Below, piece by piece: positions 1 to 45,792 of a stretch of DNA of 45,792 bases (its first letter is position 1; every line of letters starts with the position of its first letter). The stretch spans positions 1 to 45,792 of the forward strand of contig JAKLKB010000040.1 in NCBI GenBank assembly GCA_023150835.1. Reading direction: 5' to 3'. Made by a program: the position numbers and the translations under genes. Origin of the DNA: Myxococcota bacterium (GTDB lineage: Bacteria > Myxococcota_C > UBA6777). The notes under the pieces were generated by a model. That model worked only from the letters and a program-made list of their open reading frames with translations. It was not told the origin of the DNA and made no database searches.

Positions 1-140
1 CTCCCCCGTGAACAGGGGAGGGAGCGAAAGTCGGAAGCATCGGGGATTTTGTTTTTTCATGACGCACGCTGTATGCACGAAATGCAGACGCTGCCCGTTC
101 CAACTTCCCCCCGTTCACGGGGGGATTGAGGGGGGGAGAA
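1..140. repeat. REP-like pair of G/C-rich hairpins in inverted orientation
   Basis: Two related hairpins lie about 105 bp apart. At 1-20 the arms are CTCCCC and GGGGAG around CGTGAACA. At 107-124 the arms CCCCCCGT and ACGGGGGG are perfect around a 2-nt loop, followed by a G-rich tail to about 138. The loop cores (GTGAAC and GTTCAC) are reverse complements, so the copies face opposite ways, as in paired REP elements. The left copy touches the window edge and may continue outside. No transposase is visible here. Confidence 0.6.
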
Positions 141-470
141 AAAAAAAGGCGATCAAGACCGACTCTACGAGGTTTCCACCTTAACAAGGCGCGTATGGGG
201 CAAAGCCCCACAAAACCTAACGCACAAGCCCGCCTATCGCTCCAAAACAAGCCGCAGTGGCATCTTTTCGTCTTGTGAACGCTTGCGCCGAGGTGCAATG
301 GAGCGTTATCGCGCTTGACTTTTCACGATGATCGCGTTAGCCTCCCCATTGCCTTTGAGGCCGAGAAAATACTTACACTCGAATACATTTTTTCTTACCC
401 ATTGGTCTAGACAAAGACCGACAAAGAGACCTTGCTCCAGAAGACACCCCCAACCTCCAGTGAGGGAGAG
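141..470 (+). other. Leader region of the nqr operon, no gene recognised
   Basis: This stretch upstream of nqrA has no convincing coding frame. A short hairpin, TGGGG...CCCCA, lies near 196-211 inside sequence resembling the start of the interspersed element described at 15044. Possible promoter parts are TTGACT at 315-320 and TTGAGG at 355-360, followed by A/T-rich sequence, but neither has a good -10 partner at normal spacing, so I do not call a promoter. The nqrA ribosome-binding site (GAGGGAGAG, about 462-470) ends the region. Confidence 0.35.
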
Positions 471-1859
471 ATGGCACACCACCAGATCACAAAAGGATTG
501 GATCTACCGATCAAAGGGCGGCCCAAGCAAGAGATCGGCGCGGGCGGTACTGTCGAACACGTCGCGATCGTTGGCCATGACTACCCATTCATGAAGCCAC
601 GAATGTATGTGAACGAAGGAGATACCGTCGAGCGCGGACAATTGTTGTTTGAGGATCGCAAAGGAAAAGGGATCCGTTTTACAGCCCCCGCCGCAGGGAC
701 CGTAAAGAGCATCCATCGCGGCGAGAAACGCGCCTTTTTGTCGATCGTGATCGCGCTTGGCGAGAGCGAAAAAGACAAGAAAAAAGAAGCCAAACAAGTG
801 ACGTTTGCAGCGTACAAAAAGCAAAAAGTCGAAGCGTACGATGCGGAACAGGTGCGAGCTTTGTTGTCCGAATCGGGCCTATGGACGGCCTTGCGCGCAC
901 GTCCATTTGATCGCGTCCCCTCGATCGACGAGCATTGCGGGGCGATCTTTGTGACGGCCATCGACACCAACCCCCTTGCGCCCGCTGTGGACGTTGTACT
1001 CAAGGGCAAAGAAGAAGACTTCCAAGCCGGGTTAAAAACAGTAGCCAAACTGACCGAAGGGACGGCATTTTTGTGCGCTGGCGCGGGATGGAAGCTTGAG
1101 GTCAAAGATATCAAAAACCTCAAGACAGAGATATTTGAAGGCCCCCACCCTGCGGGCCTTGTGGGGACGCACATCCACACGCTGTATCCCGTCAGCCGCA
1201 AAAAGATCGCTTGGCATCTCGGTTATCAGGATGTGATCGCGATCGGTCAATTGTTCCGAACAGGTAAACTCAACGTCGATCGCGTGATCTCGATCGCAGG
1301 GCCGGGCGCAAAAGCCCCAAGCCTCGTCAAGACCCGACTTGGTGCTTCTGTGGCAGAGCTGACCAAAGGCGCGCTGATCGAAGGCAAAGAGATCCGCACG
1401 ATCTCGGGTACCGTGTTGTACGGCCAAAAAGCCAACGATGCGATCACAGGCTATCTGGGGCGCTATCACCGACAGATCTCCTGTTTGCCCGAAGACCGCG
1501 AGCGTGTGTTGCTTGGTTGGCTGCGCCCCGGAGGAGACAAGTTCTCGACCGTTCGGGCTTATTTGGCCAAATGGATTCCTGCTCTTGAACCCAAAGAGTA
1601 CGACTTTACAACCACAACCAACGGCTCGCATCGTGCGATGGTTCCGATCGGGATGTACGAGCGCGTGATGCCGCTCGATATCTTGCCCACCTTTTTGCTG
1701 CGCTCGTTGGTGATGAATGACGTCGAACGCGCCGAGCAATTGGGGTGTCTTGAGTTAAGCGAAGAAGATCTCGCGCTTTGTTCTTTCGTTAGCCCCGGGA
1801 AAGAAGAGTATGGCAAAGCCCTACGAAAAGTTCTTACTGAGATTTGGCAGGAAGGCTGA
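471..1859 (+). CDS. nqrA: Na+-translocating NADH:quinone oxidoreductase subunit A
   Basis: NqrA is the cytoplasmic-side subunit of the Na+-NQR respiratory complex and carries no known redox cofactor of its own; it has been linked to the quinone-reacting part of the complex. The 462-residue product has the usual family length and begins with the typical N-terminus ITKGLDLPIKG. The ATG at 471 is chosen because GAGGGAGAG directly precedes it and homologues begin at this motif; a TTG 13 codons upstream also keeps the frame open. It is the first gene of a seven-member same-strand cluster and ends 2 nt before nqrB. Identification rests on the characteristic N-terminus, the length and the full nqrA-F order behind it. 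Confidence 0.95.
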   Translation: MAHHQITKGLDLPIKGRPKQEIGAGGTVEHVAIVGHDYPFMKPRMYVNEGDTVERGQLLFEDRKGKGIRFTAPAAGTVKSIHRGEKRAFLSIVIALGESEKDKKKEAKQVTFAAYKKQKVEAYDAEQVRALLSESGLWTALRARPFDRVPSIDEHCGAIFVTAIDTNPLAPAVDVVLKGKEEDFQAGLKTVAKLTEGTAFLCAGAGWKLEVKDIKNLKTEIFEGPHPAGLVGTHIHTLYPVSRKKIAWHLGYQDVIAIGQLFRTGKLNVDRVISIAGPGAKAPSLVKTRLGASVAELTKGALIEGKEIRTISGTVLYGQKANDAITGYLGRYHRQISCLPEDRERVLLGWLRPGGDKFSTVRAYLAKWIPALEPKEYDFTTTTNGSHRAMVPIGMYERVMPLDILPTFLLRSLVMNDVERAEQLGCLELSEEDLALCSFVSPGKEEYGKALRKVLTEIWQEG

Positions 1860-1861
1860 AC

Positions 1862-3121
1862 ATGAAATTTCTACGAAACCTGCTTGATAAACTCGAAAAG
1901 CCCTTTCAAAAAGGGCAACCGCTTGAGAAGCTTTATCCTGTGTACGAGATGCACGACACGATCCTGTACACCCCGGGCCAAGTGACGGAGGGAAGCACCC
2001 ACGTCCGCGATGCGCTCGATCTCAAGCGGATGATGATCACTGTGGTGATCGCCTTGATCCCGTGTATCTGCATGGCCTTTTACAACACAGGCTACCAAGC
2101 GAACCTTGCGATCGCCAGTTATGGAGCCAAGCCGCTCGCGATCTGGCAAACCCAAGTGTATCAACTCCTTGGATTCAAGCCCGGGATGATGAGCTTTTGG
2201 GCGCACGTGGTGTACGGCGGTCTGTTCTTTCTTCCTGTGTTGATCACGACTTTTGCGGTGGGCGGGATCATCGAAGTCAGCAACGCGATCATCCGCAAGC
2301 ATGAAGTCAACGAAGGCTTCCTTGTGACGGGCTTTTTGCTTCCGTTGACGTTGCCTCCCACGATCCCACTCTGGCAAGTTGCCCTTGGGACGGCGTTTGG
2401 TGTATTGATCGGCAAAGAGATCTTCGGTGGTACAGGGAAAAACATCCTCAACCCTGCGTTGACAGGTCGGGCATTTTTGTTTTTTGCGTATCCAGCGCAG
2501 ATATCGGGCGATAAACCTTGGATCGCGGCAGACTTTGTGGCATCCAAGTTTACGTCCACGTTGCCCGATGCGGTGAGTGGGGCGACATGGCTAGGGAAAG
2601 CAGCGACCAACAAGGCCGCGCTTGCGAGTCACGGCTTCGGAAGCCCCGCGTGGTGGGATGCCTTTTTGGGCTTTGTTCCGGGGTCGATGGGCGAAACCTC
2701 GGTGCTTGCGTGCTTGATCGGTGCTTTTATTTTGATCTATATGCAGATCGGCTCGTGGCGCACGATGGCGGGCGTTGTGCTCGGAACCTTCACGATGACC
2801 GCGTTGTTGAGCGGTGGCTCGTCGGACACCAACCCGATGTTTGCGGTTCCCTTCTACTGGCACGTCGTGCTGGGCGGTTGGGCATTTGGTACAGTCTTTA
2901 TGGCAACAGATCCCGTATCTTCGGCCTTTACAGACATGGGGCGGTGGGTATACGGCTTTCTGATCGGGGTGATGGTGATCCTTGTGCGCGTCGTCAACCC
3001 CGCTTATCCCGAGGGGATGATGCTGGCGATCCTGTTTATGAATATGTTTGCTCCCTTTATTGACCACTTTGTGGTGCAAGCCAATATCAAACGGAGGTTG
3101 GAGCGCAATGCAGCCGTCTAA
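1862..3121 (+). CDS. nqrB: Na+-NQR subunit B (FMN-binding membrane subunit)
   Basis: NqrB is a polytopic inner-membrane subunit with a covalently bound FMN and is part of the Na+ path of the pump. The product is 419 residues with many membrane segments. The flavinylation motif SGAT is present, with the predicted FMN-accepting threonine at residue 242; ApbE, encoded downstream, would attach the flavin. The start at 1862 follows AGGAAGG at good spacing and matches family N-termini (MKFLRNLLDK). The TTG six codons upstream would overlap nqrA and is less likely. The gene overlaps nqrC by 14 nt, which suggests translational coupling. Confidence 0.96.
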   Translation: MKFLRNLLDKLEKPFQKGQPLEKLYPVYEMHDTILYTPGQVTEGSTHVRDALDLKRMMITVVIALIPCICMAFYNTGYQANLAIASYGAKPLAIWQTQVYQLLGFKPGMMSFWAHVVYGGLFFLPVLITTFAVGGIIEVSNAIIRKHEVNEGFLVTGFLLPLTLPPTIPLWQVALGTAFGVLIGKEIFGGTGKNILNPALTGRAFLFFAYPAQISGDKPWIAADFVASKFTSTLPDAVSGATWLGKAATNKAALASHGFGSPAWWDAFLGFVPGSMGETSVLACLIGAFILIYMQIGSWRTMAGVVLGTFTMTALLSGGSSDTNPMFAVPFYWHVVLGGWAFGTVFMATDPVSSAFTDMGRWVYGFLIGVMVILVRVVNPAYPEGMMLAILFMNMFAPFIDHFVVQANIKRRLERNAAV

Positions 3122-4253
3122 CAGCGTTAGTTACATCCTCGGCTTTTGTGCAGCGGTCTGCTTGGCCTGTTCTGTTGTTGTGGCAACGTCAGCAGTAGGG
3201 TTGAAAGCGCGCCAAGAAGCCAACAAAGAGCTTGACCGTCAGAAAAAAGTGCTTGCAGTGGCAGGTTTGATCAAAGAAGGACAAGCATTGCGTCCCGAAC
3301 AAGTGCGCGAGCTATTCCAAAAGCGCATCAAGTCTGTGATCGTCAGCCTTCAAAGCGGCAAGATCGACGAAGCAGCCACCAAAGAAGCCGCAAAGTTCGA
3401 TCAACAAAAAGCCAAGGCCGAACCCAAGACCAGCCGCAAATCGCCGAAAAATATGGCGGGCGTGGATCGCCTTCCACTCCAAGGCTTGGTCTTCCTCGTC
3501 TCCAAAACAGACATGGACGCCAAAGGCAACGGCTTTTCACTCAACCAATACATTTTTCCGATCGAAGGCAAAGGTCTTTGGTCCACGCTGTTTGGATTTA
3601 TCGCCCTTGCATCAGACTTTAACGAGATCACGGGACTCACCTTTTACCAACACGGCGAAACACCCGGACTTGGCGGCGAAGTCGACAACTCGGGATGGAA
3701 GGCAAAATGGCAAGGTCGCCTCGCCTTCGGTCAAAAAGGCAGCAGCCCCTCGACTTGGAAAGCCCCCAAGATCGAAGTAATCAAGGGCCTCGCAGGCAAC
3801 GCCAAAGAAGATCCTTACCGTGTCGACGGCCTTTCTGGCGCAACCATCACCAGCAAGGGCGTTTCCAACCTCGTGCGCTTCTGGCTCGGTGAACATGGTT
3901 TTGGAAAGTTCATCCAAAACAACCTCACCCAATCCCCTGTCCACCCCGCGCCGATTCGCCCGATGCCTGCGCCGATCCGTCCGATGCCTGCGCCGATCCG
4001 TCCGATGCCTGCGCCGATCCGTCCGATGCCTGCGCCGATCCGTCCGATGCCTGCGCCCATTCAGCCTGCGCCGATCCGTCCGACGCCTGCGCCGATTCGT
4101 CCGACGCCTGCGCCGATTCGCCCGATGCCGCTCCGTCCGACGCCTGCGCCTGCATCACGACCTGTTGCGGCTCCCAAACCTCGTGCCGCAACGTCCCTTC
4201 CTGCGGCGACTTCGCGACCTGTTCCCTCCACCCAACCGAGAGGAGTTCGCTGA
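3108..4253 (+). CDS. nqrC: Na+-NQR subunit C with Pro-rich C-terminal extension
   Basis: NqrC carries the second covalent FMN of Na+-NQR on a periplasmic domain anchored by one N-terminal helix. A hydrophobic segment at about residues 9-28 and the motif LSGATITS are visible, with the predicted FMN-linked threonine at residue 246. Family members are usually about 260 residues; this one is 381. The extra part, from about residue 281, is a tandem [14 protein letters not shown] repeat followed by an Ala/Pro/Arg-rich end. Because the FMN domain is periplasmic, the tail should be periplasmic too and may reach the cell wall or partners; that is inference. The ATG at 3108 lies inside the end of nqrB, and the stop overlaps the nqrD start (TGATG). 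Confidence 0.94.
3948..4130 (+). repeat. 21-bp in-frame tandem repeat in nqrC (APIRPMP units)
   Basis: About eight copies of a 21-bp unit, consensus GCGCCGATCCGTCCGATGCC plus T, encode APIRPMP. The first five units (3948-4052) are nearly identical. A 15-bp interruption at 4053-4067 encodes APIQP. Three more units follow, two of them with ACG in place of ATG, giving APIRPTP. The near identity of the first block points to recent expansion by slippage or unequal recombination. Confidence 0.9.
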
Positions 4254-4873
4254 TGAGTAAAGACAGCAAAGTTTTGCTCGATCCTCTTTTTGACAACAAC
4301 CCGATCGCCATCCAAGTCCTTGGGATCTGCTCGGCTTTGGCGGTGACGACAAAACTCGAAACAGCGGTCGTCATGGCGATCGCCGTGACGTTGGTGACAG
4401 CGTTCTCCAACCTCGCGATCAGCGTTTTACGCAACTATATCCCCCCGAGTATCCGCATCATCGTGCAGTTGACGGTGATCGCGTCCTTGGTGATCGTGAC
4501 AGACCAGATCCTCAAAGCCTTTGTGTTTGAGATCAGCAAACAACTCTCGGTCTTTGTCGGCTTGATCATCACCAACTGCATCGTGATGGGCCGCGCCGAA
4601 GCCTTTGCGATGCAAAACGGTCCACGCGCTTCTTTTATTGACGGCATTGGAAACGGCCTTGGCTACGGCATCGTGTTGTTGGTGGTGGGCTTTTTTCGCG
4701 AATTGTTCGGAACAGGGAAGCTGTTTGGGATGGTGGTGTTTCCACTCGCAAGCGAAGGCGGTTGGTACGTTCCGAATGGATTGATGGTACTTTCGCCCGC
4801 AGCCTTTTTCTTGATCGGTGGATTTATTTGGCTGCTGCGCACATGGAAACCCGAACTGGCTGAGAAGGAATGA
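4253..4873 (+). CDS. nqrD: Na+-NQR subunit D (membrane subunit)
   Basis: NqrD is an integral membrane subunit of Na+-NQR and pairs with NqrE; together they hold an intramembrane iron-sulfur centre through conserved cysteines. The 206-residue product has about six hydrophobic segments. The two family cysteines are at residues 26 (LGICSAL) and 109 (IITNCIVMG). AGAGGAG lies about 8 nt before the start, and the ATG shares one base with the nqrC stop codon. Length and motifs are normal for the family. Confidence 0.96.
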
Positions 4874-4877
4874 ACCG

Positions 4878-5492
4878 ATGGAAGCTTATTTGAGCCTTGC
4901 GGTCAAATCGATCTTTATCGAAAATATGGCGCTTGCCTTCTTTTTGGGGATGTGTTCGTTCCTTGCGGTGTCCAAAAAAGTCGAAACCTCGATCGGTTTG
5001 GGCGCTGCGGTGATCTTTGTGCTGGCGATCTGCACCCCATTGACCAACCTTGTGTACGTGTACCTGCTGAAAGAAGGGGCCTTGGCGTGGCTTTCCCCGG
5101 GGTTGGCGAAAACAGACCTTTCGTTTTTGGCATTTCTGACCTTCATCGGGATCATCGCAGCCGCTGTTCAAGTCGTCGAGATGGCGATCGAAAAGTACGC
5201 TCCCTCGTTGTATTCGGCGTTGGGCGTGTTTTTGCCCTTGATCGCAGTGAACTGCGCCATCTTGGGTGCAGCACTGTTTATGGTGGAGCGCGATTACAAC
5301 TTTGCCGAAAGCACGATCTACGGGATCGGTTCGGGGATCGGTTGGGCGTTGGCGATCGTGGCGCTTGCGGCGATCCGCGAAAAGATGCGCTACAGCGACG
5401 TTCCACGCGGTCTGCGGGGCCTTGGGATCACCTTTATGATCACAGGGTTGATGGCGATCGGCTTTATGGCTTTCGCTGGTATCCAGCTCTAA
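4878..5492 (+). CDS. nqrE: Na+-NQR subunit E (membrane subunit)
   Basis: NqrE is the membrane partner of NqrD, with inverted topology and a shared Fe-S centre. The product is 204 residues. The conserved cysteines are at residues 26 ([18 protein letters not shown]) and 126 ([13 protein letters not shown]). The ATG at 4878 is chosen because it gives the standard N-terminus [13 protein letters not shown] and follows GAGAAGGA; an upstream frame opening at 4818 lies inside nqrD. After this gene the operon is interrupted by a 165-bp gap that contains a copy of an interspersed repeat. Confidence 0.96.
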
Positions 5493-5503
5493 GAGGAGAG
5501 CGC

Positions 5504-5560
5504 GGTTGACAAAAAAACCCCGTGTTCGCGCTGTTTCAAGCGGCAGAGTGATTGGTTTGA
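5504..5560 (-). repeat. Interspersed element, truncated copy D, inside the nqr operon
   Basis: On the minus strand this 57-bp stretch matches the distal part of the elements at 15044-15173 and 22252-22380: a C-rich AAACCAA...CGCTTGA...GCGAACACGGGGTTTTTTTG series. The proximal hairpin half is missing. It sits in the 165-bp gap between nqrE and nqrF, the only large gap between the core nqr genes. Confidence 0.6.
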
Positions 5561-5657
5561 TTGAGATAAAGTTTCGATCATCCGCTCGCAGCGTCCGCCA
5601 CCTTGAACGGGTGGGCGTTGCAAGAAGTACAGAAAAAACGAAGGGAGTGTTCTAGCC

Positions 5658-6941
5658 ATGCAAACGGCTCTCCTTGGCGTGGCGGCCTTTTTGATTGTGA
5701 TCTTTGCGCTCGTTGCGATCCTCTTGATCGCACGATCCAAGCTCGTGAATTCCGCCGACGTCAAAATCATCGTCAACGACGATGAGAAAAATCCGCTCGT
5801 TGTTCCCGCAGGTTCAACGTTGTTGAACACACTCGCGACCCAAAAGATTTTTATCCCCTCGGCTTGTGGGGGGGGTGGAACTTGTGGAGTCTGCAAAGTC
5901 CATGTCCACGATGGGGGCGGGGCGATGCTGCCCACCGAGCGTCCCCACATCTCACGCGGCGAAGAACGCGAAGGTTGCCGCCTTTCTTGTCAGGTCAAAG
6001 TCAAAAACGATATGCGGATCGAAGTCGAACCTGAGATCTTTAGCGTTCGCAAGTGGGTCTGCAAAGTCCGCTCAAACAACAACGTCGCGACCTTTATCAA
6101 AGAGCTTGTGCTTGAGCTTCCCGAGGGCGAGACGGTTCCGTTTCGTGCAGGTGGTTATATCCAGATCGAATGTCCTCCCCACGTCGCCAAATACAAAGAT
6201 TATGTGATCGAAGAAAAATATCGCGGAGACTGGGATAAGTTCAATATGTGGGGCTTGGTCTCCGACGTCAAAGAACCCGTCACACGGGCTTATTCGATGG
6301 CAAACTATCCCGAAGAAAAAGGGATCGTGATGCTCAACGTGCGCATCGCAAGCCCCCCATGGGATCGCAATGCCAACGGTTGGATGAAGGTTCCCCCCGG
6401 GATCATGTCTTCTTACATCTTCGGCCTCAAACCCGGTGATCCCGTCACCATATCGGGTCCCTTTGGTGAATTCTTTGCCAAAGAAACAGACCACGAGATG
6501 GTGTTTATTGGGGGTGGTGCGGGGATGGCTCCGATGCGCTCGCACATCTTCGATCAATTCAAGCGGATCAAAACCAAGCGCAAAGTGACCTTTTGGTATG
6601 GGGCGCGCAGTTTCCGTGAAGCCTTCTACATCAAGGACTTTGAAGAGATCCAAAGAAACAATCCCAACTTTGAGTGGCACCTTGCGCTCTCCGAACCCTT
6701 GCCCGAAGACAAGTGGGATGATCCAACGTCGCCCAACCGTCAGTACCTCGGTGCAAAACACGGATACAAAGGCTTTATCCATCAAGTCTTGTTGGATAAC
6801 TACCTCAAAAAACATGGCTCTCCCGAAGACTGCGAGTACTACCTCTGTGGGCCGCCTGTGATGAACCAATCCGTAATCAAGATGCTCAGCGATCTTGGCG
6901 TTGAGGACGAAAACATCGCACTCGACGACTTTGGTGGATGA
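5658..6941 (+). CDS. nqrF: Na+-NQR subunit F (NADH dehydrogenase, FAD and 2Fe-2S)
   Basis: NqrF is the electron-entry subunit: it oxidises NADH through FAD and passes electrons to a 2Fe-2S cluster. The 427-residue product has an N-terminal membrane anchor (about residues 3-25). A ferredoxin domain follows, with probable cluster ligands C70, C76, C79 and C111. The FAD-binding motif RAYSMANYP, the NADH-binding [12 protein letters not shown] and the C-terminal YYLCGPPVM and ALDDFGG motifs are all present. GGGAG lies about 11 nt before the ATG. The gene follows a repeat-containing gap, so it could have its own transcription start, although none is evident. Its stop codon is 1 nt before apbE. Confidence 0.97.
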
Positions 6942-6942
6942 G

Positions 6943-8043
6943 ATGTCTGCTGTTCCCCCCTCCCAATCGACCCTTTCCGACCCCCACTCTCCCGGCCTTC
7001 GGCGTTTGATCGTCCCCTCCGTCTTTGTGTTGTTGTGCTTTGGGCTGCTGTTTTACCGCCGCCCAAGCCCCGCTCCCCAACACGTCTATTGGGATCTCAA
7101 AGGCGCGATCTTTGGGACGACTTACCTTGTGAAGTTGCGAGCGCCCGCCAAAGGCCCCTCACAACAAGCCTTACACCAACGGCTGCACAAGGCGCTTGAG
7201 GCGGTAGATTGGGCCATGTCCACCTACAAAAAACAATCCGAACTAAGCCGCTTCAATGCGTCCACGTCGACCGATGCGATCAAGGTTTCCGAAGCGCTGT
7301 TTAAGGTTGTGGCTGCGGCCCAAAAGGTGTCGCGTCTCTCCCAAGGAGCCTTCGATATCACGGTGGGTCCTGTAGTGAACATCTGGGGCTTTGGCCCGCA
7401 CAAAACGATCAAGCCACCCGAAGCTGCGGTCATCTCGGCAGCGCGGGCGCGTGTCGGTTATCAAAAGCTAGTGATCGATGCCAAAGCACGCACATTGCGC
7501 AAGTCGATCCCTTCGTTGTATCTGGATCTTTCAGCGATCGCCAAAGGCTACGCAGTCGATGTCCTTGCGGAAAACCTCGAAAGCATCGGCATCTTGGATT
7601 ACATGGCAGAGATCGGCGGAGAAGTTCGCACACGCGGCATCAACGCCCAAGGAAAAGTGTGGCGTATCGGTGTAGAACGCCCGACGGACGGCATGGATCA
7701 ACAAGTCCAATCGGTGGTTCCCTTGCGTGACGCAGCGATGGCGACCTCAGGCAATTACCGCAACTACATCATGGTCGATGGGCGGCGGGTATCGCATCTG
7801 ATCGATGCGCGTACAGCATCCCCTGTCAGCCACAACCTTGCTTCGGTTTCGGTGATCTACGCCGACTGCATGATGGCGGACGCTCTTGCGACCGCACTTT
7901 ATGTCTTGGGTCCCGAAGAAGGACTCAAGCTCGCAAAAGCCCATCAATGGGCTGTCTTGTATCTCGTCCCCAAAGGCAAAGGCTTTGCGCGTCTGGCGTC
8001 TCCTGCGTTTGAAACGTTGCTACAACAAACGCAACAACCCTAG
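6943..8043 (+). CDS. apbE: FAD:protein FMN transferase (ApbE), Na+-NQR flavinylation
   Basis: ApbE uses FAD to attach FMN covalently to threonine in SGAT-type motifs. The natural substrates here are NqrB T242 and NqrC T246, encoded in the same operon. The 366-residue product has an N-terminal hydrophobic segment (about residues 18-36), consistent with export and anchoring on the periplasmic side. Family motifs visible are DLSAIAKGYAVD, EIGGEVRTRG, ATSGNYRNY, HLIDARTASPV and ADALATALYVLG. I do not see a convincing lipobox, so it is probably anchored by an uncleaved signal. The start at 6943 is 1 nt after the nqrF stop; an in-frame upstream opening overlaps nqrF and is rejected. Confidence 0.93.
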   Translation: MSAVPPSQSTLSDPHSPGLRRLIVPSVFVLLCFGLLFYRRPSPAPQHVYWDLKGAIFGTTYLVKLRAPAKGPSQQALHQRLHKALEAVDWAMSTYKKQSELSRFNASTSTDAIKVSEALFKVVAAAQKVSRLSQGAFDITVGPVVNIWGFGPHKTIKPPEAAVISAARARVGYQKLVIDAKARTLRKSIPSLYLDLSAIAKGYAVDVLAENLESIGILDYMAEIGGEVRTRGINAQGKVWRIGVERPTDGMDQQVQSVVPLRDAAMATSGNYRNYIMVDGRRVSHLIDARTASPVSHNLASVSVIYADCMMADALATALYVLGPEEGLKLAKAHQWAVLYLVPKGKGFARLASPAFETLLQQTQQP

Positions 8044-8100
8044 CCTTGGCCTTTTCAACGCATACGGCGCGTCAAACGCACCGTCAAAGGAGTGTTGAAT

Positions 8101-8271
8101 ATGCAAACATTTCTCCTGACCTTCGGCTTTTTGATGTCGATCATGGCGATTATGGCCGTAGGCGTGATCTTTTCCAACAAGCCGCTCAAAGGCTCTTGCG
8201 GCGGCACCGGCAAATGCGCATGCGAACTCGCCGGAAAACCCAAAGCCTGCGAAAACCAACCCCCCTCCTGA
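8101..8271 (+). CDS. nqrM: Na+-NQR maturation protein NqrM
   Basis: NqrM (DUF539 family) is a small membrane protein needed for Na+-NQR maturation, thought to supply iron for the NqrD/NqrE centre. This 56-codon gene encodes one N-terminal membrane helix (about residues 3-25) followed by the diagnostic LKGSCGGTG motif and four cysteines at residues 33, 39, 41 and 50. AAAGGAG lies about 8 nt before the ATG. It is 57 bp downstream of apbE on the same strand and closes the operon. It is short and easy to miss in automated calls. Family members are often slightly longer, so the C-terminus is on the short side, but all key cysteines are present. Confidence 0.92.
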   Translation: MQTFLLTFGFLMSIMAIMAVGVIFSNKPLKGSCGGTGKCACELAGKPKACENQPPS

Positions 8272-8379
8272 TGCGATCTCCGAAAAATCTTACCTCAAAT
8301 GAGCGGGAAGGCTCCCACCACAGCCTTTGAAACGTTGCGCAAGCTTCGTCTCTTGGCTTGGTGGAGGGAAGATGTCAAC

Positions 8380-9363
8380 TCAAGAGGCCGATGCTTCGTC
8401 TTCTTCGATGTTTGGCAAAAACACAGCGGTAGTGGTTTTTCCTTCGGCTTGTTGGCGAAATCTTCGGCGGTAGCCCGCAGGAGAGGCGCCCAACATCCGC
8501 TTGAATGCCTTGCTAAAAGCGCCTTCGGATTCATAACCGACACGCAGCGCGATATCGCCGATAGATTCGCCTCTTTCTTTCAAAAGTAGCGTAGCGATGT
8601 GCATCCGCCACTGCGTCAAGTACTGAAACGGAGGCTCGCCGACGCTCTCCGCAAAACGCAAGCAAAAGGCTGAACGCGACATCCCCGCGAGTTGCGCAAG
8701 ACTCTGAAGATTCCAACGCTCCTGCGGCAAGCGATGGATACAGCCCAAAACACGGGCGATCTGCGGATCGCGCAATCCTCCCAACCATCCGCCTTTTCCT
8801 GCCTCCAACGCCCCGACATAAGCCCGCAAGATATCCACCCACAAGATCTCTACCAAACGCCGCAACAACCACTCTCCCCCCACACGCGCCAAAGTAAGCT
8901 CCTCCACCACACGCCCCAACAACACGTGGTGCGCCTCCATCGCCGGATCAGAGGAACTCCGCAACAGCGTCGGAAGTACCGACAACAACGGATGCGCCTC
9001 GCTTCGTGCAAAGACCACTTGACCACACACAAACCGCGTTGTGGCCGTCCCTTTGCAGCGGATCACACCCCACCCTCGGTCGGTTTGTGATTGCACCACA
9101 TCTTCCATCGGCTTTGCCGGTGTATCGGGATGATCGCTAAGGGTGTGCGCATGGCCATGCGGCAGAAAGACCGCATCTCCCGTTTTCAACGCGCAAGGCG
9201 CTTCTCCTTTGATCTGCAACCATGCACTCCCCTCCAAGATCAGGTAAAAAACCCCCTCAGGACGTGGGCGCGCATACACCGACCACGCCCCTTCCACTTC
9301 CGCAACACAAGAGATCGACGTCGCCGCACGCGCCGACTCCAAAACGTCTGTTAAGGCGTCCAT
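8380..9363 (-). CDS. AraC-family transcriptional regulator with N-terminal cupin domain
   Basis: This is a DNA-binding regulator of 327 residues. The N-terminal half looks like a cupin of the type found in many AraC regulators (EGVFYLILEGSAWL, then GDAVFLPHGHAHTL). The C-terminal roughly 100 residues are an AraC double helix-turn-helix: WNLQSLAQLAGMSRSAFCLRF, then ESIGDIALRVGYESEGAFSKAFKR and the closing GASPAGYRRR. The ATG at 9363 follows GAGGAGGG; a TTG one codon upstream is possible. It converges on nqrM, with a 108-bp gap, and has its own upstream promoter candidate. The ligand and targets are unknown. Related regulators often control nearby oxidoreductases, but no adjacent same-strand target is obvious here. 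Confidence 0.88.
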   Translation of the reverse strand: MDALTDVLESARAATSISCVAEVEGAWSVYARPRPEGVFYLILEGSAWLQIKGEAPCALKTGDAVFLPHGHAHTLSDHPDTPAKPMEDVVQSQTDRGWGVIRCKGTATTRFVCGQVVFARSEAHPLLSVLPTLLRSSSDPAMEAHHVLLGRVVEELTLARVGGEWLLRRLVEILWVDILRAYVGALEAGKGGWLGGLRDPQIARVLGCIHRLPQERWNLQSLAQLAGMSRSAFCLRFAESVGEPPFQYLTQWRMHIATLLLKERGESIGDIALRVGYESEGAFSKAFKRMLGASPAGYRRRFRQQAEGKTTTAVFLPNIEEDEASAS

Positions 9364-9406
9364 CAACCCTCCTCATCGAACGCTCGCCTCTGTGCAAAAC
9401 CAACCC

Positions 9407-9454
9407 CACGTTCTCGACGTGCGCTGTGTTGATCTTCCGTTCCATACGTGGAAC
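9407..9454. promoter_or_regulatory. Two inverted repeats in the araC-type gene leader (candidate operators)
   Basis: Between the predicted promoter and the regulator start codon lie two perfect inverted repeats. At 9439-9454 it is GTTCCA-TACG-TGGAAC, and at 9407-9421 it is CACGT-TCTCG-ACGTG. Both are downstream of the predicted transcription start, so they could be operators for self-repression or hairpins in the leader. Sequence symmetry is seen directly; the regulatory role is inference. Confidence 0.4.
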
Positions 9455-9491
9455 ACAAAGCCCCTCAGCTTCTCTTTCATCATGTCCCCCC

Positions 9492-9519
9492 ATCATAACC
9501 ATCCGCCGCCTACGCTCAA
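9492..9519 (-). promoter_or_regulatory. Predicted sigma-70 promoter for the AraC-type regulator
   Basis: On the minus strand TTGAGC (9519-9514) and TATGAT (9497-9492) are separated by 16 nt. Both hexamers match the -35 and -10 consensus at most positions. Transcription would start near 9485 and give a leader of about 120 nt before the start codon at 9363. Confidence 0.5.
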
Positions 9520-9591
9520 GAACTTTTCTTGCTCGTCCCCTCATCTATCGACTTCCACAGACGTTTTGCCCACGCACGTTGCTGCTCTCCC

Positions 9592-12500
9592 TCACCGCAG
9601 TTCCGCCAACACCTTCGGCAAGATCGACGGCCCCATCTGCCCCAATGTCTTCGCAGCCTCCGAAAAAGCCGACGAACCCAAGCTGCTTTGTTGCTCAAAC
9701 GCCAACGCCCACACATACGCAGCCGACCAAACCCCCTTCTCTCCCATCGCCCCCAAAAGCCGCACCGTCGGGTAAAGATACAATCGCGTCCGCCCCATCG
9801 TCGCGACCCGAGGCTCCAAGATATCCCGAAATACCGAAGCGCGCTCGCCCCACGCCATCAACGCATACAAAACACCCATCACCATCGTCGCGTCTTTCTC
9901 GTCCGTCAAAATCGCCCGAACATCCGACCCCAACGCTGCGCTCTCATGTTTCAACGCACCCAACAACGGCACCACCTCCCGCCGTTCCATCAACGTCCCC
10001 GAAGACAAGATCTCTCGCAGCACCGAGAGCGCCGCAGCATCGCCCATCCACGCCACCCAACGCCCCGCCATCCAACGCAAAGCCCGATCTTTGTCTCGCA
10101 AAAAGCCCTTTACCACAGGCAACAGCGCAGGCACCCGCTGCTTGTGCGACCACAGCACCCCCAACCATGCTTGGCGCGCCTCCTTCGTTGCTGTACGCAA
10201 ACCTTCCACCAACGCGCCTTCCCACACATCCCACGTCCCTGCCCGTCGCTGTAGCACTTCCAACGCCACCTTACGCACTTCCATGCTTCTATCCAGCAAG
10301 GCCCAACGCAGCGTCGGCGTCATCACTTCTTGGTCAAACCACACCAGATGCCCGATCAGATATCTTCGCGCATTTGCATCGGACGTGGCCGCCGCTCGAA
10401 ACAAGCCCCGCATCAAGGGATAACGCTTTGGATCTTCTTTGATCCACCCCAACCATCCGCGAAAATGCGCACTCTCACCCAACAACCGCACGGCATGCGA
10501 TCGCCGCTTCGGGTTGGGATTCACCAACTCCGCAAACAGCACAGGCGCAAATTGCGCCGTTGAAACATTTACCCCTTGCAGTTTAACCAAAAACAACGCC
10601 GCCATCTCCCGATCGTTCGGCTCTTCCGCATCCATCAAAGAAAAAACATCCTGCAACGCCGAAGGCTGATACACGATCACAGGACTGTGAAAAGCCCACC
10701 ACCCCCACGTCCGTTCCTGCACAGACAACCGCCCCACCCTCGCCAAGATCGGCCTCGGATCTGTGCGAAAACGATGCGACAACAATGACCTCGCAGAGCC
10801 AGAAAACGGGTCACTCGTCTGCTTCGTCAGCCGCCAAAGCAACGGAAAGGCCAAACGCATACATGACGATTGTTCCGCCAAGATCTCCAAGATCAACGAG
10901 TTCAGCGACGGTGCCTTGCCAAACAACTCCAACATCTCTTGCGCCACCCCACAGCCCGACTCTTTTCGACCCCGCAAGGCCGACAAGATCCAATACTGCT
11001 CCGACATCTGGGCCTTCCACAGCCGCCTCAACAAACGGTCCCGAACCTTCGGGTCTTTTCGACCGACCTTCCCCAACGCCAAGATCCACGCGCCTTGGAT
11101 CTGAGGATCTTGCGCCTTCGCGGTCTCTAAACCACGCCTCAAAAAGGCCCGTAACGCCTTGTCTTCGCTCTTGCTTGAAGCCACGACCTGCAAGGCTTCT
11201 CGTCGCACCGGCATCGCTTCATCGCGCAGCCCCAACCACACCAGCCGCAGATCCACCAACCGCTGTCCCACCCGCCCCAGATGATAGGCATTCATCACAC
11301 GCTGACGCTCCATCGCGTCCGCAGCCAAACCGAAGAAAGCCACCCACAAGCCCACAGATGCGTTGCTTTCTTCGCGCAAAAAAGCAGCGTGTGTCAAAAA
11401 TGACCATCGCTGCTGCTTGAACGAACGGACCAGCGCCGACCAATCCTGCACCGTCGCGATCTCCCAAGGCTTTTTCACCCATTGCAGCCCTAAAAAACAC
11501 CGCTGCGCGATAGCATAGGACGGCTCACGCGGATGACGCCGCAGATGGGCCTCTTCGACCTCTCTCCAATGCACCGCACACACCGACAACGCCGCCTTTG
11601 AAGAGATCCCGATCGACGACAACGCCCACATCGCTTGCTTTGCGATACGCCTTTGCCCCAACGATAGCCCTGTTTGTCCATGCTTCTCTGCCCACCGCAT
11701 CACCGCTGGAAACGCCATCGCTGCATCTGGTCCCAGCACACTGAGTCCTCGCATCGCCCACAACGCCATCTCTTGATCGGCACTTGACAATGCCTCCAAC
11801 ATCTCCCCCACCGATAAGCCCGTTGCCATCGGATTCGACGCAAGCAAACGAAAAGCCAATCGGCGTTCGGACCCTCGGCCTTTTGTGTATCGCTCATGCA
11901 GCCACGCTGCACGCAACCTGCTCCACCGAGTCAAGTGATAAAACAGCATACTTTGAAGATTCGGCGCAAAACGCGCATACCCTTGAAAAGCAGCCTCCCA
12001 AAAATCAAACACTTTCAAGGGTTGGCATCCAGCCAGCCGGTCAGCTAGATCCAAGCCATAACTCACTAGGTTGGCGTTGATCGTCCCGCTCGCCGCCGTG
12101 TCCCCAAACAAAGCTTCGCGCCCATGCCCTTCATCGATGGCCTCACGAAGCCTCGCCATCACCGCCTTCACATCCTCCCAAGACCACTTCGCAAACTTGC
12201 CCCCCTCCAACAACGTCACCGCCTTCGCATCCTCCCAAGACCACACGATCTTGCTCCCCTTGGACCGTCTCTTGGTTCGACACCCTGTTGTGGTTGGCCG
12301 AAGCGAGACCGCTTCATTGCGCACACGCTGCAACACAGATCCAATGGATTGACGCCACAATACCCGATTCTCCGAGATGATATGCTCCTTTGCTTCCAAA
12401 AGCAGCCGAAGATAAATCATCCAATCTTTCGCGGCGTGCGAACGCAAGACCTCCAAGGCCGCCCCCTGCAATGCCAGATCCTCGATCAGTGCGGTCTTCC

Positions 12501-13131
12501 ACTGCGCCCGACAAACAGGCGACAACCTCACCATCGTGAGCAAGATCCGCTGCTGCGCTTTGGTGATCTCCATCCCGCCCCTTGGTGGAGACCGTCTCCA
12601 TTGTTGCCAAGCCTCCCCCAACGCTTCGCATCCCAGATCCCCGCCGACTTGCAAGATCCCCAAAACCGCCCAATACACACTATTATCGGGCAAAAACAAC
12701 AAACGCATCAGATCGGGCAACAACGGCCTGATATCCTTGCCCAACAAACGCATCTGCGTAAGCGCTTCTCGCAGGTAATACGAATGCGCGGCCTCCCCCT
12801 GCCGCCACGCCAAGACACGACGCCATAACGGCGCTCCCTCCGACCCAAACGACACCAACGCGTGTTGCGCAGTCAAACGCATATCCTGCATCTCGCTGAA
12901 GATCGAGCGCTCGATCCGCCCCAACGCTTCGGCATCTTGCGCCGCCGTAAAGCGATGCGCTTTGCGCATCTGCGCCAATATCTGCAACGCTTTTTTGATC
13001 CGCACACTCTCCTTGCTATACGCCCCGTGATAGCGCGTATTCTGGCGTCCCCGTGGACACCCCCATCCTCCCACGCTCATCCACAACACCCACAGCAACC
13101 ACCAACAGCCCCATCGCCTCGACGTCATCAT
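9592..13131 (-). CDS. Large HEAT/ARM-like repeat lipoprotein
   Basis: The product is 1179 residues. It starts with a basic, Trp-rich signal sequence and a cysteine at residue 25 in a lipobox-like GGWGC context, so it is probably an exported lipoprotein, though the lipobox is not classic. The rest is a long series of helical repeats with Leu/Ala/Arg-rich helices of the HEAT type. Examples are VLGCEALGEA, ALGKVGRKDPKVRDRLLRRLWKA, VRKVALEVLQRRAG and GDAAALSVLREILSSG. Such solenoids usually serve as protein-binding scaffolds. Two ATGs (13131 and 13128) follow GAGGTGG. No enzyme motif is seen and the partner is unknown. The gene lies about 230 bp upstream of the AraC gene on the same strand. Confidence 0.75.
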   Translation of the reverse strand: MMTSRRWGCWWLLWVLWMSVGGWGCPRGRQNTRYHGAYSKESVRIKKALQILAQMRKAHRFTAAQDAEALGRIERSIFSEMQDMRLTAQHALVSFGSEGAPLWRRVLAWRQGEAAHSYYLREALTQMRLLGKDIRPLLPDLMRLLFLPDNSVYWAVLGILQVGGDLGCEALGEAWQQWRRSPPRGGMEITKAQQRILLTMVRLSPVCRAQWKTALIEDLALQGAALEVLRSHAAKDWMIYLRLLLEAKEHIISENRVLWRQSIGSVLQRVRNEAVSLRPTTTGCRTKRRSKGSKIVWSWEDAKAVTLLEGGKFAKWSWEDVKAVMARLREAIDEGHGREALFGDTAASGTINANLVSYGLDLADRLAGCQPLKVFDFWEAAFQGYARFAPNLQSMLFYHLTRWSRLRAAWLHERYTKGRGSERRLAFRLLASNPMATGLSVGEMLEALSSADQEMALWAMRGLSVLGPDAAMAFPAVMRWAEKHGQTGLSLGQRRIAKQAMWALSSIGISSKAALSVCAVHWREVEEAHLRRHPREPSYAIAQRCFLGLQWVKKPWEIATVQDWSALVRSFKQQRWSFLTHAAFLREESNASVGLWVAFFGLAADAMERQRVMNAYHLGRVGQRLVDLRLVWLGLRDEAMPVRREALQVVASSKSEDKALRAFLRRGLETAKAQDPQIQGAWILALGKVGRKDPKVRDRLLRRLWKAQMSEQYWILSALRGRKESGCGVAQEMLELFGKAPSLNSLILEILAEQSSCMRLAFPLLWRLTKQTSDPFSGSARSLLSHRFRTDPRPILARVGRLSVQERTWGWWAFHSPVIVYQPSALQDVFSLMDAEEPNDREMAALFLVKLQGVNVSTAQFAPVLFAELVNPNPKRRSHAVRLLGESAHFRGWLGWIKEDPKRYPLMRGLFRAAATSDANARRYLIGHLVWFDQEVMTPTLRWALLDRSMEVRKVALEVLQRRAGTWDVWEGALVEGLRTATKEARQAWLGVLWSHKQRVPALLPVVKGFLRDKDRALRWMAGRWVAWMGDAAALSVLREILSSGTLMERREVVPLLGALKHESAALGSDVRAILTDEKDATMVMGVLYALMAWGERASVFRDILEPRVATMGRTRLYLYPTVRLLGAMGEKGVWSAAYVWALAFEQQSSLGSSAFSEAAKTLGQMGPSILPKVLAELR

Positions 13132-13286
13132 CCACCTCGCCACAACACCCACCGCATCAAGCAATAGGCCCTCTCCATCAACAACACCACCTTAACATAA
13201 AGCAACGGCGTTTCTTCTTTGCCCACCCCAAACGCACCAATACACGCCCCCTTACACATCGGCTTGACGCTGTTGAAATTGAACAG

Positions 13287-13416
13287 GTGGGATTTCACCC
13301 CACACCCCACAAGGGAACCCCATCCCCTTGACCCCGTATAGGCGGAGCGATCAGACGTTTTTCACACCAGCAGCGATTCCGCTTGAGATGGTGCAAACAT
13401 ACGGAGTTTCTGCGAC
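13287..13416 (+). repeat. Interspersed element, copy A
   Basis: This roughly 130-bp element shares its order of blocks with copies at 15044 and 22252: GGGATTTCACCCCACACCCCA, a hairpin at 13310-13330 (arms CAAGGG and CCCTTG), ACCCCGTAT, GGCGGAGCGATCAG, a T-rich block, CCGCTTGA and ACGGAGTTTC. It lies in the 400-bp space between the HEAT lipoprotein and the small protein at 13536. Apart from this element the space (13132-13535) holds a short hairpin with arms TTGGC and GCCAA near 13475-13495, and no gene I can support. Confidence 0.7.
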
Positions 13417-13535
13417 ATTCGCCCCTGTGGGCGTTCCGTTGACAGAAAAATGGCGATGTGTTTTTGTATGGCGGCTTGGCACCGCCAAGCAAGACGAAAG
13501 AACAAAGCCAGTCTACAAACACGAAAGGCTGCCTT

Positions 13536-13739
13536 ATGCGCATGGATAGAACACAGGTCACGATCCGTCGGATCGACGAACACCACAACGACGATTTTGT
13601 ACCGGGCGATCCAACAACACGCCTCCAACTGGTTTGGCCGCTCACCCAAGAAATCGCTTCACTATGTTTGGATCGAAAGTACGATGTTGAACGAAGATTA
13701 CAAAGACATATTACGCGCGTTGTACGACGAGAACGTTAG
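13536..13739 (+). CDS. Small protein paired with nucleotidyltransferase (antitoxin-like position)
   Basis: This 67-residue protein has the pattern VRRIDEHHNDDFVPGDP, then RLQLVWPLTQEI and KYDVERRLQRHITRVVRRER. I recall it as a small family found directly upstream of nucleotidyltransferase genes of the AbiEii/DUF6036 type. The name of the family is not certain. It is charged and contains a basic C-terminal helix. AAAGG lies about 10 nt before the ATG at 13536; a second ATG two codons on is also possible. Its last 56 nt overlap the start of the nucleotidyltransferase in another frame, so the two are surely co-translated. An antitoxin or cognate partner role is inferred from position. Confidence 0.7.
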   Translation: MRMDRTQVTIRRIDEHHNDDFVPGDPTTRLQLVWPLTQEIASLCLDRKYDVERRLQRHITRVVRRER

Positions 13740-14154
13740 TTTTCTCTTGGTGGGAGCCTACGCGATGGCTGCTCACGGCTATCCACGCGCTACGATGGAT
13801 ATCGATATATGGGTGATGCCCTCTCCCCAAAATGCGGAGGCTGTGCTGTGCGCGTTGAGACGCTTTGGAGCGCCACTCCACGATCTCACGAAAGAAGACC
13901 TCCAAAAAGAAGGTACGATCTTTCAGATCGGTGTTGCCCCTCGACGCATCGATATCATCACAGCAGCCTCAGGTTTGCGTTTTGAAGCCGCCCACAAACG
14001 CGCTTTGTCGGTAGAGATCGAAGGAATCAAGGTCTACATTCCGTCTATCGACGATCTCATCACCAACAAAAAAGCCTCTGGCAGAACAAAAGATCTTGCA
14101 GACGTTGAAGCGCTTGAGTCGTTGAAATCAACGAGTACCGATAAAAAGACATAA
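13684..14154 (+). CDS. Nucleotidyltransferase of the AbiEii/MNT-like toxin superfamily
   Basis: The 156-residue protein has the core of a minimal nucleotidyltransferase. LLVGAYAMAAHGYPRAT (residues 21-37) is followed by DIDIW, with the two metal-binding acidic residues at D39 and D41. Later come RRIDIITAASGLRF and the C-terminal IPSIDDLITNKKASGRTKDLADVEAL, typical of DUF6036-like proteins. Such enzymes transfer nucleotides to RNA or protein targets and are often toxins. The start at 13684 gives the usual N-terminus MLNEDYKDILRAL. The gene overlaps its small upstream partner by 56 nt and converges on the SDR gene, with 15 nt between the ends. The substrate cannot be told from sequence. Confidence 0.82.
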   Translation: MLNEDYKDILRALYDENVSFLLVGAYAMAAHGYPRATMDIDIWVMPSPQNAEAVLCALRRFGAPLHDLTKEDLQKEGTIFQIGVAPRRIDIITAASGLRFEAAHKRALSVEIEGIKVYIPSIDDLITNKKASGRTKDLADVEALESLKSTSTDKKT

Positions 14155-14169
14155 ATCGATGGCGATCGC

Positions 14170-14988
14170 TCATCGCGGGAGTTGGCGTTCGCGTAGCATC
14201 CGCGCCAAACGGCCCCAGACAAAGCGCATCAAAAAGCGCGGTGTCATCGACGAAAAGAACATCATCATGGACATCATCCATCCCGTCACGATCAGCGGCT
14301 TACCACGCACAAAGCCACGCAACGATTCACGCGCACACTGCTCCGCAGAGATCTCAAGCCACTTCGGAACAGACATCCCCGTCGGATTGCCCGACACCGA
14401 CTCAAACTCCGTAGCGACCGGACCCGGACAGACCTGCGTCACCACAACGCCCAAATGCTGGACTTCGCAACGCAAGGACTCTGTAAAGCTCGTGACATAA
14501 TGCTTGGTCCCCACATACGAAGCTGCCCCCGCCATAAACGTCAGCCCCGCCGACGAACTGATGTTCAAGATCCCACCTTTCTTGCGTGCGATCATCTTGC
14601 CGATCAGTCGGTGGGTAAGGTACGTCAGCGACGTCACATTGAGCTGGATCATCCGTTGCAGTTTGTCCCATCCCGCAAACTCCAAAAGCGAGATATCACC
14701 AAAGCCTGCATTGTTTACCAAGATCCCGATCTCTTCGCCTTCACGCTCCAAACCATCCACCAACGCTTTGACCGCCTCCAGATCCACCAGATCACAAGCC
14801 CGCACCACCACACGCAAGCCTTTGTACTGGGCTTCTAGCTGCTTTTTCAAATCCAACAATCGGTCTTCCCGGCGCGCCACCAAGATCAACACCCCCACCT
14901 CACCCGCCATTTGTTGCGCCAACGCCATCCCAATCCCCGCCGACGCACCCGTCAAAAGCACCGTCTCTCCCTTGATCGACAATCGCAT
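14170..14988 (-). CDS. Short-chain dehydrogenase/reductase (classical SDR)
   Basis: This is an NAD(P)-dependent oxidoreductase of 272 residues. The cofactor motif TGASAGIG is at residues 13-20, an acidic/basic pair (ARREDR) follows strand 2, and NNAG is at 92-95. The catalytic set is S145, Y158 and K162 (SYVGTKHYV). The C-terminal 45 residues are unusually hydrophobic and Met/Phe-rich (GWMMSMMMFFSSM), suggesting membrane association, as in lipid-acting SDRs. AAAGGAGTG precedes the ATG. It is divergent from the FAD oxidoreductase at 15320, with one copy of the interspersed element between them, so the pair could act on related lipid or isoprenoid substrates; that is inference. Confidence 0.9.
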   Translation of the reverse strand: MRLSIKGETVLLTGASAGIGMALAQQMAGEVGVLILVARREDRLLDLKKQLEAQYKGLRVVVRACDLVDLEAVKALVDGLEREGEEIGILVNNAGFGDISLLEFAGWDKLQRMIQLNVTSLTYLTHRLIGKMIARKKGGILNISSSAGLTFMAGAASYVGTKHYVTSFTESLRCEVQHLGVVVTQVCPGPVATEFESVSGNPTGMSVPKWLEISAEQCARESLRGFVRGKPLIVTGWMMSMMMFFSSMTPRFLMRFVWGRLARMLRERQLPR

Positions 14989-15043
14989 CGCTCACACTCC
15001 TTTTTCTTTGCTCGTAATAGAACTGACTTGTTCGATGGTTTTT

Positions 15044-15173
15044 GTGGGGTTTCACCCCACACCCCACAAGGGGTCATAACCCCCTTGACCCCGTATCGGC
15101 GAAGAGATCACAGGCTTTTCAACACAACGGCTGTGTCGCTTGGTGTGGCGCGAACACAGGTTTTTTTGGCCAC
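15044..15173 (+). repeat. Interspersed element, copy B, in a divergent promoter region
   Basis: The order of blocks is as in copies A and C: GTGGGGTTTCACCCCACACCCCA, a hairpin at 15067-15087 (arms CAAGGGG and CCCCTTG), ACCCCGTATCGGCGAAGAGATCA, TTTTCAACACAACGG, TCGCTTGGTGTGGCGCGAACACAGG and a run of seven T. It fills much of the 331-bp space between the divergent SDR and FAD-oxidoreductase genes. The rest of that space (15174-15319) has a small TCGCC-TTCG-GGCGA hairpin at 15257-15270 and no separate gene. Confidence 0.7.
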
Positions 15174-15319
15174 AAGTCACTCCTTATTTGTTCTTTGCGC
15201 CGTGTGTAGCCTGCCATCTTGCCGCTTATGTACAAGCGCCCCCCTTGCAAAGACCGTCGCCTTCGGGCGATCCTCTACGGCACGCTGCTCTCCACCTTAC
15301 ACAACACAGGGAGATATCG

Positions 15320-16984
15320 ATGGAACCCTCCGATGAATCGATCACGGACGCTGCGCGACGACGCGCCCAACTCGAACCACCCGAACAAGCCGATGTGATC
15401 CTTGTGGGGGCGGGGATGGCCGGCCTTGTCGCAGGAGCTTACCTCGCCCAAAGCGGCCTACGCATCGCCTGTTTTGACAGCCATTACACCGCAGGCGGAT
15501 GCTCGACGCAATTCGCTCGCGGCGCTCGCCAAGCGCGATTTTACTTTGACGTGGGCATCCATTACCTCGGAGACTGTGGACCCAACGGGCGTATCCCTCG
15601 GATCTTGCGAGGCGCAGGCATCCAACAAGAATTTGTCCCGATGGACCCTGACGGATTCGATATCTTCCATTTTCCCGACCTCACCTTTCGAATGCCTGTC
15701 GGCCACGACCGTTTCCGCGAACGCCTCGTTGAACACTTCCCTCACGAGAGCAAAGGCATCGACCGCTACCTCCGCTTTTTGCGAGAAGTCGACCTTGCTA
15801 CCCACGAGATGGCCGCATCACACGGCAAGATCAACTTGCGCGTCTTTTGGAGCCTCCTGCGCAACACTCGCATCCTCCCCTTCCATCAAAACAGCACCAT
15901 GCGCGAGCTACTTGACTCTTGCACACGCGATCCCAAACTTCGCGCCGTCTTGCTCGGACAACACGGCGATTACGCACTCCCCCCCAGCGAAGTCAGCGCT
16001 CTCCTACACGCGGGGCTTTGCAATCATTACCTTCACGGGGCCTATTATCCCAAAGGCGGCGGGCAGATCATCGCAGACAAACTCGCCCACACCATCGAAG
16101 AAAAAGGCGGATCGATCCACCTTCGACGCGGGATCGCCAAGATCCTGATCCAAGAAGGCCGTGCCATCGGCGTCCAAACCGAAGCCCGCAAAGGTGAAAC
16201 AAGGATCATCCGCGCCCCCATCGTGATATCCGCAGCAGACTACAAACAAACCATGCTTTCTCTTGTCGGCCCCGAACATCTCCCCAACGGCTGGACGCAA
16301 CGCATCCAACAAGCCCCCATGGCCGACGCTTTGTTTTGCACCTTCCTCGGTATCCAAGGCGATCTGCGCTCGTTTGGCCTGACCAACGCCAACCATTGGC
16401 TCTTTGAAACCTACGACTTCGACGAAGCCTACCGCACCTTACGCAAAAGCCCGACACCTCGCGCACTTGGCGCATACATCACCAGCGCATCCCTCAAAGA
16501 CCCCGAAACCACACACCATGCCCCCCCCGAGCACCAAGCCCTCGAAGTCATGACGATCACTTCGGGATTACCGTCCTTTTGGGGCGTCAAGCCAAACGAT
16601 ATCACCGCTTGGGATTATCGCCACGATCCAGCCTACCAAGCCAACAAACAACAGATGGAAGAGGCCCTGATCCAACGCCTCGAACAAGCCTTCCCGGGCA
16701 CCCAAGCCGCCATCGTCTACCGCGAGTCCTCCACCCCTGTGACGCACACACGCTTTACCCGCGCAAGTGACGGAACAAGCTACGGCCTCGCCGCGACACC
16801 CGCTCAATTCATGAACAACCGCCCGGGTTTTCGCACCCCGCTCCAAGGGCTTTATCTTTGCGGTGTATCGACCCGTTCGGGACATGGTATCTTAGGCGCG
16901 ATGGAATCGGGCCTTGCAGTAGCCCGTTGTGTGACGAAAGATCACAAACGCCCGCTGTTCGAGGCAAATACAAACGCCGCTTGA
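15320..16984 (+). CDS. FAD-dependent oxidoreductase, phytoene desaturase / retinol saturase-like
   Basis: The 554-residue protein is a flavin enzyme of the carotenoid desaturase (CrtI/CrtISO) and retinol-saturase group. The FAD-binding GAGMAGLVAGAYLAQSG begins at residue 30, followed by the acidic strand-2 end and AGGCSTQF. The C-terminal FAD motif GLYLCGVSTRSGHGILGAMESG is clear. Members saturate, desaturate or isomerise long conjugated chains; the substrate here is unknown because no other carotenoid gene is nearby. The ATG at 15320 follows CAGGGAGAT; the open frame extends 60 codons upstream into repeat sequence and is rejected. The last 8 codons overlap the first unit of a 38-bp repeat, so the C-terminus (FEANTNAA) may be repeat-derived. 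Confidence 0.85.
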   Translation: MEPSDESITDAARRRAQLEPPEQADVILVGAGMAGLVAGAYLAQSGLRIACFDSHYTAGGCSTQFARGARQARFYFDVGIHYLGDCGPNGRIPRILRGAGIQQEFVPMDPDGFDIFHFPDLTFRMPVGHDRFRERLVEHFPHESKGIDRYLRFLREVDLATHEMAASHGKINLRVFWSLLRNTRILPFHQNSTMRELLDSCTRDPKLRAVLLGQHGDYALPPSEVSALLHAGLCNHYLHGAYYPKGGGQIIADKLAHTIEEKGGSIHLRRGIAKILIQEGRAIGVQTEARKGETRIIRAPIVISAADYKQTMLSLVGPEHLPNGWTQRIQQAPMADALFCTFLGIQGDLRSFGLTNANHWLFETYDFDEAYRTLRKSPTPRALGAYITSASLKDPETTHHAPPEHQALEVMTITSGLPSFWGVKPNDITAWDYRHDPAYQANKQQMEEALIQRLEQAFPGTQAAIVYRESSTPVTHTRFTRASDGTSYGLAATPAQFMNNRPGFRTPLQGLYLCGVSTRSGHGILGAMESGLAVARCVTKDHKRPLFEANTNAA

Positions 16985-17073
16985 CATCACCACGAACCGA
17001 GATCAATACAAACGCCGATTGGCCTCACCGCAGATCGAGGCGGATACGAGCGCCGCTTGGTCTCATACGATAT
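16960..17073. repeat. 38-bp tandem repeat, three imperfect units, plus a fourth at 17189-17226
   Basis: Units start at 16960, 16998 and 17036 and share the pattern CGAG-nnn-ATAC-AAACGCCG-nTTG-n-CTCACC. The first unit overlaps the 3' end of the FAD enzyme gene and provides its stop codon. A fourth unit stands alone at 17189-17226, just before modA, separated by a REP-like element that may have been inserted into the array. I do not recognise the family. Confidence 0.65.
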
Positions 17074-17119
17074 CCGTGTGAAGTGTTCCCGTAGGATAGT
17101 GCGTAGACACCCGATCGTT

Positions 17120-17180
17120 GGGCAGCCACACCTGTCTGCCCCTACGCTTTGCGATCACACGCCCTGCGGATCTCGTATCA
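17120..17180 (+). repeat. REP-like element 2, copy 1
   Basis: A GGGCAG...CTGCCC hairpin (17120-17142) is followed by CTACGCTTTGCGATCACACGCC and GCGGATCTCGTATCA. The same hairpin-plus-tail arrangement occurs at 20344-20402 and 41710-41769. It lies upstream of modA within a 267-bp spacer that otherwise contains only the 38-bp repeat units. Confidence 0.65.
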
Positions 17181-17251
17181 CCACGAATCGAGATCGATAC
17201 AAACACCGCTTGCCCTCGCCACTGCTTCACTAAAACGGATGATTTGACATC

Positions 17252-18139
17252 ATGCCAACCACTTCCACACGTTCGTTCGCCCTTCGAATTGGGGCGCTGC
17301 TTGCCATACTTGGCGGAGCTTACGGGCTTTGGCTCACCACCTCCTCCGTCCACTCACCCAAGACTTTGCTTGTGTATGTGGGCGCGGCATCCAAACCACC
17401 GACAGAAGAGGTGATCCGCCTCTACGAAAAAAAGACGGGCGTCAAAGTGGAAGCGATCTTTGGCGGTTCGGGCTACATCCTATCACAGATGAAACTGGCG
17501 AAACGCGGTGACGTCTATTTCCCCGGATCATCGGACTACATGGAAAAAGCCAAACGCGAAGGAGATATCGTTCCTGAAACGGAGCGGATCGTGGTGTACC
17601 TTGTTCCCGCAATCAACGTCCGAAAAGGCAACCCCAAGCGCATCCGCAACCTGCGCGACCTAACACGAGAAGATCTCAAGGTCGCGATCGCCAACCCAGA
17701 AGGCGTCTGCGTAGGGGCCTATGCTGTCGAGATGATCGAGCGCCGCTTCACGCCAGACCAAAGAGCGAAGTTCCAAAAAAACGTGATCAACTACACCGAG
17801 TCTTGCGAAAAAACCGCCACCGCGATCTCGCTCAAGATGGCCGATGCGGTGATCGGATGGCGAGTGTTTGAACATTGGGATCCTGCGCGGATCGAGACGA
17901 TCCCGCTTTCCAAAGAAGATATCCCGCGCATCGGATACATCCCTGTCGCGATCGCAAAGTATACCCAAGACCGCACAGCCGCCCAAGCCTTTGTGTCTTT
18001 TTTGGTCGGTCCCGAAGGAAGGGCGATCTACGCGAAGTACCGCTACTTTGCGACCGCCGAAGCAGCGGCTGCGTGGATCGGAGAAAAAAAGCCCGTGGGT
18101 GGCGAATACTCCGTCCCCGCGCATTGGTTAAAAAGGTAA
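17252..18139 (+). CDS. modA: Molybdate-type ABC transporter, substrate-binding protein
   Basis: This is the periplasmic binding protein of an oxyanion (molybdate/tungstate) importer. The 295-residue product has an N-terminal signal or anchor (about residues 10-30). Family features follow: LLVYVGAASKPPTEEVIRLYEKKTG, the GGSGYILSQM anion-binding loop and GDVYFPGSSDYM. Later come ERIVVYLVPAINVRKGNP, NPEGVCVGAYAVEM and the C-terminal AFVSFLVGPEGRAIYAKY. The Shine-Dalgarno before the ATG is weak. It is followed after 6 nt by the permease and then the ATPase, in modA-modB-modC order. Tungstate-specific (WtpA/TupA) function cannot be excluded from sequence. No molybdenum-cofactor riboswitch or ModE site was recognised. 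Confidence 0.85.
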   Translation: MPTTSTRSFALRIGALLAILGGAYGLWLTTSSVHSPKTLLVYVGAASKPPTEEVIRLYEKKTGVKVEAIFGGSGYILSQMKLAKRGDVYFPGSSDYMEKAKREGDIVPETERIVVYLVPAINVRKGNPKRIRNLRDLTREDLKVAIANPEGVCVGAYAVEMIERRFTPDQRAKFQKNVINYTESCEKTATAISLKMADAVIGWRVFEHWDPARIETIPLSKEDIPRIGYIPVAIAKYTQDRTAAQAFVSFLVGPEGRAIYAKYRYFATAEAAAAWIGEKKPVGGEYSVPAHWLKR

Positions 18140-18145
18140 TCTGCG

Positions 18146-18940
18146 TTGCGATCTACATTGCGTCGAACCACCCTCACGGCGGCATTTGCCGTGTTGCTCT
18201 TGTATGGTGGGTTGATCCTTTCGCTTGGCTGGTTTTTGGAAGGGGCGGTGTTACGGGGGATGTTGTTCTCGGAGCGCAGTCTTTTTGCGATACGACTTTC
18301 GCTGATCACGGCGACGATATCTTCGTGTATGGCGTTGATCATCGCGATCCCTGCGGCCTATGCGCTGTCTCGCTATCGTTTTTGGGGGTGCGAAGCGATC
18401 AACACACTTCTGGAATTTCCGATCATCGTCTCGCCAGCGGCCTTGGGAGCGATCTTGTTGATGTTCTTCAGCAGTCCGTTGGGTGAATGGCTCCAAGCCC
18501 ACACAGTGCGCTTTGTGTTTGGTTTTGCGGGGATCTTGCTTGCGCAGTTTGTCACGGTGTTGGGCGTGGCGGTGCGACTGCTCAAAGCATCGTTTGATGA
18601 AGTCCCCGTCGAGATGGAGGTGATCGCACGAACCTTGGGCGCAACCCCTCGATACGCCTTTTTTACGGTGGTGCTTCCGTTGGCGCGGCGGGGGATCTTG
18701 GCGGCTTTCGTGCTGTCATGGGCCAAGGCGCTTGGAGAGTTCGGTGCGACGGTGACGCTCGCTGGAACGATGGCGATGCGCACAGAAACGCTGCCTGTGG
18801 CGATCTATCTGCGCCTTGCTTCCGCCGATATCGAAGGCACCGCTGCGCTGATCTTGATCATGGTTGGGATCGGCCTGTGTTCGCTGTATCTTGCGCGTCG
18901 ACTGTTGCAGCGGTCGGTCGATGCAAACAGGATGGGATAA
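18146..18940 (+). CDS. modB: Molybdate-type ABC transporter permease
   Basis: This is the inner-membrane channel of the importer: 264 residues with about six hydrophobic segments. The ABC-permease EAA loop, EVIARTLGATPRYAFFTVVLPLARRGILAAFVLSWAKALGEFGATV in overall shape, contacts the ATPase. It is led by a TTG start at 18146, chosen because AAAAGG lies 9 nt upstream and the frame starts there. The gap to modA is 6 nt. Its TAA stop is immediately followed by the modC ATG, so the three genes are one transcription unit. Confidence 0.88.
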   Translation: MRSTLRRTTLTAAFAVLLLYGGLILSLGWFLEGAVLRGMLFSERSLFAIRLSLITATISSCMALIIAIPAAYALSRYRFWGCEAINTLLEFPIIVSPAALGAILLMFFSSPLGEWLQAHTVRFVFGFAGILLAQFVTVLGVAVRLLKASFDEVPVEMEVIARTLGATPRYAFFTVVLPLARRGILAAFVLSWAKALGEFGATVTLAGTMAMRTETLPVAIYLRLASADIEGTAALILIMVGIGLCSLYLARRLLQRSVDANRMG

Positions 18941-20080
18941 ATGTTTTCGGTCGAATCGCTGCGTGTTTGTGTCGGTTCATTTGCTCTCGAAGCGTTGGAT
19001 TTAGCGGTTTCAAAGGGGGAGTGTCATGTGTTGCTTGGGCCGTCAGGATCGGGGAAAACGACCTTGTTACGGAGCTTTCTGGGGCTGATCCCTGTTCAGA
19101 GCGGAAAGATCCGCCTGATGGGGCGTGATATCACGACATTGCCGATCGAGTCGCGGGGCTTTGGTTATGTTCCGCAACATCTCGGACTGTTTCCGCATCT
19201 TTGCGTTCGGGACAACATCGCGTACAGCGCCAAAGCACGCAACATTCCGATCGATTCGTTCCAACCTGTGGTCGATGGGCTGGTTGAGGCCACCGATATC
19301 CGAGACTTGTTGGAGCGGATGCCGCACACCTTGTCGGGTGGAGAGCGGCAGCGTGTCGGTTTGGTGCGTGCATTGGCGAGCCAGCCGCATGTGTTGCTGT
19401 TGGATGAACCCTTTACAGCGCTGCATGAAAGCCTACGCCAAGAGCTTTGGGCGCTAATGCGTAGGTTGCAGCGCAAGCATCAGTTGACGCTGTTGTTGAT
19501 TACGCACGATCTACGGGAGGCTTACGCTTTGGCGGACAGCATCACCGTGTTGCTTGGTGGGCGCGTGGTGCAACAAGGCTCGAAAGAAGAAGTGTTTTCT
19601 CGCCCCAAAACACCCGAAGTCGCTCGATTTCTCGGCATAGAAAATATATTACAAGGGCGCATCCTCAAACAAGACGGCCTTGTGTGGCTTGTCGATATCG
19701 CAGGAGTCGAGATCCCGATCACGGCGTATCCTCCGCCATCCAACGCTGCGCTTGAACAGGACGAAGTCTGGGTGACGATCCGCAGCGAAGATATCCTCTT
19801 GTCTGCGGCACAAACGCCCTACCCAAGCGAGACTCCGTTGCGTGGAACGATCCGCTCGATTCATCCGAGCTATCCGTTATGGAAGATCGAGATCGATGTG
19901 GGATTTCAGATGATCGCCTCTGTCACCCGCCATCAAGCCGAAGAGATGGGGCTAAACGTAGGCTCGAACGTGCAGATCGGATGGAAGCCACAAACACTCG
20001 GACACATCGTCTGTAAAGCCCATCCAGCCGGGGGTATCAGGCATGGGCAGATGTCGTCTCAGCCCACGGGCATCGGGTGA
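18941..20080 (+). CDS. modC: Molybdate-type ABC transporter ATP-binding protein
   Basis: This ATPase powers the importer. It has 379 residues: Walker A GPSGSGKT at 33-40, Q-loop VPQHLGLFPHL, signature LSGGERQ at 131-137 and Walker B LLLDEP at 152-157, with the H-loop in ITHDLREA. The C-terminal part (from about 235) is a TOBE-like regulatory domain (ENILQGRI, TIRSEDILLS). ModC and other sugar/anion-type importers share this arrangement, so molybdate is assigned by the linked modA and modB. AGGATGGG precedes the ATG, which touches the modB stop. Confidence 0.88.
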   Translation: MFSVESLRVCVGSFALEALDLAVSKGECHVLLGPSGSGKTTLLRSFLGLIPVQSGKIRLMGRDITTLPIESRGFGYVPQHLGLFPHLCVRDNIAYSAKARNIPIDSFQPVVDGLVEATDIRDLLERMPHTLSGGERQRVGLVRALASQPHVLLLDEPFTALHESLRQELWALMRRLQRKHQLTLLLITHDLREAYALADSITVLLGGRVVQQGSKEEVFSRPKTPEVARFLGIENILQGRILKQDGLVWLVDIAGVEIPITAYPPPSNAALEQDEVWVTIRSEDILLSAAQTPYPSETPLRGTIRSIHPSYPLWKIEIDVGFQMIASVTRHQAEEMGLNVGSNVQIGWKPQTLGHIVCKAHPAGGIRHGQMSSQPTGIG

Positions 20081-20133
20081 AGAAAAGAGACTGAACTGTC
20101 ATACCGATACGAAAAAGGCCGATGTTCTGGCGC

Positions 20134-20153
20134 GGGCGGTTCGCGAACCGCCC
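20134..20153. repeat. 20-bp perfect palindrome (GGGCGGTTCGCGAACCGCCC)
   Basis: This perfect palindrome recurs exactly at 20344-20363, 210 bp away. It lies 54 bp after the modC stop between convergent genes and could act as a bidirectional hairpin terminator or as a REP core. The 385-bp space 20081-20465 contains both copies and no supportable gene. GCGTAGGGGCAG near 20208-20220 is the reverse complement of the CTGCCCCTACGC block of REP-like element 2. Confidence 0.7.
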
Positions 20154-20343
20154 GTGTATCGGGACATCGAGCAGCGGACGGACACGCTCACACAACAACA
20201 GATGTTTGCGTAGGGGCAGTAGTTCGAGCAAGGAACATCCGCTTTTTTGCCTTTTGTTTGACTTTTTACGTACAAACGTGTTGTCTTTCCGACAGCACAG
20301 ACGAAGTGTCCGAGTGTTAGCCCTCTGTGGCTGCCCAAGAATC

Positions 20344-20402
20344 GGGCGGTTCGCGAACCGCCCCTGCGTCGTGCGATCACACACCTCGCGGATTTCGTAT
20401 AA
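20344..20402 (+). repeat. REP-like element 2, copy 2
   Basis: The 20-bp palindrome at 20344-20363 is followed by the conserved tail CTGCGTCGTGCGATCACACACC then GCGGATTTCGTATAA. The tail closely matches the tails at 17142-17180 and 41731-41769. Confidence 0.7.
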
Positions 20403-20465
20403 GGCCCCCTCCTCCCGAACGCTTCAAGGTTGTTTGCTATGTTCAGAAAACAAAGAAAAGCAACA

Positions 20466-22082
20466 TCACCGAGCCGTCCTCACCACCCTCATCCCAAAAC
20501 TACCGTAGCGGTCAGTAGGCGGGCTATAGGTGCGATATGCAGCCCGCATGGCAAACGCAGCACCTCCATACGCACCGCTCCTGATCACACGAAGACTGCC
20601 CACTTCAGCGCCGATCGGGTTGGTAACGCTTGGTACTGGATAAGAAGCAGAATACCAGTCGTAACACCACTCGTGCATATTTCCCGTCATGTCACGCAGC
20701 CCCCACGCATTTGCATCTTTCCCTCCCACTGGCTTTGTCGAGTTTCCACTATTGCACCTGTACCAAGCGATCTCGTCCGCTTTGGGGTCGGAAGGAAGGC
20801 AGTCTTCGTTTGTTCGTGTATAATCTCCGTTGTAGAAAGCAGTTGTCGTTCCGGCGCGATAGGCATACTCCCATTCGGATTCTGTAGGAAGACGATAACC
20901 AAGGCAAGCGTAGTAACCGACGCCAACATAAGCAGGTTTCACAACACAAGTCACAGTAGCCTGCGAACCCGTGCAATCGTAGCATCCCGATAATCCTGCT
21001 GCCTGCGAAACTGCGTTGGCATAAGCCGCAGCTTCATGCCAACTGACGCTGTCGACGGGGCAAGTATCTACGCAACTTTTGTTGTTGGACAGGTTATAGC
21101 CCATAAACGCTAGGAATTGTTTTTGTGTGACTTCGGTCTCTTGCATCCAAAACGCCCTTGTCAGAGTCACCTCGTGTTGCGTTTCGTGCGCTTCTCTTCT
21201 TGGCTCCGTCGCAGGGCTACCCATCGTAAATGTCCCCGCAGGGATATAACGCAGAGAAAATTGAATACCTTTCAAAGGAATGATTTGTTCGGCTCCGGCC
21301 TTCAGCAGGCACTTTCCTTCCACGCAAGCTTCTTTCTGTTGGCACGGTTGACCACAACTTCCGCAATGCTTGTCGTCTTTTTTGAGATCCACACACGCCC
21401 CACTGCAATCCGTGTTGGGGGGGGGGCAATTCGGCGTTGTTTTTTTACATTCTCCTTCTTGGCAAGTTTCATCGCTCGCGCAACTTGTGCTATCGAATCC
21501 CGATCCATCGGCCTTGCAGACCAGAGCTTTGTTGCTTTCGCATTTCTTCTCTCCCGCTTTGCAAACAGGCTCTACTTTTTTCTTACATTCTCCATTTTCG
21601 CAAGTCTCGTCGCTCGCGCAATTGGTGCTATCAAACCCTGAGCCATCGGCCTTGCAGACCAGAGCCTTGTTGCTTTCGCATTTTTTCTCCCCTGCTTTGC
21701 AAACAGGCTCTACTTTTTTCTTACATTCTCCACTTTCGCAAGTCTGATCACTTGCGCAATTGATGCTATCAAACCCCGAGCCATCGGCCTTGCAGACCAG
21801 AGCTTTGTTGCTTTCGCATTTTTTCTCCCCTGCTTTGCAAGCAGGCTCAGCTTTTTTCTTACATTCTCCACTTTCGCAAGTCTGATCACTCGCACAATTG
21901 GTGCTATCGAACCCCGATCCATCGGCTTTGCAGACCAAAGCTTTGCTGCCATCGCATTTCTTTGAATTGGGGGTGCATACACTTTCGCCGCCCGCTTTGC
22001 ATCCCGTATTGGGCAAAAAACTGAAACAAACGAGGAAAAGAAAACACGCGACAAGAAATAACTTTGCCTTTTTGATCGACAT
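20466..22082 (-). CDS. Lipoprotein with Cys-rich repeats and FGE-sulfatase (SUMF1-like) domain
   Basis: The 538-residue product starts with a signal peptide and a lipobox-like NTGC (Cys at residue 28). Residues 36-219 are four 46-residue repeats, each with six cysteines (C-x6-C-x7-C-x11-C-x5-C-x4-C). Next is a Cys-rich segment of myxobacterial style (TDCSGACVDL, HCGSCGQPC). From about 275 it has an FGE-sulfatase fold: FTMGSPATEPRREAHETQH, RLPTESEWEYAYRAG, GLRDMTGNMHEWCYDWY and FGMRVVR. The reactive cysteines of true formylglycine-generating enzymes are not evident in the C-terminal core, so a binding role is more likely than catalysis. The start at 22082 follows AAGGAGG; an upstream in-frame start is weaker. 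Confidence 0.82.
   Translation of the reverse strand: MSIKKAKLFLVACFLFLVCFSFLPNTGCKAGGESVCTPNSKKCDGSKALVCKADGSGFDSTNCASDQTCESGECKKKAEPACKAGEKKCESNKALVCKADGSGFDSINCASDQTCESGECKKKVEPVCKAGEKKCESNKALVCKADGSGFDSTNCASDETCENGECKKKVEPVCKAGEKKCESNKALVCKADGSGFDSTSCASDETCQEGECKKTTPNCPPPNTDCSGACVDLKKDDKHCGSCGQPCQQKEACVEGKCLLKAGAEQIIPLKGIQFSLRYIPAGTFTMGSPATEPRREAHETQHEVTLTRAFWMQETEVTQKQFLAFMGYNLSNNKSCVDTCPVDSVSWHEAAAYANAVSQAAGLSGCYDCTGSQATVTCVVKPAYVGVGYYACLGYRLPTESEWEYAYRAGTTTAFYNGDYTRTNEDCLPSDPKADEIAWYRCNSGNSTKPVGGKDANAWGLRDMTGNMHEWCYDWYSASYPVPSVTNPIGAEVGSLRVIRSGAYGGAAFAMRAAYRTYSPPTDRYGSFGMRVVRTAR
21426..21977 (-). repeat. Four tandem 138-bp coding repeats (46-residue Cys-rich units)
   Basis: Units 2 to 4 are almost identical in protein and DNA; unit 1 is slightly diverged at its start. 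Differences cluster at the S(I/T)(N/S)C and (Q/E)TC(E/Q)(S/N/E)G positions. The pattern suggests recent duplication within the gene. Confidence 0.88.
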
Positions 22083-22251
22083 CCTTGTGGCCTCCTTGTA
22101 CACGATATCGCTTCGGGGAGCGCCCCCAAAAGCCTCAGTTGTACGTACTCTGTTGTTTGGGGCGTGGACTCTTTTGCAACACGCCTGTCAGAGAGTGGGC
22201 AAGGCAATATTCGATGGGTGAATTTTTTTTGAAAAAGTATCGGGATGGCGC

Positions 22252-22380
22252 GGTGGCTAAAAAACTCCGTGTTCGCAGCACATCAAGCGAGACGGCTGTT
22301 GGTTTGAAAAAGGCTGCTCGCTCCGCCAAACACGGGTTCAAGGGAGCCGCGCTCCCTTGTGGGGTGTGGGGTCAAACCCA
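22252..22380 (-). repeat. Interspersed element, copy C
   Basis: Read on the minus strand it gives TTTGACCCCACACCCCA, a hairpin at 22339-22359 (arms CAAGGGAG and CTCCCTTG), ACCCGTGTTTGGCGGAGCGAGCAG, TTTTTCAAACCAACAGCC, TCGCTTGATGTGCTGCGAACACGGAG and a T-rich end. It occupies much of the 326-bp space between the end of the CHAT-Clp gene and the Cys-repeat lipoprotein. The remaining part (22083-22251) holds the lipoprotein leader, with no clear promoter. Confidence 0.7.
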
Positions 22381-22408
22381 AAGCCATCGTTCTGCGTTGT
22401 TGTGCGGA

Positions 22409-25400
22409 TCAGTCGTCGCTGGCGAGAAGCTGAGAGGCCGAAAGAGAGAGGGGTGGGGATTGTGCGGAACCTTCGAGAAGAAGGGAGGGAAGGTCTTTAT
22501 CGGCTTCGAGGATCAGGTGTGCCTTGAGGGGTGGAGCGTCAGGTTGGGACATGGCTTGAAGCAGCATACGGCTCAAAGGACGGGCAACATAGCGTTCGAT
22601 GGCGCGCAAGAGCGGTCGCGCCCCAAGCGAAGGGTCGAGGCTTTTTTTGACGAGAGCGGCCAAAGCATCGTCGTCTCCGCGTAGATGGACATCTTGTGCA
22701 GCGGCACGTTCGGCCAATTCATCGAAGTGCATGCGTGCGATCTTGAGTAGGTCTTCTTCGACGAGGGGTTGGAAGAGGATGGTTTCGTCGACGCGGTTAA
22801 GGAATTCGGGTCGGAAAAAGCGCCGTAGTTCGGAATCGATCTCTTCTTTGGGGACGGCATCTTCTTCGGAGACTTGGAAGCCGACGGCTTTGCGTTGTCG
22901 TTGGAAACGTTCGGCGAGCAAGTTGGAGGTCATGATAAAGACAGCGTGTCGACCATCTACGGTGCGGCCCAAAGAGTCGGTCAATCGGCCTTCTTCAAAC
23001 AATTGCAAGAAGAGATCGAGGACTTCGGGATGGGCTTTTTCGATCTCGTCCATCAACACGACGCTATAGGGGCGATGGTGAAGTTGTGCGAGGATCTGGC
23101 GCTCTTCGCCGTACCCGACATAACCGGGGGGAGCGCCGATCAGTCGAGAAGTGCTGTGCTTTTCGGCATACTCGGACATATCGAGGCGGATTAAGGCGGA
23201 TTCTTGGCCGAAGAGTTCTCGGGCCAAACAACGGCAAAGCTCGGTTTTGCCGACCCCACTCGGTCCCAAGAACAACATCACAGCGGTGGGTCGGCTGGCG
23301 CGTTTGAGGCCAGCGCGTCCCATCTGTATGGCTTGGGAAACCGCCTTGACAGCGGGTTCTTGGCCGAGGACACGTTGGGCGAGACGTTCTTGGAGTTTGA
23401 GCAAGCGGATGCTTTCTTCGAGGGAGATCTCGCCCACAGGGATGCCAGTCCAATCAGCGAGGACTTTGAAGACGGGAGCTTCGGTGACAAGGGGCCGCTG
23501 TTCGGGAGAGCGCAGTTTGCCTTCGGAAGTCAAGAGCGACGCAGCATATCCACGTAAAGTGACCAAAGCACAGGCTTCATCGATCAAATCGAGCGCCTTG
23601 TCAGGAAGGCGTCGGTCGGGCAAGTAGCGCACGGCAAGTTCGACGGCAGATCGCATGACTTCATCGGAGATCTCGACTTTGTGGTGTTCTTCGTAGCCGT
23701 GACGTGCGCCAAAAAGGATATCCATCGTTTCTTCCATCGACGGTTCTTCGAGGAATAGCGGGTGGAATCGACGTTCAAGGGCGGCGTCTTTTTCGATGTG
23801 TTTGCGGTATTCAACAGGAGTCGTGGCTCCGATGCAACGCAACTCTCCACGCGCAAGGGCGGGTTTTAGGATATTGGCGGCATCAAGTGTGCCTTGGTGT
23901 GTTTCGCCTGCGCCCACAACGGTATGGAATTCATCGAGAAAGAGGATGACTTCGGGATGTTCGCGTGCTTCGCGGATCACCATCGTCAAGCGCTCTTCAA
24001 AGTCACCGCGATAACGGGTTCCTGCGACGAGGCTGGAGAGGGAAAGCTCGACAAGACGGCGTCCACGCAGATCTTCGGGGACAGCGTGGGCGACAATACG
24101 CTGTGCCAGACCTTCGACAAGGGCGGTTTTTCCGACCCCTGCTTCTCCGATGATCAGGGGGTTGTTTTTGAAACGGCGCAAGAGGATCTGTGCCAAGCGC
24201 ATCAGTTCTTCGGAACGCCCCGTCAGCGGGGGCAATGCGCCTTGTTCCGCAAGCAGCGTCAGGTCTCGACCGTAGCGATCGATGGTGGGCGTTTCACCGC
24301 CCGGACGCACGCGGGCTTGGGGGATCTCTCCGCGCAAGAGTTTTTCGTAGAGCTTTTGCGGATCAGCGCCCATCTTTTTGAGGACTTCAAAGGCCAAGCC
24401 TTCGCCGCTTTGCAAGATGGAGGCAAGCAAGTGTTTTTCGCGGACAAGGTGATCGTTGTCTTTGCGCGCTACACTTTCTGCGGCTTTGAGCGCACGAGCG
24501 CAGCGTTGCGTGGGGAGGATCTTGGCGTCGAGCGTGGCATGACCAAAGCCCAAAGCGTAGCGGATGGTATCGCGGACTTTTTTGGGATCGAAGCCCGAGG
24601 TTTCGAGCAAAGCACGCGTCACACCACCGGGACACTTGGTGAGGCCGATAAACAAGTGCGGTGTTCCGATAAAATCTTGGCGAAGGTTCTTGGCTTCCAT
24701 CAGGGCGATGCCGATGGCTTGTTCGAGATCGAAGTCGTATTCGAGCGTTCCGCCTTCCATCGAAAGGGAAGCATCGGCGGGGTTGGCCGCAGGTCCATTT
24801 ACGATGGAGGGGTCGGAACCACCGGAGTTTGCACTTACAGAAGAAGCTCCCGCAGAGGCACTTGCGGGTTCAAGAGAACGCAGCGGAACGGCTGTTTTGT
24901 TGCGAGCATCGGGTTGTTGCAACAGCAAGACGCCGGGATCGCCAAAAAAGACGAAGCTGGACCACGAAGCGTCTTGAGGATTGCGTTGGAGGAAGCGGCG
25001 ACGCGCTTTCATCAAGGCTTCTGCGGGGGGAGTTCGCTCAAACAAAAAGCGGTAGTAGTCGCTGATCATCTGGCGACCACCGCTTGTAAAGTTCGGTCGC
25101 AGCGCGATCACAACACCTTGGACGCCTTCGTCGAGCAGAGAGGAAGCAAAGGAAACGACCGTTGCGGGGGCGTTTGGCGGATGGGCATCGTCTGGGTGGA
25201 AATGAAAGAAAGCCCACAGCGGCCCCGAAAAGACGGTGCGAAGGCTTTTTGGGGTGAGTGGTTCGTTGCGGAGGGGGATCTGGGGTCCGCCGATGGGTTC
25301 AAACGAAGCGCGTGCAGCGACATGCAAGAGCGTGGGTTGAGAGGGTTTGTGGTGGGCTTTGAGGGCTTCTTGAAGGAGAATCCGATCGGTGGCTTCGGAA

Positions 25401-25936
25401 CCAACGAGGCTACGGCTTTGACGGAGCGGCAACTGGTCGGATATCACGTCGATCTCACGGTGTGCTTCTTCGAAGTCGCCGAGCAGGTCGCTCAACATCA
25501 CCACATGAAGATCATCGGGTGCGATGCCTTTGACCACTTCGGTGACCATGCTTGTCGACTCAAACCAGCTCGGCAAGCGGCCCATCGGAGCGCGCAGACC
25601 AAAGTATTCTTCGCCGTCGTGCAAGATCTCCCACGGAAACAGGGGATCTCCGCCACAGATCGCGATAGGCTGTTGATTTTGTTTAAGGATGGTGCGGAAT
25701 TCTTCGGGGATCAACAAGCGGTACAGCGTTTTGCCGATCTCCAAAAGCGTCGGTTGATCAACGCCTTTTTTCCCGGCAGCTGCGTCGTGTGCAAATGCCA
25801 TCATCTTCTGTAGTTCGGTGTCCCCTCGCTCGCCAAGATCTCGCCGAAACTCCATCGGGCCTTGGCGTGGACCCGCAAACCAACGAAATCGAAGAAGAGA
25901 ACCCTTTTTGGTGAGGTGCAGCTTGGGTGTATGCAT
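22409..25936 (-). CDS. CHAT-like domain fused to ClpC/ClpA-type double AAA+ unfoldase
   Basis: The 1175-residue protein has three parts. Residues 1-345 resemble a CHAT (caspase-like) domain: [30 protein letters not shown] and [11 protein letters not shown], then [16 protein letters not shown] and [10 protein letters not shown]. The expected catalytic His and Cys positions appear replaced. A Ser/Ala/Pro linker leads to a double Clp-N repeat (about 400-535). Two AAA+ rings follow: Walker A GEAGVGKT 597-604 with DE at 668-669, and GPSGVGKT 891-898 with DE at 963-964. ERRF (about 721-724) gives an arginine finger and GAR (1105-1107) a sensor 2. There is no ClpB middle domain. AVGF at 1017-1020 sits where ClpC carries its ClpP-docking tripeptide. 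It should unfold proteins with ATP, perhaps for ClpP. The Shine-Dalgarno is weak. Confidence 0.85.
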
Positions 25937-25949
25937 CGTAACCGTCGTT

Positions 25950-26135
25950 TCAATGGGCGCACCGAATCCGCTCGGGCGCGATGGAGGCTACCTCGCGGGG
26001 AGACAAGGCGTCCTTGCCTGTCTCTAGGCCGATCTTGTGTATGATAGTCCACACGCCCACCCCTGTAAAGAGCAACCACCGATCCTTTCCCTCAACAAAC
26101 TTCGCGCCCACCCACCCAAAAACCAGCGTAATCAT
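25950..26135 (-). CDS. Possible small membrane protein upstream of the CHAT-Clp gene
   Basis: An open frame of 61 codons from an ATG at 26135, preceded by GTGGAGATC, encodes a protein with two short hydrophobic stretches (MITLVFGWVGAKF and WLLFTGVGVWTIIHKIG) and a polar C-terminus. It overlaps the end of the decayed ATPase by 4 nt and stops 13 nt before the CHAT-Clp start codon. The position and ribosome-binding site are in favour. Lack of any recognised family and the short length are against. A longer start at 26165 is possible. Confidence 0.35.
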   Translation of the reverse strand: MITLVFGWVGAKFVEGKDRWLLFTGVGVWTIIHKIGLETGKDALSPREVASIAPERIRCAH

Positions 26136-26871
26136 GCCGATCTCCACAACAATCCTTGCCCCCACAAAGCTCCCAGCGTATCGCCTTCCGTCAAAAGGCT
26201 TCGGACTTGTGCGTTATCCTTGATGCGGAACACCTTTGTGAATCCCTCTTTTTTCTCAAACCCAAACACTTCTTCCACCTTCGCAGCATCCAACAATTTA
26301 GGGGAATGTGTGCTGATCATCACTTGCCCACCCCGCCTCGCATAATCACGAAACTCCTCTGCAAGTTCTCGCATAAGCATCGGATACAACTGGTTTTCTG
26401 GTTCTTCCACACAAAGCAGTGGATGCGGTGATGGATCATGCAAAAGAACCAGATAAGCGAACATCTTGATCGTGCCATCGGAGACATGACTCGGACGAGC
26501 TGCATGGATACGAAAATCGGAAAGGTGCCAACGCTCGATCAATCGGCGAAATGCACTCACGACCTTAAATCGTTCAAACTGACCAAGTCCTTTGATAGCG
26601 GGGATATCTGGGGAGTCTTCACGGAATTAGATCTCCCAAAAGATATCCCCGCCGTCTTGTTCGCGGCTGCGCAGTTCCTTCATCCCACCGCGCCGAGAAA
26701 CCGCCACAGAAGCATTGTGTTGCAGAACATCACGCAAAAATCCGAACACATCAAAAAACGTCGACTTTCCGCCCCCATTTGCTCCCACAAAAAACGCAAG
26801 GGGGGAATACGTTCGATCGTCACATCACGAAAAACCCGAAAATTTTTGATCGTCATCCGTTCGATACGCAT
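26132..26871 (-). pseudogene. Decayed AAA ATPase (AAA_21 / OLD-like) gene
   Basis: The start (MRIERMTIKNFRVFRDVTIERIPPL) is typical of a predicted ATPase family with an ABC-like head. The Walker A (VGANGGGKST) and FDVFGFLRDVLQHN then continue in another frame after a run of six G on the plus strand (26797-26802); one missing base explains it. In that frame a TAA follows DIFWEI (26629-26627). The frame then continues with DSPDIPAIKGLGQFERF, the C-terminal LLCVEEPENQLYP (Walker B) and VMISTHSPKLLDA. Compared with intact relatives as I remember them, two inner segments of about 60-70 residues each are also missing. It is therefore a pseudogene, not just a sequencing slip. Confidence 0.82.
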
Positions 26872-26911
26872 ACAGAACTATCCTTTCGACACGGCAGAAA
26901 ACAAAGCTGAG

Positions 26912-26942
26912 CGAAAATACGATCCTGCTCTTCGCAGGATCG
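26912..26942 (-). terminator. Probable terminator after NAD kinase
   Basis: A perfect hairpin, CGATCCTGC with a 5-nt loop and GCAGGATCG (26920-26942), lies 26 bp beyond the NAD kinase stop on the minus strand and is followed by TATTTTCGC. The stem is strong, but the T tract is short, so termination may be only partial. Confidence 0.55.
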
Positions 26943-26967
26943 CCAAATGTCCGAAATGACGCATCGG

Positions 26968-27870
26968 CTAGGAGAGATGGCTTCTCTCGTCACGGGCATA
27001 CAGCCACAAAGGCTCCGCAGCCCGCCGAAATGTCAGTCGCTGACCAAAAGAAACTTGGTGACGTACCCAAGGCCCATCCAAAAACAACGTGGATTTGCGG
27101 GTGCGCGAGGTCATCCCCAACGTCTGCTCTGCGGTGACGAATCCGTGTATCAGTTCGGGCGGAGGCTCCCAAGGCAGCGGATAGATCTCGCGCACGCGAT
27201 ATTGCAACCGCGTGTCCGACAACGGCATCCGCTCTCCACCCGCCGACAGCATCGCAGCCGTAGAACCCGTTGCTGTCGCGATCCACACTCCACTCGAACG
27301 CTGCACTTCGCATCGCTCTCCCATCACCATCTCATAACGACTCGTCGCCGCAGGGATCGGATGGGCGAACAAGATATCGTTGAGTGCCAAAGGCCGCAGC
27401 GGTTCACCATCCACAAGCACCTCGATCCGCGTGAGTCCCAACAACGCAAGCGCTCCTGACTGGACGCGATCCAAAGCCTGTTCAAATCCCGATGCGTCCG
27501 TCGCCATCAGATGCCCGACCGAAGAAGAAGGAGACGAATTCACCCCAAGCAGCGGCACACTTCCGTACATCTTACGCGCTGCCTCTAACAAAGTACCGTC
27601 CCCTCCGATCGCAACCACCAGATCAAAATCATCCACCGTTTGCGGATTTGCGCGATAGACCCAACGTGATCGGATGTCTCGTTCTTTCAAGACAGCGCGG
27701 ACTTGTTCAAACGCAGCCTCGTTCTCTTGGTGGCTGCGCAGCATCTTCAACGCTGCGGGATCCTGTTGTTCCAAAAGGGCCGAGATATGGGGATCTCCAT
27801 GCTCTTTTACATAGATCTGGAAGTCGCTTTTTTTGTAGATCACCAGTACGTTTTGGATCGTTCGTTTCAC
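26968..27870 (-). CDS. nadK: NAD(+)/NADH kinase
   Basis: NAD kinase phosphorylates NAD(H) to NADP(H) using ATP or polyphosphate. The 300-residue product has the GGDGT motif (89-93; VVAIGGDGTLLEAAR), LLGVNSSP in place of the usual GxNxG, LNDILFAHPIPAATSRYEM and the conserved SSGVWIATATGSTAA. The GTG at 27870 is chosen as start because GGAGAGGG lies 6 nt upstream and the protein then begins at the first strand (RTIQNVLVIYKK). An in-frame GTG 17 codons upstream has no good ribosome-binding site. The VNSSPSSSVGHL loop is slightly unusual for the family. The gene is divergent from the giant gene at 28206. Confidence 0.9.
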   Translation of the reverse strand: MKRTIQNVLVIYKKSDFQIYVKEHGDPHISALLEQQDPAALKMLRSHQENEAAFEQVRAVLKERDIRSRWVYRANPQTVDDFDLVVAIGGDGTLLEAARKMYGSVPLLGVNSSPSSSVGHLMATDASGFEQALDRVQSGALALLGLTRIEVLVDGEPLRPLALNDILFAHPIPAATSRYEMVMGERCEVQRSSGVWIATATGSTAAMLSAGGERMPLSDTRLQYRVREIYPLPWEPPPELIHGFVTAEQTLGMTSRTRKSTLFLDGPWVRHQVSFGQRLTFRRAAEPLWLYARDERSHLS

Positions 27871-28205
27871 GCCAAACCCTCTCCGTCTGTTCTTTTGTTT
27901 GGATGCGTCGACATCACTCACCCACGCGCTCCAACACCTCGCACTTATGCACTTTCAACATCACACATCGATACTGACACGCCTCAAGATACGCCACCAT
28001 ACCGACTCGAAGAAACAAGAGCCATCCATCCTATCCACAAACACCGAAAAATATGCCACATCTGAAAGAAGCACTCGCAAAGAAAGCGATGGCTTTTTTG
28101 TTTTGTTGCGTATGAAGTGGATCATCCACACCTTGCTGCGTCGTCTCAAAAGCGCAAAAGCATCCCCAAGACGCGTAAGCCCATAACCCCCGAAAGGAGC
28201 GAGAG
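27871..28205. other. Divergent intergenic region with a short inverted repeat
   Basis: The 335-bp space between nadK (minus) and the giant gene (plus) must hold promoters for both. A perfect GTGGAT-C-ATCCAC inverted repeat lies at 28117-28129 and could be an operator. AAAGGAG near 28192-28198 is the ribosome-binding site of the downstream gene. I cannot assign -35/-10 pairs with confidence and see no gene. Confidence 0.35.
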
Positions 28206-31200
28206 ATGTCGTGGATTTATCCCGAACGTTGGTCTGGTTGGTCGGAACACGCCCGCGTAGGAGGCGGATTATTCGACGATCCCCATCGTTTCGCACGGAT
28301 GGTGCAGGCTTGTTGGGAGCAATACAGCCAACAAAACGACCTCGCACGTCGCACACCGCTCACTCCGCTCCCTCAACTGCGCCTCGTCTTCTCCCAAGAT
28401 GCCCTCGCCCAAGAACAATGGGCCCCTTGCTTCCAATCCCTCGAACTCTGGTTCAATCCCACCCTCAACGGCTTGGCCCTGCCTTTTGCGCTGCATCCGC
28501 CGACACACGACGAAGCCGCTCTACTACGCGAACCACGCCATTTTTTCTTTCACCTCGAAAGCCCCCGACGCCAAGCCCTGCGCTGTTTGTTTTTGCTTGG
28601 TGAGCAGATCATCGGCGCGATCCCGCTCGGTGAAGTCCAACTCAACGGAGATACACGCACTTTTACGGTCACTCGCCGCTTTGGTATCACAACAAAAAGC
28701 TCGGATCTGTCGCGCTGTATCGACGCCAATCCGATCGCCAACGACCTTCCCTCCGCGATGCGCGATGACTTGCGCTATCTTGGATGGCGACTGGTCTTTC
28801 GGATGTGGGGCGGCGAAGAAGAGATCCAGATCGAAGATGTCGCCGCAACAGGCCGACTCAACGGCGGGATCTTTCAATTACACGACGGCTTGCGCTGCCC
28901 TCTCGGGCAGGCCCTGACCCTCTACGAAGGCCACGAAGACGGCACCCCGCGACCGGCCCTCCGCCTTCGGATGTTGCTCGTCCCCAACGATATCCAGCCC
29001 GCCCCACCCCAGATCGTTCACCTCCAAGCCTTCGCCCACACCAGCGAAGGCCACCCCCCACAGATCGAGTTCCAAGCGTGGCTACGAAACGGCCCTCTCG
29101 ACGATCAGCTCTTGACCTTGGCTCTCCTTGAACAAGGCGCGCAGTTCCAACTCCAAGAAGACGGAACCACCGAAGATGGCGCACTTCACCGCTACCGTTT
29201 GTTAACCGCCCTTCCACCACGATTGCACGCAGGCGATCCCCTCACCTATCGGCTGCTCGGGCAAAATCGCTATGGCTTATCCTTTTCGACCCGCCCCCAA
29301 GAACTCACCCTCCAACAAACCACCCGCGTCCAATTCCAAGGGCCTCGCGTCGTACAACGACGACAACTCGAACAAGATTGGGAGGTGCGTTTTCGCCTCG
29401 AAACCCCCGTCCCTGTCGGATCGATCGATCTTGCTTCGCTGACGTTGTGGTTGCGTGCCGACGAAGCACCTGCGATCTCTATCCCCTTGGCTCATGTCCA
29501 AAAAGAGAGCTTGGTCTTTCGGTTTTTGCCACGTGTGATCCAGATGCAGATGCCCCTTGAGCGCATCCTCCAAGCGCGACAACTCCATCTCTGGCTCGAA
29601 CAACATCCCGACGAAGAATCCTCCGAAACCTTCCCTTCGTGGCGACTTTGTCTCGCAGGCAACCAAGCCCAACAACCGCGTGTCTCGTTGCGCATCGTCC
29701 GCTTTGATGCTTCCGATCACCTGATCGCAAGCGGCACAGAAACGCTCTTGCCCTTGCATGGCGAACTACAGATCGAAGGGTTTCGCCTTCAAATCCTCCC
29801 AAGTCTCTACGATACCCGTCAGTCCGCCACCAGCGAACGCGAGATCTGGGATCTGGTCTTGTGTGAAGACGAAGACGGACCACGCCGCGTCCGCCTCACC
29901 CACCAAGGGGCGGGATGGATGCGTGTTCAACGCCTCACAAAAAACACTCCACCTCCCGCCCACCCCGTTCGCGCCTTTTGGCTCAGTTGCAGCCCCGAAG
30001 ACCAGATCATCCCCCACCCCAACGAGCGCAACCCCGAAGGTGGCCCCTGCTTCGCTTTTGGCCTTGGATGGGGACAAACCCAAGAGATGGCACAGATCCG
30101 CCCCACCCAAGAAGGCTTTCGCCTTGCTCGCCATCGAACCCATCTCGTCGTTCGCACCGATCAAACCGAACTGATCGTCAGCCCTTATACCCATCCCGAA
30201 GGCATCCTGCTCAACCAAGATCCCCAACAAGGTTGGCTACTTGTCGATCAAGTCCTCCTGCACTATCGCTGTTTTCAAGAGGACACTTGGCTTCACGCCG
30301 ATATCACTTTGCTTGGCTACCTCTGCAAGCGCCAACCCTCCGCTGCCCTTTTGCAATTTTCGCTCGGCGAAACCACAAATCTCCCTGCGATCTTGCCCCA
30401 CCTCCCGCACATTCGACTCGCCAGCCAAGGCCCCGCAGGACGTCTCACCTTCCAGCTTCCCGCACCCATGACACGCCGCGATCCCGATCGTTATCTTCTC
30501 CAAGAACACTCCACCCCCACCCTCCCGCAGCCCCTACAGTGGGGACAACGCTATCAACGCGGTCGCTTCGCCTTTTCCTGTTGGCGACTCACACCCACCC
30601 CCTCCGCATCCCCACAAGGCGGAACACTTCAACACGATATCCTCCTCGATATCCGCCAACAAACAGGCCGCAAGCACTTTGCGCTGGCCGTTGTCACTGG
30701 GCGCCTTGGCTATTGGAGCGAAGGGTCGGCCTTTTTGCAACAAACGGGCGTAGCAGCCCCCTTGTTTGCGCCCGATCACCCGCGCAAACTTCCCGACGGC
30801 CTAGAAGCGCCCGCTGGTGAGCTGATCGTCGGAACCGATCCGCGCTTCGCCGACCTCGTGATTCCTACGTTCTATCCAACCGATGCAACCGTCCTCTTCA
30901 GCATCGCGTATCGCGATGCGCAATGGTGGGTCCGTCCTTTTCAAGCCCCTTGTCTCGGCCAATCCCTGCAATTTCTCCATGATGGCGGCCTCACCCGCAG
31001 CGAGACGCTTTGGACAACGCCTTCTCCCTTGACCCCCGAAGAAGAACCTTGGAAGTGGTGGCGCTGCGGCTCCGCTCTATTCGAACTCAGCGTGGCCACC
31101 CATGACCGCGAAGAATACCCCAACACCGACGCGATGCTTTCGCTGCGGGGCCTGTTTTGCGCCGCCACAGATCGCTTGATGATCGGCGGTCCTCCCCGTC

Positions 31201-33839
31201 TATCCGCACTTCCCTTGCTCGGAAGCGGTTTCCCTGACGAACAAAAGCGCCCTCTGTTCTCCCTCGAAGCCTCTGGCTTGCAAGTGCGCTTTGATGGAGA
31301 CGCCATGCTTGGGATGCGCCATCACGAGGCAGGGACCGACCTTTTCAGCAGATTCCAACAGACCCTCGCCCAAACCCCCCTCTCTCCCGCATCAGCCCAC
31401 CACTTACCTTGGCGGCTACTTCAACCCTCCGCCGAGATCGCCCTTCCGCTACTCCCACCCAACCTACACCTCCAAATGCCCACACATCCGTACGCTTTGC
31501 GCAACCACGATCAACTTCGACTTGGTCAACTCAACTTTTGCTATCGCCGACGAGACGAAAGCGACGGTTATCCCGCTCCTTCCGTGATCCCCGCTGCCCT
31601 TGATCTCCAACCTGCGGATCACTTCTCGATCCACTTCTCGGCGACTTCTCATGGATTCCTCCATCCTTCGGGTGATCCCGTGGATCACTTGATCATTGGC
31701 CGCTTGGATCCTCACCAAGATCGCGGCCCACACCTGCCTTCCGCTCTTGGCGAGATCTGGCTCGGCACTCCCTTTCTTGAAGAAGATCATACCTGTATGC
31801 GCCTCTGCCTCAGCGGCTACAGCCCACGACACGCTCTGCTGATCTCCCGAAAAAACGGACAGATCACCCTCCACATCCCTGCCCCCAAAGCCCCCGGTGC
31901 TTATCACGTCGTACTCAACGATACCCCCCAACGCTCCGCCAAAGAGATCCCTCTCCAAACCCCAACACATCTCCACATCAATCATCTGTTCCGCTTGCGC
32001 CTTCAGCCCCTTCCAAACGCCCTTTCCGTTCTCTTTGATGGCTACCTGCTCGCTCATCCCGACGCCCCACACCTCCCCGTCCGCTTCTCTTCCGAAAATC
32101 GACGTGGTGTCATCCACTTGCGCACCGTGCATCCTCCCGATCTCCAACTCCAACCGGACTCCCTTCCTCCGTCATTTCGCGCTGTCGTGTGGCCCACCCC
32201 ACCCGATCACTCTCGCGCATCTCTTCACCCCACAAACCCGGTCCATCCGCCGTCTCCTCGATCACCCCTCCAACCCCACTCCTCGACACTTCCTCCCTCT
32301 TCGACGCAACAAGCCACCACACCCGAGATCGCTGCGATCCAGCGATTCGCCCCCATCAACGGGCCACTTCGACTCCCCGATGGCGAGGAGATCATGCTCG
32401 TCGATCTTTCCACATGGACGCACGACCTCGCCGAGATCGCTCGCCCACCACAAACCGATCGACTGCTTTGGTTCGACGCACACACACCCCACACCGAACT
32501 GCTCTTCCCCCCACAACACACCTCTCCGCTCGCTGCCTCTGCCCTCGACGAAGGCAGCCAATTTGCCTTCGGTACAGAATCCTCCCAAACGACTGACGAT
32601 CTCACGCCTCCCCCATCGCCCGTCTCCTCCGCTCAAGAAGATGACGGCAGCAGCTTCGCTTTCCTTCCCCTGCCGCAACACACCCAACACGCCCCCTCCT
32701 CACAGCCCATCCATCTCGGACCACCTTCGCATCCGTCACATACCGCCGACTTTACCGCTACTTTGCACACTGCCGACGTTACGACATCCTCACACACATC
32801 CCATACCGCCGATCTCGCGGTCCCTTCGTCCCCTTCGCACACCGCCGATTTTACCGCTACTTCCTCTCCTTCACATACCGCTGACTTTACCACCCCTTCA
32901 CAAACTGCCGATATTGCGGTCCCTTCCTCTCCTTCACATACCGCTGACTTTACCGTTCCCTCGCACCCTTCGCAAACTGCCGACTTCGCGGCTCCTTCAC
33001 ATCCTGCACAAACTGCGGGTATTGCGGCTCCTTCACACCCTTCGCACACCGCCGATTTGACCGCCCCCTTAAGCCTTTCGCACGCTGCTGATGTTTCAAT
33101 CCCACCGACAAACGCCCATTCCTCCGAGGCTTCGCCTGCAAACCACACCGAAGCGTCTCGTGCGGTCCCATTGGCTTCGCCCGTTCCTCAAGAAGTCCAA
33201 GCGCGCATCGGGTTTTTTGAAAAGACATCCTACGCCGAGACGTGTTTTGGTTACGCGAGTACACAAGACGGGTGGCAGATCGGGATCTTTGCACGCCAAG
33301 ATCGGATCTTGGCTCAACTTCTCCAAGCTCCTCTGGATGCGGAGGGATGGATGGCGGGGGGATTGGCTGCGATCTGGCGAAATGGAGACATCTTGCCCCT
33401 ACAGCTTCCGCAGTTTTTGGAAGTCGGCGATCTGATCTTGTGCGGTCCTGCGGCTTTTCTTTGCGAAGAAGCTCCGCACCAAGGGCAGATGCGCTTGCGG
33501 CGTCGTTGGCTTTGGCTTCCGCAAGACATACGTTGGACACTCCAAAGCGCATCGTTGCCCGATATCCCGCAGGATGCGTTCGCACTAAGCCACCACACCA
33601 CCGCGTGGTCTCTGCGCATCGAACCCGCGCAGGCTGGACATTTGTTGATCGCGCCCCAAGCAGCGCCCGCACTGCACTGGACCCAAGAGCCGCTCGCTGT
33701 TTCACACGCCCTCGAAGGGATCGAGAGCGCACAACAAGCTCTCCCCCCCCCCTCGACAACTCTTCCCGCTCACCTTTCACCCGCAGCAACGCCGTTTACC
33801 CTCTGCGTGGGTGACTCCAGCCAAGGCAACGCATCATGA
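28206..33839 (+). CDS. Giant 1877-residue protein with FHA-like segments and repeat linker
   Basis: I do not recognise this protein as a whole. It has no signal peptide or membrane helix and looks cytoplasmic, mostly beta-rich. Three segments resemble FHA (phosphothreonine-binding) domains by pattern only: around 150-235 (EIQIEDVAATGRLNGGIF), 868-930 (GELIVGTDPRFADLVIP) and 1158-1275 (DHLIIGRLDP, then SPRHALLISRKNGQ). Residues 1320-1630 are Pro/Ser/Thr/His-rich and include many HTADFT/QTADIA repeats. A final folded part (1650-1877) has Trp/Leu-rich strands. AAAGGAG precedes the ATG. Its stop overlaps the start of the kinase gene (ATGA), so the two are translationally coupled. FHA-like calls are tentative; a phosphoprotein scaffold in the kinase/phosphatase operon is the inferred role. 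Confidence 0.7.
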   Translation: MSWIYPERWSGWSEHARVGGGLFDDPHRFARMVQACWEQYSQQNDLARRTPLTPLPQLRLVFSQDALAQEQWAPCFQSLELWFNPTLNGLALPFALHPPTHDEAALLREPRHFFFHLESPRRQALRCLFLLGEQIIGAIPLGEVQLNGDTRTFTVTRRFGITTKSSDLSRCIDANPIANDLPSAMRDDLRYLGWRLVFRMWGGEEEIQIEDVAATGRLNGGIFQLHDGLRCPLGQALTLYEGHEDGTPRPALRLRMLLVPNDIQPAPPQIVHLQAFAHTSEGHPPQIEFQAWLRNGPLDDQLLTLALLEQGAQFQLQEDGTTEDGALHRYRLLTALPPRLHAGDPLTYRLLGQNRYGLSFSTRPQELTLQQTTRVQFQGPRVVQRRQLEQDWEVRFRLETPVPVGSIDLASLTLWLRADEAPAISIPLAHVQKESLVFRFLPRVIQMQMPLERILQARQLHLWLEQHPDEESSETFPSWRLCLAGNQAQQPRVSLRIVRFDASDHLIASGTETLLPLHGELQIEGFRLQILPSLYDTRQSATSEREIWDLVLCEDEDGPRRVRLTHQGAGWMRVQRLTKNTPPPAHPVRAFWLSCSPEDQIIPHPNERNPEGGPCFAFGLGWGQTQEMAQIRPTQEGFRLARHRTHLVVRTDQTELIVSPYTHPEGILLNQDPQQGWLLVDQVLLHYRCFQEDTWLHADITLLGYLCKRQPSAALLQFSLGETTNLPAILPHLPHIRLASQGPAGRLTFQLPAPMTRRDPDRYLLQEHSTPTLPQPLQWGQRYQRGRFAFSCWRLTPTPSASPQGGTLQHDILLDIRQQTGRKHFALAVVTGRLGYWSEGSAFLQQTGVAAPLFAPDHPRKLPDGLEAPAGELIVGTDPRFADLVIPTFYPTDATVLFSIAYRDAQWWVRPFQAPCLGQSLQFLHDGGLTRSETLWTTPSPLTPEEEPWKWWRCGSALFELSVATHDREEYPNTDAMLSLRGLFCAATDRLMIGGPPRLSALPLLGSGFPDEQKRPLFSLEASGLQVRFDGDAMLGMRHHEAGTDLFSRFQQTLAQTPLSPASAHHLPWRLLQPSAEIALPLLPPNLHLQMPTHPYALRNHDQLRLGQLNFCYRRRDESDGYPAPSVIPAALDLQPADHFSIHFSATSHGFLHPSGDPVDHLIIGRLDPHQDRGPHLPSALGEIWLGTPFLEEDHTCMRLCLSGYSPRHALLISRKNGQITLHIPAPKAPGAYHVVLNDTPQRSAKEIPLQTPTHLHINHLFRLRLQPLPNALSVLFDGYLLAHPDAPHLPVRFSSENRRGVIHLRTVHPPDLQLQPDSLPPSFRAVVWPTPPDHSRASLHPTNPVHPPSPRSPLQPHSSTLPPSSTQQATTPEIAAIQRFAPINGPLRLPDGEEIMLVDLSTWTHDLAEIARPPQTDRLLWFDAHTPHTELLFPPQHTSPLAASALDEGSQFAFGTESSQTTDDLTPPPSPVSSAQEDDGSSFAFLPLPQHTQHAPSSQPIHLGPPSHPSHTADFTATLHTADVTTSSHTSHTADLAVPSSPSHTADFTATSSPSHTADFTTPSQTADIAVPSSPSHTADFTVPSHPSQTADFAAPSHPAQTAGIAAPSHPSHTADLTAPLSLSHAADVSIPPTNAHSSEASPANHTEASRAVPLASPVPQEVQARIGFFEKTSYAETCFGYASTQDGWQIGIFARQDRILAQLLQAPLDAEGWMAGGLAAIWRNGDILPLQLPQFLEVGDLILCGPAAFLCEEAPHQGQMRLRRRWLWLPQDIRWTLQSASLPDIPQDAFALSHHTTAWSLRIEPAQAGHLLIAPQAAPALHWTQEPLAVSHALEGIESAQQALPPPSTTLPAHLSPAATPFTLCVGDSSQGNAS
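32736..33104 (+). repeat. Degenerate in-frame repeats encoding (S/P)-x-TAD-(F/I/L/V)-x units
   Basis: About twelve units of variable length (mostly 24-36 bp) encode SHTADFT, QTADIA, SHTADLA and similar, joined by SSPSP or SHPS. The conserved core is (H/Q)TA(D/G). Spacing changes by whole codons, so the frame is kept. The regularly placed threonines next to aspartate could be phosphorylation sites for the linked kinase; that is inference. Confidence 0.75.
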
Positions 33840-36800
33840 ACCCACCTTCTTTTTCCATCCACCACGTTGAACTACACATCGACGCGCTTTGTGCATGGCG
33901 CGATCGCTACCGCGAAGTCTACAGCAGCGGCACACAACGCCCACAACTGGGCACGGAGATCTGGTGGGCCGAAGATCACACCGGCCAAGAACGCTGCCTC
34001 AAAGAGTTCATGGCTGCTGATCTCGAAGACTTTGGACGCAAGATCCCCGATCCTGCGTGGGGATTGGGGGGCAAACCTCGCGGCTCACAACGCGGCCTTG
34101 CGCCTCGACGAGCCGCCATCTACGACCAGATCCATCACGGCTCACTCAAACAAGAGATCGCACGCTTCGGACCCAACGCAAACCCCGAGTTTCGCAGCCT
34201 CTTTTGCGTCTCTGCTTTTGAACTCGAATCCTTAATCACCCAATTTGCCCGCTATTATGGATGCACCCAACTCGTCCAAGCCGATCACTGGGGACCGATC
34301 CGCTTAGAAAGCCGCAAAAAAGCTTTTCCTCTGATCGAGATGGAACGCCTTTCTCCGCTTACATTGCCCCACCCGCACGATGCCCTGAGCATCCTCGATC
34401 GCGTGCTGGCGATGATGTCTGCGGTCGTTCAGCTTCACAGTATGCAGATCCCCTTGCGCTGCTATCCTCCTGAACTGGTTCCTGATCTCGATCTTCCCGC
34501 CTCTTGGAACTTTGCGCGTCCCTTTCATTACGATCTCTCCCCCGACCAATTCTTGCTGCGTGCAGGAAACGCCCAAACCACCGACCAAGTCGTCTTGATC
34601 GACTTTGGGGCAGCTCGTATCGATCAAACCGATTTTTCCGAGTTTGCGTGGCGCAGCATCCCGGGAAAAGACTACTATCAGCCCCCCGAACGGCGCGCTC
34701 ATCCTCTTGGGCAGACGCTCGCGTTATCGTATCGCTCCCACCCCGCTTATGATCTGTACGCGCTGCTTGTGATCGCCCTTTTCCTTTTTGCTCGCCAAGA
34801 TCCACACCAAGAAAAGATCCAACAAATCGATTCATGGAACGATACCACCGGCTTTTACGCTTTCTTGTTCCAAGATGACCTCGCCTCCGCACTCCAAGCC
34901 TTCTTTCCCTCTCGCAAGTACATCGATCCGACCCCCTTGATGGCCTTGATGCGTGCTGTCTTTCAAAAAAAGCCCGAACAACGCACCGAATCGCTTCTCG
35001 CTTTACCAGACCTCCGCTGGCCCCACGAACAAGACTGGATGTTGCTCCCCCGTGCAATGGATCTCCTCGCCAAACAATCTATGGGACGCCGTTTTCAGAT
35101 CCAATGGAAACAAAATCCGATCTCCCTCCCACAACACCACGCACCTTTTCCGCTCCACGCCCACCTCGATCCACAACAAACCCGATGGACCCCCGGAAAA
35201 TGGGAAAACGGACGCATCAACCACCCGCTCTATTCACTCGATCAGATCTTCTTCTTCCAAGACGGCGCACTCGGACCCGTCCTTTTTAACGGACACATCC
35301 ACCCTCAAACACCCGGCAAACACACGATCTACGCTTCCTTTGGCGGATGCGTCGACTTCCTCAATCCCCTGATCGTCGAGATCCAGCCCACACCACAACC
35401 ACCCGCACAACAGCCGCAGCTTTCCCCACAACCACCCGCACAACAGCCGCAGCTTTCCCCACAACCACCCGCACAACAGCCGCAGCTTTCCCCACAACCA
35501 CCCGCACAACCCGCACCACAACCCTATCTCTCCCATCATCCCGCCACTTCCGCTACCTCCGCAGCTTCCGCCACTTCCGCTACCATCCCAAGCCCACATG
35601 ATACAATTCTTGATGATCCAGCCGTCTTGCAAGCCGTCTGGGAAGATATCACACGCAGCAAAAGTCTATCGCCTCAAGCAACCCATCCTCTCGAACAAAC
35701 CGACCCCTACGCGGCCTCCGCACAAACGGCTCCGCACTACACTTCTGCGCCTTCGATGCCATCGAGCTTTCACACAACACAACCTCCCTACACAAGATAC
35801 TCGACCTCCAGCCAAGCCGAGCCTTCCGACATCTTTTCTGCCCCCAAAGATCTATCAGGCTCCGCGATCTTTCCTGCCTCCAAAGACCTCGATGATTCGG
35901 GCATCTTTGAATCACCCTATCCCAGAAACGCGCCTGCTTCCGTACCTTACAACACACCTGCTTCAACACCATACAACACACCTGCTTCTGCGCCTTATCA
36001 CCCGCAATCTCCCGCAGGAACACGCATCCATCACCGCGAAGCAGCACAATCCGCCCCGCCTCCATCAGCGCCTGTTGGACGGCCCCACCCCAACGACGCA
36101 GCACAAATCCCTCACAAGGCCCAAAACGACGGAACGGGATTTTATGATCGTGAAGCGGCCCTTGCTTCCCAAGGCTCTTCTCCGCACGCCCTCGCTTCGC
36201 CACCGCCTTCTTCAGCGCATTCGGCACGTCCCGCGTTTGCGGCTTCTCCTCTTCCGACCCCGCGTGCTTGGCAAGCCCCCTCAAGCGTCTCCCCTGAGAT
36301 GCTTTCCGATCCGCCGTGGGTCGCCGATCTAAAGGCTCCCGCCGCAAAGCTCCGTCCACCCGACGCCAACGCGCCTGTTTACCCGCCCTCAGCCCACACA
36401 GACTTCGGCTCGGATCGTTATGTTCGTGCGGATGCCGCCATCGACCAATTGGCCGAACACTCCGCCTCTTCTCGTCCGGATATCTCCGATCCGACCGCCT
36501 CATGGCTCCAAGAGATCCAACGCTGCGATGATCCCGCAAAGCTACTGCGCGATGAAGAAAATGCCCAACGGATGGCCAACGAAGAACTCACGACGCTACT
36601 GTTGATCAATATCCTCTCGCGTCATTGTCAGCTTCTGTGTGATCGCCATCAACTGCGAGCGCGCAGCCAAGAACTCCACCGCCTCGCTCTATTGCGTGAG
36701 CGCACCATGCCCACCCCACACATCGAAGGTCTCTGGCTCAACAACCTTGCGATGCTTTGTTGCCGCCTCGCTCTCTATGAGCGGATCTGGCCGCTGTGGG

Positions 36801-36970
36801 ATGGCCTGCTCGGTATCGATCCGATCAAAGCCCTCGCTGCATGGCTCAAACAACACCAAAACACCACCCCTCCCGAAGCAAGCCCCCGCTTTTGGGAGAT
36901 CCGCGATTGTGTGCGCGATACCCTCGAAACGGGCCTACGCATCCGCCAATCTTTGCGCAAACGCACTTAA
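33836..36970 (+). CDS. Atypical Ser/Thr kinase-like protein with Pro-rich linker
   Basis: The 1044-residue protein begins with a divergent protein kinase domain (about 35-420). A possible ATP lysine is K56 (RCLKEF). The catalytic loop is HYDLSPDQFLL with D233, in place of HRDLKPxN, and the metal motif is IDFGAAR with D256. The usual Asn is replaced by Gln, so activity may be low or altered. No classic Gly-rich loop is clear. Next is an Ig-like stretch (about 440-520), a low-complexity linker with QPPAQQPQLSP repeats and PASxPYNT repeats (520-860), and a helical C-terminal domain (about 880-1040; TPR-like). It has no membrane helix. The start overlaps the giant gene stop; the PP2C gene lies 660 bp downstream. 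Confidence 0.75.
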   Translation: MNPPSFSIHHVELHIDALCAWRDRYREVYSSGTQRPQLGTEIWWAEDHTGQERCLKEFMAADLEDFGRKIPDPAWGLGGKPRGSQRGLAPRRAAIYDQIHHGSLKQEIARFGPNANPEFRSLFCVSAFELESLITQFARYYGCTQLVQADHWGPIRLESRKKAFPLIEMERLSPLTLPHPHDALSILDRVLAMMSAVVQLHSMQIPLRCYPPELVPDLDLPASWNFARPFHYDLSPDQFLLRAGNAQTTDQVVLIDFGAARIDQTDFSEFAWRSIPGKDYYQPPERRAHPLGQTLALSYRSHPAYDLYALLVIALFLFARQDPHQEKIQQIDSWNDTTGFYAFLFQDDLASALQAFFPSRKYIDPTPLMALMRAVFQKKPEQRTESLLALPDLRWPHEQDWMLLPRAMDLLAKQSMGRRFQIQWKQNPISLPQHHAPFPLHAHLDPQQTRWTPGKWENGRINHPLYSLDQIFFFQDGALGPVLFNGHIHPQTPGKHTIYASFGGCVDFLNPLIVEIQPTPQPPAQQPQLSPQPPAQQPQLSPQPPAQQPQLSPQPPAQPAPQPYLSHHPATSATSAASATSATIPSPHDTILDDPAVLQAVWEDITRSKSLSPQATHPLEQTDPYAASAQTAPHYTSAPSMPSSFHTTQPPYTRYSTSSQAEPSDIFSAPKDLSGSAIFPASKDLDDSGIFESPYPRNAPASVPYNTPASTPYNTPASAPYHPQSPAGTRIHHREAAQSAPPPSAPVGRPHPNDAAQIPHKAQNDGTGFYDREAALASQGSSPHALASPPPSSAHSARPAFAASPLPTPRAWQAPSSVSPEMLSDPPWVADLKAPAAKLRPPDANAPVYPPSAHTDFGSDRYVRADAAIDQLAEHSASSRPDISDPTASWLQEIQRCDDPAKLLRDEENAQRMANEELTTLLLINILSRHCQLLCDRHQLRARSQELHRLALLRERTMPTPHIEGLWLNNLAMLCCRLALYERIWPLWDGLLGIDPIKALAAWLKQHQNTTPPEASPRFWEIRDCVRDTLETGLRIRQSLRKRT
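35393..35510 (+). repeat. 33-bp in-frame tandem repeat in the kinase-like gene
   Basis: Three identical 33-bp units (35393-35425, 35426-35458, 35459-35491) and a partial fourth encode QPPAQQPQLSP. Identity of units shows recent expansion. A similar but looser array encodes PASxPYNT near 35935-36000. Confidence 0.88.
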
Positions 36971-36991
36971 CCACCGACGCAGAGAGCATCC

Positions 36992-37117
36992 TTGACGCCG
37001 TTCTTTCAAGCATATCAACAACGCCGAGACAAAGACGACTATATCGAAGGTTGTCGAAGCATTTGGATACGTTTGTCCAGTATTGTGTTCACCAGAAGAA
37101 CTTGGGGGTTCAGATGA
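36992..37117 (+). CDS. Possible 41-residue ORF coupled to the next small gene
   Basis: From TTG at 36992 an open frame encodes a basic, aromatic-rich peptide (TPFFQAYQQRRDKDDYIEGC, then RTWGFR). It stops in an ATGA overlap with the small gene at 37114, a sign of coupled translation. The frame is the same as that of the kinase gene, opening right after its stop. I do not recognise it. It may be a remnant of a longer partner gene of the next protein. Confidence 0.25.
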   Translation: MTPFFQAYQQRRDKDDYIEGCRSIWIRLSSIVFTRRTWGFR

Positions 37118-37314
37118 GGAATGATCCGATCGTAGAAGAAGTCCGCAAGTATCGACAAGAGCATGCCGCATCGTTCGGCTATGACCTTGCCAAAATCTGC
37201 CTTGCGTTGCAAGAACAAGAGAGAACATCCAGTCGCCCTGTCGTCAATCGCTCTCCTCGTTTGCTGCCAAAGAAAAACGCCACCGAATCTTTTGTTGCAA
37301 ACCAGCAGTCCTAA
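37114..37314 (+). CDS. Small conserved protein (antitoxin-like family)
   Basis: The 66-residue product reads MRNDPIVEEVRKYRQEHAAS, then FGYDLAKICLALQEQER and a basic tail. I know this pattern (DPIVxEVRxxRxEHAxxFxYDLxxI) as a very common small bacterial family, often next to toxin-antitoxin or PIN-type genes; its function is not established as far as I know. GGGGG lies about 6 nt before the ATG. It sits alone between the kinase and the phosphatase genes, so it may be an insertion into this cluster. Its usual partner is not visible, unless the 41-codon frame upstream is what is left of it. Confidence 0.65.
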   Translation: MRNDPIVEEVRKYRQEHAASFGYDLAKICLALQEQERTSSRPVVNRSPRLLPKKNATESFVANQQS

Positions 37315-37632
37315 CGTCAACGACCGATCGTCACCCTCTCTGCTGGTGCTGGAATTTGCCAGCGGATTATCACCGAGTCCTCTAGAGAAAGTGCTTGCTG
37401 ACGCTGACGCCGTCGTGCTCGCAAAAATCGTCGAAAACAAAGTGACTGGTGTTCAAACCAAACCAAAAAAAGAAACCGACGCGATCGCCTCCAAAGCCTC
37501 GCAAAGCCCCGTTGACAGGGAAGCCAAATATGGCGAAAGATGCTTGGTTCTTGCCCCTCTGCGTTGCATTGCATCCAAGCGCACACTATCCACCACGCAC
37601 ACGAACCAACGCTCACCGAGAGGAGTCTTGCG
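37315..37632 (+). other. Spacer before the phosphatase gene; coding status unclear
   Basis: An open frame from an ATG at 37181 to 37654 crosses this space and would encode a hydrophobic stretch with cysteines (ALSSIALLVCC), then a more ordinary part (LLVLEFASGLSPSPLEKVLADADAVVLAKIVENKV). It could be a lipoprotein, but it overlaps the 66-residue gene in another frame and the phosphatase start, and its ending is poor. I do not annotate it as a gene. GAGAGGAG at 37618-37625 is the phosphatase ribosome-binding site. Confidence 0.3.
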
Positions 37633-40530
37633 ATGTCCTTACGAATCTTGCTGACAGGCCGCAGTGATCGCCATACTCGCCCCTCAAATCAAGATCGCCT
37701 CTACCCTTCGGAGGACAAACTACCCGCGAGCCTCGATCTGCCTCAATGCCTTGCAGTGGCCGATGGGATGGGTGGCACAGACAACGGAGAATTTGCGGCA
37801 CAGATCGCCGTTCAAGACCTACCGCACTTGATGCACCCGTCGCGTTGGTCGGTACTTCACGCAGGACCGAAACATCCGCCACCCCAAGAAAACAATCTCT
37901 CGCCCGAACAATCCATTGAGGCGTATTTTCGCTACATCAACCAGCGCATTATTCAAAGTGCCGGTGGTTCGGGTCAATCCGGGACGACGTTGTCATTGAT
38001 CTATCTTGACAACGAGCATTTTTGGCTGGGCCATATCGGGGACAGTCGTGTGTATCTGTATCGCCAAAACACACTTACGCGGCTGACGCGAGACGATCAT
38101 GCGCTGGACTACTTCAAAGAAAAAGGCGCGATCACGCTCAACCCTGCGGATCTTGACCTAAACGAAGCCGATCGCCGCTATCTTGAAGAACAAAAACTGC
38201 ACCATCACACACTGCTGTTTTTACCCGATGCTCCGCCCTCACAGCCGTTGGACAACACCGCCATCCTCTCGTTGCTGCGTGATCAAGTCAAACACCTGCA
38301 CCAGATCGGAAAACTCAGCCCGATCGAAGAACTCCAAGATCGCCTGATGCGCGCCCTTGGCTCCGACAAAGCCTTTCAAGAACGCCCGATCCTGCAACCC
38401 GCTATCGAGCAGATCCAAGCCCTGCCTCGCCCAAGCGATCTGTTTTTGCTTTGCACAGACGGTCTTTGGAATCACCTCACCGATCAAGCGATCGCCGAGC
38501 GTTTCCGACAGCTTTTGCGCCGCAGCAAAACCGCCCACCTCGATCCCGCCCTATTGACGTGGTGTTGCGATCAATTAATCGAAGACGCCATCCAAGCAGG
38601 TTCCGACGACAACATCACCGTTTTGCTTGGGCAGATCCTGCCTTCTCGCACCGCTCCGCACACCCTTTCGAGCGAAAATTACCCCAAAGACCTCAAAAAG
38701 ATCCTCGCCTCCGCTCATCTTGCAGACCAAGAACCCGAGGATCTTTTTCAACAACCCACCCGACTCGATCCGCTCCTTCTCGAAGAAGCTCCCGACGATC
38801 TGTTTGCACAATCCACCTCTTTCCAAACCAAACCCGCACAGATCGGCGACTTTACCGCACCTCCCACAATCACCGCTGCGCCCTATTCTGCCCCGCCTCC
38901 AACAACCACGCCCCTCCCAACCGATGCACCCAAACCAACACCTTCTCGCCTCTCTCCCATCCCCTCCACAAGCCCGACAGGTTCTTCGGCCCAAATCACC
39001 GAACCCTTCCGCGCAACCTCTTCACAACCCACACCTTCAAAAAACACACAACCCAAAACCCCCATCGTCCACACCATCGACGATATCGAAGCCCTCCCAA
39101 GCCAACCCACCAAACTTCCCCCCCCTCAAAACGCCTTGCGCGCCTCTTTTTCCCTTCCCTCCGAAACCAAGCCCCCCCAACCCTCCGAAACCTCGTTCAG
39201 GCCCAAAACGCCCCAACCCTCGGCCTCTCCGAACGAAACCAAAACGCCCCAACCCTCGGCCTCTCCGAACGAAACCAAAACGCCCCAACCCTCGGCCTCT
39301 CCGAACGAAACCAAAACGCCCCAACCCTCGGCCTCTCCTGCTCCCCACAAAGCATCCACCCCAACCACGAACCAAACGGCCCCACAAGACCCATTCCACG
39401 ACTCTTTCGCCAAAACCGTCCAAGATCAGCCTGTGGCTCCCCTCGATCCCTCGGTACTTTTGGCGGCTTCACCTGCGCCCGCTCACGCCCCCACAGGAAC
39501 CCGCTTTTCTGCCCCCATCCCTTCTGCCCCAGAACGCCACACGCCCACAAAGCCCCATCCGATCACACAACAAGAACGCTTCCTCTGGATCGGCATCTCC
39601 AGCACGCTGTTTTTGCTTTGTTTGTTTGCATGGCTCGGCTCTCCTCCATCTCCCGCCGTCCCCACCCACCCGCGCACCAACGCCACCCCACGACGCCCCA
39701 TGCCTTCGCCCCTTCCTTCCGCTGCGATCGCCCCCACACCACCGCCCACACCACCCGCGCCATCACCTTCGACCACCACGCCCACACCTCCGCACGCACC
39801 CGCCAACACTCCCAAGCCGCCCTCACCACCGCCCGCACCGACAGGCCCGTGGCTTTGGCTCCCAAGCCAACTCCCCAAACCTCTCGATTCTTCCTTCCTT
39901 CAAACGCGCCTGCGCATCCTCCAACAGATCCACCTCCTCCACCAAGATCTCGCTCTGCAATGGGGGCTTCCTCCTGAAACACTTCGCCGCCTACGCCGAA
40001 CCCTCCATCAACAAGCCCTCAGCACCCAAGTCATCCATCAATACAGCCTCCAACCGATCACATCCACCCAAAAACAAGCCGTCGATCTCGCCCTACAGAC
40101 CGCATTAATCGCCACCCTTGAAGCACTCGCTCCCACCTACACCCAAAAGCTCGACATGATGCGCTCTCCCCCCGAACTCCCCCAAGGCGCTCCGTTATTA
40201 CCCTTCCCTTCGGCCAAACGAAAAAGCGCCCGCCAAGACTTGATCCAGCGTTGGCTGCAACGCGCCCAACAGATCGGCTGGAACCTGTGGCAACTCGAAC
40301 TACTCGCCGAACAGATCCTCGATTTTCCCTATCCATCCAACGCCACTCTGCGCAAAGGGCCGTGGATCCCATCCGATCTCGACGCCATCCGACGCACCAG
40401 CACCCGACTCCAACGCGCCATCCAACTCATCCAAAAAGAAGACCCCAAACACGCCTTGCTACCCGATCTCCAAAACCGCCTCCAGATCCAACAAGCGTGG
40501 CTCAACGAAACCATCAAAGAAAAACCTTAA
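37633..40530 (+). CDS. PP2C-type Ser/Thr phosphatase with TM anchor and exported C-terminal domain
   Basis: The 965-residue protein starts with a PP2C metal-dependent phosphatase domain (about 1-340): NQDRLY, VADGMGG (D44, G45), SGTTLSLIYL, GDSRVYLY (D137), LTRDDHALD, CTDGLWNHL (D276) and SDDNITV (D325, D326). The metal-binding acidic residues are all there, so it should be active. A Pro/Thr/Ser-rich linker (345-640) carries exact NETKTPQPSASP repeats. One membrane helix follows (about 649-669, FLWIGISSTLFLLCLFAWLG), then a Pro-rich stretch and a helical domain (735-965) that should be outside the membrane. The ATG at 37633 follows GAGAGGAG and matches PP2C N-termini. It probably counteracts the kinase encoded upstream. 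Confidence 0.88.
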   Translation: MSLRILLTGRSDRHTRPSNQDRLYPSEDKLPASLDLPQCLAVADGMGGTDNGEFAAQIAVQDLPHLMHPSRWSVLHAGPKHPPPQENNLSPEQSIEAYFRYINQRIIQSAGGSGQSGTTLSLIYLDNEHFWLGHIGDSRVYLYRQNTLTRLTRDDHALDYFKEKGAITLNPADLDLNEADRRYLEEQKLHHHTLLFLPDAPPSQPLDNTAILSLLRDQVKHLHQIGKLSPIEELQDRLMRALGSDKAFQERPILQPAIEQIQALPRPSDLFLLCTDGLWNHLTDQAIAERFRQLLRRSKTAHLDPALLTWCCDQLIEDAIQAGSDDNITVLLGQILPSRTAPHTLSSENYPKDLKKILASAHLADQEPEDLFQQPTRLDPLLLEEAPDDLFAQSTSFQTKPAQIGDFTAPPTITAAPYSAPPPTTTPLPTDAPKPTPSRLSPIPSTSPTGSSAQITEPFRATSSQPTPSKNTQPKTPIVHTIDDIEALPSQPTKLPPPQNALRASFSLPSETKPPQPSETSFRPKTPQPSASPNETKTPQPSASPNETKTPQPSASPNETKTPQPSASPAPHKASTPTTNQTAPQDPFHDSFAKTVQDQPVAPLDPSVLLAASPAPAHAPTGTRFSAPIPSAPERHTPTKPHPITQQERFLWIGISSTLFLLCLFAWLGSPPSPAVPTHPRTNATPRRPMPSPLPSAAIAPTPPPTPPAPSPSTTTPTPPHAPANTPKPPSPPPAPTGPWLWLPSQLPKPLDSSFLQTRLRILQQIHLLHQDLALQWGLPPETLRRLRRTLHQQALSTQVIHQYSLQPITSTQKQAVDLALQTALIATLEALAPTYTQKLDMMRSPPELPQGAPLLPFPSAKRKSARQDLIQRWLQRAQQIGWNLWQLELLAEQILDFPYPSNATLRKGPWIPSDLDAIRRTSTRLQRAIQLIQKEDPKHALLPDLQNRLQIQQAWLNETIKEKP
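39205..39340 (+). repeat. 36-bp exact tandem repeat in the PP2C gene
   Basis: Three identical 36-bp units at 39205-39240, 39241-39276 and 39277-39312, and 26 bp of a fourth, encode KTPQPSASPNET. Absence of any substitution points to very recent expansion in the linker between the phosphatase domain and the membrane helix. There are no spacers, so it is not a CRISPR array. Confidence 0.92.
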
Positions 40531-40532
40531 CC

Positions 40533-41513
40533 ATGCCCACACACACCACCCTTCGGCCCTGTTTTGGCCGCTGCACCTTGTCTGTGTTGTTTGTGTTCCT
40601 TGCTGTTTTTTCGACGACACTTTCGGCCCACCCACCGAACGATCCAACGCTCCAACTACGACTCCAAAAAGAGAAGCACTTGTTGCAACGCTGCGGCAAA
40701 CTTTGCAAAGGCCGCCTTGATCGCCTCCCCAAGCAACAACTTGATGCGCTCTTGCGCTGGAGCCAAACACACCTCGACTTCCACCAACGCCTCCGCCTCT
40801 TGAGCAAAAGCCTGCTCGGCGCTCCTTATCGCTACGGCCCCCTCGGTGAAGGCCCCACAGGCCGTTATGATCGCGATCCGATCTATCGCCGCGATCGCTT
40901 TGATTGCGTGACCTACCTCGAAACCGTCATGGCCTACGCGATGGCGCACAACGAAGCCCAATCCATCCCGATCCTTCAACAGATCCGCTACAAAAACGGC
41001 ACGATCGACTTCGCCCACCGCAACCACTTTACTTTCCCGCAATGGCTCGTCGAAAACCACAAACGCGGTCTGATCTTTCCTGCCACCGATCCCCTCGGCC
41101 ACCCGTACCTTCAAAGCTACCACCAAGCCATCCCCCCTTCGCTCTGGGAGGGCACCCGCTGGAAACAGCGCATCCCCTTCTCCATGCTCCCCAAAAGCTA
41201 CACCGTCCGATACGTTCCACTCGAAGATATCCCCAAGATCGCCCATAAACTCCCTTGGTTCGGCTGGATGGGCGAAGTCTTTGATCTTCCCCATCACGCC
41301 TCGACCATCGCTCACGTCGGTTTCTTTGTCCGCGAATCCCCAAACCATCTGTATTTCCGACACGCCAACGCTGGACCTCGTGGTGTCCGCCAAGATCTCT
41401 TGCTCCCCTACGCCAAAGCACGCTTGCGCAACCGCCCCAAACATCCACATCCCAAGCGCATCCTCGGCTTTATCTTCGCCACCTTCCCACAACATCCACC
41501 CTCCCTTCGCTGA
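40533..41513 (+). CDS. Exported DUF1460 (N-acetylmuramoyl-L-alanine amidase-like) protein
   Basis: The 326-residue product has a signal peptide ending at about residue 32 (FVFLAVFSTTLSA) and a DUF1460 domain, a member of the NlpC/P60-like cysteine peptidase superfamily that cleaves peptidoglycan-type bonds. The likely nucleophile is C125 in RFDCVTYLETVMAYA, preceded by LLGAPYRYGPLGEG. The likely His is H261 in STIAHVGFFV, followed by LYFRHANA. It should act in the periplasm. It begins 2 nt after the PP2C stop with only a weak AAAGAAAAACC before the ATG, so it is probably coupled to the phosphatase gene. Assignment is by motif; the exact bond cut is not known. Confidence 0.85.
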   Translation: MPTHTTLRPCFGRCTLSVLFVFLAVFSTTLSAHPPNDPTLQLRLQKEKHLLQRCGKLCKGRLDRLPKQQLDALLRWSQTHLDFHQRLRLLSKSLLGAPYRYGPLGEGPTGRYDRDPIYRRDRFDCVTYLETVMAYAMAHNEAQSIPILQQIRYKNGTIDFAHRNHFTFPQWLVENHKRGLIFPATDPLGHPYLQSYHQAIPPSLWEGTRWKQRIPFSMLPKSYTVRYVPLEDIPKIAHKLPWFGWMGEVFDLPHHASTIAHVGFFVRESPNHLYFRHANAGPRGVRQDLLLPYAKARLRNRPKHPHPKRILGFIFATFPQHPPSLR

Positions 41514-41709
41514 AAACACCGCGTTTTTCGTCCACTTCTTCACTCCCCTGTACTTGACCGAATCTTTTCGCTACGTTGAAACGTCTCTGCAACCGAAGTC
41601 GGGATCGCTCGGTTTTCCAAAACCAAAGCATGGACCGCTCTCTTTATACGGTATCCGAGAAATGTGTAATCGAAACGTCGAGACGAGTTGCGATGCCAGC
41701 CCTGTTCTT

Positions 41710-41769
41710 GGGCTGCCACAAGGAGCTGCCCCTACGCCTTTACGATCACACAGTGAGCGGATATCGCAT
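41710..41769 (+). repeat. REP-like element 2, copy 3
   Basis: GGGCTGCCACAAGGAGCTGC is followed by CCCTACGCCTTTACGATCACACAGTGAGCGGATATCGCAT, the same tail as at 17142-17180 and 20364-20402. It ends 23 bp before the start of the 838-residue gene. The rest of the 279-bp space (41514-41709) has no gene I can support. Confidence 0.6.
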
Positions 41770-41792
41770 GAATTGCTTAAAGGAACGCGCCC

Positions 41793-44309
41793 TTGAATCA
41801 GGACAGATACCATCACCCTCTTGATACGCACTTGCTCCTGCTGCGCTTTCCCGATGAAGCCCGCCAAGAACTCGCAGCACTCGAATCCCCTCCACCCAAA
41901 CGCACCGCCCGATGGCCCCGTCGCCTCGCTGTCTTGAGCGTCACCGCTTTCCTGCTGGCCCTCATTCTCGTCCTTGAGATCGACACCGCCCAACAACGCT
42001 GGTCTCACCAAGCCCTCCAATCCGGCCTCCATACCATCGCTCTTTGGAAAGAACGCATCCGCTCTCTCCCTCCCCCACAAACACGGCCCCAATACAGCCT
42101 CGAACAAAATCTGCTTGGCCTTCAACAACTCAACTCCCTTCACCTCCAACTTTGCGCCCCCACCCCCACAGCCTCCCTACCATCCGCCCCCCACAGCGCT
42201 CCCACAACTTCACTCCCTACACGAAATCCTTCCTCCCCATCTCTTTCCGACACCCACACCCAGCGCCCCCACATCCTCAGCGGCCAAGGGCTTCCCGCAT
42301 GGCTCCAACAACGCCTTCCTACTCGTCTGATCGCCCCGATCGCCGCCACACCACGCTACCTCCCCTCCCTCCTCAAGCACTCATGGCGACACTGGCGACT
42401 CTCCGCACCTCCCCCAACCCTAACCCGCCTCCAATGGTGCCAACAAGAATTCCCCGCCCAACAAAAACAACTCGAACAACACATCTCCCTCGCCCAACAA
42501 ACCCTCCTTCAAAAAGCCAAACACGCCCTCCAAGACTACGCATGGTGTCAACAGATCTGGGCGCGAACTTATTACACACGCCCCCACCGCGCAGCCCTCG
42601 ATCAACTCCATCGTTCGGACTGTCTCGAACGATGCCAAGATCCACAAGATGACCTCTGCACCACCTGCCTTCGCAGCCTCTCCATCCCCTCCCCTTCGCC
42701 CTCTTCAACCACGCCACAGCCTCCAACCACGCCACAGCCTCCAACCTCACCAGCCTCCCCTTCACCCGAAACTCCAACCTCCCCTTCGCCCGAAACTCCG
42801 ACCTCCCCTTCGCCCGCATCCTCGATCCACCAGCCCCCCACATGGCCCCGTTACCTCCGCCTTCTCCAAAAAGCCCAAAAACACCAGTGCATCCAAGCCA
42901 ACGGAAAAAGCGCACAAGACGGCGTCTTCCATCTCGGTTGGTATTATCTCCACATCAAACAAGTCCTCGATGCGATCGACAAAATGGAACGATGGGGGCG
43001 CTGTGATCCGCACTGCCAAACCACCCGCACCCAATGGGGATTCCGACTCCAACTGACCACATCTCCCCGCCCCGCCCAAGTCTATCTCCAACTTTGGCCG
43101 CAACGCACCACCGCACCACCTCCCCTTCAAACCCTGCTCGATCAACCACAAGCCACCACCAACACCGTCCCTCTCTGGCTCCCCGCCATCCGCTTTGATC
43201 TGCTTGGCCCCCAAAAACCCGATGCCTTCTACTTTATGCGCCTCTTTGATCCACAAACCACCCAACAATCCGCCCTTCTTGTGGCTCCCACACCCAACAC
43301 CCTCGTCCAACACACCCTCCCCCTTCTCCCCCTTCAACTCCACAACGATGGCCGCCAGATCGTCCGCTTCCCCTCGATCTCTCCCGACGGACACTTCCTC
43401 TCCTTCGCCACCTTCCGCCAACTCCCGGGCGAACCCGCGATCCTCTTTCCTTCACCGCTTTGCCCGCAACGCGCTCCCTCCAAACAAACCACCCCTTGGC
43501 ATAGCGTCCTCAGTCTCTACCGACTCTCCAAACAAGGCGTCCCCACCGATCAGGCCCAACACAAGGCCACCATCGGCCATATTCATCATCTCCAAATCAC
43601 CCAAAGCGAACGGCATTACGCCCTCCGACTCACCACACACGGCAATCTCGGCAAAGAACCCAACCCCATCGATCCACAACGGCCTTATGCCCTCTGGGAG
43701 ATCCCTCTTGAGATCGAACAATCTCAGCCTTTCGGCGCACCCACCCGCGCCACCGCTGGACAACCCCACCCCTTCTTTTCTCTGACCAACGAAGGCGATG
43801 CTCTGCTCGCCCTCCGTCTTGGCTGCACCACTCCCCCCCAACAGATCCAACTCGAACAACAACCCCGCCCCCGATGGAGCGGCCCACAGCCACTCCCCGA
43901 AAACAAACTCCTCCTTCACGGCGCTTGGTACAAACCCCAACGCCTCGCTCTCCTCCTCCAAGATCAACAAGCCCCGCACGCCACTTCCCTTTGGCTCCCC
44001 CTCCTTCAAGGCGACGGAACCACCGACACTCCACCCTCCATCACTCTCCCACACGCCTTTACCCAAATCACTGCCGCTCCACATGGACTCTTCCTTTCGG
44101 GTGGACCTTGGGGAACGCCCCTCCAACAGATCCATTGGACACAACAGCAAACCACCACTCTTCTCCCTTCCCATCCCAACGCCCGCTACCTCGACCCGAT
44201 CCTCCACCCCCAAAGCCAACGCCTCTTTGTGATCCAACAATGGAAACTCCCCCTACCCCAACGCTTTGCCTACCTCTTCTTCTCTCTCCCCCTCCAAAAA
44301 ACACCATGA
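41793..44309 (+). CDS. 838-residue single-pass membrane protein, unknown
   Basis: I do not recognise the family. A TTG start at 41793 is chosen because AAAGGA lies 8 nt upstream and the frame opens there. The protein has one N-terminal membrane helix (about residues 45-63, AVLSVTAFLLALILVLEI) preceded by basic residues, so most of it should lie outside the inner membrane. A helical Gln/Leu-rich part with paired cysteines (CLERCQDPQDDLCTTC) follows, then short SPSPETPT repeats. The C-terminal half (about 360-838) is beta-rich, with pieces like TolB/PD40 blades (FPSISPDGHFLSFATFR, LPSHPNARYLDPILHPQSQRLFVIQQ). Its stop overlaps the start of the lipoprotein gene (ATGA). Confidence 0.7.
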   Translation: MNQDRYHHPLDTHLLLLRFPDEARQELAALESPPPKRTARWPRRLAVLSVTAFLLALILVLEIDTAQQRWSHQALQSGLHTIALWKERIRSLPPPQTRPQYSLEQNLLGLQQLNSLHLQLCAPTPTASLPSAPHSAPTTSLPTRNPSSPSLSDTHTQRPHILSGQGLPAWLQQRLPTRLIAPIAATPRYLPSLLKHSWRHWRLSAPPPTLTRLQWCQQEFPAQQKQLEQHISLAQQTLLQKAKHALQDYAWCQQIWARTYYTRPHRAALDQLHRSDCLERCQDPQDDLCTTCLRSLSIPSPSPSSTTPQPPTTPQPPTSPASPSPETPTSPSPETPTSPSPASSIHQPPTWPRYLRLLQKAQKHQCIQANGKSAQDGVFHLGWYYLHIKQVLDAIDKMERWGRCDPHCQTTRTQWGFRLQLTTSPRPAQVYLQLWPQRTTAPPPLQTLLDQPQATTNTVPLWLPAIRFDLLGPQKPDAFYFMRLFDPQTTQQSALLVAPTPNTLVQHTLPLLPLQLHNDGRQIVRFPSISPDGHFLSFATFRQLPGEPAILFPSPLCPQRAPSKQTTPWHSVLSLYRLSKQGVPTDQAQHKATIGHIHHLQITQSERHYALRLTTHGNLGKEPNPIDPQRPYALWEIPLEIEQSQPFGAPTRATAGQPHPFFSLTNEGDALLALRLGCTTPPQQIQLEQQPRPRWSGPQPLPENKLLLHGAWYKPQRLALLLQDQQAPHATSLWLPLLQGDGTTDTPPSITLPHAFTQITAAPHGLFLSGGPWGTPLQQIHWTQQQTTTLLPSHPNARYLDPILHPQSQRLFVIQQWKLPLPQRFAYLFFSLPLQKTP

Positions 44310-44764
44310 CACACGCTTTCTTCCTCCTCTCAACCGCGTTTCTTGCTCTCCGTCTCTTCGGTTGCACGCCCTCCCCGATCACCGAAAGCAACCCCCACAA
44401 CGAAAACGACGCCCACAACGACGCTTCTTCCAACACAGAAACACCCTCCTCCGATCTCCCCGATCGCAACCCCCTCCCCGATCGCAAATCCCCCAAAGTC
44501 GGCACATTCTGTCAATCAAACGCCGACTGCTTCTCCGGCTTCTCTTGCGAAACCCAAGTCCCCAACGGCTACTGCACCAAGTTTTGCAACCACACCCGCG
44601 AATGCCCCCTTGATAGTGCGTGCGCACGCATCACCTTTGAGGGTGGATTTCAACTTCAACGCTGCATCAGCACATGCCGCGACGAACGCGACTGCCGACA
44701 AGGCTTCCTTTGTTATCTTCCCCCTTCGTCTTGGGATCAGATCTGTATACCTCCAACACCCTAG
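44306..44764 (+). CDS. Small Cys-rich lipoprotein
   Basis: The 152-residue product has a signal peptide with a good lipobox (LFGC, Cys at about residue 20), an Asn/Asp/His-rich linker and a C-terminal Cys-rich domain. That domain contains GTFCQSNADCFSGFSCE, GYCTKFCNHTRECPLDSAC, CISTCRDERDCRQGFLCYLP and a final IC. The spacing is typical of disulfide-rich surface domains in myxobacterial lipoproteins. The start overlaps the stop of the 838-residue gene, so the two are co-translated. It probably sits on the outside of the inner or outer membrane; its partner is unknown. Confidence 0.78.
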   Translation: MTHAFFLLSTAFLALRLFGCTPSPITESNPHNENDAHNDASSNTETPSSDLPDRNPLPDRKSPKVGTFCQSNADCFSGFSCETQVPNGYCTKFCNHTRECPLDSACARITFEGGFQLQRCISTCRDERDCRQGFLCYLPPSSWDQICIPPTP

Positions 44765-44839
44765 AACAGCCGAAGAATTGGCTGTGAAAAAAAGAAAAAA
44801 GTTTCTTCTTCTCGACAAATGCGCTACTTTGCCCACACG

Positions 44840-44868
44840 TTGACAGCGCGAGGAAAGTACGCTATCAC
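44840..44868 (+). promoter_or_regulatory. Predicted sigma-70 promoter of the last kinase gene
   Basis: TTGACA (44840-44845) and TATCAC (44863-44868) are 17 nt apart. The -35 is a perfect consensus and the -10 matches four of six positions. Transcription would start near 44875 and leave a short leader before the ATG at 44907. Confidence 0.6.
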
Positions 44869-44906
44869 ATGGACGCAGTGATCACTAACGTCAGCGAGAA
44901 AACAGA

Positions 44907-45792
44907 ATGGCTGAGCAAGTTGGCAAATACTTACTCCTGAAAAAGCTCGCAACCGGCGGGATGGCCGAAATCCATCTCGCCGAGCAAAGCGGCCCCGGCG
45001 GCTTCAAAAAGCAGCTTGTTATCAAGCGGATCCTCCCGCACCTCCTCGGTGACGAGAAGTTCCTCCAAATGTTCCAAGACGAAGCGCGTGTCGCTGCCGT
45101 CATGAACCATCCCAACATCGTTCAAATCTTTGAGCTTGGACAACACGACGACAACTACTTCATCGCCATGGAGTACGTCAACGGCTTCAACCTCCGCTCT
45201 GTGATCCAGACCTGTAGCGAAAACGGCCTCTGGCTCGCCCCCGAATACATCGCCAAGATCGCTTCACAGATCTGCGAAGGTCTCGAATATGCCCACAGCT
45301 TCTGCGATTCCGACGGCCATCACCTCAACTTGATCCACCGCGATGTCTCCCCCCAAAACATCATCCTCTCCTTCCAAGGCATCATCAAGATCGTCGACTT
45401 CGGGATCGCCAAAGCCCAATCCACCCAAGAAACCCAAGCAGGCACCATCAAAGGCAAGCTCGCCTACATGTCTCCCGAACAAGTCAAGGGCCTCGTCCTC
45501 GACCGACGCAGCGATATCTTTTCCCTTGGCATCGTCATGTACGAACTCGCCACCTACAACCGACCCTTCCACGGAAAATCCGATATCGATATGCTCCGTG
45601 CGATCCTCAACGCCGGACCCGTCCCCATCCAACAATACCGACCTGACTTCCCCGAAGAGTTCTCCGCCATCGTCAACCGCGCTCTCGCCAAAAACCGCGA
45701 TGAACGCTATCAATCCGCCCGCGAACTCCAATGGGATATCGAACGCTTTATCCAAAATTGGCGCAAACCCATCGGCCCTTTCCAACTCCAAG
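44907..45792 (+). CDS. Ser/Thr protein kinase (PknB/Pkn-like), partial, runs off the window
   Basis: The visible 295 residues are a full bacterial eukaryotic-like kinase domain. A Gly-rich loop (LATGGMAEIHLAE), the ATP lysine K40 (VIKRIL), catalytic HRDVSPQN with D146 and DFGIAKA with D164 are present. The activation segment has KGKLAYMSPEQVKG, and RRSDIFSLGIVMYELAT follows. The HRDVSPQN form is frequent in myxobacterial kinases. Unlike the kinase-like protein at 33836, all catalytic residues are canonical. The start is the ATG that gives MAEQVGKYLLLKKLATGG. The ribosome-binding site is weak (AGCGAGAA). The rest of the gene, probably with a sensor or TM part, lies outside the window. Confidence 0.93.
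   Translation, partial: MAEQVGKYLLLKKLATGGMAEIHLAEQSGPGGFKKQLVIKRILPHLLGDEKFLQMFQDEARVAAVMNHPNIVQIFELGQHDDNYFIAMEYVNGFNLRSVIQTCSENGLWLAPEYIAKIASQICEGLEYAHSFCDSDGHHLNLIHRDVSPQNIILSFQGIIKIVDFGIAKAQSTQETQAGTIKGKLAYMSPEQVKGLVLDRRSDIFSLGIVMYELATYNRPFHGKSDIDMLRAILNAGPVPIQQYRPDFPEEFSAIVNRALAKNRDERYQSARELQWDIERFIQNWRKPIGPFQLQ

Follow-up and report, generated by a model that had tools for sequence, protein, structure and literature searches.

A Clp-type unfoldase with an N-terminal pseudo-CHAT domain as a candidate built-in adaptor in a small bacterial phylum

The window is a stretch of 45,792 nucleotides from a Myxococcota bacterium (contig JAKLKB010000040.1). The minus-strand ORF at 22409-25936 is a single gene of 1175 amino acids with an ATG start, which is called CHAT-Clp here. 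A preliminary description of the window, made from the letters alone, gave these coordinates correctly, and the CHAT strings that it quoted are found in the protein. Pfam places the domains in the order CHAT, Clp_N, AAA, AAA_lid_9, AAA_2 and ClpB_D2-small, with Clp_N matched in two stretches, AAA at residues 594-707, AAA_2 at 882-1051 and ClpB_D2-small at 1058-1131. The features of the gene are as follows.

22409..25936, minus strand: CHAT-Clp gene, 1175 aa (ORF and Pfam; orthologues in 5/5 phylum genomes)
24908..25936, minus strand: pseudo-CHAT domain, residues 1-343, with Pfam CHAT at 66-333 = 24938-25741 (Pfam, fold search)
25310..25312, minus strand: Arg209 at the catalytic His site (alignment)
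25196..25198, minus strand: His247 at the catalytic Cys site (alignment)
24743..24907, minus strand: variable linker of about 55 residues from CHAT to Clp-N, residues 344-398 (orthologue identity)
24302..24742, minus strand: Clp-N domain, residues 399-545 (Pfam; ClpC alignment; 84-86% conserved)
23537..24301, minus strand: AAA+ ring 1 (D1), residues 546-800 (Pfam; ClpC alignment; motifs)
D1 motifs: Walker A 597-604, pore loop AGTRYRG 638-644, Walker B 664-671
23462..23548, minus strand: short D1-D2 connector at the ClpC M-domain site, residues 797-825 (ClpC alignment)
22784..23461, minus strand: AAA+ ring 2 (D2), residues 826-1051 (Pfam; ClpC alignment; motifs)
D2 motifs: Walker A 891-898, pore loop GAPPGYVGY 934-942, Walker B 959-969
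22877..22885, minus strand: VGF, residues 1018-1020, predicted ClpP-docking tripeptide (ClpC alignment, orthologues)
22544..22765, minus strand: D2-small domain, residues 1058-1131 (Pfam)

The N-terminal part matches the Pfam CHAT profile (PF12770) at positions 2-289 of 289, with an E-value of 6.5e-13 and a score of 49.2 bits against a cut-off of 24. All five orthologues likewise match the profile over the full domain. A sequence search of this part against solved structures gave no match, but a fold search did. The structure model used was built from six sequences and has a pLDDT of 67; it matches the SAVED-CHAT protein 8tl0 with a Z score of 16.3 over 179 residues, followed by the anti-sigma factor DdvA (Z 13.4), caspase-6 (12.9) and separase (12.6). 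The CHAT-like N-terminus proposed by eye in the preliminary description is therefore borne out by the full-length Pfam match, with which structure prediction and fold search agree.

The catalytic dyad had been suspected of being lost. The column of the catalytic His (209) holds His in 24/24 CHAT domains from outside the family and Arg in 5/5 CHAT-Clp proteins, and the column of the catalytic Cys (247) holds Cys in 24/24 outside domains and H, H, G, E and Q in the five CHAT-Clp proteins. Both dyad residues are thus missing in every family member (0/5). A dyad hidden by misalignment is ruled out: no Cys position in the CHAT part is common to all members, and in one orthologue this part contains no Cys at all, therefore the nucleophile cannot be restored by realignment. 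Around the former active site Arg209, His205 and His245 are invariant across CHAT-Clp, and His205 is invariant in ordinary CHAT domains as well. The dN/dS between the two closest genomes is 0.03 for the CHAT part; for the stretch of motor present on both contigs it is 0.009. The CHAT value indicates purifying selection; the domain is therefore maintained and a decaying pseudo-domain is ruled out. On the sequence evidence, the CHAT part is a pseudoenzyme which has retained the fold and lost the peptidase chemistry, and the invariant Arg209 suggests that the pocket is still put to some use. Identity among orthologues is 46-48% in CHAT compared to 84-87% in Clp-N and D1, and the linker has 31-35% identity to the orthologues G002 and G004 compared to about 85% in Clp-N. 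The fast change of the CHAT part would fit a receptor for shifting partners and would equally fit a loosely constrained accessory domain.

The remainder of the protein is a complete Clp-N, AAA1 and AAA2 machine, as first described; the Pfam matches agree, and the Walker A, Walker B and tyrosine pore-loop motifs are present in both rings. Its nearest solved structures are ClpC (best 3j3s, E 2e-194). The VGF at 1018-1020, which had been placed at the position of the ClpP loop of ClpC, does align with the VGF of B. subtilis ClpC. Every orthologue that reaches this region (four readable lineages) has VGF or LGF, and the flanks of the loop vary. The M-domain is absent, since 54 ClpC residues are replaced by about 10 in the alignment (ClpC 410 to 465; CHAT-Clp 407 to 418). 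In S. aureus ClpC the N-terminal domain stabilises the repressed state through contacts with the M-domain and the ATPase domains, and the mutations E32A/E106A in its phosphoarginine-pocket glutamates relieve repression (PMC12583610). In CHAT-Clp the position of Glu32 is Pro426 and that of Glu106 is Lys or Arg at 501 (Lys501 in the window protein).

The earlier label of a ClpC-type unfoldase needs qualifying: it holds for the nearest solved relatives and the aligned VGF, but the M-domain and the phosphoarginine-pocket glutamates are absent. The protein also scores far below the NCBIfam cut-offs for ClpA (648 compared to 993), ClpB (753 compared to 1232) and ClpV (633 compared to 885). In a maximum-likelihood tree CHAT-Clp forms a clade of its own (100% support), whose attachment to ClpC or to ClpB stays undecided. 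A full-length AlphaFold model from five sequences was discarded (pLDDT 43). ClpC of B. subtilis and S. aureus, the Hsp100 unfoldase of ClpCP, shares Clp-N, D1, D2, D2-small and the VGF position with CHAT-Clp, which differs in its extra N-terminal CHAT domain and linker, the missing M-domain and the replaced E32/E106. ClpA of ClpAP also has a ClpP tripeptide and no long middle domain, but is less similar to the motor, and the genome of the window has two separate ClpA-like proteins. The ClpI proteins of Actinomycetota are another phylogenetically distinct double-ring class with a variable N-terminus; the available part of the source describes an LGF motif that is kept or missing depending on the sub-class and an M-domain of ClpC length, and mentions no CHAT domain (PMC10149685). 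The CHAT-Clp motor is probably closest to ClpC and is predicted to dock ClpP through its VGF or LGF.

The fusion is present in 5/5 genomes examined of a small phylum, with complete proteins of about 1166-1175 amino acids; in one of the five the gene is truncated by the end of its contig. As five genomes with separate assemblies carry the same fusion, a frame or assembly artefact is ruled out. CHAT-Clp is the sole CHAT domain in each of these genomes, and the records of the four other orthologues are labelled as Deltaproteobacteria or Myxococcota MAGs. A scan of 84,980 species with two 8-residue patterns found four orthologues and one cyclase-CHAT. The sensitive search covered about 395 genomes overall, with a second sample that largely overlapped the first. 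When 386 genomes were searched with a profile, 22 outside the phylum had CHAT relatives, and no fetched frame was fused to Clp. Scans of viral contigs gave ordinary Clp ATPases only, none with CHAT; among the plasmids and phages searched no CHAT relative merited follow-up, and the motor matched only ordinary Clp proteins there. These results support, but do not prove, a narrow phylogenetic range. The preliminary description knew of no CHAT-Clp system, which fits the literature searched (part of the literature, with few subscription journals), where no such protein is described. The architecture is new, while its component parts are known.

Several relatives share one part or the other. The cyclase-CHAT proteins (a Nitrospirae MAG; L132 and L060) are among the closest CHAT relatives that the searches gave (E 3e-14), but have an intact dyad (AGH, NAC/NSC) and a fused cyclase domain and no Clp. 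Each of these fusions (L132 2345-5245, L060 7386-10610) is adjoined by a similar repeat-rich gene. TPR-CHAT (Csx29) of Craspase and SAVED-CHAT have the same CHAT fold but are proteases without an attached unfoldase, regulated by RNA or nucleotide signals (PMC9729208). A Clp-like AAA+ protein with a fused death-like domain is also described (PMC8195603). It resembles CHAT-Clp in that an interaction domain of conflict type sits on a Clp motor, and differs in its N-terminal fold; the source mentions it once and gives no mechanism.

The gene neighbours of CHAT-Clp are conserved on the upstream side in three genera and are not conserved on the downstream side. The conserved features are as follows.

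26968..27921, minus strand: NAD-kinase-like gene, kept as a neighbour in three genera (synteny)
28206..40530, plus strand: divergent cluster of a 1877-aa protein, a kinase-like 1044-aa protein and a PP2C phosphatase (kept next to CHAT-Clp in three genera)

These neighbours do not form one operon with CHAT-Clp and their orientation differs between genera. Synteny makes the kinase/PP2C cluster a candidate partner of CHAT-Clp. The 1877-aa protein (28206-33839, plus strand) has no known family match and about 34% identity in other genera, where the kinase-like protein beside it is divergent in sequence. In a sister species an anti-phage HEC-01 pair adjoins CHAT-Clp. The pair is broken in the window, where an AAA_21 ATPase remnant lies at 26132-26560 on the minus strand; at this place the sister species carries a HEC-01-like pair that is longer. 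HEC-01 was not found at the CHAT-Clp locus in other genera. The PADLOC anti-phage models do not cover the CHAT part, and among the matches listed only AAA parts such as 844-1013 are matched.

The window also has two repeat-bearing genes. The first (20466-22103, minus strand) encodes a lipoprotein-like protein in which a formylglycine-generating-enzyme-like domain comes after about four Cys-rich repeats that are nearly identical, and is not kept beside CHAT-Clp in other genomes. The other (3048-4253, plus strand) encodes an FMN-binding subunit of an Nqr operon with about ten APIRPMP-type proline-rich repeats at its C-terminus.

Every phylum genome examined has two good ClpP genes. The genome of the window has two ClpA-like proteins, one of which is beside ClpS, as well as ClpX-like proteins and two ClpB-like proteins which both have long middle domains. 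CHAT-Clp is therefore an addition to general proteolysis. The arginine kinase McsB had no match in the phylum and none in the control genomes either. Three consecutive Clp-like double-AAA+ genes of 1258, 1397 and 1014 amino acids also occur at G000:C70:104155-118281 (locus L116 4155-18281). Their N-termini are of no recognised type and their C-termini are long; the first has a PCRF (release-factor) match with an E-value of 3.9e-6. Comparable groups of long Clp-like genes are found in other genera and form long branches in the tree, far from ClpA/B/C.

ClpC works with exchangeable adaptors such as MecA. The tentative reading preferred here, which falls a little short of an even chance, is that CHAT-Clp is a core single-copy Hsp100 unfoldase closest to ClpC, with the pseudo-CHAT domain as a built-in adaptor, and that it feeds ClpP. 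The preliminary description had already suggested a receptor or adaptor role for the dead fold. Six pseudo-CHAT domains on flexible linkers would lie above the ring and Clp-N of a hexameric unfoldase, in the place where ClpC takes its adaptors. Each would use the former substrate groove to hold a peptide or a partner, which would then go to the motor, and ClpP below the ring would receive the unfolded chain, a step suggested by the VGF. Since the M-domain and the phosphoarginine-pocket glutamates are missing, other control may be needed and CHAT is the obvious candidate; as a built-in adaptor it would substitute for both the adaptor and the M-domain control of ClpC. A regulatory role of CHAT in gating, assembly or ligand sensing is almost as likely as a role in delivering substrates.

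The corresponding rival reading, in which CHAT is a control domain for allostery or assembly and not a substrate receptor, comes close to the adaptor reading but is somewhat unlikely. The ring would be switched on or off by CHAT on binding a small molecule or a signalling protein, which may come from the neighbouring kinase/PP2C cluster, while Clp-N and the pore choose the substrates. Another brake would be expected in a protein without the M-domain and phosphoarginine-pocket repression of ClpC, and the 84-86% conservation of Clp-N would be expected if Clp-N does the recognition. The title of the 8tl0 entry also states that the activated CHAT protein forms filaments. The kinase-like/PP2C cluster stays adjacent in three genera, but its orientation changes between them without a common operon, and no ligand site was identified in CHAT.

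It is improbable that CHAT-Clp acts without ClpP as a stand-alone remodeller or disaggregase. The VGF could have been inherited without use, as an ancestral relic; the ClpI sub-classes described in PMC10149685 differ in keeping the LGF motif, and ClpA-like, ClpS and ClpX-like proteins already serve degradation in the same genome. However, the hydrophobic-Gly-Phe motif is kept in four/four readable lineages while its flanks vary, and ClpB-type disaggregases do not have it. The genome also already has two ClpB-like proteins with long middle domains.

An anti-phage or conflict system, in which the pseudo-CHAT senses an invader and the unfoldase is the effector, is quite improbable. In MoxR-vWA ternary systems about 70% of the effector-position caspase domains are inactive (PMC7159879), the death-like domain of PMC8195603 is on a Clp-like ATPase, and the HEC-01 module adjoins the gene within its genus. 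However, presence in 5/5 genomes as a single copy with one conserved flank indicates a core gene and not a patchy mobile one; HEC-01 is missing at the locus in other genera, and CHAT lies outside every PADLOC model. Finally, it is highly improbable that CHAT is still a peptidase through other residues such as His205 and His245, which are invariant with Arg209 around the former active site, since the family has no conserved Cys and His205, being invariant in ordinary CHATs too, is probably structural.

The adaptor reading can be extended to a self-contained machine for degradation: a former caspase-like protease, now retired, would serve a ClpP-partner unfoldase as its permanent substrate receptor, would replace both adaptors and M-domain brake, and would be wired to the neighbouring kinase/phosphatase cluster. 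This full version is rather doubtful.

ClpC depends on separate adaptors and on a resting state that guards against harmful degradation. The data for CHAT-Clp suggest that a retired protease would help to choose or control what the motor unfolds, which would probably be passed on for destruction. If this is true, the substrate groove of one protease may be reusable as a receptor or switch for a second proteolytic machine. CHAT-Clp adds a conserved bacterial pseudoenzyme to the CHAT/caspase clan and may offer a one-gene, testable system for how AAA+ proteases acquire new specificity.
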